Source: Cymodocea nodosa (lineage: Eukaryota; Streptophyta; Magnoliopsida; Alismatales; Cymodoceaceae). Taken from it: DNA of 64,000 nucleotides. This document shows, piece after piece, positions 1-64,000 of this stretch. The position numbers and the translations under genes were made by a program. The stretch's first letter is position 1; every line of letters begins with the position of its first letter. Below the pieces are notes generated by a model. The model worked only from the letters and a program-made list of their open reading frames with translations, did no database searches and was not told where the DNA came from. The DNA lies in NCBI GenBank assembly GCA_036874045.1, contig CM072339.1, positions 11,601,501 through 11,665,500 on the forward strand, given 5' to 3'.

Positions 1-19
1 CTTCATTACTTGGCCTTAT

Positions 20-286
20 TTATCTTTCCTTGCTTACAGCTATTTCTATTGCTATTCTGATTCGTGTTTCCATTATTTGAGGTATTTGTATACCCATATC
101 TACTAAATCTCTTCTAAACTTGAAAAGTTCTGATTCTACCTTTTGTAGCTCTTTCACTCTTGTCGTATTTCTGATCTTCTGCCTCGTGTGCCACTCTTTT
201 GATTCCTTCAGAAATTCTGATGTATTAACAGCATCTTCCCAGAATTTAGGCGTCATCTTCCTCATCGTGGAGTTACACAACAACAC
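20..286 (-). CDS. Hypothetical 88-residue ORF downstream of Gypsy-1 pol
   Basis: I do not recognise this protein. It is highly charged and probably helical (many K, E and R; a VKELQKVESELFKFRRDL stretch looks like a short coiled coil). A second Met lies eight residues in and may be the true start. It sits about 570 bases after the integrase stop of Gypsy-1 on the same strand, where some Athila and Sirevirus elements carry an env-like ORF. The leader at 300-545 has a motif array, a TATTTAAA box and an AAACCCTAG-like telobox. I see no signal peptide or membrane segment. It could be the start of a longer, broken ORF continuing off the window. Confidence 0.4.
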   Translation of the reverse strand: MLLCNSTMRKMTPKFWEDAVNTSEFLKESKEWHTRQKIRNTTRVKELQKVESELFKFRRDLVDMGIQIPQIMETRIRIAIEIAVSKER

Positions 287-299
287 GGAATCACTCTGA

Positions 300-545
300 T
301 TTCTACTGTTCTAGATTCTAAATGATTTGTCGGATAATGCCCTCAAAACCCTAGGTTTTAGTTTAAATAAGCCCTAAGTTTAGGCGGGTAATCGGGTCAT
401 TTCCTGAACCAACTATTACTATTTTATCCGCAATCTTAGCTACAGTACTCTGTTGAGTTACAGTTAACTCAACGGAATAAGCTCATTGACTAACTCAAGA
501 CTTAACGGAGTAAGCTCATTGAGTTAAGCGAAACTCAACGGACTT
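300..545 (-). promoter_or_regulatory. Promoter-like leader with CCGTTGAGTT array and telobox
   Basis: Reading on the minus strand: several GTTGAGTTA/TAACTCAAC and CCGTTGAG motifs (about 405-545), then TATTTAAAC (about 357-366), then AAACCTAGGGTTTT (telobox-like, about 344-357), then the ATG at 286. The same motif family fills the U3 regions of LTRs elsewhere in this window. Promoter activity is inference. Confidence 0.4.
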
Positions 546-857
546 CCCGTACAAGCAAATATAATAATAAAAATATTACAGAGAATAGTTTTTCTATTTT
601 TTTACCGGTTTAACTGATACTATGTTTCGGTCAAACCTAAATATTTTTTATTTTTTTTATTTTTCTTTCGATTGAACTAATACTATGTTTCGGTAAAACC
701 ATTATTTTTTCTAAAAATTAATATACAATTTTTTTAATGTTCCGGTCATACCGATGGATCCAATCGGTTGAACCACAACTATTTTTATGTTTTATATATA
801 TTTTTAATATTATTATTATTTTTATATATATATATAAACATAAAAACCGATTTCTTA
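546..857. other. AT-rich spacer with repeated ACCGAAACATAGTAT motif
   Basis: Non-coding spacer between the Gypsy-1 integrase stop and the downstream leader. On the minus strand the phrase ACCGAAACATAGTAT followed by (A/C)AGTT occurs twice (about 617-640 and 672-698), with a related ACCGATTGGATCC block near 757-769. A TA/TTA-rich low-complexity tract covers about 787-842. No gene seen. Confidence 0.5.
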
Positions 858-2190
858 CTAAGTAAAGCTCGAGTAGTCCTCTACTTTAACTTCTTCTATA
901 ATTCCAAAGGAGCTTTTTGGTGTTTTCAGAATAGGTTTAAGTCTTTGTCCATTTACTTTAAATATATTCTGATTTTTAGGATTTTCAATTTCAATAGCTC
1001 CATAAACATAAACATTTCGAACTATGTAAAGTCCTGCCCATCTAGATCTTAATTTTCCTAGATGGTTATGGAGTCTATCCATATAAAGATATACTTCTTG
1101 TCCTATTTCAAAGCTTTTAGGAATAATTTTTCTATCATACCAGAATTTAATTTTCTCTTTTTCTCTTATAGTCTTCGAATAAGCTTCATTTCTAAATTCT
1201 TCTAATTCAATTAGTTGCATTTTCCTATTTTCAGCAGCTTGATTTAAATTAGTGTTTAGAGTTTTTAATGCCCAATAAGCTTTATGTTCTATTTCAGCAA
1301 GTAAATGATAACTTTTTCCATATACTAGCCTAAAAGGTGGCATACCTAAGCTCATTTTATAAGCAGTTCTATAAGCCCAAAGTGCATCTATCAATCTATT
1401 AGCCCAATCTGTCCTAGTAGGATTTACTACTTTTTCTAAGATTAATTTAATTTATTTGTTTGCACTTTCTACTTGTCCACTTGTTTGCGGATGATATGAT
1501 TTTGCAATTTTGTGGTTTACTCCATATTTCTTCATTAAGGCTTCAAAACTTCTATTACAAAAATGAGTTCCTCTATCATTGATAATAGCTTTAGGTATTC
1601 CAAATCTGGCAAATATATTTGTTCTTATAAATTGTATTACCACTTTGTTATCATTAGTTTTTGTAGGAATAGCTTCTATCCATTTAGATACATAATCCAC
1701 CACCAACAATATGTAATTAAATTGATTAGACATAGGAAATGGACCCATAAAATCTATTCCCCACACATCAAAGATTTCAACCTCAACAATAGGATTAAGA
1801 GGCATCATATTCCTCCTTAATATTCTTCCTATTTGTTGACATCTTAAACAACTTAAGCAATATTTATGAGCATCTTTGAATAGTGTTGGCCAATAAAATC
1901 CACATTGCAGAATTTTTGCAGTAGTTTTCCTTGAACCAAAATGCCCTCCACAAGCTTGGTCATGACAGAAAGACAATATGCTCGGATATTCAATTTCTGG
2001 AACACACCTCCTTAAAACCAGGTCAAGACATTTCTTAAATAAGTATGGGTCTTCCCAATAGTAATATTTTACTCTTGAGAAAAATAATTTCTTATCCTGT
2101 CCATTCCAATCCTTAGGTGTTAAACCAGTAACTAAGTAATTAAGTATGTCTACATACCAAGGTATTGTGTTGATGGTCATTAATGTTCAT
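858..2190 (-). pseudogene. Gypsy-1 integrase
   Basis: Integrase inserts the element cDNA into the host genome. The reading starts near an in-frame Met at 2,180. The N-terminal zinc-binding segment is seen as CHDQACGGH and later CLSCLRCQ. The catalytic core has D (GIDFMG), D (NDRGTHF) and E (GQVESANK), with a YHPQTSGQ signature. A single nonsense codon at 1,449-1,451 directly after QVESANK splits the protein; the same frame resumes and runs through a C-terminal segment ending FKVNGQRLKP, the usual end of Athila integrases. A frameshift near 2,185 separates it from the RNase H frame. Confidence 0.92.
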
Positions 2191-2857
2191 TAGGAAAATT
2201 ATCCTTAATTTCAATATTTGATTTTTCTATTTGTAATCTTGATAAATGATCTGCTACTACATTTTCACAACCCTTTTTATCTTTAATTTCTAAATCAAAT
2301 TCTTACAATAATAATATCCATCGGATCAATCTAGGTTTAGTTTCTTTTTTCTTTATTAGATGTTTTAGAGTTGAATGATCCATGTATACTATTACTTTAG
2401 CTCCAATCAGATATGATCTAAACTTTTCTAAAGCAAACATAACAGCTAATAATTCTTTTTTAGTAGTTGTGTAATTAACTTGAGCATCATTTAAGGTTTT
2501 GCTTGCATAATGAATCACTCTAGGAGATTTTTCTATCTTCTGTCCTAACACTGCTCCTACAGCAAAATTAGAAGCATCGCACATTAATTCAAATGGATGA
2601 TTCCAATTAGGTGCTTGAATTATAGGAGTTGAAATTAAGCTAGTCTTAAGTCTGAAAAATGCTTCCTTGCAATTTTTATCAAAGTTAAATGGAACATCTT
2701 TTAATAGATTAGTTAAAGGTATAACTATCTTGCTAAAGTCTTTAATAAATCTTCTATAAAAACTAGCATGTCCTAGAAATGATCTAATATATTTTACTGA
2801 TTTAGGTTCTGGTAGATTAGAAATTACTTCTATTTTAGCTTTATCTACTTCCAACCC
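2191..2857 (-). pseudogene. Gypsy-1 RNase H and RT connection
   Basis: Continuation of the RT frame after a nonsense codon at 2,855-2,857 (Gypsy-3 has a lysine codon there). It holds the RT thumb/connection ([17 protein letters not shown]) and RNase H, which degrades RNA in the RNA/DNA hybrid: D in [18 protein letters not shown] in [14 protein letters not shown] in [13 protein letters not shown]. The usual TTEKELL is TTTKKELL here. A stop at 2,300-2,302 is followed by recognisable tail sequence ([16 protein letters not shown]) before the frameshift into integrase. Confidence 0.88.
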
Positions 2858-4636
2858 TTATTTAGAAACAACATGCCCTAAGACTATTCCTTGTTTAACC
2901 ATGAAGTGACATTTTTCCCAATTTAAAACCAAATTTTTTTCCACACAACGTTTTAATATTTGGTCTAAATTGCTTAAACACACTTCATATGAGTTGCCAT
3001 ATACAGTAAAATCATTCATAAATATTTCTAAAAAATCTTCAGTCATTCCAGTAAATATGCCCTGCACACACCTTTGAAAGGTAGCTAGCACATTGCATAA
3101 TCCGAATGGCATTCTTTTAAAAGCATAAGTTCCATTAGGACAGGTGAAAGTTGTTTTCTCTTGATCCTCTAATGCTACTGGAATTTGATTATACCCTAAA
3201 TACCTGTCTAGGAAACAAAAGTATTCTTGCCCTGCTAATCTTTCCAGCATTTGATCTATAAAAGGTAAGGGAAAATGATCTTTCTTAGTCACAACATTTA
3301 ACTTTCTATAGTCTATACATACTCTCCAGCCTGATTGAATTCTAGTAGGTATCAAGTCTTGACTTTCATTCCTAATAATTGTTAATCCTAATTTCTTGGG
3401 AACTACATGGATTGGACTAACCCACGAGCTATCAAAAATTGGATAAATTATATCGTTATCTAACCATTTAACTATTTTCTTCCTGACTACTTCTTTAAGG
3501 TTTGGATTTAATCTCCTCTCAGGAATTCTAACAGGTTTAGCATTCTCTTCTAAATATATATGGTGACAGCATAAAGTTGAACTTAACCCTTTTATATCAG
3601 TCATAGTCCATCCTATTGCTTCTTTATAACTTTTTACTACATCTTTTAATTTAGCTATTTGATACTGTTTTAAATCTGAAGCAATAATGATTGGACAGGT
3701 CCATTTATCTTCCAGAAATATATAGGTTAATTTAGGAGGTAAAGGTTTTAATTCTAAATGCTGCCCATCAGAAGCTAGAGCTCCTAATTGAACATCATCA
3801 TTTTTTAAATTAATTTCTTCTTGATCTCCTTCTATATTTATGCTTTCACTTTCTTCTAAAGTTTCAGAATTGATTTGCCTATTTAATTCTTCTTGAATCA
3901 CATCATTTAACATATCTCCTTCATCTTCTAAAAAGTCTATGGTATGTAAGGACATTTCTAACTCCTCAAACATTTTTGGTTTGAAAATATTTAATTGAGT
4001 ATCCTCATTACCATATGCTAACTTCATTACTCCAGTTTTACAATTGATAACAACCCCTAATGTTGCTAAAAATGGCCTTCCCAAAATTAAAGATGTATCA
4101 CTATTTTTATGCTTAATTTGTTGGGAATCCAAAATTACAATATCAATAGGATATATAAAATTCTTGATTTTAATTAAGACATCCTCTATTTTTCCTCTAG
4201 GGTATCTTATACTTCTATCAGCTAATTGAATAACCGTACTAGTAGGAGTTAAGCCTTCTAATCCTAAGGATGCAAATATATCACTTGGCATAACATTTCT
4301 ACCTGCACCTAAGTCTATTAAGGTTCTTTCTAGAATGGTATTTCCTATTGTGCATGATATAACAGGGATTCCAAGATCAGATAACTTTTTAGGAATTTGT
4401 GGCAGAAATAGGGAACTACTTTGCTCAGCTAAAAAGACCTTTCTAAGAACTTTTCGCTCTCTTTTCTTAGTACACCAATCCTTCAGAAATTTAGCACAAG
4501 GTGGCATATTCTGCAATAGATCTAACAAAGGAATGTTAACTTGTACTTTTTCAAAAATTTCTCTGATTTTCTCTTGTCTTTCAGGAATTGTTTGTTGTAA
4601 TCTTTCAGGATAGGGTGCTAAAGATTTTGATTTCAT
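2858..4636 (-). pseudogene. Gypsy-1 protease and reverse transcriptase
   Basis: 592 codons. Residues 1-75 are linker. The retropepsin-like aspartic protease has its active site at D108 (LIDLGAG) and the flap-distal LGRPFLAT at 185-192. A glutamate-rich hinge follows at about 235-285. The reverse transcriptase (about 360-592) shows IDYRKLNVVTKKDHFPLPFID and QEYFCFLD. Two damaging changes stand out: the core motif reads FLDRYLGYNQI where copies 2 and 3 keep G and S, and the catalytic FMDD reads FMND at 539-542, losing an aspartate needed for polymerisation. With the terminal stop this RT is dead even though the frame is long. Confidence 0.92.
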
Positions 4637-5301
4637 AGACTCTTTTTCTTTCAGTTGATTTGTTTGATCATTTTTAGCTTCAATTGCAGATTTAGATTAT
4701 TCTTTAGTGATTTCTAGATTTTAGCTATTGCATTTTCATTATCATTTTGATTTTTACTCTTGTCCACCTTCATATCATTTTCATTTTGAGTTCTTGGTGG
4801 TATATTAGTTCTAGATCTTAATGTTACACATACATCTTCCAGATTTTCATTATTTTCATGATGTTTTTGCATATCATTTTCGTGATTATGATCTTCAATT
4901 GTTTTTAGTTTTAAAGTGCATTCTTTAAATTCTCTTACATTAGTGTTTTCTGTTTGCTGTATATTTTGCAAATTATGCAGGTTTATAACATTATAATTCT
5001 CATTGTCCTGTTGCATAACTTGTATTTTCATTGCATTTTCGTCTAATACTTTTAATTTTGTTTCCAGATCATCTAATTTCATTGCATTCAAGTTTTGATC
5101 AATTTTCTTTATGGCTTTTTCAGTTTCGTAAATTATATCCTATTTAAGTTCTGAATATGATTCCTTATAGTTTAACTGGTTGACTTCTTGTTGTTGACAC
5201 ACAAAGTATTCCAGTTTATCCAAATTTTGCTCTATACTATGCTCTAGTCTGCCATAGCTATCCCAAACTTCAGTGTCTCTCATCATATTACACATTCTAT
5301 A
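4637..5301 (-). pseudogene. Gypsy-1 gag-protease linker
   Basis: Low-complexity polar region rich in E, N, Q, K and D (for example NLQNIQQTENTNVREFKECTLKLKTIEDHNHEND). It joins the zinc knuckle to the protease. Frame breaks occur near 4,714 and near 5,140. Gypsy-2 and Gypsy-3 carry the same region, so it is a real part of the family. I assign no function; linkers of this kind are usual between nucleocapsid and protease. Confidence 0.7.
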
Positions 5302-5580
5302 CTAACCATCAGTTGGGTAAACTATAGGATTCTCATACTCGGCTCTATTATATTGAGGATAATTCATTTGTTGTTCATGGGATCTAACAATTTGTAAACG
5401 TCTCAATTTCAAACAGTCAGAAATGTCGTGTCCTTTAGAATTACAGAATTCACATATACTAATTACAGGTTTCAGAAATCTTTGAGCATAAGCATATGCC
5501 ATATTCTCAATTACAGAAGAAAACACAACTCTGGCTATTAAAATGAAACAGCTCTAACAGTTGCTTATATCTATTCAATT
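5302..5580 (-). pseudogene. Gypsy-1 gag remnant: nucleocapsid zinc knuckle only
   Basis: A short frame (74 codons from 5,526) with one CCHC knuckle, C25-C28-H33-C38 (ICEFCNSKGHDISDC), the RNA-binding module of retroviral nucleocapsid. It begins directly behind the primer binding site, so there is no room for the capsid domain that precedes the knuckle in a normal Athila gag. Gypsy-2 and Gypsy-3 have the same structure, so the loss is ancestral to this subfamily. It ends with a stop at 5,302, after which related reading continues. Confidence 0.82.
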
Positions 5581-5586
5581 CAATTC

Positions 5587-5602
5587 CCTAGCAACGGCGC
5601 CA
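5587..5602 (-). other. Primer binding site of Gypsy-1, tRNA-Asp type
   Basis: On the minus strand TGGCGCCGTTGCTAGGG, seven bases after the LTR end. TGGCGCCGTTGC matches the Athila primer site complementary to the 3' end of tRNA-Asp. A decayed second unit of the same phrase lies about 33 bases inside the LTR side. Confidence 0.85.
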
Positions 5603-6806
5603 TAAAACTTGTTCGGTTTTTCCCAGCACTACACTAGAAAAACTTGGATTTGTTACTTCTGTTTTTACTTAGTTAATTTATCTTTATGCCTATTCTTTCT
5701 TTTAGAAGTAAACAAACAACCTTTAATACAATTTAGATATTAATTCCAATTTGTACTTTAACTGCAAGTGCATAGTGTCTATTGTATCAGTGTGCAAGTG
5801 CAGGTTGATCCCATAGGGAATTGCTAACGAATTTAAGAACTGTTTGATTGTTAACAATTCAAATTTATATTCAATAAGCACTCCGTTGAATTACAGTTAA
5901 CTCAACGGACAAAGTTAGTTAAGTTATGACTAACTCAACAGACTATTCTCGTGGACTTAAGTTAACTCCACGAGCCTGTCTCTTCTTTATAATATTGCTA
6001 TTTATAGAGGAATTCGGCCAACCATTGGGCAATTCCACAAATTGTAAATAACATCAATTAAGCTTTTTAATGCTAGTTAACATTGGATTTATCATTAAGC
6101 AATACTAACATTCAGATGATTCAAACAGTAACCATTAAAATCTTTAAGTTTTTTTGTACGAACCAATTTCAGTAAACTGTAAAATTAAAACTAACATAAA
6201 ACTATCACAAAACTGATACAGATAACATTAATCACGATACAACACAAACAATACAACACTCAAATACAACATACAAACAAAGATAAATTGTTTTCAGTAT
6301 TTTTGTTTTGATGTGAACATGGAAATGGGCGAAAGGTGAAATGTAAAGTAATCTCACTTGACAGTAAATACTTCCGACACTACTTGCAACGCGATTACAC
6401 CACTGAAAATTAAACCACTTACAATTCTGTCTACTCTCCCTATAGAATCGCGAGTCCAGAATTGCAAGATAATCTCCTCTTCAGCATACAGGCATCAACT
6501 CGAAGCCAAGGCTAAAAGCTTTAATATCTCTTCAAATATGAGTCGGCGCTTGGTGAAAATGGCTTCCCTTCCCGCGACGCGATCACTCCTCACAGTAGTT
6601 GTCAGGCACTGTGTTTGGCTCGGAATCGACCCGACATCAGGCAAGTATCTTCACAGACCTCCGATGGTTGGTGATTATGGTGGTGATAACGATGGTTGGT
6701 GTGATACTTCCGAGAATCGCCGATACTGTCTATAGAAAGCTTAGTGCTCCTCCTCTGTATACACTAGCCGTCCATCGATCACACATTCTTCTTTTTTTCT
6801 TCTTTT

Positions 6807-6814
6807 CTTTTATA
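6807..6814 (-). promoter_or_regulatory. TATA box in Gypsy-1 LTR
   Basis: TATAAAAG on the minus strand in the context AAATATAAAAGAA. The same box occurs at the equivalent place in the LTRs at 13,812, 40,055 and 45,601, so it marks the U3/R border. Confidence 0.65.
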
Positions 6815-7145
6815 TTTCTTCAGTAGTAACTACTTCTACTTGAATGATCGGTTGGATTTCCTTCCTTCAGATCAACGACGATGCTTCCTTCTCCCTGCAC
6901 GAATGAATTCCTGCGTGATACGTGCAAACGTGGTTTTTCCTTCCAACTGTCTTATTTCTGCAACCGCTACAGTGGCATTTTGGAAAATAACTATAAAATA
7001 CATGCAATAAAGAAATAAGCCGCTAACATAACGCGTTACCTTAGTATATATTCATGTAACTCAACGCGTACAGTTATGCTAACTTAACGAGTTAAACATG
7101 TGCATCTCACATGATGTTCTAAAGTATTTAAATTCAACACGTGCA

Positions 7146-7560
7146 TAAATCTAACTATCCGATGCTCAGGTGCATTTCGGATACTTATAAACTTAACTCA
7201 TCGATATATAACTTAAGTAAATCTACCAAATCTCGACACATGTCAATAGTACTTTAATCATAAAATAACATTTCGGAGAGTTACAGGTCTAACTATCCAA
7301 TGCTTAGATGCATTTCGGATAGTTACAGCTAATTCACCGAAAATCCACTTAAGTCACTTACCCAGAACATGACATGTGTCTTCAGCTATTTTATAAATAA
7401 AAAGAGATTTCGGAGAGTTACAGGGATAACTCTCTAATGCTCAGCTGCAATTTCAAATAGTTATAGATAACTCACCGAAAGTTCACTTAAGTCATTCATT
7501 CTAGTTTCGACACGTGTACTTCAGGAAATAATAAAATATTCTCTCAAAACATAACTGTTC
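7146..7560 (-). repeat. Three tandem 138-bp U3 units
   Basis: Units begin at TAACTATCC-type motifs near 7,152, 7,290 and 7,427 (spacing 138 and 137). Each has an inverted pair TAACTATCCGATG ... CATTTCGGATAGTTA, a TCACCGAAA motif, ACTTAAGTCA and an ACACATGTC/ACACGTGT palindrome. They lie upstream of the LTR TATA box in transcription direction, as enhancer repeats would. Confidence 0.75.
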
Positions 7561-7875
7561 GGCAATTTAAACATAACTATTTGATACATATTCGGTCTAT
7601 TGAACATAACTGTCCGAATTTGTTCGGTATGTTAAACATAACTGTCCGAAATATCAGAATATTCGAATACTTAAGAATTTCACAGCCTGCATCTTACCGA
7701 CAGTTGATAAATGTACTAAATTAACATTAATTCCCCAAAATTAAGCAGATTCTTCAATTAAAGCATATAACAGTGCAATTATAACATAATGGCTTAATTC
7801 TTATATGATAAGCTAAATATTATGCAATTAACCATCATTTAACCGTTAATAATATGCACTTTTTCATTCTAAACA

Positions 7876-8662
7876 AGGCCTCATTCAATTCTTGCCAGTA
7901 GGAACGAAATGGAAGCAATACACAAAGCTTATTGCAGCTTTTTATAGCAATCTGGTCAAGAATGGAAATTTTCTGTAAACTCAAATAAGTCAACAAGAGT
8001 TTATATTGTCTCCTGAGTTAATTTTTGAAGTTTTAGGATTAAAGAATGAAGGTGTTGTTGTTATGAACAGATTTGACATGATTAGACAACTAGAATGGAA
8101 CATTCAGTCTTTATCAAAAATTCCAGATGTATATTCTAAAATGAGATTAATGGAAAATCTAAATGCAGAGGCAAGGTTTATTGCAAATATATTGCATGGA
8201 AATTTATTTCAGAGAGTTGGACACAATTTGGAAGTCAGCAGAAGCTGTTCATATGCAACTTATGGCTTGCTGAATAGAATACAAATCAATTGGTTTGATG
8301 TTTTTACTTCTCAACTACAGCATATGAGTTTAAAGTTATTTTATGGTGATGCTGTATGTAGAATCCTTGCAAGCCAATTGACTTTATCCGACTGGCCCTC
8401 TGAAATTAAAGGCATGAGAGCATTTAGTGTTAAAGATTTGCAAAAATTCTAGGTCATGCATAAACCTCAATGACAACAACAACAACCTAATTATACTGAC
8501 CATATACAACAACAACAAAAAAGTTATTTAGTTCAAGCAGAACAGCAAACCCAGCTACCTCCTGACTTAGATGTAGTGTTTAACGATATCAGAAATGATA
8601 TTAGGCATCTAAGAGATAAAATATGTAATGCTATAAGTGATATACTTAGGAGGGGTCGATAA
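7876..8662 (+). pseudogene. Copia-1 extra ORF, plant transposon-like protein (C-terminal part)
   Basis: Starts mid-domain at GLI(Q/K)FLPVGTKWKQ because of the Gypsy-1 insertion. It has the signature of the putative plant transposon protein family (Transposase_32, PF20167): an FYSNL motif, then SPELIFEVLGLKNEG. A helical region follows (MRLMENLNAEARFIANILHG, NRIQINWFDVFTSQL), then a Gln-rich tail (two QQQ runs near 8,470-8,520) and a short helix ending DILRRGR. In-frame stops at 7,978, 8,450 and 8,471; otherwise one frame to 8,662. Biochemical function is unknown. Its place between pol and the 3' LTR equals that of the Sirevirus env-like gene, but no signal peptide or membrane segment is seen. 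Confidence 0.72.
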
Positions 8663-9142
8663 CTGTTTTTGTTTGTTTCTGAATACAAAATGTAATGTTT
8701 GTATTACTTGTTTGATTCATTGAATAATACATTTTTCTGTAAATGTGTTCAATTATTATTCTTGTTTACAGAAAGAGTTGTTGTAAATATATCTCTTATA
8801 TATATATATTCTCTATAATTATCTTTTTGATTAATGACAAAAAGGGAGAGAAATATTATAAAAAGATGATTATGATCTTAATTGCATATATATTATAAAA
8901 AGAGATGATATTTAAATGGTTATTGTAATCTGACAAATGATAATTAGAAAACTGATACTTATATAATTATTGACATCTGAGAGTTTTAGTTTTGAGAGGT
9001 AAAATTTATACAAACAATAGAAATAAGCTTAAGTGAACTTAAGTCAACAAACAAGTTTGTTGAATTAAAAGTTAACCTAACAAAGGTGCTTTGTTGAGTT
9101 AAACATATTTCATAATTGATTTAATATGATTTTGTCATCATC
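8663..9142 (+). other. Copia-1 3' non-coding region
   Basis: AT-rich stretch without a gene. It contains an early purine tract (AAAAAGGGAGAG near 8,839), as is usual for Sirevirus 3' regions with several purine tracts, and a motif pair AACTTAAGTCAACAAACAAGTTTGTTGAATT near 9,037-9,067. Confidence 0.6.
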
Positions 9143-9156
9143 AAAAATGGGGAGAT
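9143..9156 (+). other. Polypurine tract of Copia-1
   Basis: AAAAATGGGGAGAT directly before the LTR start TGTTGAGTA, in the context CATCATCAAAAATGGGGAGATTGTT, typical of Sirevirus plus-strand priming sites. Confidence 0.85.
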
Positions 9157-10109
9157 TGTTGAGTATTTTGTTTTGATGATGTGTGCTAAATAAAAATAAT
9201 CATATTTGCTCAAATTACTATTGCTTGTGAAAAGAAATTAAAATCATCAATTAATACAGAAAAAGCTTACTAGCATAAATACTTGTCTGTATTGGATCTA
9301 AAGTTAATAATTAGTCATTTCGTTGCATTAATTTCTCATTTAACTAAACGTTAAGTTAACGTGTGTTTCTATTGAAAAGCATGATATGTTTTAAAGTTAT
9401 ATCTTCTGTATCATGAACAGTGCATGTTTAGACAACTCATTAAGTTAGAGTTTTGTTTGTATAGAGGTCACGTGAGAACTCGTTAAGTTAGAGGCTTAAA
9501 GGTTAAAATAGGTCACGTGATAACTTGTTAAATTAGTGAGTAAAAGAAGAGACGAACTCGTTAAGTTAGTGTTATACACGTGGTGAAATTATAAGTTACG
9601 AATGTTGTATTGTATCACGTGAGGTGCACATGCTTAACTCGTTAAGTTAACATAACTAAATGCGTTAAGTTGCTATATTGAACACTAAGGCAATGCGTTA
9701 GGTTAGCGTTATAAACTTAAGTTGTTATTTTGGCACGTGGTAAAATTATTATTATAAAAACATTTGTTTATTACTGAATCGATGAGTTAAAGTTTTTTCA
9801 GAGACTTACAGTCGTAACTATCCGAAAGATAACTTAAGTCATGTTTTCAAGTCTTGACACGTGTCTCACTAGTTTTATGGTATAAAGAGTTTTTTGGTGA
9901 CTTACAACCATAACTATCCGAAACTTAAACTATTTTCGGTGAGCTATCGTTTAACCTTCCGAAAGAAACGTTAAGCTGGTTCATTGAGTTAGCATAACAC
10001 CACAGACTTAGTTCGTTGAGTTAGTTACAGTACTTGTCACGTGAAATGGCACATGAGGAACTCGTTAAGTTAGAAATGTTAAGTTATATATACTTGTGTT
10101 ACTCGTTTA
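9157..10109 (+). mobile_element. Copia-1 3' LTR, truncated
   Basis: Starts TGTTGAGTATTTTGTTTTGATGATG like the complete LTR at 55,757-57,340, but stops after about 953 bp, before its TATA box. U3 carries repeated CACGTG and ACTCGTTAAGTTA motifs (about 9,468-9,740). About 9,785-9,960 is an extra block, absent from the 55,757 copy, that looks like a gypsy U3 repeat unit. Confidence 0.85.
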
Positions 10110-11497
10110 AAAGCATAAGTTCTATTAGGACAGGTGAAAGTTGTTTTCTCTTAATCCTCTAATGCTATTGGAATTTGATTATAACCTGAATACCCATCTA
10201 GGAAATAAAAATATTCTTGCCCTGCTAATCTTTCCAACATTTGATCTATAAAAGGTAAGGGAAAATGATCTTTCCTAGTCACAGCATTCAACTTTCTATA
10301 GTCTATATATACTCTCCAACCTGATTCAATTCTAGTAGGTATCAAGTCTTGACTTTCATTCCTAATAACTGTTAATCCTGATTTCTTGGGAACTACATGG
10401 ATTGGGCTAACCCACGAGCTATCAAAAATCAGATAAATTATGTTATTATCTAACCATTTCACTATTTCCTTCCTGACTACTTCTTTAAGGTTTGAATTTA
10501 ATCTCCTCTTAGGAATTCTAACAGGTTTAGCATTCTCTTCTAAATATATGTGGTAACAACATAAAGTTGAACTTAACCCTTTTATATCAGTCATAGTCCA
10601 TCCTATTGCTTCTTTATAACTTTTTACTACCTCTTTTAATTTATCTATTTGATCCTCTTTTAAATCTGAAGCAATAATGATTGGATAGGTTCATTTCTCT
10701 TCCAAAAATATATAGTTTAATTCTAAATATTGCCCATCAGAAGCTAGAGCTCCTAATTGAACATCATCATTTTCTAAATTAATTTCTTCTAGATCTCCTT
10801 CTATATTCATGCTTTCACCTTCCTCTAAAGTTTCAGAATTGATTTGCTTATTTAATTCTTCATGAATCACATCATCTAACATATCTCCTTCATCCTCTAA
10901 AAAGTCTATGGTATGTAAGGACATTTCTAACTCCTCAAACCTTTTTGGTTTGAAAATATTTAATTGAGTATCCTCATTACTGTATGCTAACTTCATTACT
11001 CCAATTTTACAATTTATAACACCCCCTGATGTTGCTAAAAATGGCCTTCTTAAAATTAAAGATGTATCACTATTTTTATGCTTAATTTGTTGGGAATCAA
11101 AAATTACAATATCAATAGGATATATAAAGCTTTTGAATTTAATTAAGACATCCTCTATTTTTCCTCTAGGGTATCTTATACTTCTATCAGCTAATTGAAT
11201 AATCGTACTAGTAGGAGTTAAGCCTTCTAATCCTAAGGATGCAAATATATCACTTGGCATAACATTTGTACCTGCACCTAAGTCTATTAAGGTTCTTTCT
11301 AGAATGGTATTTCCTATGGTGCATGATATAATAGGGATTCCAAGATCAGATAACTTTTTAGGAATTTGTGGTAGAAATATGGAACTACTTTGCTCAGCTA
11401 AAAAGACCTTTCTAAGAACTTTTTGCTCTTTTTTCTTAGTACACCAATCCTTTAGAAATTTAGCACAAGGTGACATTTTCTGCAATAGATCTAACAA
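10106..11497 (-). pseudogene. Gypsy-2 protease and partial reverse transcriptase
   Basis: Protease has D in LIDLGAGTNVMP; the later LILRRPFLAT has R where the family has G. The RT part runs from MTDIKGLSSTLCC through IDYRKLNAVTRKDHFPLPFID to FLDGYSGYNQIPIALED and ends before FMDD. An in-frame TGA at 10,688-10,690 (a Trp codon in Gypsy-1) separates the two long open stretches, 10,691-11,497 and 10,151-10,594. About 24 bases are missing after YLELN relative to Gypsy-1. More RT fragments read on to 10,106. Confidence 0.88.
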
Positions 11498-12500
11498 AGG
11501 AATGTTAACTTATACTTTTTCAAAAATTTCTTTGATTTTTTCTTTTTTTCAGGTATTATTTGTTGTAATCCTTCAAGATAGGGTGCTAAAGATTGTGATT
11601 TAAAAGATTCTTTTTCTTTCGTTTGATTTGTTTGATCATTTTTAGCTTCATTAGCAGATTTAGATTGTTCTTTAGTGATTTCTAGATTTTCAGCTATTAC
11701 ATTTTCATTATCGTTTTGATTTTTACTCTTATCCACCTTCATATTATTTTCATTTTAAGTTCTTGGTGGTATATCAGTTCTAGATCTTAATGTTACAAAT
11801 ACATCTTCCAGATTTTCGTTACTCTCATGATGTTTTTGTATATCATTTTCATGATTATCATCTTCAATTGTTTTTAGTTTTAAAGTGCATTCTTTAAATT
11901 CTCTTGCATTAGTATTTTCTTTTTGCTGTATATTTTGCAAATTATGTAGATCTATAACATTATAATTTTCATTGTCCTGTTGCATAACTTGTATTTTCAT
12001 TGTATATTCATCCAATGCTTTTAGTTTTTTTTCCAGATCATCTAATCTCATTGCATTCAATTTTGGTCAATTTTCATTATGGTTTTTTCAGTTTCGTAAA
12101 TTATATCCATTTTAGGTTCTGAATATGCTTCCTTATAGTTTAATTGGTTGACTTCTTATTGCTGACACATAAAGTATTCTAGTTTGTCCAGGTTTTGCCC
12201 TATACTACGCTCCAGTCTATCATACATATCCCAAACTTCAATGTCTCTCAACATATTATACATTCTATACTAACCATCAATTGGATATACTATAGGATTC
12301 TCATACTCGGCTCTATTATACTAAGGATAATTGATTTGTTGTTCATGGGATCTAACCATCTGCAAATGTCTCAATTTCAAACAATCAGAAATGTCGTGTC
12401 CTTTAGAATTGCAGAATTCACATATGCTAGTTACAGGTTTCAGAAATCTTTGAGCATAAGCATATGCCATATTCTCAATCACAGAAGAAAACACACAACA
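11491..12500 (-). pseudogene. Gypsy-2 zinc knuckle and linker
   Basis: The linker is read in pieces (12,060-11,755 and 11,742-11,491), with the E/N/K-rich composition of Gypsy-1. The knuckle sequence SICEFCNSKGHDISDC is complete near 12,385-12,435, but stops break the frame around it. As in the other copies, no capsid domain lies between it and the primer site. Confidence 0.75.
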
Positions 12501-12561
12501 CTTTGGCTATTAAAACGAAACAGCTCTAACAGTTGCTTATAATAATTCAAATCAATTCAAT

Positions 12562-12579
12562 TCCCCAATAGCGGTGTCA
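12562..12579 (-). other. Primer binding site of Gypsy-2 (degenerate)
   Basis: Minus strand TGACACCGCTATTGGGGA, a decayed tRNA-Asp-type site. Two more primer-site-like units follow inside the LTR end (to about 12,660). Confidence 0.65.
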
Positions 12580-12586
12580 TAAAGCT

Positions 12587-14834
12587 TGTTTGAATTTTGC
12601 CAGCACAACACTAGAAAACTTGATTGGATCTCCAACAACGCACCAGAAAAACTTGGATTTGTTAACTTCTGTTTTTCCTTAGTTAATTTATCTTTATGCC
12701 TGTTCTTTTTCTTTTAGAAGTAAACAAACAACCTTTAATAGAAATTAGATATTAATTCCAATTTGTACTTTAATTGCAAGTGCACAGTGTCTATTGTATC
12801 AATGTGCAAGTACAGGTCGATCCTATAGGGAATTGCTTAAGAGTTGAGAACTGTCCGTTTGTTAACAATCAAATTTATATATTCAATAAGCTCTTCGTTG
12901 AGTTGCAGTTAACTCAACGGACAAAGTTTGTTAAGTTATGACTAACTCAACAGACTAACCTCATAAACTTAAGTTAACTCCATGAGCCTGTCTTTTCTTT
13001 TTAATATTGCTATTTACAAAGGAATTCGGCCAACCATTAGGCAGTTCCACATATTTTAAATAACATCAATTAAGCTCTTTAATGTTAGTAAACACTAGAT
13101 TTATCATTAAGCATACTAACATTCAGATAATTCAAATAGTAACCCTTAAAATCTTTAAGTCTTTTGAACGAACCAATTTTAGTAAACTGTAAAACTAAAA
13201 CAAATATAAATCAATCGCAACACTGACAAAGATAACATTAATCATGATACAACACACAAATACAAAATACAAACACAGATAAGTTGTTTTTGGTATTTTT
13301 GTTTTAATATGAATATGGAAATGGGCGAAAGGTGAAATGTAAAGTAATCTCAATCAACAGTAAATACTTCCGTCACTACATACGACGCGATTACACCACT
13401 GAAAATTTAACCATTTACAATTCTGTCTCCTCTCCCTATAGAATCGCGAGTCCAGAATTGCAAGATGATCTCCTCTTCAGTATACAGGCATCAACCCAAA
13501 GTCAAGGCTAAAAGCTTTATGATCTCCTGAAATATGAGTCGACACTTGGTGAAAATGGCTTCCCTTCCCGCGACGCAATCACTCCTCACAGTGGTTGTTA
13601 GGCACTGTGTTTGGATCGAAATCGACCCGACATCAAGAAAGTATCCTCACAGACCTCTGATGGTTGGTGATTATGGTGGTGGTAATGATGATTGGTATGG
13701 TACTTTAGAGAATTGCCGACATTGTCTGCAGAAAGCTCGGTACTCCTCCTCTGTACACACTAGCCATACCCATCGATCACACACACACACTTTACTTCTT
13801 TTTCTTCTTTTCTTTTATATTTCTTCAATGGTAGCTACTTTTGCTTGAATGGTCAGTTGGATTTCCTTCATTCATATCAACGACGATGATTTCTTCTCCC
13901 TTTGACGAGTGAATTCCTACGTGATATGTGAGATCGTGGTTTTTCCTTCCAACTGTCCTATTTCTGCAACCGCTACAATGGCATATTAGAAAATAAATAG
14001 TCCATGGAGTTAAAGACAACTCAACGGACTTACCTCGTTGATTTAACTATAAAACACATGCATAAATTTAACTATCTGATGCTCAGGTGCATTTCGGATA
14101 CTTATAAACTTAACTATCCGATGCCTAGATGCATTTCGGATAGTTACAAATAACTCACCGATATATAACTTAAGTAAATCTACCAAATCTAGACATGTGT
14201 CAACAACAGTTTAATAATAAAAGAAACATTTTGGAGAGTTACAAGTCTAACTATCCGATGCTCAGATGCATTTCGAATAGTTATAGATAACTCACTGAAA
14301 ATTCACTTAAGTCACTTTCCCAGAACATGACACATGTCCATAGCTATTTTATAAATAAAAAGAGATTTCGAAGAGTTACACATATAACTATCCGATGCCC
14401 AACTGCAATTTCGGATAGTTATAGATAACTCACCGAAAGTTCACTTAAGTCATGCATTATGGTTTCAACACGTGTACTTTAGGAAATAATAAAATATTCT
14501 TTCAAAACATAACTGTTTGGCAGTTTAAACATAACTATCTGATACATGTTCGATTTGTTAAACATAACTGTTCGAAATATGTTCGGTATGTTAAACATAA
14601 CTGTCTGAAATATCAAAAAATTCAAATACTTAAGAATTTCACAACCTGCAACTTACTGACAGTTCAAAAATGTACTAAATTGACGTTAATTCCCCAAAAT
14701 TAAGTAGATTCTTTAATTAAAGCATATAATAGTGCAATTATAACATAATGGCTTAATTCTCATATGATAAGCTAAATATTATGCAATTAACCATCATTTA
14801 ACTGTTAATAATATGTACTTTTTCATTCTAAATA
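12587..14834 (-). mobile_element. Gypsy-2 5' LTR
   Basis: Full-length LTR (2,248 bp) with the terminal CA mutated to TA at 14,833-14,834. It has a TATA box (13,812-13,819) and U3 repeat units at about 14,065-14,460, the first with an extra duplicated TAACTATCCGATG half. A CA dinucleotide run lies near 13,778-13,790. Confidence 0.86.
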
Positions 14835-15148
14835 GGTCTTCCCAATAGCAATATTTTACTCTTGAGAAAAATAATTTCTTATCTTGTCTATTCCAATCAT
14901 TAGGTGTTAAACCAGTAACTAAGTAATTAACTGTCTGCATACCAAGATATTGTGTTGATGGTCATTAATTATTCATCAGGAAAATTATCCTTAATTTCAA
15001 TATTTGATTTTTCTATTTGTAATCTTGATAAATGATCTGCTACTACATTCTCACAACCTTTTTTATCTTTAATTTCTAGATCAAATTCTTGGAATAATAA
15101 TATCCATTAGATCAATCTAGGCTTAGTCTCTTTTTTTGCTATTAGGTG
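14835..15148 (-). mobile_element. Gypsy-3 left fragment: RNase H end and integrase start
   Basis: Matches Gypsy-1 about 2,050-2,360. On the minus strand it gives the end of RNase H, the DHLSRL tail and the integrase leader (LMTINTI...). A stop replaces the codon before LMTINT. It lies between Gypsy-2 (inserted at 14,834/14,835) and Copia-2 (inserted at 15,148/15,149). Confidence 0.85.
15144..15148. repeat. Target site duplication of Copia-2, left copy
   Basis: AGGTG directly left of the LTR end TGTAGGATC; the partner is at 24,996-25,000. Removing Copia-2 and one copy restores the Gypsy RNase H sequence seen in Gypsy-1 near 2,360. Confidence 0.9.
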
Positions 15149-15625
15149 TGTAGGATCGTATGGCTACACAAGAGGGGGGGGTGAATTGTGTTTTTCAATA
15201 TTTTCTGAAATATAATTGAAACTTTAAAACTCAAAAACAAGTCCAGGCATTGTTTTCATAAAATCATTTTTATTCAAGGTTTCAATTACAATATAAAATT
15301 CAATTCTCCTCAGAAATTGTAGATGCAATTATAGCTCGATACCATGTATCATCTAAACAATTTCATAACTACAAACAGAGAAAACTAATTTGCGGAATTT
15401 AAAACATTTCTCCCTATTTGAGATCTTTCTTCTTCTTCTTTTTCTTCTTCAGCAGTTCTTCAGTGACGAATATCTTGTCTTTCTCTGCTTCACCGAATTT
15501 ACTTTCTTCTGATACTTTAAATCTTCAGTGACATAAATAATACCTATTTCTGCTTCACTGAATTTTCTTCCACCTGAGAGATTTTCCCCGAAGAGGTGTT
15601 TTTGATCCCTGAAAAATATTTTTCT
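15149..15625 (-). mobile_element. Copia-2 3' LTR, only the last 477 bp
   Basis: Matches the R/U5 end of the 5' LTR from its TGTAGGATCGTATGG border to a GAAAAATATTTTTC region, where it is fused to the extra ORF after PDVYSKMR. The purine tract and U3 are deleted. Confidence 0.85.
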
Positions 15626-16848
15626 CATTTTAGAATATACATCTGGAATTTTTGATAAAGACTGAATGTTCCATTCCTGTTGTCTTATCATGTCAAATCT
15701 GTTGGTAACAACAACACCTTCATTCTTTAATCCTAAAACTTCAAAAATTAACTCAAGAGACAATATAAACTCCTGTTTATTTATTTGAGTTTTCAGAAAA
15801 TTTCCATTCTTGTCCAGATTGCTATAAAAAGCTGCAATAAGCTCTGTGTATTGCTTCCATTTTGTTCCTACTGGCAAGAATTTAATGAGGCCTTGAAACT
15901 CAAACAGATCTCTTATTTCCATCAAATTTCTGAATTTTATTGGACGAGCATGTAGAATCTAACATGTAATCAGATTATTGTATGTCTACAATGCTTCTTC
16001 AGATCTAAAATGAATTGCATTACCTTGAATGTTTAATATTGTACACAAAGAAGGTGATACCTAAAGCCGTGATTCAGAGTTTAATTCATTTTCAAGAATC
16101 TCTTCTTCAAAATGAATGTCATGTTGTTCCTCTTCCAAAATATTATCTTGAAGCTGCCTAGGTAAGCTTGATTCTTCAGCTTCAACAGTGTTAGGAACAT
16201 TGTCAAAATGCTCAACATTCATCTGTTCAGTCTCTATAGAATGTTCAGAGTTCAATTTTTCCACAAATTCTACAGCCGGTGTATCTGTCTGTAATTGTTC
16301 ATTTTGTTCAATAGATAATTCCATTGATTCATGTTGTGAATTCTCAGACTCTCTTCTATAGATTCTGTAGAAGGCTGGTTAACTTTTAGCTCTTCTGGAG
16401 TCTTAACATTTTCAATATCTGCTACTCTAGACAATTCAGCCTATGAACTAGTTACTACTTCAACATTGTCAATTATATCTGCAATAACTTGTTCAATGTC
16501 AGGTGCCTGATGCTCTGATTTGTCAATTTCTGCATCATCAGGACTTGTACTAATAGAAAAACTTGAGCTCATATTTGACTTGTATTTCTTCTCAAGCTTT
16601 CTAGCAAGGGAAAATAAAGTCTCATTATCTTCATCAGTTTTAGTGTGTTCGGAACTGATGAGTTTATCAGATGCACAATAAGGTACAATGTCTAGACATA
16701 CATTGTCCTTTGGAAATAATTTTTCGTCTAATTTTCCTTTTTCAATAGACTTTGTTTCCTTAGACATAATTTTTCTGACTTTCCTTCTTCTATAACATTT
16801 TTGTTTCTCTTTTTCAAGTATTACTATTTTCTTTTCAAATTGCTCCAT
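15626..16848 (-). pseudogene. Copia-2 extra ORF, plant transposon-like protein
   Basis: Located between pol and 3' LTR. N-terminal part (16,848-16,441) begins MEQFEKKIVILEKEKQK, a basic coiled coil, followed by acidic Ser/Glu-rich sequence. The middle (16,324-16,061) is acidic and Glu-rich. The C-terminal part from 15,922 is the PF20167-like core: IRDLFEFQGLIKFLPVG, FYSNL, then SLELIFEVLGLKNEG, cut at PDVYSKMR. A frameshift lies between the first and second parts. The open frame continuing to 15,449 is translated LTR, not protein sequence. Function unknown. Confidence 0.7.
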
Positions 16849-16869
16849 AAAAGTTTTCTACTTTATTGA

Positions 16870-17760
16870 ACTCAATGTGATTAATTCAAGGAGAATAAAA
16901 GAATGTATCTCAAATAAACGTTTTCAAAAGTACTAATGTTGATTCAATAAATCAGTAGTCATATTGGTAGAAACTATATGCGATTCAAAGATATCTGTAA
17001 TTAATGAAACAACAATTTTTTTTTTTTTCTCAAAATAGTGAATATTGATAATTTTCTTTAAAAGTTAGTTTGAAAAGCTTGAATCATACAAGAGCTTTCT
17101 AATGTACTCGTGTAATGAGCTTTCAGTCAACAATCCCAGATCTGATCAGGACCTTAGGTTGCCAGATTTAAAGAATCCTTTTTCAGGACAACAATCCTTA
17201 CATACCTATCTGCTCAAGTACAAAAGTCTCGTGATCAAACTGATTAATAAACTCCCAAAGATTTTCACTTTGTAAGCACTTTTCATTTTAAGCATAGTAT
17301 ATATGTATTCCATTAATACAGATGCAATAAAACACAAATCTCATATAATTTTTACTTTTATGATTGTACTGAGAATATGAATCAGTTTCAATAAGCTTAT
17401 ACTTTTGATTAACAGTTTAAGATGAGTTACATATAACTTATTCTACAAGTTTAATCAATTAAGTCAAATTTATGCATGATCATATGCATTTTCCTTGATT
17501 CAAAGAAAACATTTAATCAAAATTTTAGAATGTCAGAAGTATTTAATGTTTTTCATTTACACTTCCACTTAAAATCGTAAAAACCATTAAAATTGATAAA
17601 CTACTTAAAATCAATAAGATACTACTATGATTTTACAATAAATACATAGTATCTTAAGCAGTAGTTTAGATATTACTTTAGATATTTATGATAAGTATAT
17701 AATATCTATGAGGTGAACAACATCATCAATAATATTTATCTTTTTATGTGGAGTTTAAGC
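16870..17760 (-). promoter_or_regulatory. Copia-2 promoter/intron-like segment (3' part deleted)
   Basis: Homologous to 62,990-63,973 of Copia-3. On the minus strand it has ATACATATATACT (17,293-17,307), then GATAG|GTATGTAAGG, with the intron start at 17,205. The intron end and the next start codon are missing through a deletion near 16,875. No gene in this stretch. Confidence 0.55.
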
Positions 17761-17763
17761 ATT

Positions 17764-20700
17764 TTACACATCACATAGCCTACAAATACCTAAATTTAAT
17801 CTAATGTTGCAGAATGTATTTTCGTCTAGAGGTTTTGTAAATATATCAGCTAATTGATTTTTACTAGACACAAATTCTAATTTAATTTTTCCTTTAATTA
17901 CGTTATCTCTTAGAAAATGATGTCTAACCTCTATATGCTTTGCTCTTGAATGTAATATAGGATTTTTGGAAAGATTTATTGCAGAACTACTGTCACAACA
18001 AATCTCAGTTGTATCATAAGAAAATCCAAAATCTTCTAAAGTTTGCCTTATCCATAGAATCTGAGTGCAACACAGTGTAGCAGCAACATATTCAGCTTTT
18101 GTAGTAGAAAGTGCAACACAGTTTTGCTTTTTACTAAACCATGACACCAAATTAGTTCCCAATAATTGACATGTGCCATTGGTACTCTTTCTATCAGAAT
18201 TAGATTCTGCATAATCAGCATCAGTATATCCTATAAGATCTATTGAACTATCCTTAGAATAATGCAGTCCGAAATTTTTAGTTCCTTGTATATATCTAAA
18301 TATTCTTTTAACTACAATTAAGTGTGATTCTTTAGGATTAGATTGAAATCTAGCACAAACATACACAGCAAACATAATATCAGGTCTACTAGTAGTCAAA
18401 TAAAGTAAAGAACCAATCATACTTCTGTATTTTCTTTGATCTATAGATTTTCCTATGTCATCAATATCTAACTTTAAAGTAGTACTCATAGGAGTTCCTT
18501 GAATCCTTGTATCATTAAAATTAAATTTCTTAAGCATTTCATCTGCATATTTTTCCAGATTTAAAAATATACCTTTATCCATTTGCTTAATTTGAAGTCC
18601 TAGAAAATATGAAAGTTCTCCAATCATACTCATTTCAAACTGATTAGTCATCTCTTCAGAGAATATTTCTATCAACTTATTAAAGGTTGCTCCAAAGATT
18701 ATATCATCTACGTATATTTGAACAACAATTTGATCTTTACCATCTCTCTTAATAAATTGAGTATGATCTACTTTTCCCGTGATATAGCCTTTTTCTATTA
18801 AAAAAGTAGACAATCTTTCATACCATGATCTAGGTACTTGCTTCAAACCATATAAGGCTTTCTTCAATTTATACACAAAGTCAGGATTTTTAATATCTTC
18901 AAATCTAGGTGGTTGTTTTACATAGACTTCTTCATTAATTAAACCATTTAGAAATTCACTCTTTACATCCATTTGATATAATTTAAAATCCATATAACAA
19001 GCATAGGCTAATAATATTCTAATACTTTCTAACCAAGCCATAGGAGCAATTGTTTTATCATAATCTAATCCTTTTTCCCGTGTATACCCTTGTGCAACTA
19101 ATCTAGCTTTATTCCTTATAATTTGACCTGTTTTGTTAGTTTTGTTTCTAAAGATCCACTTTGTACCTATTATGGACTGATTTTCTGGTGGAGAGACTAA
19201 TTCCCATACATCATTTCTAATGAATTGATTTAGTTCTTCTTGCATTGCCACTATCCAATTTTCATCAGATAATGCTTCTTGTATATTCCTTGGTTCCACC
19301 ATAGAAACAAACATACACATACTATTTAAATTTAGTGAAGCTCTAGTTTTAACTCCCTCATTAATATCACCAATGACTTGAGTAATGGGATGTGATGAAT
19401 AATAATGCCAATTTCTCTGATTTTCCTCAATATTCTCATTAACATCTGAAAGTCCATCACTTTCATCATTAGTTTGATCATTTAAATTCATATTTTTGAT
19501 TTTCTCAGATAAATCATCAATCTCTCTATTGATCTCTAACTCATTTGGAAAATTGATCATATCATCATTATCAGCTTTAGATTGAGATTCTCTAAGAGAA
19601 TTTTCATTGAAGCTTACATGGAGGGTTTCTTCAATAGTCTTAGAAGTCTTATTATATACTCTATAGGCTTTACTTCTAGTAGAATAACCTACAAAAATTC
19701 CTTCATTCGATTTGGCTTGAAATTTATCCCTTTTATCCTTAGTATTAAGAATAAAACACTTGCAGCCAAATGGTTTCATATAGGAAATTTTTGGAATCCT
19801 ATTAAACATAATTTCAGAAGGAGTTTTATTAACATGAGGTCTTAAATAACTTCTGTTAATAACATAACAAGCTGTATTTACTGCTTCAGCCCAAAGAATT
19901 TGAGGTAACTTATGCTCATTCAACATAGTTTTGGCCATTTCTTGAAGTGATCTATTCTTTCTCTCAACAACAACATTTTGACACAGTGCTCTTGGAAAAG
20001 AAAATCTGTGATCAATGCCATGCTCATTACAATAATTATCCATTTGATCATTATCAAATTCAGTTCCATGATCACTCCTAAGTTTTTGAATAGAGACACC
20101 CTGCTCATTTTGAACAAAATTGCAAAACATTTTAAACTTTTCAAAAACTTCTGTCTTAGATGCTAGAAAATATACCCAAGTGTATCTTGAGAAGTCATCT
20201 ACTAAAACAAATACATATCGTTTACCACCAAGACTCATGATTCTTGTTGGTCCAAATAGATCCATATGTATAAGTTCTAAGACTCTCTTGCTTAAAATAT
20301 CAGTTTTGGATTTAAAAGAGTTTTTATGAAGTTTACCTAACTCACATGCATCACACATAAAGTCCTTTGAGTATTTAATCTTTGGTAAACCTCTCACTAA
20401 ATGTTTTTTTGATAGTTTATGTAACAGTTTCATATTTATATGCCCAATCCTTCTATGCCACAGATATGCATCACTAGTTTCAGCTAGCAAACATGAATTT
20501 AAATCAATTACACTAGAAGGTAAAGATAAAATACATACAGAACCTTTTCTTTTAGCAATAAACTTAATTTCATCTATATTTTTATCAATTATTTTGCATA
20601 CATTATCTTCAAACACTACATAATATCCATTTTCAATTAGTTTTATGACACTCAGCAAATTAAATCCTAGGTTTTCTACATATAGTACATTCGAAATAAC

Positions 20701-20883
20701 ACAAGTTGGAGGTATTTGAACATTCCTCATACCTATGATTTTATCTTTGCTTTTGTTTCCAAATGTTACACTTCCTTTCATGGTATTTGTAAAATTTTGT
20801 AGTAGACTTTTCTGTCTGGTCATGTGACTTGACATTCCACTGTCCAAGATCCATTTTGATGTTGTTTCCTCCTGCAACACAAA
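17764..20883 (-). CDS. Copia-2 pol polyprotein (protease, integrase, RT, RNase H)
   Basis: A 1,038-residue open frame in Ty1/copia order. Protease active site D13 (ILDSG; the usual A after it is M). Integrase zinc finger H142, H147, C176, C179; catalytic D207 (HMDLFGP), D270 (RSDHGTEF), E306 (VVERKNR). Reverse transcriptase D638 (QMDVKS) and YVDD at 723-726. RNase H D887 (GYTDADY), E930 and D963, ending ADIFTKPLDE...ICRLCDV. All main catalytic residues are kept, but likely damage is visible: KTIAPMAW for the usual ETFAPVAR, CQNVVVE for QNGVVE. The first Met is simply the first in frame; the frame opens right after the gag stop (20,884-20,886). Confidence 0.93.
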   Translation of the reverse strand, partial: FVLQEETTSKWILDSGMSSHMTRQKSLLQNFTNTMKGSVTFGNKSKDKIIGMRNVQIPPTCVISNVLYVENLGFNLLSVIKLIENGYYVVFEDNVCKIIDKNIDEIKFIAKRKGSVCILSLPSSVIDLNSCLLAETSDAYLWHRRIGHINMKLLHKLSKKHLVRGLPKIKYSKDFMCDACELGKLHKNSFKSKTDILSKRVLELIHMDLFGPTRIMSLGGKRYVFVLVDDFSRYTWVYFLASKTEVFEKFKMFCNFVQNEQGVSIQKLRSDHGTEFDNDQMDNYCNEHGIDHRFSFPRALCQNVVVERKNRSLQEMAKTMLNEHKLPQILWAEAVNTACYVINRSYLRPHVNKTPSEIMFNRIPKISYMKPFGCKCFILNTKDKRDKFQAKSNEGIFVGYSTRSKAYRVYNKTSKTIEETLHVSFNENSLRESQSKADNDDMINFPNELEINREIDDLSEKIKNMNLNDQTNDESDGLSDVNENIEENQRNWHYYSSHPITQVIGDINEGVKTRASLNLNSMCMFVSMVEPRNIQEALSDENWIVAMQEELNQFIRNDVWELVSPPENQSIIGTKWIFRNKTNKTGQIIRNKARLVAQGYTREKGLDYDKTIAPMAWLESIRILLAYACYMDFKLYQMDVKSEFLNGLINEEVYVKQPPRFEDIKNPDFVYKLKKALYGLKQVPRSWYERLSTFLIEKGYITGKVDHTQFIKRDGKDQIVVQIYVDDIIFGATFNKLIEIFSEEMTNQFEMSMIGELSYFLGLQIKQMDKGIFLNLEKYADEMLKKFNFNDTRIQGTPMSTTLKLDIDDIGKSIDQRKYRSMIGSLLYLTTSRPDIMFAVYVCARFQSNPKESHLIVVKRIFRYIQGTKNFGLHYSKDSSIDLIGYTDADYAESNSDRKSTNGTCQLLGTNLVSWFSKKQNCVALSTTKAEYVAATLCCTQILWIRQTLEDFGFSYDTTEICCDSSSAINLSKNPILHSRAKHIEVRHHFLRDNVIKGKIKLEFVSSKNQLADIFTKPLDENTFCNIRLNLGICRLCDV

Positions 20884-23141
20884 TTAAGAAAAACTTTTTC
20901 TTGGTACCCAATGTTGTTGAGGACCAAGTTCATTAAACGCATATTTCTTCTTTTTGTTTAAAAATAGTTTAACATTATCATTTACATTCTTATTAGTTGT
21001 AAGTACTATAGACTTGTTTTTAACATCATACTTACTTATAGCATTATTGCTCTTATAATCATTCTTTTTTTTTCAGGTGTAGTATAATCAAGACCAAACT
21101 GATTTTTATAAGATGTTAATTTATTTTGGTCATGCTCATACATTTCAGTAAGTTCATATCAAGATTTTGTACTTGTATTTGAATTTTCAATGTATACAAA
21201 AAAATTTTCTGCACAAAAATTTTCAGTTTTATCACATGCAGAATAAGTAATTGGTCTAATACTAGTGTATCGAATTACATGCTCAGTTTTCTAAATTTTC
21301 AGTTTACTACAATCGTTTGAAATTTTAGAAACATTAGAAACTGAATTTCCAGAACAAGAAACAAGATTTTTAGTAACATTTATAATCATGTTAGAAGTAC
21401 AATTTGACAAATCACATTGATTTATATTATTACTACATGATTCATCCCTTGAAGTACCTACTTCTATATATTTATTACCTTGTTTCATAATAAAAGGAAT
21501 TTTAGTCTTAGATTTACTTGAATTGCAACTAATAAATCCCTTATTGGCTTGAGATTCAGGATATTTAGGATAATCAAATCCTAAGCCAAATTTATAAGAC
21601 ACTACAGGGGTACTAGTTAGTTTGTCTAACTTAGTTTGACTTAAATTCCATTTCTCAATGGTAGAATTTAAATCTAGCACTCTTAGTTTTAATTTATCTA
21701 TCTCTAATTCAAGTTCATTTGTATTGTTTCTCAACATTTCATTTTCAGATTCTATCTTTAATTTTTCAGCATTTATATTCTATATTTGTTCATGCAAGAT
21801 ACATTCATTAAATCTAAATTTTTGCTAATCTCTAGCATGATTTTCATTATCACATTTAAACTTTTCTAAAGTAGTAGACAGGAAACAATTTTCTTCTTCC
21901 ATAATTGATGAAGATTTTCTAATATTCTTATTTTCCAGTTTACATACTTTAAGTTTTTGTAATAATGCATGATAAGCACATAATAATTCGTCAAAGTTGA
22001 AATCTGAATGACTTTCAAGATTAGATATTACCTTAGACTCATCTGCCATGAAGCACACATGAGCAACGTCTTCTAGCTCTTGTTCTCCTTTTGAATGTGA
22101 AGATTTTGATGATAATTCCTCAAATTCAAACTCTTCAAACGTGTCATCCCAAGTGACCTTCAAAGCCTTTTTCCTATAAAAATTTTTCTGAGTTTTCTGA
22201 GCTGTCTTCTTCTGATTTGTCCTACTTTGCTTTTCATTTTTCCTCATAAGATAGTTTGGAGAAAGATGTCCAAGTTTCTTACAATTGTAACATACATATT
22301 TTCTGGATGAAGAATTATTGTCATTCAATGATTTTGACGTTGAGGGTTTATCATTCTTGTTCCTTTGTTGTTTCCTAGCTTTCCATGCTTTCTTGAATTT
22401 CCTAGTCAGCAAAATCAAATCCTCGTCAGAATCAGTAGAAATATCAGAATCCGAATTAATTTCGAAGGCTATTTCTTTCTTCATTTTTAGTTTGTTGTGA
22501 CTCAGTGATTCATTTAATTGAACTTCATAAGCTGTTAAATTTACTATAAGTTCATTCATAGTATAAACATTTAAATCTCGTGATTCCTCAATTGATGTTA
22601 CTTTCTGAGACCATTTAGAACTTAGAGATCTAAGAATTTTCCTCACTAAATCCTTCTGTTCAAAATTCTTTACTAAGCATTTTAAGGAATTTATGATATC
22701 AAGAAATCTAGAAAACATCTCAGAAATACTTTCATCTTCATGCATCTTAAAGAGTTCATACTTATGAATCAACATGTTTATTTTAGTCTCTTTAACTTCA
22801 GAAGTACCTTCATGTGAAACTTCTAATGCATGCCACACCTCATAAGCAGATTTATATGCCGACACTTTACTGAACTATTCATAACTCAATGCACAAAATA
22901 AAATATTTAAGCCCTTAGCATTTAGAGTTTCATTTTCTTTTTCAGTAATTGTCCAAGTATTATAAGGAGTAGTTAACGGAGTATATGGTTTAGAAATCAT
23001 GAACCACAACTTATGATCTATACTTTGAAGAAAAACAGTCATCCTATATTTCCAATATTCAAAATGTATTCCATCAAATAAAGGAGGACGATTAAGATTT
23101 TGGCCTTCATATAATGAAAAATTACCATTTCCAGTAGCCAT
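20884..23141 (-). pseudogene. Copia-2 gag
   Basis: Begins MATGNGNFSLYEG, the same start as Copia-3. N-terminal copia-type capsid domain (YWKYRMTVFLQSIDHKLWFMI; then EMFSRFLDIINSL and LVRKILRSLSSKW). A zinc knuckle near 22,235-22,300 reads CYNCKKLGH with the last Cys replaced by Tyr. Then an acidic region and a long coiled coil (NEMLRNNTNELELEIDKLKLR). It ends WVPRKSFS-like followed by TAA. Stops at 22,875 and around 21,780-21,830 and an indel in a T run near 21,063-21,072 break it. Gag forms the particle that packages element RNA. Confidence 0.9.
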
Positions 23142-23327
23142 CTTACCTTAGATTTTTCAACCTATTTGATTTTAAACAGTCTAAAAACTTTAACCCAACT
23201 TGAGCCTTAAATCAAGAAAGTTAAACGTATGCTCAGATATTAATGTTTGTTTAAAAACAAGGAAGGTAGAATAAGCAATGATATTAATTAAGTTGGTATC
23301 GATTTTATATTAAAGATTATTAACAAA

Positions 23328-23339
23328 GTTATGATACCA
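23328..23339 (-). other. Primer binding site of Copia-2
   Basis: Minus strand TGGTATCATAAC, two bases after the LTR end. The family standard is TGGTATCAGAGC, complementary to initiator tRNA-Met; bases 9 and 11 differ. Confidence 0.8.
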
Positions 23340-23341
23340 CT

Positions 23342-24995
23342 TGTAGGATTGTATGGCTACACAAGAGTGGGGGTGAATTGTGTTTTTTAATATTTTCTGA
23401 AATATAATTGAAACTTTAAAACTCAAAAACAAGTCGAGACATTGTTTTCATAAAATCATTTTTATTCAAGGTTTCAATTACAATATACAATTCAATTCTC
23501 CTGAGAAATTGTAGATGCAATTATATCTCGATACCATGTATCATCTAAACAATTTCATAACTACAAACAGAGAAAACTAATTTGCAGAATTTAAAACATT
23601 TCTCCCTATTTGAGATCTTTCTTCTTCTTCTTTTTCTTCTTCAACAATTCTTCAATGACGAATATCTTATCTTTCTCTACTTCACTGAATTTGCTTTCTT
23701 TTGATACTTTAAATATTTAGTGACATAAATAATACCTTTTTCTACTTCACTGAATTTTCTTCCACCTGAGAGATTTTTCCCAAAAAGGTGTTTTTGATCC
23801 TTGAAAAAGATTTTTCTTTTGGTGTGCAGGGATAGTCTAATCCTTGAAAAGATTTTTCGTTTTGTGTGCAAGGATAATTTGATCAACAAGAATTCTATGC
23901 CTTTTATACTGTATCTTCATTTCATGCATATCCTTCACGTTTAACCACTACTAGTTTTCCACTTCTTCACGTCTTTTCTTTTTCCATCATCTTAATACAC
24001 ATGTTCTGACCTACATTTACATTTCGAATTTTTTTTACTCATTAGTCTTGGATCTCTGAAAATTCCTGCAAAATAAACTTTCTCATCCAAAAATTTTTCC
24101 ATCAAGTGTAATAAGAAGTCGTTACTTTAATGTTAACTAAATGAGTAACACAAGTATATATATATAACTTAACGTTTCTAGCTCAACGAGTTCCTCATGT
24201 GCCATTTCACGTCACAAGTACTTTAGCTAACTCAACGAACTAAGTCTGTGGTGTTACGCTACCTCAACGAACTAGCTTAACCTTTCTTTCAAAAGGTTAA
24301 ACGATAACTCACCGAAAATAGTTTAAGTTTCGGATAGTTACGGTTGTAAGTCTCCGAAAAACTTTAACTCATCGATTCAACAATAAACAAATATTTTTAT
24401 AATAAGAATTTTACCATGTGCAAAAATAACAACTTAAGTTTATAACGCTAACCTAACGCGTTGCCTTAGTGTTCAATATAGCAACTCAACGCATTTAGTT
24501 ATGTTAACTTAACGAGTTAAACATGTGCACCTCACGCGATACAATATAACATTCATAACTTATATTTTCATCACGTGTATAACACTAACTTAACGAGTTC
24601 GTCTCTTCTTTTACACATTAACCTAACGAGTTCTCAAGTGACCTATTTTAACCTTTAAGCCTCTTACTTAACGAGTTCTCACGTGACCTCTATACAAACA
24701 AAACTCTAACTTAATGAGTTGTCTAAACGTGCACTGTTCATGATACAGAAGATATAACTTTAAAACATATCATGTTTTTCACTAAAAACACACGTTAACT
24801 TAACATTTAGTTAAATGAGAAATTAATGCAATGAAACGACTAGTTATTAACTTCAAATCCAATACAGACAAGTATTTATGTCAGTAAGCTTTTTTTGTAT
24901 TAATTAATGATTTTAATTTCTTTCACAAGCAATAATAATTGAGCAAATATGATTATTTTCATTCAACCCACATCATCAAAACAAAATACTCAACA
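23342..24995 (-). mobile_element. Copia-2 5' LTR
   Basis: 1,654 bp, TGTTGAGTATTTTG...ATCCTACA. U3 (about 24,150-24,990) carries CACGTG/ACGTG and TAACTTAACGAGT (ACTCGTTAAGTTA) repeats plus one AACTCACCGAAA...TTTCGGATAGTTA pair (about 24,308-24,360). TATA box TATAAAAG at 23,901-23,908. The U3 start abuts AGGTG. Confidence 0.92.
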
Positions 24996-25000
24996 AGGTG
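24996..25000. repeat. Target site duplication of Copia-2, right copy
   Basis: AGGTG directly after the LTR end CAACA; identical to 15,144-15,148. Confidence 0.9.
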
Positions 25001-25961
25001 TTTTAAAGTTGCATGATCCGTGTATACTATAACTTTAGCTCCAATCAGATATGATCTAAACTTTTCCAAGGCAAACACAATAACTAATAGTTCTTTTTCA
25101 GTAGTTGTGTAATTAACTTGAGCATCATTTAAGGTTTTACTTGCATAATGAATCACTCTAGGAGATTTTTCTATCTTCTATCCCAACACTACTCCTACAT
25201 CAAAATCAAATGCATCACACATTAATTCAAATGGATGGCTCCAATCAGGTGCTTGAATTATAGGAGTTGAAATTAAGCTAGTTTTAAGTCTAAAAAATGC
25301 TTCCTTGCAATTTTTATCAAAGTTAAATGGGACATCTTTTAATAGATTAGTTAAAGGTCTAGCTATTTTGCTAAAGTCTTTAATAAATCTTCTATAAAAT
25401 CCAACATGTCCTAGAAATGATGTAATATCTTTTACTGATTTAGGTTCTGATAAATTAGAAATTACTTCTATTTTAGCTTTATCTACTTCCAACCCTTTCT
25501 TAGAAACAACATGTCCTAAGACTATTCTTTGTTTAACCATGAAGTGACATTTTTCCCAATTTAGAACCAGATTTTTTTCCATAGCGTTTTAATATTTGGT
25601 CTAAATTTTTTAAACAAACTTCATATGAGTTGCCATAAATAGTAAAATCATCCATAAATATTTTAAAAAAATCTTCAGTCATTCTAGTAAATATGCCATG
25701 CATACACCTTTGAAAGGTGGCTAGTGCATTGCATAATTCGAATGGCATTCTCTTAAAAGCATAAGTTCCATTAGGATAGGTGAAAGTTGTTTTCTCTTGA
25801 TCCTCTAATGCTATTAGAATTTGGTTATAACCTGAATACCCGTCTAGGAAACAAAAATATTCTTGCCCTGCTAATATTTCCAGCATTTAATCTATAAAAG
25901 GTAAGGGAAAATGATCTTTCCTAGTCACAACATTCAGCTTTCTATAGTCTATACGTACTCT
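25001..25961 (-). pseudogene. Gypsy-3 reverse transcriptase and RNase H part
   Basis: RT shows FLDGYSGYNQI and an intact IFMDDFTIYG, unlike Gypsy-1. The thumb/connection ([16 protein letters not shown]) and RNase H (LMCDAFDFDVG; TTEKELLVIVFALEKF; YTDHATLKHL) follow, ending at the Copia-2 insertion after TLKHL. Broken by stops at 25,959-25,961 (a Trp codon), near 25,887 and near 25,176, and by an indel near 25,585. Confidence 0.88.
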
Positions 25962-27143
25962 CTAGCCTGATTGAATTCTAGTAGGTATCAAGTCTTGACT
26001 TTCATTCCTAATAACTATTAATCCTGATTTCTTGGAAGCTACATGGATTGGGCTAACCCACGAGCTATCAGAAATCGAATAAATTATGTCATTATCTAAC
26101 CATTTCACTATTTCTTTCCTGACTACTTCTTTAAGGTTTAGATTTAATCTCCTCTCAGGAATTCTAACAGGTTTAGCATTCTCTTCTAAATATATGTGGT
26201 GACAACATAAAGTTGAACTTAACCCTTTTATATCAGTCATAGTCCATCCTATTGCTTTTTTATAACTTTTCACTACATCTTTTAATTTAGCTATTTGATC
26301 CTCTTTTAAATCTGAAGTAATAATGATTGGACAGGTTTGTTTATTTTCCAGAAATATATAGGTTAATTCAGAAGGTAAAGGTTTTAATTCTAAATGTTGC
26401 CTATCAGAAGCTAGAGCTCTTAATTGAACATCATCATTTTCTAAATTAATTTCTTCTATATCTCCTTCTATATTTATGCTTTCACTTTCCTCTAAAGTTT
26501 CAGAATTGATTTGCCTATTTAATTCTTCTTGAATCACATCATCTAACATATCTCCTTCATCCTCTAAAAAGTCTATGGTATGTAAGGACATTTCTAACTC
26601 CTCAAACCTTTCTGGTTTGAAAATATTTAATTGAGTATCCTCATTACCATATGCTAACTTCATTACTCCAGTTTTACAATTTATAATAGCCCCTAATGTT
26701 GCTAAAAATGGCCTTCCCAAAATTAAAGATGTATCACTATTTTTATGCTTAATTTGTTGGGAATCCAAAATTACAATATCAATAGGATATATAAAGTTTT
26801 TGATTTTAATTAAGACATCCTCTATTTTTCCTGTAGGGTATCTTATACTTCTATCAGCTAATTGAATAATCGTACTAGTAGGAGTTAAGCCTTCTAATCC
26901 TAAGGATGCAAATATATCACTTGGCATAACATTTATACCTGCACCTAAGTCTATTAAGGTTCTTTCTAGAATGGTATTTCCTATGGTGCATGATATAATA
27001 GGGATTCCAAGAATAGATAACTTTTTAAGAATTTGTGGCAGAAATAGGGAACTACTTTGCTCAGCTAAAAAGACCTTCCTAAGAACTTTTCGCTCTCTTT
27101 TCTTAGTACACCAATCCTTCAGAAACTTAGCACAAGGTGGCAT
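25962..27143 (-). pseudogene. Gypsy-3 protease and RT N-terminus
   Basis: 393 open codons. Aspartic protease site in LIDLGAGINVMPSDIFASLGLEG, later LILGRPFLAT. Then the glutamate-rich hinge (EELNRQINSETLEESESINIEGD) and the RT N-terminus from KGLSSTLCCHHIYLEENAKPVRIPERRL to the point where TGG becomes TAG. Very close in sequence to the Gypsy-1 copy. Confidence 0.9.
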
Positions 27144-28190
27144 TTTCTATAATAGATATAACAAAGGAATGTTAACTTGCACTTTTTCAAAAATTTCTCT
27201 AATTTTTTCTTGTTTTTTAGGTATTGATTGTTGTAATCTTTCAGGATAGGGTGCTAAAGATTGTGATTTAAAAGATTCTTTTTCTTTCGTTTGATTTGTT
27301 TGATCATTTTTAGCCTCATTAGCAGATTCAGATTGTTCTTTAGTGATTTCTAGATTTTCAGCTATTACATTTTCATTATCATTTTAATTTTTACTCTTAT
27401 CAACCTTCATATTATTTTTATTTTGAGTTCTTGGTGGTATATCAGTTCCAGATCTTAATATTATACATACATCTTCCAGATTTTCGTTACTCTCATGATA
27501 TTTTTGTATATCATTTTCGTGATTATGATCTTCAATTGTTTTTAGTTTTAAAGTGCATTCTTTAAATTCTCTTGTAGTAGTATTTTCTTTTGGCTGTATA
27601 TTTTGTAAATTATATAGATCTATAACATTATAATTTTCATTGTCCTGTTGCATAACTTGTATTTTCATTGTATATTCGTCCAATGCTTTTAGTTTTCTTT
27701 CCAGATCATCTAATCTCATTGCATTCAATTTTTTATCAATTTTCATTATGGTTTTTTCAGTTTCGTAAATTATATCCATTTTAGGTTCTGAATATGCTTC
27801 CTTATAGTTTAATTAGTTGACTTCTTGTTGCTAACACATAAAATATTCTAGTTTGTCCAGGTTTTGCTCTATAATGCGCTCCAATCTGTCATACCTATCC
27901 CAAACTTCAGTGTCTTTCAACATCTTACACATTCTATACTAACCATCAGCTAGGTAAACTATAGGATTCTCATACTTGGCTCTATTATATTGAGGATGAT
28001 TCATTTGTTGTTCATGGGATCTAACCATCTCCAAACGTCTTAATTTCAAACAGTCATAAATGTCGTGTCCTTCAGAATTGTAGAATTCACATATGATAAC
28101 TACAGGTTTCAGAAATCTTTGAGTATAAGCATATGCCATATTCTCAATTACAGAAGAAAACACATAACACTTTGGCTATTAAAACGAAAT
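27144..28190 (-). pseudogene. Gypsy-3 zinc knuckle and linker
   Basis: Linker at 27,779-27,384 and beyond. The knuckle frame (28,163-27,939) reads ICEFYNSEGHDIYDC: the second Cys is Tyr, so zinc binding is lost. No capsid region lies between it and the primer site, as in Gypsy-1 and Gypsy-2. Confidence 0.78.
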
Positions 28191-28214
28191 AGCTCTAACA
28201 ATTGCTTATATGAA

Positions 28215-28232
28215 TTCCCCAGCAATAGCGCC
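28215..28232 (-). other. Primer binding site of Gypsy-3
   Basis: Minus strand TGGCGCTATTGCTGGGGA, tRNA-Asp type. Two further units of about 33 bp with TGGTACCATGCTAGGG and a weaker third lie at 28,245-28,320. Confidence 0.75.
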
Positions 28233-28240
28233 AGAAAACT

Positions 28241-29353
28241 TGTTTGGATCCCTAGCATGGTACCAGAAAACTTGTTTGGTTACCCAGTGACGTGTTAGAA
28301 AAACTTGGATTTGTTAACTTCTATTTTTACTTAGTTAATTTATCTTTATGCTTATACCAATGAAGTCCTTTTTAGAAGTAAACAAACAACCTTTCACATA
28401 AATTAGATAGTAATTCCAATTTGTATTTCTTTAGTGGTAACTGCTTCTGCTTGAATGATCGGTTGGATTTCCTTCATTCATATCAACGACGATGATTTCT
28501 TCTCCCTTCGACGAGTGAATTCCTATGTGATACGTGCGATCGTGGTTTTTTCTTCCAACTGTTCTATTCCTACAACTGCTATAGTGGTATATTAGAAAAT
28601 AAATGGTCCGTGGAGTTACAGATAACTCAACGAACTTGCTTCATTGATTTAACTATATAACACGTGCATAAATTTAACTATCCGATGCTCAGATGCATTT
28701 CAGATAGTTACAGATAACTCATCGATATATAACTTAAGTCAATCTTCCAGATCACAACACGTGTCATCAGCAGTTTTATAATAAAGAAATATTTTGGAGA
28801 GTTACAAGTCTAACTATCCGATGCCTAGATGCATTTTGGATAGTTACAAATAACTCACCGAAAATCCACTTAAGTCATTCTTTTAGAACATGACACATGT
28901 CCAACAACTGTTTTATAATAAAAGGAGATTTCAGAGAGTTACACATATAACTATCCGATGCCTAGGTACAATTTCGGATAGTTAGAGATAACTCACCGAA
29001 AATCCACTTAAGTCATGCATTATGGTTTCGACACGTGTACTTCAAAAAATAATAAAATATTCTTTTAAAACATAACTGTCTAGTACATTGAACATAACTC
29101 TTCGATACATTAAACATAATTATCCGAAATAACAAAAAATTCGGATACTTAAGAATTTCACAGCTTGCAATTTACCGACAGTTTAGAAATGTACTAAATT
29201 AACATTAATTCCTCGAAATTAAGCAGATTCTTTCATTAAAGCATATAATAGTGCAATTATAACAAAATGGCTTAATTCTCATATGATAAGATAAATATTA
29301 TGCAATTAACCATCATTTAACCGTTAATATTATGCACTTTTTCATTCTAAACA
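28241..29353 (-). mobile_element. Gypsy-3 5' LTR with internal deletion
   Basis: 1,113 bp; ends as in Gypsy-1. About 1 kb holding the TATA box and R region is missing at about 28,425 (AATTTGTATTTC joined to TTTAGTGGTAAC; similar TTTRTATTTCTT phrases occur at both original borders). U3 repeat units remain at 28,676-29,040. ATAAG (29,354-29,358) would be the target duplication; its partner is lost. Confidence 0.85.
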
Positions 29354-31268
29354 ATAAGCTCAGTGGGCAATCTAGGAGTAACAAAGGAAAGAAACTAAAG
29401 AACAAGAGGAGCTGATTGTTGAAAGACCTGTCCCTAAGGAACAGTAGCCAGGACCTTCGATTCCACCTCCTAAACCACTAGAAAGGGTGGTAGTTATGAG
29501 GCCTTCCATTGAAGAAGAATTAAGAGAATTTGAAGAATTGGTTCAAGTTGGGAAAAACCAAGGAGAACCAAAAGATTTGGTAGTAGCTAAAGCACACCTA
29601 GTGTTTGATGCACTTTACAAGAGAAAGGTTGTAGAAAAGTTGAAAGCCCAATATAAAATTAAAGTTGAACAGCATCAAGAAGCCACTACCAGATTTACTA
29701 CAAAAGGAGTTGAAGCTAGTCCTTCGAGACCAGCAATTATAGAAAAAATTAAACAGGAAGAGCCAGTCCCTATGGCTCAAAGGCCTGTAGAGCCCATTTA
29801 TGTAGGCTTAATCTTAGAGGAAGAAAAGGAAGACTAGGCACAATTAATCAAAAGAAGGAAAGGAAAAGATATAGTGCTTGAATATCAAGAGGAGATTAAA
29901 TCTGAAAGATTAATATCAATAGGGCCTATAGAGCCAAATTTTGTAAACCTGCTATCCGATTCTAAGGATGAGTAGTAGCAGCAGCAGCAACAAGATCAAA
30001 GAGAAGAAGAAAATCAGGTTGAAATTAATCTACAGCCTGTACAAATAGAAGAAACAGAAATTAGGGTAGAAGCTGATTTGCCCGTAACTCCATCCCAATC
30101 TGCCATAGAATCAGAAAGAATAGTGACATTGCAGATTGGTAGTCAGGAGGAAGAAGAAAAAGAAAAAAATGAATAAGAAGCTGAACAAGTATATATGGAA
30201 AGAGATGACTCGACAGATTCCATTGAAGAGTAAAGAACTCTTCAACAAATTTTGGATAGTATTCAAGATAGAGTGGAGAGTTCTATCGGCTCACCACCAC
30301 AGACAGAAGTAGAAGCAAATATTCAGGAATCTGTGGAGCATCTTCAACAAGTACAAGTTCAGCATTTGAAAGAGGAAGTTTAAGAACAAACCCTTATAGA
30401 GCAACAAATGCATATTCCTAATCCTTCTGAAGCAATAGTTTTAAATGAAGTACATTTCTAGAGTCAAGAAGCTTATGACGAATACCAAAAGATTAGGGGT
30501 TATGATATCATTTATAGTAGACCAGTAAATTGGGACGAAATGCAAGAAATCAAAGATTTATTTGAATTCCAAGGTCTATTGCAATATATTTCTCAAGAAA
30601 GAGGGCATGTAGTATATGAAAATCTAGTGCCCTGCTTTTATGCAAACTTAAGAGAAGGAGAAGGAAGATTAATTTCCAACATGGAGGAAGTTGATGTACA
30701 GATAACACCAAAGCTTCTCCACAACATTTTGGGATTGAAGAATGAAAGATTGGAAATTCTGGAAAGCACAACTACAATCGAGTGGACAGAGTAAGCAATA
30801 AAGGATTGTTTAGCTATCAATCCTAGTGTGCCCTTGTTAAATAGACTGAAGCAGCTAAATGGTACAGCACACATGATAGCTAACATTCTAATTAAGAATG
30901 TCTACCAATGACAAGGCCATGATATAGAACTGAGTCAATTTGTCAAATGGGCCACATATGTAGTTGGGAACAGAATTCAGATAAATTGGTCTGCAGTTTT
31001 CATCTCCAAGCTGAAAGTAGTAAAGAAGAAATTATTTTATGGATATCTGATTCCACTACTGATGGTGGACTGTATTGATTTCACGAAATGGGCATCTAAA
31101 ACGATTAGATCATGAACTATTTCAATGAAAGAATACAGAAATTATGTAGCTGCAGAGATTGTTGAACCTTCTAGAGGAATTACAGGAGCTGTAGAAAGGA
31201 TTAACCAATTAGAGAAACAAGTAGAAAAGCTCCAAAAGGAAGTAGATGAACTTAGGAGAAAAGATTAA
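29354..31268 (+). pseudogene. Gypsy-Z upstream ORF, plant transposon-like protein
   Basis: About 637 codons in a single frame with roughly ten stop codons and no frameshift. A Lys/Glu-rich N-terminal part (EELREFEELVQVG) and a long acidic Gln/Glu-rich middle (QQQQ near 29,978; EEEEKEKNE) lead to the PF20167-like core near 30,540-30,790: IKDLFEFQGLLQYIS, CFYANLREGEG, then LLHNILGLKNE. A helical part follows (GNRIQINWSAVFISKLK), then a C-terminal coiled coil (INQLEKQVEKLQKEVDELRRKD). Domain order matches the extra ORFs of Copia-1, -2 and -4. The first ATG after the insertion edge is at 29,496, but the true start is lost. Function unknown. Confidence 0.72.
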
Positions 31269-32065
31269 AATTGTATTGTTCGTCTACTTGTAATTGTATA
31301 TATTTGTATGAAAAATATCTAACTGATTGTAATATATACTATTCATATAAATGAATGTATGTTTTTCAGATGTTTTTGCATTTGTGTTTGAGAATGATGT
31401 ACTGGATGAATTATTTTGAATATTATATAATTTGTGGAACATTATGCAAGATTGTTTAAAAGATTTACAATTTGTTGAATGACAGGATTAAATGAAAGAT
31501 AATTGATTAATGACTAAAAATATCTGCATGCTACAAAGTAAAATATAAATTCTACATCACATGAAATGAACTGCAAGTTAAATATTTATATAGTGTTCAG
31601 ATGTAAATGTGTTTTAATTAGAATGCTGCATTAATGACATGTATTTAATTTTATTTAAGTTGGAAAAATGTAGGAGAGAAAAAAACATAGAAGTTAATAC
31701 GAGTAAGTTTTAGAAAACTACCTAGTGTTAACTCAACGAAGTAAGTTTGTTGAGTTAACCTTAACTCCACGAGGTCAATAATATAATATAAGGTCACTCC
31801 GTTGAGTTATCTGTAAATCAACGAAGTTAGTCCGTGGAGTTAGCAACAATAGCTGAAACTAGTCTGTTGAGTTATCTATAACTCAACAAGGTTAGTTCGT
31901 GGATTAAGCTAAATGGTTATTCCTTTAGCCACGAATAAAACTTCGTGGGTTTAGCGGTTACTGAAATTTGAAATTAGAAGTGGCACACGTATCCATAAAA
32001 ATAGGAACCATATTGCACGTTACAAGACATGTTCTTGCAATGAGATTTATTTGCTTTATAGGCGT
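31269..32065 (+). other. Gypsy-Z spacer between extra ORF and gag, with palindrome array
   Basis: AT-rich, no gene. About 31,722-31,935 carries TAACTCAACGAAGTAAG...GTTGAGTTA and related inverted motifs. Homologous to 41,107-42,060 of Gypsy-Z'. It continues at 34,677 beyond the solo LTR and leads into gag at 34,962. Confidence 0.7.
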
Positions 32066-34671
32066 TGTAAGGAGTAAAATTGTGCTAATTTATATAGGAT
32101 TATTCATGCTTATTAGAGCTTAAATGATACATAATGCATGTTTATAATTGAAATACCATAACTTTGGCATTTATATGATTATGCATGACTATTGAAGTAA
32201 ATGACTTAAAATTACACAATTTAACTCTTTATTTGATTATGACTTAAATGATAATCGAAATGAATGTTGATTAATACTTAGATGCTCTATGTTATATTAT
32301 TTTCATGTCTTGTTATCTTTTAATGTGTTTGTTTAAGTTTAGTAGGTAAATAAAGAAGGGATTTTTGAAGTCTCACAAGGGCAAGAAATAAAATAGTAAA
32401 AGAGACTTGAGGGTGTTTTTGGAACAACATCCAAAAGCCCCAATTCTCTCCCTTTAAGAGACAACCTAGGGCCTTCTTGGAGACTATCTCCCAGGACTCA
32501 AACGAGCCAAGCTCCCTCCACCTAAGGCAAGCTCCATTCAAGCAAGGGAGGCTCCCCTCTTCTTCTCCAAGGCCGGGTAAGGTTACAAAGGAGGCTTAGA
32601 CTTCGACTCCCTCCTTCCTTTCTTCTTCCTTGGGGTGTTGAGGGCTTAGATCTCCATCAACTTCTTGTGTGGTGCTTTGACATGGGAGGAGGAGAAGGTT
32701 CAGATCTTGTTTGGATGTGTGGCTCCCCCTTTTGGTGGTTTGGTGACAACAAACTTCATTTGGGGCTTGAAATCTACATAGTTGAAATAGGAGACAAGCT
32801 AGGGTATGGCAAACTTGTGTCTTGAAGCAACCATCATGGATTCCACTCTCTTGGAGGACATGGAGGAGGGGTGACAGCCCAGGTCTTCTCCTTACAAGGG
32901 ACGTGCATCATCATTCAGAGGTGGAAAGCTTGCTCCAAGTCTAAGGTAGAGCTTCAAAGGTATTTCGAGGAGGAGATCAATCTTGTTTATATGTGTTTTG
33001 CTCTTCATTTTGTGTTTTTTCTTGATGTATGTAAAGACTAATGAATTTTCAGTAGTTATAATGTTATTTTTACTTTTATTTGAATGTGTGAATGATCCCC
33101 TTTCGTGATTTATGATTGTATAGTGTTTATATTGTGAATGGGTGCAAATAGTTGTGAATGGCTTATACAGAATTCTGTCTTCCTTGTTTTCAGATTTAGT
33201 GTTCATTTATTTTGTTCATATCTCAAGTTTTTCTCAATATTTTTCTTCGATTCTTATGTTGTTTTTGTAGAGAAATAAAAGACGATTTTTTCTGTATACT
33301 TTGTTTAATTTTTTGAGTACTTTTGGTGTGATTTTTCTATTTTCTTTAGGAGAGTACATTCTCGGTTTGAAATCACATTTTCGGTCATTAGCTTTGCGGA
33401 AATGTCTAATACTATTTCTCCCTCTATACATCATATTTTTACGATCTGTAAATTGGGTTTGTTATATTGATAAGTTTATTTTCATTGAACGGTAATTTCA
33501 TAGAATTTCATGAATAATTGATAAAGTTGTCAAGTTTTTACTGGAAGTGCGCGTTCTGTAATATTTCAAAACTGTTTTGCGCACCTTATTAGTTTTTGAT
33601 GTTATTTTCACTTTAGAATGATTTAGAATGTAAAATCACCGTGTATATTTAGAAAACTTAAAACCCTTTCGAAAAAATATTTTTTCATAATTTTTCAATC
33701 CTTATTTTGGGAGAAATCGTTGTCACAATTAGAGCTATTTTCTGTGATTTCAACGACCAAGTTAGGAAGGAATGAATTTTTGTAGTTCCGGATTCTATGC
33801 AAATAGAATCCTTGCCTTCTATTTCTCCTTTCAAAAAGTAGGTTTTCCGTAGAGTTTTTTAGTGTTTCTTGATATGATTTTGTAGGAAATTTTATGTAGA
33901 TTACAATTATGTAAGTTGTGTAATTTTTAGAAATGTATTTCTTTAGTTTTTGATTTTTTCTTCCAGAGGTTGCAGTAATTTCAAATTTTTGTTTGAGTAC
34001 CAGATTTAGTGCTTGACGCTTGAGTGTTGCCTGTACTGTAATCTTTGTATAAAATCATTCTATTAATTTTCCTTAGTAGTAATACAAGTCTTCGTTCAAA
34101 GCCCTCTGATTTCACAGGATTTAATGGAGTTTTGATTGAGTTACAATTTTTGCACCGAAGGTGCGATTTTGGAAAGTTTCCAGAACAATTCTGCGCCCTA
34201 TCAGTAAATCCGATATTTCTAGAGTTCTATAATGAGTTAATCTACGAAATCACTTCTCTCGAGAATCTTTCCAACCAATATTTTATCTAGATTTTTGAAT
34301 GCCCAGGTTGGAGGAAAAGAGAGTTAGAAATTAGGCCTCACTTCTATGATTTCAAGGCTGAACTCATTGATTTTCTTGAGTTTCCTAAGGGTTAACCTTA
34401 GGAACTTATTGGATTATGGGTGATATTTGACTCTTCATTATACTTATGTAATTTTTACCTATTAATTTATAAGTAGAATTTTTATTATGACTTTAACGAA
34501 GTAAATGTTTTGCTAAATAATTATTTCCATGAATTCAATTAAGACAAGCTCCTTGTGGATCGACTCGCTCTTACATATGCTTAATACAATAGGTACCATG
34601 CGCTTGCGGTTTATAAATGTAAAATTTGGGTTTTTCATGTATTTAATTGAATAACAACAAATTACCTTACA
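32066..34671 (+). mobile_element. Solo LTR S1
   Basis: 2,606 bp with inverted ends TGTAAGG...CCTTACA, flanked by GGCGT (32,061-32,065) and AGCGT (34,672-34,676), a 5-bp duplication with one mismatch. The uninterrupted sequence is seen in Gypsy-Z' at about 42,050-42,070. Near its end it has CTCCTTGTGGATCGACTCG and a CGCTTGCGG stretch, common near plant gypsy LTR ends. Homologous to the solo LTR at 49,186. No coding capacity, no primer site. Strand chosen by these end motifs. Confidence 0.82.
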
Positions 34672-34676
34672 AGCGT

Positions 34677-34961
34677 GCATTATAAATATAGAACAAAATG
34701 TTATTTATGAGTTACCAGCACCTGTGAAAGAAAAAGAAATTTGTTGGGAAACTAGAAGGAGAAGCAGCTGATTCAACTTCATCCGTTAACAACTATTTAC
34801 TGAGTATAAAGTGTCAGACTAGTATGTAATTAATCTTTTGCTATTTTACTTTATATTAAGAGCTTATGAGCACATGGATTCGTTCTCTTAGTATTAAACG
34901 ATTAGTAAAAACACCTACACAGGATTATTCAACATAGAGACGTACTGAAAAATTTTTTGAA
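34677..34961 (+). other. Gypsy-Z spacer, gag leader
   Basis: Continuation of the spacer; homologous to 42,067-42,360 of Gypsy-Z', which stops matching right at the start of gag. No gene. Confidence 0.6.
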
Positions 34962-36210
34962 TTGGACTTTAACAAAATCCTTAGGGGTGTAGCTAACCTT
35001 TCTTTAAAAGAGAACAAAGATATGGCGGCTCTAGTAGAAAAACCATTAGGAGAAATTTTGTATCTTGAATTAGTTGATGAACTTTCATGCATTCGATTGC
35101 CAAACTTTGAGGGAGATAGGTTTGAACTGAAATCTAATTATATTAGTCAATTACCACATTTTCATGGATTAGAAAGAGAAGATGCCTATTATTTCCTTAG
35201 AGAATTTAATGAAGTTTGTCAAATGATGAAAATGTCGAACATGAGTATAGATGCTATTAAACTTAGATATCCTTTTGCTTTAAAAGATAGCTAAGAGATG
35301 GTTATATACTCTATTGCCTGATTCAATTTCTTCTTGGACTGAATTTTGCTCCGTTTTCCTAGAAAAATATTATCTAACACATCAAACAATTAAAAAGAAA
35401 AAGGAAAAATTAATGTGTAGCCAAAAATAGGAAGAATCATTTTGGAAATATTTTGAAAGATTTAAAGATTTACTGACTCAATGTCCACATCATGCAATGA
35501 GTAAAGCACAATTAATAGGTATAATTTATGAAAGCATAGATGTTTCAACGAAATCTTTATTAGAATCTACTTGTCAGAATGGATTTTTAAAACTCTGTAG
35601 TGAAGAAGCATGGGCATATTTAGAAAACTTTGCAAAAAGAACTACACAGTGGGAAAATTCGGTTGAAGCTATTGTAGATAAAAGAATATTGCCAAGAGGA
35701 ATGCATGAAATAGATTCAAGCACTATGCTTGAAGTCAAATTAACTGAATTAACAAAGAAAATAAAAGAGTTATCATTAAATCAAAAACTAGCAGAAAAAA
35801 ATGCAAACGTTAATGATTTAGATATTATCTATGCTAGAAACTAAAAAGATAACTTTGCAAGTTCTTATAATCCTAATTGGAGAAATCACCCGAATTTATC
35901 TTAGAGAAACAACAATTTTCAGGGAGGAGAAAATATAAATGACAAGAATATAAGTTATGAAGCATTAATTGAATAAGGTTCTAAAATAGAGAAATTAGAA
36001 AAGATAATCCAACAACTAAACAATCGTCTAGATCTTGTATTTGGAAATGTTGCAATGCAAAATCAAAATATGAATAGAAATGTACCACCTAGACAGAAGG
36101 AATCAATGGAAGTTAGACCTACTGGAGGATTGCCAATGCAAGCAATACCTAACCCTATCAACAGAACTATTAATGAAATTGATACCTCCTTTGGGAGGGT
36201 AGCTGAATGA
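34962..36210 (+). pseudogene. Gypsy-Z gag: Athila-type capsid without zinc knuckle
   Basis: The retrotransposon gag capsid pattern is clear: LPHFHGLEREDAYYFLREFNEVC, LKDS plus RWLYTLLPDSISSWTEF (one frame over), FLEKYY, FERFKDLLTQCPHH, then YESIDVSTKSLLESTC and EEAWAYLENFAKRT. The tail has SSYNPNWRNHPNLS, the Athila signature that normally follows the zinc knuckle. No CX2CX4HX4C is present between LTELTKKIKEL and that signature, so nucleocapsid is missing. A 1-base loss near 35,292 and stops near 35,430, 35,844, 35,904 and 35,975 break the frame. Gag makes the virus-like particle. Confidence 0.87.
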
Positions 36211-36289
36211 AGCAGTATAACTAAAGTAACTATGTATAATATAGTAAGTAGAAAAATATAAAAAGAAAAAATGTAAGTTTAATTATAAT

Positions 36290-36427
36290 TAGTAATATCG
36301 TAGAGTTATTACTTAACTCAATGAACTTAGTCCGTTGAGTTATGACCTAACTCCACGAAGGTGTGAAGTAGCTATGTTAATTTTGTCTCTGTTAAATTTT
36401 TGTTTATGTTATACAGAATCACAACAA
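36290..36427 (+). promoter_or_regulatory. Motif array upstream of F-box pseudogene
   Basis: TAACTCAATGAACTTAGTCCGTTGAGTTA (an imperfect palindrome, about 36,313-36,341) followed by TAACTCCACGAAGG, then an AT-rich leader to the ATG at 36,428. Same motif family as the LTR arrays. Whether it drives the captured gene is inference. Confidence 0.4.
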
Positions 36428-37566
36428 ATGGAATTGATGAAATTACCACTAGATGCACTGAAGGAAATACTAAGTAACATGTCAGCTAAAGATCTATGTA
36501 GAACGTGTTGTGTATCAAAAGAAATCAAAGACTATATCAGAGAAAAATACTTTCATGGACTACAAGCTTCAAAAATAACTAAGATTAGAGATGAATTTAT
36601 ATGGAAGTCATTTAATCGTAATTCAATCAGCTATGAGTATCTGAATATGAAAGAAACTACTTGAATTCCACCCAATGCATTAAAAGGAATAGATCATATT
36701 ATGGGGATGGATGACAGATTAATTATTTACAGAACTAAACTAAGGTATGCAATTCTATTACCTGATATTTTGATTAGAAATCCGATCACAAGAGAAGAAT
36801 GGAATATAGGAAGACCTAATAGATATGAAGTACCAACTGAAAATTGTGGGTCAGCTTTAATTTTTTCTGATAAAAATTTGACAATTCTTGAAAAATTATA
36901 TTATTGGAGACCAATTGGAAATTGGGATGAAGATTTATGCTTAAGTGTGTATAATTTTTTGAATAGATCTTAGACTAAAAATACTATGATATATCTAGGA
37001 CAGAAAGCTTTAATTAATAGCATGCGTGTCATACTTGATGGATATATATATATAGTCACAGATATATCAGTTGCATATAGATTTGATTTATACATAGTAA
37101 GCATAGACAGTTATGATGATTTTATAGAAATATTACCTATACCGAGTGATATAGCTAAACCACCGACTTTAGAATATGATCAAAAGTCCAAGTAGGAATG
37201 TGGTACAATGAATATGATGATCCTACTTTATGTTTGATAAGATGGTGGGATGAATTGAAGAAATTTCAAATATGGATTATAAAAGACCTGAATGAATGGA
37301 AGTGGGAAGAGGAATATATTGAAATAGATATAGAAATAGAAACAGTTACATTATCTTGGAACAGAAGAAGATCTCTTTCTGCATTTCATTTCATTAATGG
37401 TAATACACTTGTATTTAGTATTGATAATATATTGCAAGTTTACAAGCTAAAAAGGAAAACGAACTGCATTAAAATAGAATTAATAGTAAGAAGAATTATG
37501 CCTAAAAAGTTTGCATCGACTGACACATTTATTCCATTTGTTACTACTTTTCAATCATGCTCTTAA
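36428..37566 (+). pseudogene. F-box protein (F-box plus FBA-like) retro-pseudogene
   Basis: About 380 codons, a usual length for plant F-box/FBA proteins, which act as substrate receptors of SCF ubiquitin ligases. F-box at residues about 6-38: LPLDALKEILSNMS, then LCRTCCVSKEIKDYI. The FBA-like part has IRNPITREEW, later FQIWIIKDLNEWKWEEEY and a C-terminal IPFVTTFQSC. Broken by stops at 36,662, 36,971 and 37,193 and a frameshift near 37,195. No intron is visible, and a 12-base A run follows the stop after 42 bases, so it looks like a processed copy. It lies exactly where pol should be, between gag and the post-pol signature. The donor gene cannot be named. Confidence 0.8.
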
Positions 37567-37608
37567 ACTATGATTCTGAGCTTTTAATGTTGTGTGTATT
37601 TTGCATTT

Positions 37609-37643
37609 AAAAAAAAAAAACAATAACAACAACAACAACAAAA
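37609..37643 (+). repeat. Poly(A) tract and CAA repeat after F-box copy
   Basis: Twelve A at 37,609-37,620, then a CAA-type microsatellite. The A run is consistent with the tail of a reverse-transcribed mRNA; chance is possible in such AT-rich DNA. Confidence 0.55.
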
Positions 37644-38154
37644 TATCAATCCAATTTGTTGGTATCTATTTTGGGAAACCAATTGGCTTGCTTGTGAGCC
37701 ACCAAAGGCATAGGAGCCTAGGTTCCACACAAGATACTGAATTAGCAATTTTTGTTTTGTTATGTTGTTATATATTCTACTTTTATTTGTGAATGAAAAG
37801 TTTTTCAGAAAAAAATCAGAAGATATGGAAGGAGATAGAAAAGAACAAGGTATGCGATTGATTACTTATCCTGAATTTACATTTAAAATTCAATTCATTG
37901 AATTAGGTGCTAAGTCAATGAAACAATAGTCATGCCTACTACAATTACTGTATTTATTGTAAGATCTTTTACATTGAGGACAATGCAAAATGTAGGTATG
38001 GGGGGGGAGGTAATTAAAGTAACAGCCATGTAATTTTGTTAACTAAAAGAATTAGAATGGTATTGAAAAAAAAGTCAGTGGAAATTGAGAATGTAAAATT
38101 TTTAAGAATTGTAACCACTTGATTATTAGAATCTTATATAAGATGCTATAGAAT
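37644..38154 (+). other. Gypsy-Z post-pol region with G-rich purine tract
   Basis: Non-coding. At about 37,974-38,014 it has TTGAGGACAATG followed shortly by GTATGGGGGGGGAGG, the block usually found right after integrase in Athila/Tat elements. This shows the F-box copy took the place of pol rather than lying outside the element. Confidence 0.65.
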
Positions 38155-39088
38155 TTTACTATTCATACAAATCTAGATATAGTATCTTATGTTTTTGCTG
38201 AATTTTATGAGTTTAACAGTTTCACGATTTTAAAATGAAAACAGAATGTTTAACTGAAACTTAATAAATTATCTGAAATCCTGAAAGAGCTGAAATGTTG
38301 ATTTTTAGATTAAACGAAATACATATGATCAAAGATACATTTAATTTGATTGATTAAACTTGTAGAATGATTTATGTGTAGATCTTATTAAACTATAGAA
38401 AAAAGTATGAGCTTATTGAGATGGATTCATATTTTTAGTAAATAATAGAAGCAAGACTATATGAGATTTGTGTTTTATTGCATCTGTATTAATGAAATAC
38501 GTATATATACTGTGTTGAAAAGAAATAAAAAATAAAAAACTTTGAGAGTTTATTAACTTGTTTGATCATGAGCCTTTTGTACTTGAGCAGATAGGTATGT
38601 AAGGATTGTTGACCTAAAAAGGACTCTTTAAATCTGGCAACCTATGGTCCTGATCAGATCTGAGATTGTTGACTGAAAGCTCGATACATGGGTACACTAG
38701 AAAGCTCTTGTATGATTCAAGCTTGTCAAATTAACTTTTAAAGTACAAATATGCATATATTGTTCTGAAAAGATATAATCGTTTTGTGAAACACAAATAT
38801 CTTTTGAATCAAGTATATTTTCTGTTATCTAAGATTACTGAAGTATGTATCTAGAATAAACTTTTGAAGTTGTTTATTGGAGATACAATTCTTTATTCTA
38901 CTTGCCTTAATCGTATTGAATTGGATTGTATTTTGATTTGTATGTTGTTGAAATTTATTCTGGAAATCTTATTAGAAAATTCAAGATGACAGATGCTGAA
39001 AAGAAGAACAAATGATAATATAATTAACACCTATGTGATGCTGATATATTTTGTATGTAATTTACATATATTCTAAGTATATTTGCAG
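38155..39088 (+). promoter_or_regulatory. Promoter/leader/intron-like segment of Gypsy-Z
   Basis: Contains GTATATATAC at 38,501-38,510, a leader of about 85 bases, the splice-donor-like GATAG|GTATGTAAGG (intron start 38,595) and acceptor TATATTTGCAG (end 39,088), a putative intron of 494 bases. After the acceptor only eroded frame remains (GTTGAAGAGGAG..., no ATG). Homologous to Gypsy-Z' 42,530-43,490, Copia-3 62,990-63,973 and Copia-2 16,870-17,760. A promoter with spliced leader is inference. Confidence 0.6.
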
Positions 39089-39249
39089 GTTGAAGAGGAG
39101 AAAACAAAGTTAAAATAGATTACTAAAACATACAGAATATCTATATAATAATCTAAATTCTTATTCTGAAGAAGAACAAAAGCAAGAATTAATTCTAGCA
39201 CTTTAGAAAGACCAACTAATTAGATCTTAGTTTGCTAAGGGACTAGCAA

Positions 39250-39268
39250 AATTTAAGTATAGAGGAAG
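39250..39268 (+). other. Polypurine tract of Gypsy-Z
   Basis: AAATTTAAGTATAGAGGAAG directly before TGTTTAGAATG; the Gypsy-Z' version is the better conserved ATGGGGGAAG. Confidence 0.7.
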
Positions 39269-41106
39269 TGTTTAGAATGAAAAGGTACATAATATTAATG
39301 GTTAAATCATGGTTAATTGCATAATATTTAGCTTATCATATGAGAATTAAGCCATTATGTTATAATTGCACTATTATATGCTTTAATGAAAGAATCTGCA
39401 TATTTTCAGGGAATTAATGTTAATTTCGTATAATTTTGAACTGTCGGTAAATTATAGGCTGTGAAATTCTTAAGTATCCAAATTGTTTGTTATTTTGGAG
39501 AGTTATATTTAATGTACCGAATAGTTATGTTTTAAATGCTAAAAGAATTTGCAGGTACACAGTAACAACTCATTGAGTTAAAGGCTTAAATGTGTAAAAG
39601 GTATGGTAACAACTTGTTGAATTAGTGAGTAAAAATCATAAGTTGTATATCTGAACTCGTTAAGTTAGATTTATGCACGTGTTGAATTTAAATGTTTTAG
39701 TACATCACGTGAGATGCACATGTTTAACTCGTTAAGTTAGCATAACTGTATGCGTTGAGTTACATGAATACACACTAAGGTAATGCGTTATGTTAGTAGC
39801 TTATTTCTTTATTGCACATGTTTTATAGTTAAATCAATGAAGTAAGTCCATTGAGTTATCAGTAACTCCATTGACCATATATTTTCTAATATGCCACTAT
39901 AGCAGTTGTAGAAACAGGACATTCGAAGAAAGATCACGATTACACGTATCACGTAGGAATTCACTCATTGAAGGAAGAAGAAATCACCATCGTTGATATG
40001 AATGAAGGAAATCTAACTGATCAATTAAGCGGGAGCAGTTACTACTATAGGAAATATAAAAGATGCAAAAAAAATGTGTAGGGTGTGTTGGAGAATCGCG
40101 TTAATTGCAGGCAACGTCGAAAGTTCCTTGAAGCTCCACACCAACACTAACACCAACACCATCATCACCATCACCAACCATCGAAGGTCTGTGAGGATAC
40201 TTACCTGATGTCGGGTCGATTCTGAGCCAAACACAGTGCCTGACAACCACTGTGAGGAGTGATCATGTCGTAGAAAGGGAATCCATTTTCACCAAGCATC
40301 GGTTCATATCTCAGGAGATTGTAAAGCTTCTAGCCTTGATTTTAGGTTGATGCCAATATACTGAGAAGGAGATCATCTTGCAATTCTGGACTTGCGATTC
40401 TATAGGGAGAGGAGACAGGATTGTAAGTGACTAAATTTTCAGTGGTGTAATCGCGTCGCATGTAGTGACGAAAGTTTTTATTGTCGATAGAGATTTTTAC
40501 ATTTCACCTTTCATTCATCTTTAGGAACACATTAAAAACAAAAACACCAAAAACAATTACTTATTTGTGTTTACAGTTTGTATTTAAATGTTGTATTATT
40601 TGTTTTGTATTGTGATTAATGTTAGTGTTGTTCGTATTGTGAATGTTTTATGTTTGATTGATTCAGAAAATAGGTAATAGTTTTATAGTTTACTGAAATT
40701 GATTCATTCTAGATACTTAAAGATTTCAATGGTTACTATTTGAAATATTTGAATGTTAGTGTTGCTCAATGATAAATCTAATCTTAGATAGCATCAAAGA
40801 GCTTAATTGATGTTATTTACAAGCTGTGGAATCGCCCAATGGTTGGTTGAATTCCTCTATAATTAACAGTATTGTTAGACTTGTGGAGTTAATTTAAGTA
40901 CACGAAGTTAGTTCGTTGAGTTAGCCATAACTCCACGAACTAGGTCCGTTGTGTTAATTGTAATTCAACGGAGTGTTTACTGAACACATAAATTCCAATA
41001 TAAAAATCAAAACAGTACACAATTTTTAGTTTAACTCTTTTCACTATGGAATCGACCTGTACTTGCACACAAATACAATATACACTGTGCACTTGTAGTT
41101 AAAACA
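39269..41106 (+). mobile_element. Gypsy LTR shared by Gypsy-Z and Gypsy-Z'
   Basis: Starts TGTTTAGAATGAAAAGG; TATA box TATAAAAG at 40,055-40,062; ends at GCACTTGTAGTTAAAACA, about 150 bp short of the true end seen at 44,455. The U3 tandem 138-bp units of Gypsy-1 are absent. The sequence that follows is the last codons (GATGAACTTAAGAGAAAGGAC) and stop of the upstream ORF, so a deletion removed the LTR end, the primer site and most of that ORF. Confidence 0.85.
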
Positions 41107-41589
41107 TAGATGAACTTAAGAGAAAGGACTAATTGTATTGTTCATCTACTTATATTTGTATTGAAAAATATCTAACTGTATGTAAATGTAACTATTCATA
41201 TAAATGAATGATTGAATTTCAGATATTTTTGAATTCATGTTTGAGAATGAATGATATAATTAAGAATTGTATTGAATATTATATAACTGTTTAAAGATGT
41301 GTAAGACTATTTAAAAGATTTACAAATTTTATGAATGACATGGTTAAATGCATGATAATTGGTTAATGCTTGAATATATCTGTATGCTGAAAAGTAAAAT
41401 GTAAATTCTACATAACAGGAAATGAACTATAAGTTAAAAATACATATAATGTTCAAATTTAAATCAGTTGCATTAGAACACTACATTAATGGCATGATTT
41501 AACTTTAATTAAGTTAACAAAATGTAGAGAAAAAAATATATATATAGAAGTTAATACGAGGAGTAAGTTTTAGAAAAATTTACTAAGTG

Positions 41590-41930
41590 TTAACTCAACG
41601 AAGTAAGTCCGTTGAGTTAACTTTAACTCCACGAGATCAATAAGAATAAAATATAAGGTCACTCCTTTGAGTTATCTGTAACTCAACGAGGTTAGTCCGT
41701 AGAGTTAGCAAATAGGCAACGAAGCTAGTTCGTTGAGTTAGCTATGACTCAATGAGATTAGTTCGTTGACTTAAGAATAGTAACCAAAGCTAGTCCATTG
41801 AGTTAGCTGTAACTCAACAAGATTAGTTTATTGAGTTAGAAATAGTAACCAAAGCTAGTCCATTGAGTTAACTGTAACTCAACGAGGTTTGTTCGTGGAT
41901 TAAGTTGAAGGGTTATTCTTTTAGCCATGA
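41590..41930 (+). repeat. Palindromic TAACTCAACG / CGTTGAGTTA array
   Basis: More than ten copies of TAACTCAACG-like and GTTGAGTTA-like motifs in alternating orientation, for example TAACTCAACG-AAGTAAGTC-CGTTGAGTTA (10-bp arms). The unit with TAGTAACCAAAGCTAGTCCATTGAGTTA recurs about every 60 bases. Densest array in the window. Confidence 0.8.
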
Positions 41931-42529
41931 ATGAAACTTCGCGGGTTTAGCGGTTACTAAAATTTGAAATTAGAAGTGAAACATGTATCCATAAAAATAG
42001 GAACCATATTGCACTTTACAAGACACGTTCTTGCAGTAAGATTCATTTGCTTTATGGAAGTGCATTATAAATATAGAATAGAATGTTATTTACGAGTTAC
42101 TAGCACTTGAGGATAGGAAAGAAAATTTGTTGGGGAACTGGAAGGAGAAGCAGCTAATTCAACTTCATCCGTCAACAACTATTTATTAGAAACAAAGCAT
42201 CAAACTGGTATGTAATTAATCTTCTACTATTTTACTTTATGTTAAGGGTTTATGAGCACATGGATTCGTTCTCCTAACACTAAACGATTAGTAAAAATAC
42301 CTGCATAGGATTATTCAACACAGAGGCATATTGAAATATTTTCTAAATTAGACTTAAACAAAGTAATTTTGTTAATTAGAGGATCTAGGATGGTGTTGCA
42401 AAAATTCTATGGAAATTGAAAGTTTTTTATGAATTTGCTGTAACTAACCGAAATTTCTTGTAACTATCCGATAATTGAGACTATCAAATTTTAAGAATTG
42501 TAACTACTTGAATGTTATATTTAGAATCT

Positions 42530-43490
42530 TATATAAGATGCTACAAAAATTTTACTATTATACAAATCTAGATATAGTATCTTATGTTTTTGCTGAATTT
42601 TATGAATTTAATAGTTTCATGATTTTAAAAAGAAATCAGAATGCTTAACTGAAACTCAGTAAAAGATCTGAAATCCTGAAAGAGCTAAAATGTTGAATTT
42701 TGGATTAAATGAAATACATATGATCAAGGATATATTTAATTTGATTGATTAAACTTGTAGAATGATTTATGTGTAAATCTTATTAAACTATAGAAAAAGT
42801 ATGAGCTTATTGATATGGATTCATATTTTCAATAAATAACAAAAGTATGATTATATGAGATTTATGTTTTATTGCATCTATATTAATGAAATGCGTATAT
42901 ATACTGTGTTGAAAAGAAAAGAAAGAAAAAAAGAGAAAAACTTTGAGAGTTTATTGACTTGTTTGATCACAAGCCTTTTATACTTGAGCAGATAGGTATG
43001 TAAGGATTGTTGACCTGAAAAAGGACTCTTTAAATCTGGCAACCTAAGATCTAGATCAGATCTGGGATTATTGATTGAAAGCTCGATACATGGGTACACT
43101 AGAAAGCTCTTGTATGATTTAAGCTTTTCAAATTAACTTTTAAAGTACAAATATGCATATACTATCTGAAAAGATAAAAGTGTTTTGTGAAATACAGATA
43201 TCTTTTGAATCAAGTATATTTTCTGTTATCTAAGATTACTGAAGTATGAATCTAGAATAGACTTTTGAAGTTGTTTATTTGAGATACAATTCATTATTCT
43301 ACTTGTTTTAATCATATTGTATTGGATTGTGTTTTTGATTCGTATGTAGTTGAAATTTATTCTAGAAATCATATTGGAAAATTTGGGATAACAGATGTTG
43401 AAAAGAAGAAAAAATGATAATATAATTACCACCTATGTGATGCTAATATATTTTGTATGTAATTTACATATGTTTTAAATATATTTGCAA
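42530..43490 (+). promoter_or_regulatory. Promoter/leader/intron-like segment of Gypsy-Z'
   Basis: Second gypsy copy: GTATATATAC at 42,895-42,904, GATAG|GTATGTAAGG with intron start 42,996. The acceptor equivalent to 39,088 reads TATATTTGCAAG, so the original AG is mutated. Confidence 0.55.
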
Positions 43491-43651
43491 GTTGAAGAGG
43501 AGAAAACAATGTTAAAATAGATTGCTGAAAAATATAGAATATCTATATAGTAATTCAATTTATGTATTCTAAAGATACAAAATGAAGAATTAATTCTAGC
43601 AACTTTAGAAAGACCAACTAGTTAGATCTTAGTTTGCTAAGGGACTAGCAA

Positions 43652-43670
43652 AATTTAAGTATGGGGGAAG
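43652..43670 (+). other. Polypurine tract of Gypsy-Z'
   Basis: AATTTAAGTATGGGGGAAG immediately before the LTR start TGTTTAGAATG. This well-kept tract fixes the LTR boundary for the whole gypsy family here. Confidence 0.82.
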
Positions 43671-44454
43671 TGTTTAGAATGAAAAAGTGCACAATATTAA
43701 TCGTTAAATGATGGTTAATTGCATAATATTTAGCTTATCATATGAGAATTAAGCCATTATGTTATAATTGCACTATTATATGCTTTAATGAAGGAATCTA
43801 CATAATTTCAAGGAATTAGCATTAATTAAGTACATTTCTAAACTATTAGTAAGTTACAAGCTTTGAAATTCCTAAGTATCCGAATTTTCTATTATTTCAG
43901 AGAGTTATATTGCATGTACCGGACAGTTATATTTTTAATGCTTAAAGAATATTTTATTATTTCTTGGAGTACACATGTTGAAACATCAATGCACAATTTA
44001 AGTGGATTTTCGGTAAGTTATCTAGTAACTATCCGAAATGCATCTGGGCATCAGAAAGTTAGATTTGTAAGTATCCAAAATATCTTTTTATTATAAAACT
44101 GCTTAAGGACATGTGTCACGATTTGGAAGCTTGACTTAAGTTATCTTTCAGAAGGTTATTTGTTAACTATCAAAAGTGCATATAAGTTTCGAATACTTAT
44201 AGTTGTAACTATCCGAAACATCTAAACTTGTTATTTCTTTACTGCATGTGTTTTATAGTTAAATCAACGAAGTAAGTTTGTTGAGTTATCTGTAACTCCA
44301 TGGACCATTTATTTTCTAATATGCCACTATAGCAGTTGTAAAAACAAGAAATTCGAAGGAAAACCACGATTGCACGTATCACGCAAGAATTCACTTGTGG
44401 AATGAAGAAGAAATCACCATCGCTTTTATGAATGAAGGAAATCCAATCAATCAT
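43671..44454 (+). mobile_element. Gypsy-Z' 3' LTR, truncated
   Basis: U3 part only (784 bp), stopping before the TATA box. Contains TTTTCGGTAAGTTA and AACTATCCGAAA motifs and an ACATGTGTC palindrome (about 44,000-44,220). It is cut at 44,454 by the inverted LTR that follows. Confidence 0.82.
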
Positions 44455-45992
44455 TGTTCGGGTTTTGTTAACTTCTATTTAGTTGTGAAGAGTTAAATCT
44501 TAAACTTGCTTATATCATTAATTTCTTTTAGAAGAAAACAAACAACCTTTCACACAAATTAGATATTAATTCTAATTTGTATTTTTAACTGCAAGTGCAC
44601 AATGTATATTGTATTTTTGTGCAAGTATAGGTCAATCCCACAGAAATTGAGTAAGAATTGTGCACTGTTCCGAATTTTATATTGGAGTATAAATGTGTTC
44701 AATAAGCACTCCGTTGAGTCATAGTTAACACAACGAACTTAGTTCGTGGAGTTATGACTAACTCAACAGACTAACCTCATGGAAATTAACTCCACGAGCC
44801 TAATTTTTCTAGTTGAATATTGTTAATTACAAAGGAATTCGGCCAGCCATTAGGTGGTTCCACAGATTGTAAATAACATCAATTAAGCTCTTTAATGTTA
44901 GTTAATATTGGATTTATCATTAAGCTATACTAACATTTAGATATTTAAAACAGTAACCATTAAAATCTTTAAGTATCTGGAACAAATCAATTTCAATAAA
45001 CTATAAAACTATTTTCTGAATTAAACAAACATAAAACATTCACAATATTGACAATGATAACACTAATCAAGATACAAAACAAATAATATAATACTTTAAT
45101 ACTAAACGTAAACACAGATAATTTGTTGTTTTTGGTATTTTTGTTTTGATATGTTCTTGAAGATGAATGAAAGGTGAAATGTAAAAATCTCTATCGAAAG
45201 TAAATGCTCCTGTAATTACATGCAACGCGATTACACCACTGAAAACTTAATCACTTACAATCTTGCCTCCTCTCCCAATAGAATTGCGAGTCCAAAATTG
45301 CAAGATGATTTCCTTTTCAACATATTGGCATCAACCTGAAACCAAGGCTAGAAACTTTACGATCTCTTGAGATATGAGTCGGTGCTTGGTGAAAATGGCT
45401 TCCCTTCCCGCAACGCGATCACTCCTCACAGTGGTTGTCAGGCACCGTGTTTGGCTCGAAATCAACCCAACATCAGAAAAGTATCATCACAGACCTTTGA
45501 TAGTTGGTGATTTTGGTGGTGGTGTGGAGCTTCAGGGAACTTCCAACGCTTCCTGTAGTTAGCGCAATTCTCCACCTCCTCTTCACACACTTTTCTTCGT
45601 CTTTTATATTTCTTACAGTAGTAACTACTCCTGCTTAGATGATTGATTGGATTTCCTTCATTCATATCAACGATGGTGACTTCTTCTTCCTACCACGAGT
45701 GAATTCCTACGTGATACATGCAATCGTGGTTTACCTTCGAATGTCGTGTTTCTACAACTGCTATAGTGGCATATTAGAAAATATATAGTTCGTAGAGTTA
45801 CAGATAACTCAATGGACTTACTTCGTTGATTTAACTATAAAACACGTGCAATAAAGAAATAAGTTGCTAACGTAACGCATTACCTTAGTGTATATTCATG
45901 TAACTCAACACATACAGTTATGCTAACTTAACGAGTTATACATGTGCAACTCATGTGACATAATAAAGCATTTAAATTCAGCACGTGCATAA
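44455..45992 (-). mobile_element. Gypsy-5 LTR, inserted in inverted orientation
   Basis: Starts with TGTTCGGG, the reverse of the CCGAACA LTR end. No primer site lies to its left, so it is a 3' or solo LTR of a minus-strand copy that landed in the Gypsy-Z' LTR. TATA box at 45,601-45,608. Its U3 start is missing because Copia-5 follows at 45,993. Confidence 0.8.
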
Positions 45993-47623
45993 TGTTAGGA
46001 ACGTATGGCTTCACCAGAGGGGGGGTGAATAGTGATCAAGGAGTAATTATGACTATTTTTGGCTTTACTAACTAATTTGATTAATCAGTTTGCACAAGTA
46101 ATAATCAGATATAAATAACATGCACAGCGGAAATAAAAGTAAGAAACACAAGGGAATTTTAGGTGGTTCACTAACTCAGTTTGTCCACCCCCAAGGATCA
46201 CTTAGGCTTCACTAAGTGTCTCAACACTTACATATACTTGCTTTTAGGTTGAAGTAAGAACCAACCATTCACTTGAGCTTTCTGGTCGTAGCTCTAACCA
46301 ACCATATAGAAGTTTTCAAGTATAAACTTCAGTAAACCAACCTTTTGAGTTTTCAGGTCAAAACTCAAACCAACACTAAATGAAGCTTTAAGGTTGAAGC
46401 CATGAACCAAATGATCCTTCTTGGATCAGACTTTCAACACATGGAGAGCTTTAATAATCTTCTTGTAAAATCTAGCTTTCAATCGATTCTATGTTGTAGT
46501 CAATCTAAATTGAGCCTTTCTTCTGTAACAGTAATTGATCTGCAATGTATATTGTATCTCTGTATGTGATTGTATCTATATTCTCACTTCATAGCTCTTT
46601 TTTTGGATACTGAATGATCTGACTGTATATATATGCTTGAATATCCAACGATCATATTTTCTCCTCAACAGATTTATTCTGTTGTACTTGATTTGACCTC
46701 AATTCCAAATACGGTAAGTAACCATTTAGAAAGTATCTCAAGATAACCTTCCAATCTTCTCAAACTTTCGGATAGTTAGTAGTGTAACTCTCTGAAGGAT
46801 GATCTTAACTCACCAAAAATTCACTTAAGTTTATTTGTCACGTGAGTTTTAAGTCATACACATGAAGTACTTAAAGTTCAGATACCTGTAGTTGTAACTC
46901 ACTGAAATTCTCCTAACTATCGGATAGTTAGCTACAATAACTCTCCGATTTTTCCTTTTAAGCTTCTGATAACTGCCTTCTCATTTATGCACATGCATAA
47001 AAGAATAACTTAAGTTTCAGATAGTTAAAATTGTAACTCACCGAAACTTCCTATTTTTCAGATAGTTATCTTTCTAACTCTCCGAAAAGTCATTTATGCT
47101 TCTGTCTAGATTTCTACACATGGGAAATTCAATGACTTAAGTTTCAGATAGTTAAACTGTAACTCATTGAAACTCTCTTGAAATTTCGGATAATTATCTA
47201 ACTAACTCTCCAAAAAATCCTTTAAGCTTCTGTTCTGAATTTTTACACATGGTTAATTGAATGACTTAAGTTTTAGATAGTTAGCCTTTCTAACTTTCCG
47301 ATTTTCCTTTTGCTTTCAGATAGTTAACTCCTTATCTCTTTGATCATTCAACCAACTGCCTTTCATAACTCTCCGAAGGCTTTATAATTTCGGATAGTTA
47401 TTCTTCTAACTGTCCGATAGAATTGCTGCTGCTTTAAACTAGCTCTTCAGATACTTAGACCTGTAACTGTCCGATTTTCTTATAGCTTTGTAGCAGTATC
47501 TTTTGGAACTTTCTCCATCTGTTCGTCTGCTTTCTGATCTTTTGCTGAGCTATCATATCTGTGAAATACAATTTGGTTTCCTCACATAGGTTTTTGCATT
47601 ATCAAAATACTAGGGTCCTAACA
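45993..47623 (-). mobile_element. Copia-5 3' LTR
   Basis: 1,631 bp with perfect 8-bp inverted ends TGTTAGGA...TCCTAACA. U3 (about 46,690-47,480) is full of TTTCGGATAGTTA / TAACTCTCCGAAA pairs and ACTTAAGTTTC. TATATATA on the minus strand near 46,628-46,636 is the likely TATA box. The end carries TATTCACCCCCCCTC, as usual for copia LTR ends. Confidence 0.88.
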
Positions 47624-48723
47624 ATCTCCCCCTTTTTGATAATGACAAAATCCTTTACATTAAATTACATGTATTTCACTCCCTAGATTGTTGCTATACA
47701 TTCAATCACACAGAAACTAAGTAAAACAAAGAATTACAATGAATATAATGCAATGAAGTTAAATTCTCCCCCTATCTGTGTGCTAGGAATGCTTCCCTTA
47801 CCTTCTATGTAATTTTCTACATTCTTCTCCCCCTTTTAGTCATTAAATTTGTATCTGATGATATACCAATTTTCTGATCTCTATAATCCTATCAGATATT
47901 AAGTTGTGAAAAGAATCAAATGCATCAATATCTTCAAATACCAATTTTTGATTTTCCATCAAATGTATTCTATAATCCTGTTAATGTTGCAATTTATAAA
48001 TATGCAACTAATATTTGTAATTTTTGCCACATGCTCTCTTTGTATACTTTCATTTTGCACTAAAGTAACATTCTGAATTCCTTTCATATAGGCTCTCCCC
48101 CTACTTATATGCTTTTCCTTGTAGACAAATTTGCTACACCTATTCTACAAAATGACATATAGAATACCAATTGAACTAGGTATCAATTGTTAATCAAAAA
48201 CATCATAAATGATTCTCAATCATTTAGCTTCTGATTCCAATCCGTTTCTCTTCTCTTAAATCTCTATTTCAAGAGATTCTTTCAATTTGCAGAAGATAAT
48301 TTGAAGACTGTAATTTGTCTGCTGTAGATTTTGGTTGTCCTATGATAAATCTGATTTGTATACATTCATCCTGGCTCATGCAAATCTTATTTCCTTTAAA
48401 GAACAGAATTCAATCAATGATACCACTTTGATACTACTTGTTCATTTCAGAATATCATAGCTGATTCTTAACTGATTACCAACTGTTTGGCTTCTTAAAA
48501 AAAATTCTCTTCACGAGATTCTGCTTATTTTGATGACACTTGTTTCTAATTGTTGCACATTTTGCTCTCCTTGAGCATCAAGATTTTAGGCACGATTTTC
48601 ACTCAGTCTAAGTGAGCACTTTCTACCAATTTATGGTGCCTCTTGTAATACCAAAATTTTACTATCATAACTGGTTTGGAGCTATAGATTCACTACTCCC
48701 CCTAAATAATATAATCCTGCAAT
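47624..48723 (-). other. Copia-5 3' non-coding region with repeated purine tracts
   Basis: Primary tract 47,624-47,637 (AAAAAGGGGGAGAT on the minus strand). Further AGGGGGAGA-type tracts at 47,765-47,773, 47,826-47,835, 48,094-48,102 and 48,693-48,703. No gene. The last tract lies about 20 bases after the gag stop, showing where pol was removed. Confidence 0.75.
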
Positions 48724-49185
48724 TCAAACAAAAATAGATTTTGGTACCCATACTTTCTTGCGTCCATAAGTGTTAGTCTTGACAATATTTAGTTTATTGC
48801 CTTTTGGCAGCCACATTGAACCAGATCTTCTTTTGATGGAAAACACTATTGTACCATCTTTATAAGATTGGATAATACCACCATAGTAGGGTATTTCCTG
48901 TGGAGTAGCATACCCTAGGCCAAGTTTATTAGAACTGTATCTTTGAGAACCAATGATTTGATCTAATCCTTTATGTCCATTGGTAAATTTATGCACATTA
49001 TTTTTCAGATCAGTGATTTCAGATTTCAATTTTTCATTTTCATTTATCAATTCATCATTATTGCATTTTGTATCTTCAGCATGCAAATTTTCAAGTTCAG
49101 TATGTGCTTCTTCTAAGCATGCAGTTAAATGCTTAATTTCCTTTTTATACTTTTTGCATTTAACATACAAACTATCAACAGTAGA
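48724..49185 (-). pseudogene. Copia-5 gag C-terminal half
   Basis: Coiled coil (CKKYKKEIKHLTACLEEAHTE; INENEKLKSEITDLKNN), then the conserved gag end RKKVWVPKSIFV and TGA. Corresponds to the GPQQHWVPRKSFS end of Copia-3. The stop is followed by ATTGCAG|G, as in Copia-2 and -3. The upstream part continues at 51,337 beyond S2. No protease follows. Confidence 0.82.
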
Positions 49186-51336
49186 TGTAAAGTATCAATT
49201 TGTGCATTTTATATATGTTAATTCATGCATGTTAAGGATTATAAGTCATCATTATATATGTTCTTATAAAGGATTACATGAAAATCATATTTTTAGACAT
49301 ATGCATGAATTAGGGATTAAATAGTTGATAATGTGCAAATTTATCCTTTATCAATTAAACACCTAGTCAATAGCCCTTATATTAGACATAATTCTTATAA
49401 TTCTTCAATGTATGACTTTATATACATTGTATGATTGCCAAATCACTTAAATATGATGTTAAACTAAAGAACTTTAAGTAATTCATGTATGTACATGTGA
49501 AAAAGTTGTAGACCAAAACCTTCCTAATTTGGCAACTTTCCATATATGGCAACTCATGCATGCATGTATACTATATTTGCATCATATGATTTATATTCAA
49601 TGTATATGTGCATCCAACTTGGTTTTGAGTTTTATAGGTCAATAAATCATGAAATCAAGGTGGATTAAAGAGGAAAAAACGTGGGCCATTGGATGCAACT
49701 TATTGGAGCCCAAGCAACAAAAGCCTAGAGTATTTAAAGTGTTTGACCACTCAATTCTAGGCTATCTCCTCCTCTTCCAACACATTGCAGCCGGCAGTTC
49801 CAGCCATTCCAACATCTCCATCCAGAAAGTCCCATCTTCCCCTTGATCTTGAACAAGCTCCCTTCAAGAATGGTGAGCTTTGGCGTCTTCCACTCCTCCT
49901 AGAAGACACCTTCTCTTCAATTCAGACGGCCATACGTTAAGATCTCCTTGGGCATTGATCTTGGTGGATTGGGAGGCTCGTGTGACTGATTTGGAGTGGA
50001 GCAAAAGGTTAGGATCTTCAGGGTTGAGTCATCGGAAGCACCATTCTTAGATGTGGAAGCCAAAGTTGTGGGTCTTGGAGGCAAGATCTTGAGGACGTGC
50101 ACCACTCTTCTTCAAGGCAACCTTAGAAGCTTCACTTGGACGTGCTACAGGTGGTGACAACCTTGTGGAGCATCGATTTCAAGGACTTCGGGGAGTCATT
50201 GCTTGAAGGAACGTGGAGGATTAAAAGGTATGATGGAAAGGAGAGATCCTCATACTACTTTTCATGTTTTACAATTTTATATGTATGAGTATAGTTTGAG
50301 TATGTGGAAGAACGAAATTCTATGCATAAATCTTTGTTTCAAATGTTCTAAATTAAATATTATATATTGTTTTGATGTTAATTGATATAAGAATTGAGTT
50401 CATATCATATGTTTCGTGTGAATGAATGTGATGATGTGAATTGTGAAGGCAGTTTTTCGTTTCTTAAATGGCCAGAATGTTAATAGCTTTTCTTTGAATT
50501 GTATGCACTTGTTCGTCATCTCTAAATTCTATTTTTTATTTCATTTTGTAAGTATAATGAGTGTAGAACAAGTTTACAAAGTTTTAGAATTTTTTAGAAT
50601 GTTTTTCGAAGCTTTTCAATTTTATTTTGTGAAGGTATCAGCGGTTTTGAGTCTCTATTGAGTGCTAGTTTTTAGCTTGACGCCTGTGTTGTGCTTGCGT
50701 CGTGTATTTTGTGGAATTCAGTTCTGTAAATGTTCCTTGTTAATGTAACGGATCTACTTTCAAGGCGTGCTTATTTTGTTGCATTTCATGAAGATTTGAC
50801 GGAGATTTGATTTTTGAATCGAAGGTGCGTTTTTGGAAAGTTTCCATAACCGTCTACGCTCCTTTCTTAAATAAGATCTTGCCAGCGTTTTAATTTGTGT
50901 TAACCCACGAAATCATAGCCATTTGAAAGATACTCCAAGGATCTTTCCAACCGTTATTTATTCTGGATTTTTAAACGTTCAAGTTGGAAGTTATTAGAGT
51001 TAAAAGTCGAGCATAAATTCTATGATTTCTGGATTAATACTCATTGATTTCTTAAATATCTTATCATAACTAATTGGATTTTGGGGTAATCTTATAAACC
51101 TTAATTGTGCTACAAATTTTGTATATTAATATTAAGTAATTAGAGTTTAATTATGAATTAGTTTAATGTTGATATTTAATCAGATAATCATTTTAATAAA
51201 ATTATTTAAGACAAACTCCTTGTGGATTCGACCCGTACTTGCACATGCTTATTACAATGGGCACCGTGTGCTTGCGATTATAAATGTAAAATTTGCACTT
51301 TTGCCATTATTTTAATAACACATAAAAGCGTTTACA
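49186..51336 (+). mobile_element. Solo LTR S2
   Basis: 2,151 bp, ends TGTAAA...TTTACA, flanked by GTAGA (49,181-49,185) and TTAGA (51,337-51,341), a 5-bp duplication with one mismatch. It splits one gag reading frame (VNILLSN | STVDSLYVK), which proves insertion. Same family as S1: both have a GAAGGTGCG...GGAAAGTTTCC block and CTCCTTGTGGATTCGAC with CTTGCG near the end. No gene seen. Confidence 0.85.
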
Positions 51337-51506
51337 TTAGACAAAAGAATATTTACATCTAGATTATCATTGTCTACATCAGAATCACTTTGAGATGAAG
51401 TGGAACATACCTCTTGTGCTATATAGCACACATTTGTTGGTACCTCTTCATCTAAACTGGATGAGCTACTGGAAGAACTACTATCATCCCAAGTAGCCTT
51501 CAATGC
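51337..51506 (-). pseudogene. Copia-5 gag, middle fragment
   Basis: Reads ALKATWDD, then a run of nine Ser, LDEEVPTN and an acidic stretch to VNILLSN. Matches the ALKVTWDD region of Copia-2 and -3 gag. Cut on one side by S2, on the other by Copia-4. Confidence 0.8.
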
Positions 51507-52707
51507 TGTAGGATCGTCTGTATCACAAGAGAGGGGGTGAATTGTGTCTTTAGTAATTAAACTAGCGGATAAAACAAGAGCACAAAACACTCGTAAATGA
51601 AATTCTATTCTTTTATTTCAAGACAGAATTTACAATATCTTTTTAACTCAATTCCCTTCTTGACGCTTTTGATACAGTAATTTTTGATATACAATTCAAA
51701 TAGGAAAATGAAGCTCTTTTTCAAAACTAATTTTGAATTGTATAAAACCTGATCTTTATGCACACAGCTTTTTTCTTTCTCTTTGCTCAACTTCTGTATC
51801 TCTTCTTCTCCAGTTGTCGAATTTCTAGACTTCTTGCGTTTACAGCTCCTTTTCTAAAATTGCTTGGAATTTCGAACTTCTTCTGATGTTGGAGAACTTT
51901 TCAGAATATGAATATTCAAACTTAACTTTTCAGTTAGGGATCCAGATTGAATATTTAGACTTGGTTTTTGAGATTGGGATCCTTTATTGTAATGTAGCTC
52001 GTACTCTCTATTTGTAGTCGAACTCTGTTGTCTTTCACGTTCAGCATGTTCATCCACTTGATCCACAATCCATAATCCATAATCCACGTACTAATTTTCT
52101 CTTTAATCCAAATTACTTTCTATTTAAATTTCCACTTTCTTCACTAACAATCTGAGTTTCCACGATCTCCACTCGTAGATTCACCGAAATTTTATCTTTC
52201 TGAAGTCTTGTAGAATATCTTCTAAGTCTTCAATTTAGTCGAACATTTATCCTTTAACTCCTATCAAAACTCGAACACTTATCCTTTAACTCTTCGAGTT
52301 CTTACACCTGCAAAACACGTGACTAAACAAAGAAATTTATCTGTTTGTTAGTCCTTTTATAAAACTCGAACAGTTATCTATCCATGCGTATAAAAACTTG
52401 AACAGTTATCTAACTATTCGATTTTTCATTACCGAACGCACATGGAAAACACGTGACAACTTAAAACATTAAAAACACACGTGCGGATAGCTTAACTATA
52501 CGAGTTTTTAACATAAAGTATTCAACAAAAACGAAATGTTAACTATCTGAAAGTTTAACTATTGCAAATCTAGCTCTTCGGAAATCTTTAATTTATTCGA
52601 CATAAAAATGAAACTTTCCAATAATCTGTTAACTATTATACTTAGAGAATATTATGTAGACTTATTTAAATATGTTAATAAAGCATACATCATCTAAATA
52701 CCTAACA
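51507..52707 (-). mobile_element. Copia-4 3' LTR
   Basis: 1,201 bp, TGTTAGGTATTTAG...ATCCTACA. U3 (about 52,250-52,600) has CACGTG motifs and AACTATACGAG / CTCGAACAGTTATC pairs, a variant of the motif vocabulary of the other LTRs. TTTAAATAG on the minus strand near 52,114 may be the TATA box. Confidence 0.85.
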
Positions 52708-53032
52708 ATCTCCCCCTTTTTGATGATGTCAAAACCTAATAAGTCACATAATTTATATCTTCCCCTTTTTAGCATTATAAAAAGTAAACAAACTATTTTC
52801 TCCCCCTTTAGGAAGTTAAGTTTTATAAATGTAAGGAAGGATATCTTACTAAGTATATATTAATCAAAATAATAGTGTCAACCATACATAAGATTTATGG
52901 ATTAAGCAAAAACTGTTTAATATCATTAACTGTGAAAAATAATCACATAACATTAAAATCAGTAAACAGTTTACATAATGGTTTTGGTTACAAATTACAA
53001 AAAATAAATCATGTAATACATAATTTGTATAA
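52708..53032 (-). other. Copia-4 purine tracts and 3' non-coding region
   Basis: Primary tract 52,708-52,721 (AAAAAGGGGGAGAT). Weaker tracts near 52,760-52,770 and 52,799-52,809. No gene in the remainder. Confidence 0.75.
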
Positions 53033-55617
53033 TCACAAGCCTCTTTGTCTTTGAAAAATATCAATCAGGGTATCTAAAATTTTCTTTGCAATATCTGTAC
53101 TAACTCTGTTTATCTGATCAAGTAATGCTTAATCTAAATCATTTTGAGAAACTTGTGATGATTGCTATAAAAATTCAGTATGTATGTCTGTATCTATACC
53201 TGTATGTATTTCTCTATGTATACCTTGTTGAATATATGTATGTATATCTTGTTGTATATCTGTATGTTGCTGTGTTTTTGTAAATTCTACGGATTGTTGC
53301 TGTGTTTGCCGAACCTGTTGTTGTTGTTGTTGTCTGAGGATAGGTGTATCTGCTGCTTGGTATTTTTGGAGTTCCTTTGTAGAGAAAGATCGTGACTTTA
53401 ATCTTTTCTATGGCCAAGGTGTAATATCTGTTTGACTTACCACAATTCTCAAAATTGTATCACCATAAAATAATTTACTCTGCAAATGTAAAATATGAGA
53501 AACAAAAATATCATACCAGTTCACTTGTATATGGTTGATTAATGTGTATGTAGCATAAAGACAACATGACCAAACCTCTGAAACAATGTAGCATGCAATA
53601 TTTTTGCAATAAAACGTGCTTGGCCATTTAAGTCATTTAGTAATGTCAATGGTTTGTTGGCAGTTGGATCTTTGGCTAAACTTGTAATGTCCTATCCCAA
53701 TCGATAAACCTGTTTTCTTTCTAATAATTTAACTCCATTTTTTAGACCAAGTACCTGATGAAGTAAATTTGGAGTTAAATATATGTCATTTTCTTGTATA
53801 TTAGAAACAAGAATACCTTCTTCCACTGTTAAGTTTGAGTAAAAACAACTGAGAAGTTCGGGTATAGCAAGATGGCCTGGCTATTGTGGAAGTAGAGTCA
53901 ACAAGCCTTGAAATTCAAATAGTTCACGTATGTGTGCCATCCCTTCAAACTTAACTGGTCTTGAATATAAAACTGTAAATGTTTTATATGTCTGAAATTT
54001 GTCATAACAGGAATTATTTCTTAACCATAATAGTGTATTTGCATCTAAACTCTGTTTAGGATTAGGTATTTTCCTGTCATGATGTTCTAATCTAGGACTT
54101 GTTTCAATATTATCTACAGCATCTATATTGTCAGATCGTTCAGAACTGGTGGAATTTGTATCAAAACTAGTATAAATGTCTGAAATATCTATTATTGTCG
54201 TATCAATAATCTGCTGAATTTCTTCTATTTGTTCTTCTGGAAACATTTCAATAGCAATAGTCTCTATAACAATCTGTATATCAACAACCTGTATATCTAT
54301 ATGTGATCTATACAACTGTCTCTGTATGAAAGAATGTTCTATATCTGTTTGTGGAATAGAATCATCCTGTATTTCTGAAATTTGTATATGTGAGACATTG
54401 GTAGTATCATATTCTATTTGTAACGTTGTACGTTGTTGATTATATACATTTATCAACAAGTATACGATATATTGTAACAGGCATAACCATACATATAAAG
54501 TGTAGTATAAGCAACTATACCAAAATCAAAAGTCTCTGTTCGAGATACAGTAAGAGGAAGAATATCTGTACATTCCTCTTCAAATGAAATATCTTCAAAA
54601 TTCATAGACTTAGTGTCTATGTCATCAATAATATTATCAAATTTGATATCATCTGTATATATATCATCAAAATTTCCTACATTCTCACTTTCCATAGGAA
54701 AGAATGTGTGCTTGCAGCATTGTGTGAAAAACTGTCCATTGTATTAAAAGATACATTATGCACTAATGTGACACAATACCTTAGAGTATATGCTTGTAAG
54801 CCAATATTTGTCACATCTGTTGGGATTCCTGACAAAAATGTCTATCCAGCTTCTGTAATGGAGCATAGTTTTCCATTTTTCACTAATTCTTCTTTTTGCT
54901 GCAATATTCCTTGTACAACTGCAGTTAGTCCAAAATATTCAATTGCCTTTTTCTTTGTCCGACTATATGTCTACAGTGTTTCAGGTTGTTCAGGAGGTTC
55001 TAAAATTGTCTTAATTTCTCCTGTTAAAGGCACCTGTTGTCTTGATGGTCCTTCACCATGATGCCTAGGTGGTAATAATGGAATATAGAGTTTTAAGTTC
55101 TCCACCTCTGCCATTTTGAGTTGATAAACTCTTTGTCCTTCACTACGAAGGCCTATTTTGCTAATGGCAATTTTCTGTTCATTGATATACTGTTTAATAT
55201 CATCTAAAATAGCTAGGGGAAAATAATGTTGGGAATACAAGGATTGTAATTCCCTGTTTGCATTTTCGATCATTGGTCCCCACTTCTTTCCATAATAAGT
55301 GATAGACTGTATTGATGTCTTTGGTACATGTCCAAAACTTACAATAGTAGGGTTAGGTTGTAAATTTCTTTTCCATAAACGCAATGCGGAAAGTTCTGTC
55401 TATTATAGTCTAAACTATGTTTCAGCATAATTTCGAATAAATTTCCAACAGAAATTTTTCTCATCTTGAACAGCTTTTCTGATTTCGTGTAGTACTTTGT
55501 TTGAAAAAGTGTACCAGGAGTAAATATCGTTGATTTCATTCTGCATTTTCTGAAGTTCCAACTCTCTTTTCTGCACTTTGGTCATTCTACCACATCCTCT
55601 TCCACATCCTGACATTG
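53033..55617 (-). pseudogene. Copia-4 extra ORF, plant transposon-like protein (longest copy)
   Basis: About 860 codons with several frameshifts and stops. Start MSGCGRGCGRMTK at 55,617, close to the MSK start in Copia-3. N-terminal helical part, then the segment ending in VENLKLYIPLLPPRHHGEGPS. An acidic middle follows (near 54,695-54,540), then an Ile/Asp/Thr-rich region (54,459-54,000) and the PF20167-like core at about 53,960-53,690: IRELFEFQGLLTLLPQ, FYSNLTVEEG, LLHQVLGLKNG. A Gln-rich tail (QQQQQQ near 53,310-53,330) and a terminal helix ending DTLIDIFQRQRGL. It shows the domain order best. Function unknown. Confidence 0.7.
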
Positions 55618-55756
55618 TTGATTAATCTTCGCTTTGCACTGTAGAACTTAGTGGAAGGAAAGATTGTGAAGCTAGGGTTTTATTAAGGCAGAAACACGAA
55701 AGGTTGTTAGGAAAACATTCATAACTCTCCGAGTTTAGAAACAGATAAACGAATTC
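55618..55756 (-). promoter_or_regulatory. Leader of Copia-4 extra ORF
   Basis: Minus strand: AAACTCGGAGAGTTATG motif near 55,727-55,738, AATAAAACCCTAGC (telobox-like) near 55,670-55,685, then GATTAATCAACAATG at the start codon. Copia-3 has the similar GGATTAACAATG after its putative intron. Truncated by the Copia-3 insertion. Confidence 0.4.
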
Positions 55757-57340
55757 TGTTGAGTATTTTTGTTTTGATGATGTGTGCTGAATGAAAATAA
55801 TCATATTTGCTCAATTACTATTGCTTGTGAAAAGAAATTAAAATCATCAATTAATACAGAAAAAGCTTACTGATTTAAATACTTGTTTGTATTGGATCTG
55901 AAGTTAATAACTAGTCGTTTCGTTGCATTAATTTCTCATTTAGCTAAACGTTAAGTTAACATGTGTTTTTATTGAAAAACATGATATGTTTTAATGTTAT
56001 ATCTTCTGTATCGTGAACAGTGCACATTTAGACAACTCGTTAAGTTAGAGTTTTGTTTGTATAGAGGTCATGTGAGGACTCGTTAAGTTAGAGGCTTAAA
56101 GGTTAAAATAGGTCACGTGATAACTCGTTAAGTTAGTGAGTAAAAGAAGAGACGAACTCGTTAAGTTATTAGTGTTATACACGTGGTGAAATTATAAGTT
56201 ACGAATGTTGTAATGTATCACGTGAGGTGCACATGTTTAACTCGTTAAGTTAACATAACTAAACGCATTGAGTTGCTATATTGAACACTAAGGCAACGCG
56301 TTAGGTTAGCGTTATAAACTTAAGTTGTTATTTTTGCACGTGGTAAAATTCTTATTATAAAAACATTTGTTTATTACTGGTTCGTTGAGTTATCATAACA
56401 CAACGAAGATGGTTCGTTGAGATAGCATAACACCACAGACTTAGTTCGTTGAGTTAGCTACAGTACTTGTCACGTGAAATGGTACATGAGGAACTCGTTA
56501 AGTTAGAAACGTTAAATTATATATATACTTATGTTACTCGTTTAGTTAACATTAAAGTAATGACTTCTTATTACACTGATGAAAAACTTTTGGATGAGAA
56601 AGTTTATTTTACAAGAAATTTTTCAGAGATCCAAGACTAATGATTAAAGAAAATTTGAAATATAAACGTGGGTTAGAACGTGTGTGTTTCGATGAAGGAA
56701 AAAGAAAAGACATGGAGAAGTGGAAAACTGGTAGTGGTTAAGCGTGAAGGATATGCATGAAATGAAGATACAGTATAAAAGGCATAGAATTCTCGTTGAT
56801 CAATTTATCCTTGCACATAAAACGAAAAATCTTTTCAAGGATCAAACCATCCCTGCACACCAAAAGAAAAATCTTTTTCAAGGATCAAAAACACCTCTTC
56901 GGGAAAAATCTCTCAAGTGGAAGAAAGTTCAGTGAAGCATAAAAAGGTAAGATTTTCGTCACTGAAGATTTGAAGTATCAGAAGAAAGCAAATTCGGTGA
57001 AGCATGAAAAGACAAGATATTCGTCACTAAAGAATTGCTGAAGAAGAAAAAGAAGAAGAAGAAAGATCTCAAATAGGGAGAAAAGTTTTAAATTCCGCAA
57101 ATTAGTTTTCTCTATTTGTAGTTATGAAATTGTTTAGATGATACATGGTATCGAAATATAATTGCATCTACAATTTCTGAGGAGAATTGAATTGTATATT
57201 GTAATTGAAAGCTTGAATAAAAATGATTTTATGAAAACAATGTCTCGACTTCTTTTTGAGTTTTAAAGTTTCAATTATATTTCAGAAAATATTAAAAATA
57301 CACAATTCACCCCCCTCTTGTGTAGCCATACGATCCTACA
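55757..57340 (+). mobile_element. Copia-3 5' LTR (complete)
   Basis: 1,584 bp, TGTTGAGTATTTTTG...ATCCTACA. U3 has (T)CACGTG and ACTCGTTAAGTTAG pairs at about 56,035-56,270 and GTTCGTTGAG motifs at 56,380-56,455. TATA box TATAAAAG at 56,774-56,781. R/U5 has AAGAAGAAAAAGAAGAAG near 57,041-57,062 and ends ATTCACCCCCCTCTTGTG. Confidence 0.93.
56774..56781 (+). promoter_or_regulatory. TATA box of Copia-3 LTR
   Basis: TATAAAAG in the context ATACAGTATAAAAGGCATAG; identical box on the minus strand at 23,901-23,908 in the Copia-2 LTR. Confidence 0.75.
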
Positions 57341-57342
57341 AG

Positions 57343-57355
57343 TGGTATTAGAGCT
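57343..57355 (+). other. Primer binding site of Copia-3
   Basis: TGGTATTAGAGCT, two bases after the LTR; one mismatch to the initiator tRNA-Met site TGGTATCAGAGC. Confidence 0.88.
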
Positions 57356-57540
57356 TTGTGAATAATCTTTGATATAAAATCGATACCAACTTATTTAATA
57401 TCATTGCTTATTCTACCTTCCTTGTTTTTAAATGGAAATTAGTATCTGAGCATACGTTTAACTCTATTGATTTAAGGCTCAAGTTGTTTTAACGTTTTTA
57501 GACTGTTTAAAATCAAATAGGTTGAAAAATCTAAGGTAAA

Positions 57541-59790
57541 ATGGCTACTGGAAATGGTAATTTTTCTTTATATGAAGGCCAAAATCTTAATCGTCCTCCT
57601 TTATTTGATGGAATACATTTTGAATATTGGAAATATAGGATAACTATTTTTCTTCAAAGTATAGATCATAAATTGTGGTTCATGATTTCTAAACCATATA
57701 CTCCGTTAACTACTCCTTATAATACTTGGACAATTACTGAAAAAGAAAATGAAACTCTGAATGCTAAGGGCTTAAATATTTTATTTTGTGCATTGAGTTA
57801 TGAACAGTTCAGTAAAGTGTCAGCATATAAATCTGCTTATGAGGTGTGGCATGCATTAGAAGTTTCACAAGAAGGTACTTCTCAAGTTAAAGAGACAAAA
57901 ATAAACATGTTGATATATAAGTATGAACTCTTTAAGATGCATGAAGACGAAAATATTTCTGAGATGTTTTCTAGATTTCTTGATATCATAAACTCTTTAA
58001 AATGTTTAGGAAAGAATTTTGAACAAAAGGATTTGGTGAGGAAAATTCTCAGATCCCTAAGTTCTAAATGGTCTCAGAAAGTAACATCAATTGAGGAATC
58101 ATGAGATTTAAATGTTTATACTATGAATGAACTTATAGGAAATTTAACAGCTTATGAAGTTCAATTAAATGAATCATTGAGTCACAACAAACTAAAAATG
58201 AAGAAAGAAATAGCCTTCGAAATTAATTCAGATTTTGATATATCTGCTGATTCTGACGAGGATTTGATTTTGCTGACTAGGAAATTCAAGAAAGCATGGA
58301 AAGCTAGGAAATAGCAAAGGAACAAAAATGATAAACCCTCAACGTCAAAATCATTGAATGACAAGTATTCTTCATCTAGAAAGTATGTATGTTACAACTA
58401 TAAGAAACTTGGACAACTTTCTCCAGATTCTCCTATGAGGAAAAATGAAAAGCAAAGTAGGACAAATCAGAAGAAGACGGCTCAGAAAACTCAGAAAAAG
58501 TTTTACAAGAAAAAGGCTTTGAAGGTCACTTGGGATGACATGTCTGAAGAGTCTGAATCTGAGGAATTAGCATCAAAATCTTCACTTTCAGAAGGAGAAC
58601 AAGAGTTAGAAGACGTTGCTCATGTGTGCTTCATGGCAGATGAGTCTGAGGTAATATTTGATCCTGAAAGTCATTCATATTTCAACTTTGATGAATTATT
58701 ATGTGCTTATCATGCATTATTACAAAAACTTAAAGTATGTAAACTGGAAAATAATAATATTAGAAAATCTTCATCCATTATGGAAGAAGAAAATTGTTTC
58801 CTGTCTACTACTTTAGAAAAGTTTAAATGTGATAATGAAAATCATGCTAGAGATTTGCAGAAATTTAGATTTAATGAATGTATCTTGCATGAACAAATAC
58901 AGAATATAAATGCTAAAAAATTAAAGATAGAATCTGAAAATGAAATGTTGAGAAACAATATAAATGAACTTGAATTAGAGATAGAAAAATTAAAACTGAG
59001 AGAGCAAGATTTAAATTCTACCTTTGAGAAATGGAATTTAAGTCAAACTAAGTTAGACAAACTAACTAGTACCCCTACGGTGTCTTATAAATTTGGCTTA
59101 GGATTTGATTATCCTGAATCTCAAACCAATAAAGGATTTATTTGTTGCAGTTCAAGTAAATCTAAGACTAAAATTCTTTTTATTATAAAACAAGGTAATA
59201 AATATGTAGAAGTAGGTACATCAAGGGATGAATCATGTAGTAATAATATAAATCAATGTGATTTGTCAAATTGTACTTCTAACATGACTATAAATGTTTC
59301 TAAAAATCTTGTTTCTTGTTCTGGAAATTCAGTTTCTAATGTTTATAAAATTTCAGACAATTGTTGTAAACTGAAAATTCAGAAACCTGAGCATGTAATT
59401 CAATACACTAGTATTAGACCAATTACTCATTTTGCATGTGATAAAACAAAAAATTCTTGTGCAGAAAAAGATTTTGTATGTACGGAAAGTGTTAATACAA
59501 GTACAAAATTTTGGTATGAACTTACAGAAATGTATAAGCATGACCAAAATAAATTAACATCTGATAAAAATATGTTTGGTCTTGATTATACTACATCTGA
59601 AAACAAAAAGAATGATTGCAAAAGTAATAATGCTATATGTGAGTATGAAGCTAATGATAAATCAATAGTACTTACAACTAATAAGAATATAAATGATAAT
59701 GTTAAACTATTTTTAAACAAAAAGAAGAAATATGCGTTTAATGAACTTGGTCCTCAACAACATTGGGTACCAAGAAAAAGTTTTTCTTAA
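57541..59790 (+). pseudogene. Copia-3 gag
   Basis: 750 codons in one frame, starting MATGNGNFSLYEG 186 bases after the primer site. Copia-type capsid domain (YWKYRITIFLQSIDHKLWF; EMFSRFLDIINSL; LVRKILRSLSSKW), then the degenerate zinc knuckle CYNYKKLGQ, where Cys and His ligands are lost. A Ser/Glu-rich region, a long coiled coil (NEMLRNNINELELEIEKLKLR) and the end HWVPRKSFS follow. Two nonsense codons (TGA 58,102-58,104 and TAG 58,312-58,314) match CGA and CAA codons in the sister copy. The final TAA (59,788-59,790) is shared with Copia-2. Confidence 0.92.
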
Positions 59791-62700
59791 TTTGTGTTGC
59801 AGGAGGAAACAACATCAAAATAGATCTTAGACAGTGGAGCGTCAAGTCACATGACCGGACAAAAAAGTCTATTACAAGATTTTACAAATACCATGAAAGG
59901 AAGTGTAACATTTGGAAACAAAAGCAAAGATAAAATCATACGTATGGGCAATGTTCAAATAACTCCTACTTGTGTTATTTCGAATGTACTATATGTAGAA
60001 AACCTAGGATTTAATTTGCTGAGTGTCATAAAACTAACTGAAAATGGATATTATGTAGTGTTTGAAGATAATGTATGCAAAATAATTGATAAAAATACAG
60101 ATGAAATTAAGTTTATTGCTAAAAGAAAAGGTTCTGTATGTATTTTATCTTTACCTTCTAGTGTAGTTGATTTAAATTCATGTTTGCTAGCTGAAACTAG
60201 TGATGCATATCTATGGCATAGAAGGATTGGGCATATAAATATGAGACTGTTACATAAACTATCTAGAAAACATTTAGTGAGAGGTTTACCAAAGATTAAA
60301 TACTCAAAGAACTTTATGTGTGATGCATGTGAGTTAGGTAAACTTCACAAAAACTCTTTTAAATTCAAAACTGATATTTCAAGCAAGAGAGTCTTAGAAC
60401 TTATACATATGGATCTATTTGGACCAACAAGAATCATGAGTCTTGGTGGTAAACGGTATATATTTATTTTAGTAGATGACTTCTCTAGATACACTTGGGT
60501 ATATTTTCTAGCATCTAAGCCAGAAGTTTTTGAAAAATTTAAAATGTTTTGCAATTTTGTTCAAAATGAGCAAAGTGTCTCTATTCAAAAACTTAGGAGT
60601 GCTCATGGAACTGAATTTGATAATGATCAAATAGATAACTATTGTAATGAGCATGGCATTGATCACATATTTTCTTTTCCAAGAGCACCGTGTTAAAATG
60701 GTGTTGTTGAGAGAAAGAATAGATCACTTCAAGAAATGGCCAGAACTATGTTGAATGAACATAAGTTACCTCAAAATCTTTGGGCTGAAGTAGTAAATAC
60801 AGCTTGTTATGTTATTAACAGAAGTCATTTAAGACCTCATGTTAATAAAACTCCTTTTGAAATTATGTTTAATAGGGTTCCAAAAATTTCCTATATGAAA
60901 CCTTTTAGCTACAAGTGTTTTATTCTTAATACTAAGGATAAAAGGGATAAATTTCAAGCCAAATCGGATGAAGGAATTTTTGTAGGTTACTCTACTAGAA
61001 GTAAAGCCTATAGAGTATATAACAAGACTTCTAGGACTATTGAAGAAACCCTCCATGTAAGCTTCAATGAAAATTCTCTTAGAGAATCTCAATCTAAAGC
61101 TAATAATGATGATATGATCAATTTTCCAAATGAGTTAGAGATCAATAGAGAGATTGATGATTTATCTGAAAAAATAAAAAATATGAACTTAAATGATCAA
61201 ACTAATGATGAAAGTGATGGAGTTTCAGATGTTGATGAGAATATTGAGGAAAATCAGAGAAATTGGCGTTATTCTTCATCACATCCCATTACTCAAGTCA
61301 TTGGTAATATTAATGAGGGAGTTAAAACTAGAGCTTCAGTAAATTTAAATAGTATGTGTATGTTTGTTTCTATGGTGGAACCAAGGAATATACAAGAAGC
61401 ATTATCAGATGAAAATTGGATAGTGGCAATGCAAGAAGAACTAAATCAATTCATCAGAAATGATGTATGGGAATTAGTCTCTCCACCAGAAAATCAGTCC
61501 ATAATATGTACAAAGTGGATCTTTAGAAACAAAACTAACGAAATTGGTCAAATTACAAGGAATAAAGTTAGATTAGTTGCATAAGGGTATACACAGGAAG
61601 AAGGATTAGATTATGATGAAACATTTGCTCCTGTGGCTAGGTTAGAAAGTATTAGAATATTATTGGCCTATGCTTGTTATATGGATTTTAAATTATATCA
61701 AATGGATGTAAAGAGTGCATTTCTAAATGGTTTAATTAATGAAGAAGTCTATGTAAAACAACCACCTGGATTTGAAGATATTAAAAATCCTGACTTTGTG
61801 TATAAATTGAAGAAAACCTTATATGGTTTGAAGCAAGCACCTTGATCATGGTATGAAAGATTGTCTACTTTTTTAATAGAAAAAGGCTATATCATGGGAA
61901 AAGTGGATCATACTCTATTTATTAAGAGAGATGGTAAAGATCAAATTGTTGTTCAAATATACGTGGATGATATAATCTTTGGAGCAACCTCTGATAAGTT
62001 GATAGAAATATTCTCTAAAGAGATGACTAATCAGTTTGAAATGAGTATGATATGAGAACTTTCATATTTTCTAGGACTTCAAATTAAGCAAATGGATAAA
62101 GGTATATTTTTAAATCAGGAAAAATATGCAGATGAAATGCTTAAGAAATTTAATTTTAATGATACAAGGATTCGAGGAACTCCTATGAGTATTACTTTAA
62201 AGTTAGATATTGATGACATAGGAAAATCTATAGATCAAAGAAAATACAGAAGTATGATTGGTTCTTTACTTTATTTGACTGCTAGTAGACCTGATATTAT
62301 GTTTGCTGTGTGTGTTTGTGCTAGATTTCAATCTAATCCTAAAGAATCACATTTAATTGCAGTTAAAAGAATATTTAGATATATACAAGGAACTAAAAAT
62401 TTCGAACTGTATTATTCTAAGGATAGTTCAATAGATCTTATAGGATATATTGATGCTGATTATGCAGGATCTAAATCTGATAGAAAGAGTACCAGTGGCA
62501 CATGTCAATTATTGGGAAATAATTTGGTGTCATGGTTTAGTAAAAGCAAAACTGTGTAGCATTTTCTACTACAGAAGCTGAATATGTTGCTGCTGCACTG
62601 TGTTGCACTCAGATTCTGTGGATAAGGCAAACTTTAGAAGATTTTGGATTATCTTATGATACAACTGAGATTTATTGTGACAGTAGTTCTACAATAAATC

Positions 62701-62936
62701 TTTCCAAAAATCCTGTATTACATTCAAGAGAAAAGCATATAGAGGTTAGACATCATTTTCTAGGAGATAACGTAATTAAAGGAAAAATTAAATTAGAATT
62801 TGTGTCTAGTAAAAATCAATTAGCTGATATATTTACAAAACCTCTAAACGAAAATGCATTATGCAACATTAGATTAAATTTAGGTATTTGTAGGCTAGTG
62901 ATGTGTAAAATGCTTAAACTCCACATAAAAAGATAA
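59791..62936 (+). pseudogene. Copia-3 pol
   Basis: Protease ILDSGASSHMTG, integrase (HRRIGH...CDACELGK zinc finger; HMDLFGP; VVERKNR), RT (QMDVKSAFLNG; IYVDDIIFG) and RNase H (GYIDADYAG; ADIFTKPL). Stops at 59,821, 60,694, 61,582, 61,843 and 62,053 and frameshifts near 62,550 and near the C-terminus (about 62,897). The integrase second Asp is Ala (RSAHGTEF). Elsewhere it keeps the better version of several motifs damaged in Copia-2, such as ETFAPVAR. Confidence 0.92.
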
Positions 62937-62989
62937 ATATTATTGATGATGTTGTTTACCTCATAGATATTATATAGTTATTATAAATA

Positions 62990-63973
62990 TCTAAAGTAAT
63001 ATCTAAACTGCTACTTAAGATACTATGTATTTATTGTAAAATCATAGTAGTATCTTATTGATTTTAAGTAGTTTATCAATTTTAATAGTTTTTACGATTT
63101 TAAGTGGAAGTGTAAATGAAAAACATTAAATACTTCTGACATTCTGAAATTTTGATTAAATGTTTTCTTTGAATCAAGGAAAATGCATATGATCATGAAT
63201 AAATTTGACTTAATTCATTAAACTTGTAGAATAAGTTATATGTAACTCATCTTAAACTATTAATCAAAAGTATAAGCTTATTGAAACTGATTCATATTCT
63301 TAGTACAATCATAGAAGTAAAAATTGTATGAGATTTGTGTTTTATTGTATCTGTATTAATGGAATACATATATACTGTGCTTAAAATGAAAAGTGCTTAC
63401 AAAGTGAAAATCTTTGAGAGTTTATTGATCAGTTTGATCACGAGCCTTTTGTACTTGAGCAAATAGGTATGTAAGGATTGTTGTCCTGAAAAAGGATTCT
63501 TTAAATCTGGCAACCTAAGGTCCTGATCAAATCTGGGATTGTTGACTGAAAGCTCATTACACGGGTATATTAGAAAGCTCTTGTATGATTCAAGCTTTTC
63601 AAACTAACTTTTAAAGAAAATTATTAATATTTACTATTTTGAAAAGAAAAAGTTATTTCATTAATTACAGATATCTTTGAATCGCATATAGTTTATACCA
63701 ATATGACTACTGATTTATTGAATCAACATTAGTACTTTTGAAAATGTTTATTTGAGATACATTCTTTTATTCTCCTTGAATTAATCGAATTGAGTTCAAA
63801 GTTGTGTTTTGATTCATATACAATAGGAATTGATTCTGGAAATCATTTTTGATGATGTCAGGATAACGGAAGTCTCTGAAAAGAAAATATAAAAGTATAG
63901 TTATACTTAACATCTATTGTCACTATAAGTATATTTTGTATTTTGATTGAATATATTTGAAATATATTTGTAG
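62990..63973 (+). promoter_or_regulatory. Promoter/leader/intron-like segment of Copia-3
   Basis: Best-preserved copy. ATACATATATACTG at 63,364-63,377, then AATAG|GTATGTAAGG with intron start 63,467 and TATATTTGTAG with intron end 63,973 (507 bases), then GGGTAGGATTAACAATG with the start codon at 63,988. It lies between pol and the extra ORF. Interpretation as an internal promoter with a leader intron is inference from arrangement. Confidence 0.6.
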
Positions 63974-63987
63974 GGGTAGGATTAACA

Positions 63988-64000
63988 ATGTCGAAAACAG
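63988..64000 (+). CDS. Start of Copia-3 extra ORF (cut by window end)
   Basis: ATGTCGAAAACAG: only Met-Ser-Lys-Thr is visible. Position and the ATTAACAATG context match the Copia-4 extra ORF start (ATTAATCAACAATG, Met-Ser-Gly). The plant transposon-like ORF is predicted to follow. Confidence 0.45.

Follow-up and report, generated by a model that had tools for sequence, protein, structure and literature searches.

The window analysed here is a 64,000-nucleotide stretch of the Cymodocea nodosa genome (C7:11601501-11665500), and searches were extended to the whole 375-Mb genome. Both Ty3/gypsy and SIRE-type Ty1/copia retrotransposons occupy the window, and a non-coding stretch of about 1,000 letters is common to the two kinds of element. 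Four copies of this segment are present; Z and Z' belong to a gypsy family, and the other two lie in the SIRE-type elements Copia-3 and Copia-2 (Table 1).

Table 1 Features of the window (positions count from its first letter; a slash marks a splice-site-like boundary).
Feature	Position	Strand	Remarks
Segment copy Z, gypsy family	38,138-c.39,180	+	strong homology up to 39,089, weak similarity thereafter to ~39,180
Segment copy Z', gypsy family	42,533-c.43,595	+	acceptor changed to AA
Segment in SIRE-type Copia-3	63,017-64,000	+	continues beyond the window edge
Segment in SIRE-type Copia-2	16,869-17,650	-	3' part deleted
Constrained core	38,310-38,745	+	TATA-like box, leader, donor and 150 bp past the donor; tightest at 38,580-38,745
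TATA-like box TATATATAC	38,502-38,510	+	exact in 17/37 gypsy copies
5' splice-site-like ATAG/GTATGTAAGG	38,591-38,604	+	GT at 38,595
3' splice-site-like TTTGCAG, copy Z	39,082-39,088	+	sequence motif
Intron-like stretch of Copia-3, GTATGT...TTTGTAG	63,467-63,973	+	507 nt
First ATG past the Copia-3 acceptor	63,988-63,990	+	14 nt beyond the acceptor; 5 codons only (MSKTD, stop)
Copia-3 5' LTR	55,757-57,340	+	poly-C end, PBS TGGTATTAGAGC
Copia-2, SIRE-type	~15,150-24,995	-	CACCT on both sides; clean nested insertion in a gypsy pol region
X2 5' LTR	5,610-7,875	-	2,266 bp; PBS TGGCGCCGTTGC from 5,602 down, 7 nt past the LTR end
X2 protease, RT, RNase H, integrase	861-4,696	-	Pfam matches 1455 to 4696; none for 861-1451
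Env-like ORF of copy Z	29,355-31,266	+	contains stops; upstream of gag
Gag of copy Z	35,025-35,850	+	PF03732, 6.9e-5, slightly under cut-off; behind pol and env-like gene in X2
F-box gene of the gypsy family	36,437-37,563	+	PF00646, 2.8e-11; between gag and segment
LTR of copy Z	39,266-41,103	+	behind segment and PPT; last ~145 bp missing relative to X2
Shared LTR block	39,567-39,796; 9,477-9,706; 56,078-56,309		outside gag and pol
Palindromic boxes	447-544; 31,727-31,908; 36,298-36,359; 41,663-41,903

The domain order of Copia-2, with rve (200-297) ahead of RVT_2 (557-799; window 17764-20883, minus strand), is that of Ty1/copia elements. Inspection by eye of the junction between the LTR 3' end and the PBS, CCCCCCTCTTGTGTAGCC...CCTACA AG TGGTATTAGAGC, reveals a poly-C-rich signal. 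The PBS TGGTATTAGAGC is presumably of the Met type. In both Copia-2 and Copia-3 an env-like gene, broken by stops, follows pol and precedes the 3' LTR, and the 4 synonymous and 10 non-synonymous differences over 273 bp give no sign of purifying selection on this gene since insertion. No palindromic boxes with a CGG-CCG core were seen by eye upstream of env; the boxes found there are of the CGTTGAGTT/AACTCAAC type. A poly-C-rich integrase signal at the LTR end and a conserved 5' LTR/PBS junction are described as SIRE/Maximus traits, and a palindromic motif is reported in 13 Sirevirus elements, one of them without the CGG-CCG core (PMC2829016). Among the 120 matches listed of 5,369, those with a name are plant copia-type proteins, the best of them standing at 56% over 97-99% or 65% over 48%; many others are unnamed. 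No relatives of the copia pol were found in viral contigs. In a search of limited reach that drew 8 candidates from 5.8 billion, a piece of the env-like protein gave 1 match (P0121, 88% over 65%).

The element that the sequence-only reading had called Gypsy-Z is a member of a 17.4-kb family with one complete copy, X2 (C7:11591992-11609375), which is bounded by the 5-bp target-site duplication GGCCT. X2 occupies positions 1-7875 of the window on the minus strand, continues to C7:11591992, and is inserted within a SIRE env-like gene. Its parts are arranged in the order LTR-PBS-pol-env-like-gag-F-box-segment-PPT-LTR, which places gag downstream of pol, and its pol domains follow the gypsy order PR-RT-RH-INT. 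The PBS TGGCGCCGTTGC is presumably of the tRNA-Asp type, an Athila-like feature, and the family is termed Athila-like rather than ordinary Athila because gag lies behind pol. With that position, Gag would not be obtainable from the usual gag-pol message. Parts of the X2 gene order recur at further places on C1, C15 and C19 and in the window. Tandem elements were considered and rejected, as the conserved sequence that follows the LTR match proved to be the true LTR end.

Several further features of this family were observed. The F-box passenger gene precedes the segment in 10 of 12 gypsy units, and in X2 an open frame of 341 aa without a Pfam match of its own lies behind the F-box domain (L166:4477-5502, minus strand). 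Copy Z contains a 2.6-kb stretch at window positions 32,060-34,674 that is missing from Z', and pieces of it recur at 68-69% on C1 near 8.37 and 8.385 Mb.

A segment shared by gypsy and copia elements

The homology of ~0.93 kb that had been noted at four places in the window was confirmed by alignment. Z aligns with Copia-3 at 76.1% over 942 columns (601 bits, E ~1e-173) and with Copia-2 at 76.3% (515 bits), and Z' aligns with Copia-3 at 76.3% (605 bits). Within a 311-bp core, identity in the copy alignment rises to 87%, compared with 76% over 0.9 kb. A genome search with the gypsy copy found 5,715 places, the best 40 of which are 91-94% identical when the window's own are set aside; the corresponding search with the copia copy found 4,432 places, with 97-98% identity for the best 40, its own place aside. 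The 15-mer AAATCTGGCAACCTA, located in the core and common to both element types, occurs 3,956 times in the genome (1,922 + 2,034), whereas its reversed control occurs 0 times. The segment is highly repeated in the genome and exceeds what chance would give, and the earlier proposal that copia and gypsy superfamilies share it is borne out by alignments of 515-605 bits and by the 15-mer count. The same exact 15-mers and the 601 bits of the Z/Copia-3 alignment rule out a low-complexity or chance match as the source of the similarity.

Exact 21-mers and 18-mers of the segment were absent from viral contigs, and the 21-mer was absent from genome contigs. Matches of 16-mers in viral (24) and bacterial (at least 119) contigs were rejected as chance, BLAST at E 1e-3 against 143 sequences giving no match.

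Conserved coding sequence is ruled out as the content of the segment. Stops interrupt all sense frames of the four cores and all six frames of five segments of ~0.8-1 kb, in which the longest stop-free run per frame spans 22 to 84 aa; antisense open runs reach 68 aa in both copia members and 30 to 84 in gypsy copies. Rfam, applied at gathering scores to the whole window, yielded no match to a known RNA family. The intron-mediated-enhancement motif TTNGATYTG is not enriched, the share of shuffles that reach its count being 0.155 to 0.855. The gypsy cores contain two short two-copy families of internal repeats and the copia cores none.

Conservation of the core and its signals

In the alignment of the four window copies, each change was assigned either to the deep branch between copia and gypsy or to the tips. 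Deep-branch changes affect 45 of 433 core columns and 87 of 297 flank columns (Fisher p=1.7e-10), whereas private tip changes affect 41 of 433 and 34 of 297, respectively (p=0.39); the contrast between deep and tip changes across core and flank has p=0.005. These p values are optimistic because the limits of the core were set after the alignment had been viewed. The tightest 166 core columns contain 8 deep changes; had one of the two branches been neutral, more would be expected (binomial 5e-5, on the assumption that the branches are equal). Among 33 younger gypsy copies, private divergence is 2.5% in the core and 2.3% in the flank, and none of 4 older or outlying gypsy copies shows a difference between core and flank. 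Of these, only X2 gives a hint of slower change in the tight core (4/157 vs 29/448, p=0.067). The deep-branch contrast and the even private divergence indicate that the constraint predates the spread of the present copies, which have decayed evenly since insertion. A neutral hitch-hiker, left over in both families from past recombination and without a role, would account for the uniform tip divergence in both families and for gypsy units with no gene behind the segment, yet it is very improbable in the face of the strong deep-branch contrast between core and flank.

The best-conserved part of the segment is the block with the TATA-like box, the leader and the 5' splice-site-like motif. A TATATATAC-like box does occur in all four window copies, as had been read from the sequence, with ATATATAC as the copia form, and so does ATAG/GTATGTAAGG, within GATAG in Copia-2, Z and Z' and within AATAG in Copia-3. 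The acceptors named with them are present too, TTTGCAG in Z, where it closes an intron-like stretch of 494 nt, and TTTGTAG in Copia-3, where the stretch measures 507 nt; the two are locally matched in the alignment. The donor is the top-scoring GT within each of the four segments; with a donor scoring matrix, 32 of the 6,280 GT sites of the window (both strands) score at least as high as the segment donors, those four included.

The signals were then counted in 39 distinct aligned segments, namely 37 gypsy-type segments and the 2 copia copies of the window. The gypsy sample comprises 31 from the best-40 matches to Z (8 of the 40 were left out), the window's own, and 5 further units in the flanks of these; it is not random and is skewed toward relatives of Z. 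Of the 37 gypsy copies, 36 retain the donor GT (average over 49 GT sites, 32.4) and 34 have an intact donor 10-mer ATAG/GTATGT, a count that exceeds the 90th percentile (32) of segment 10-mers. The acceptor AG survives in 29 of the 37, below the mean of 57 AG sites (32.0). TATATA or TACATATA occurs in 34 copies and the exact TATATATAC in 17, in a sequence that is very AT-rich.

A strong, conserved donor with a less conserved acceptor would also suit a splicing element in the full-length RNA, used either to splice the LTR transcript in retroviral fashion or to bind U1 snRNP and so restrain premature 3' processing; splicing of env-like messages is reported in other plant elements (PMC7264820). 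Such an element is improbable here. A genome search allowing up to 2 mismatches found no copy, among ~4,000, in which the named donor and acceptor are joined, and the two near matches to the spliced junction are unspliced copies with an inserted GG. Nor is there an excess of RNA structure, with z between -1.04 and -0.02 in four sense cores and of -1.60 and +0.42 in two antisense ones. The absence of spliced copies is informative solely for packaged and copied RNA; a message that begins within the element would leave no copy.

AACAATG occupies an equivalent aligned position in Copia-3 and Z'. Together with the layout of promoter, leader, intron and ATG, and with the host-type F-box gene already carried by the gypsy family, this would fit the capture of a host gene's 5' end, comprising promoter, an intron in the 5' UTR and start codon, by one family and its later passage to the other, with loss of the coding part. 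The capture is nonetheless quite improbable, given that ACAATG occurs in just 5 of 37 gypsy copies, that the similarity extends beyond the ATG without an open frame, and that no host gene is found among the best 40 places of each genome search.

Genes and LTRs behind the segment

According to the sequence-only reading, the ATG that follows the Copia-3 acceptor starts an extra ORF, and the segment belongs to a mobile second transcription unit that drives a downstream gene. The frame opened by that ATG ends after 5 codons and is also present in a second SIRE copy (L193; by eye). The env-like frame of Copia-3 starts beyond the window edge (L152), 519 bp past the acceptor, and nine ATGs intervene. 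Its ATG has a TATA-type TATTTAAA (CTATTTAAACAC) of its own 91 bp upstream, and CGTTGAG-type boxes are also found upstream. With this short distance to the env ATG, and with the segment farther off, TATTTAAA/CTATTTAAACAC is the nearest candidate for an env promoter. ACTTAG/G in the env leader (L152, L193; read by eye) could accept a longer intron from the segment donor.

The gypsy flanks differ in what they hold. Eleven of 12 units (L153-L163) have ~150 bp and then an LTR behind the segment, too little space for a gene; in the twelfth (L162), ~150 bp are followed by no LTR match. An LTR also follows the segment in the two gypsy copies of the window, in X2 and in two further units on C1 and C15. 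CGTTGAG-type boxes precede other genes of the gypsy elements, though they are absent ahead of the segment.

A path from segment to acceptor, next ATG and extra ORF is thus wrong for Copia-3 and ill-fitting for the gypsy family, and the claim that the segment drives a gene behind it is unsupported: in the latter, 11 of 12 units have no room for one, and in SIRE elements nine ATGs and a separate TATTTAAA stand ahead of the env-like frame. What survives of the proposed promoter-plus-intron module is the most conserved block, that of box and donor (donor 34/37); the acceptor, at 29/37, is conserved below average.

The relative position of the segment is equal in the two families, between the end of a gene and a region of boxes and TATA motifs. 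The SIRE layout is pol, segment, boxes, TATTTAAA and env, and the gypsy layout is F-box gene, segment and LTR with boxes. This, the acceptor and ATG that are functionally not kept, and the lack of CGTTGAG-type boxes ahead of the segment would fit some other cis element, such as an enhancer, an insulator or a 3'-processing region, that parts one element gene from the next promoter. An element of that kind is somewhat unlikely, and alone it would leave the well-kept donor 10-mer (34/37) unexplained.

Candidate regulatory modules common to the two families

A block of ~240 bp is also common to gypsy and SIRE-type LTRs (73-75%, 163 bits), positions 302-531 of the Z LTR corresponding to 322-551 of the copia LTR, and shorter LTR stretches, one of them inverted, are common to both families as well. 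The gag and pol stretches of the copia and gypsy families within the window give no DNA match at E 1e-4. As the segment and the LTR block do match, the shared part is regulatory-type DNA. The env-like proteins of the two families are ~33% related.

The window encodes three env-like proteins, diverged members of one superfamily (53,360-54,525 minus; 30,414-31,266 plus; 7,874-8,452 plus); they belong to the copia family, the gypsy family and a third, unassigned element and share 33-49% amino-acid identity. One gypsy env-like piece matches PF20167 at E 0.0014, below the cut-off. Beside the third env-like gene, an open frame of 142 aa (54,971-55,399, minus strand) has no above-cut-off Pfam match. 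Palindromic CGTTGAGTT/AACTCAACG boxes stand ahead of the gypsy env-like, gag and F-box genes and recur in the gypsy LTRs; the same type of box is found in the copia family ahead of env (L152 ~5280-5390) and within the LTR. The boxes ahead of each gene are possible candidates for separate promoters.

The reading preferred here, tentatively, is that the segment is an exchanged cis-regulatory module that most likely passed from SIRE to gypsy elements, in SIRE perhaps a distal env promoter and leader, and in the gypsy family a module without a gene to drive. The transfer between superfamilies would have proceeded by recombination or template switching, and SIRE is the likelier source because the segment there occupies the known pol-env linker. 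Of the readings that remain, the most specific, though a weaker one, makes the segment a distal internal promoter and leader for env in SIRE. It would consist of the TATA-like box, a first exon of ~65 nt and the strong 5' splice site, and might feed the env-like gene jointly with the nearer TATTTAAA promoter; splicing would then run to an acceptor close to where env begins, and not solely to the one named originally. In the gypsy family the segment may at best be a 3'-end regulatory or read-out element.

A broader proposal is doubtful. Copia and gypsy elements here may trade promoter and leader modules as interchangeable parts, including the segment, the ~240-bp LTR block and the CGTTGAG-type boxes, and the permuted gypsy genes behind an LTR-driven pol may each be preceded by boxes of their own, which would make gag and env separate transcription units not expressed from the LTR.

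The pre-ENV linker domain of Sireviruses (Bousios et al. 2010, PMC2829016) resembles the segment in its position from pol to the env-like gene and in the palindromic repeated boxes near env. However, the linker boxes are of the CGG-CCG type, whereas those seen here are of the CGTTGAG type and lie downstream of the segment, not inside it. The word 'intron' is absent from the main text of that paper, and the portions of it considered here make no mention of such DNA being shared with gypsy elements. Grande gene23 of maize (PMC7264820; PMC11963269) is likewise part of a plant gypsy element, within its long 3' region, and is an accessory gene with its own promoter, but it is antisense (PMC7264820), whereas the layout here is sense and the gypsy segment has no gene behind it. 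The ORF3s of bdelloid rotifers (PMC5408684) are also accessory modules distributed across very different retroelement types and are typically separate transcriptional units with spliced messages; the module shared there is an ORF, and here it is non-coding DNA. Splice sites are used or predicted in the env-like messages of the plant elements BAGY-2 and Athila, although the portions of PMC2829016 and PMC7264820 considered describe no shared internal segment with TATA box and leader for these elements.

Study of the segment also brought to light a gypsy family in which gag follows pol, and non-coding DNA common to retrotransposon superfamilies is of a kind that escapes classification by protein domains. 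An internal promoter has been proposed for the expression of Sirevirus env, and none has been conclusively identified (PMC2829016). The segment and the TATTTAAA stretch are concrete, high-copy candidate regions for the expression of SIRE env, with exact predicted 5' ends and junctions.
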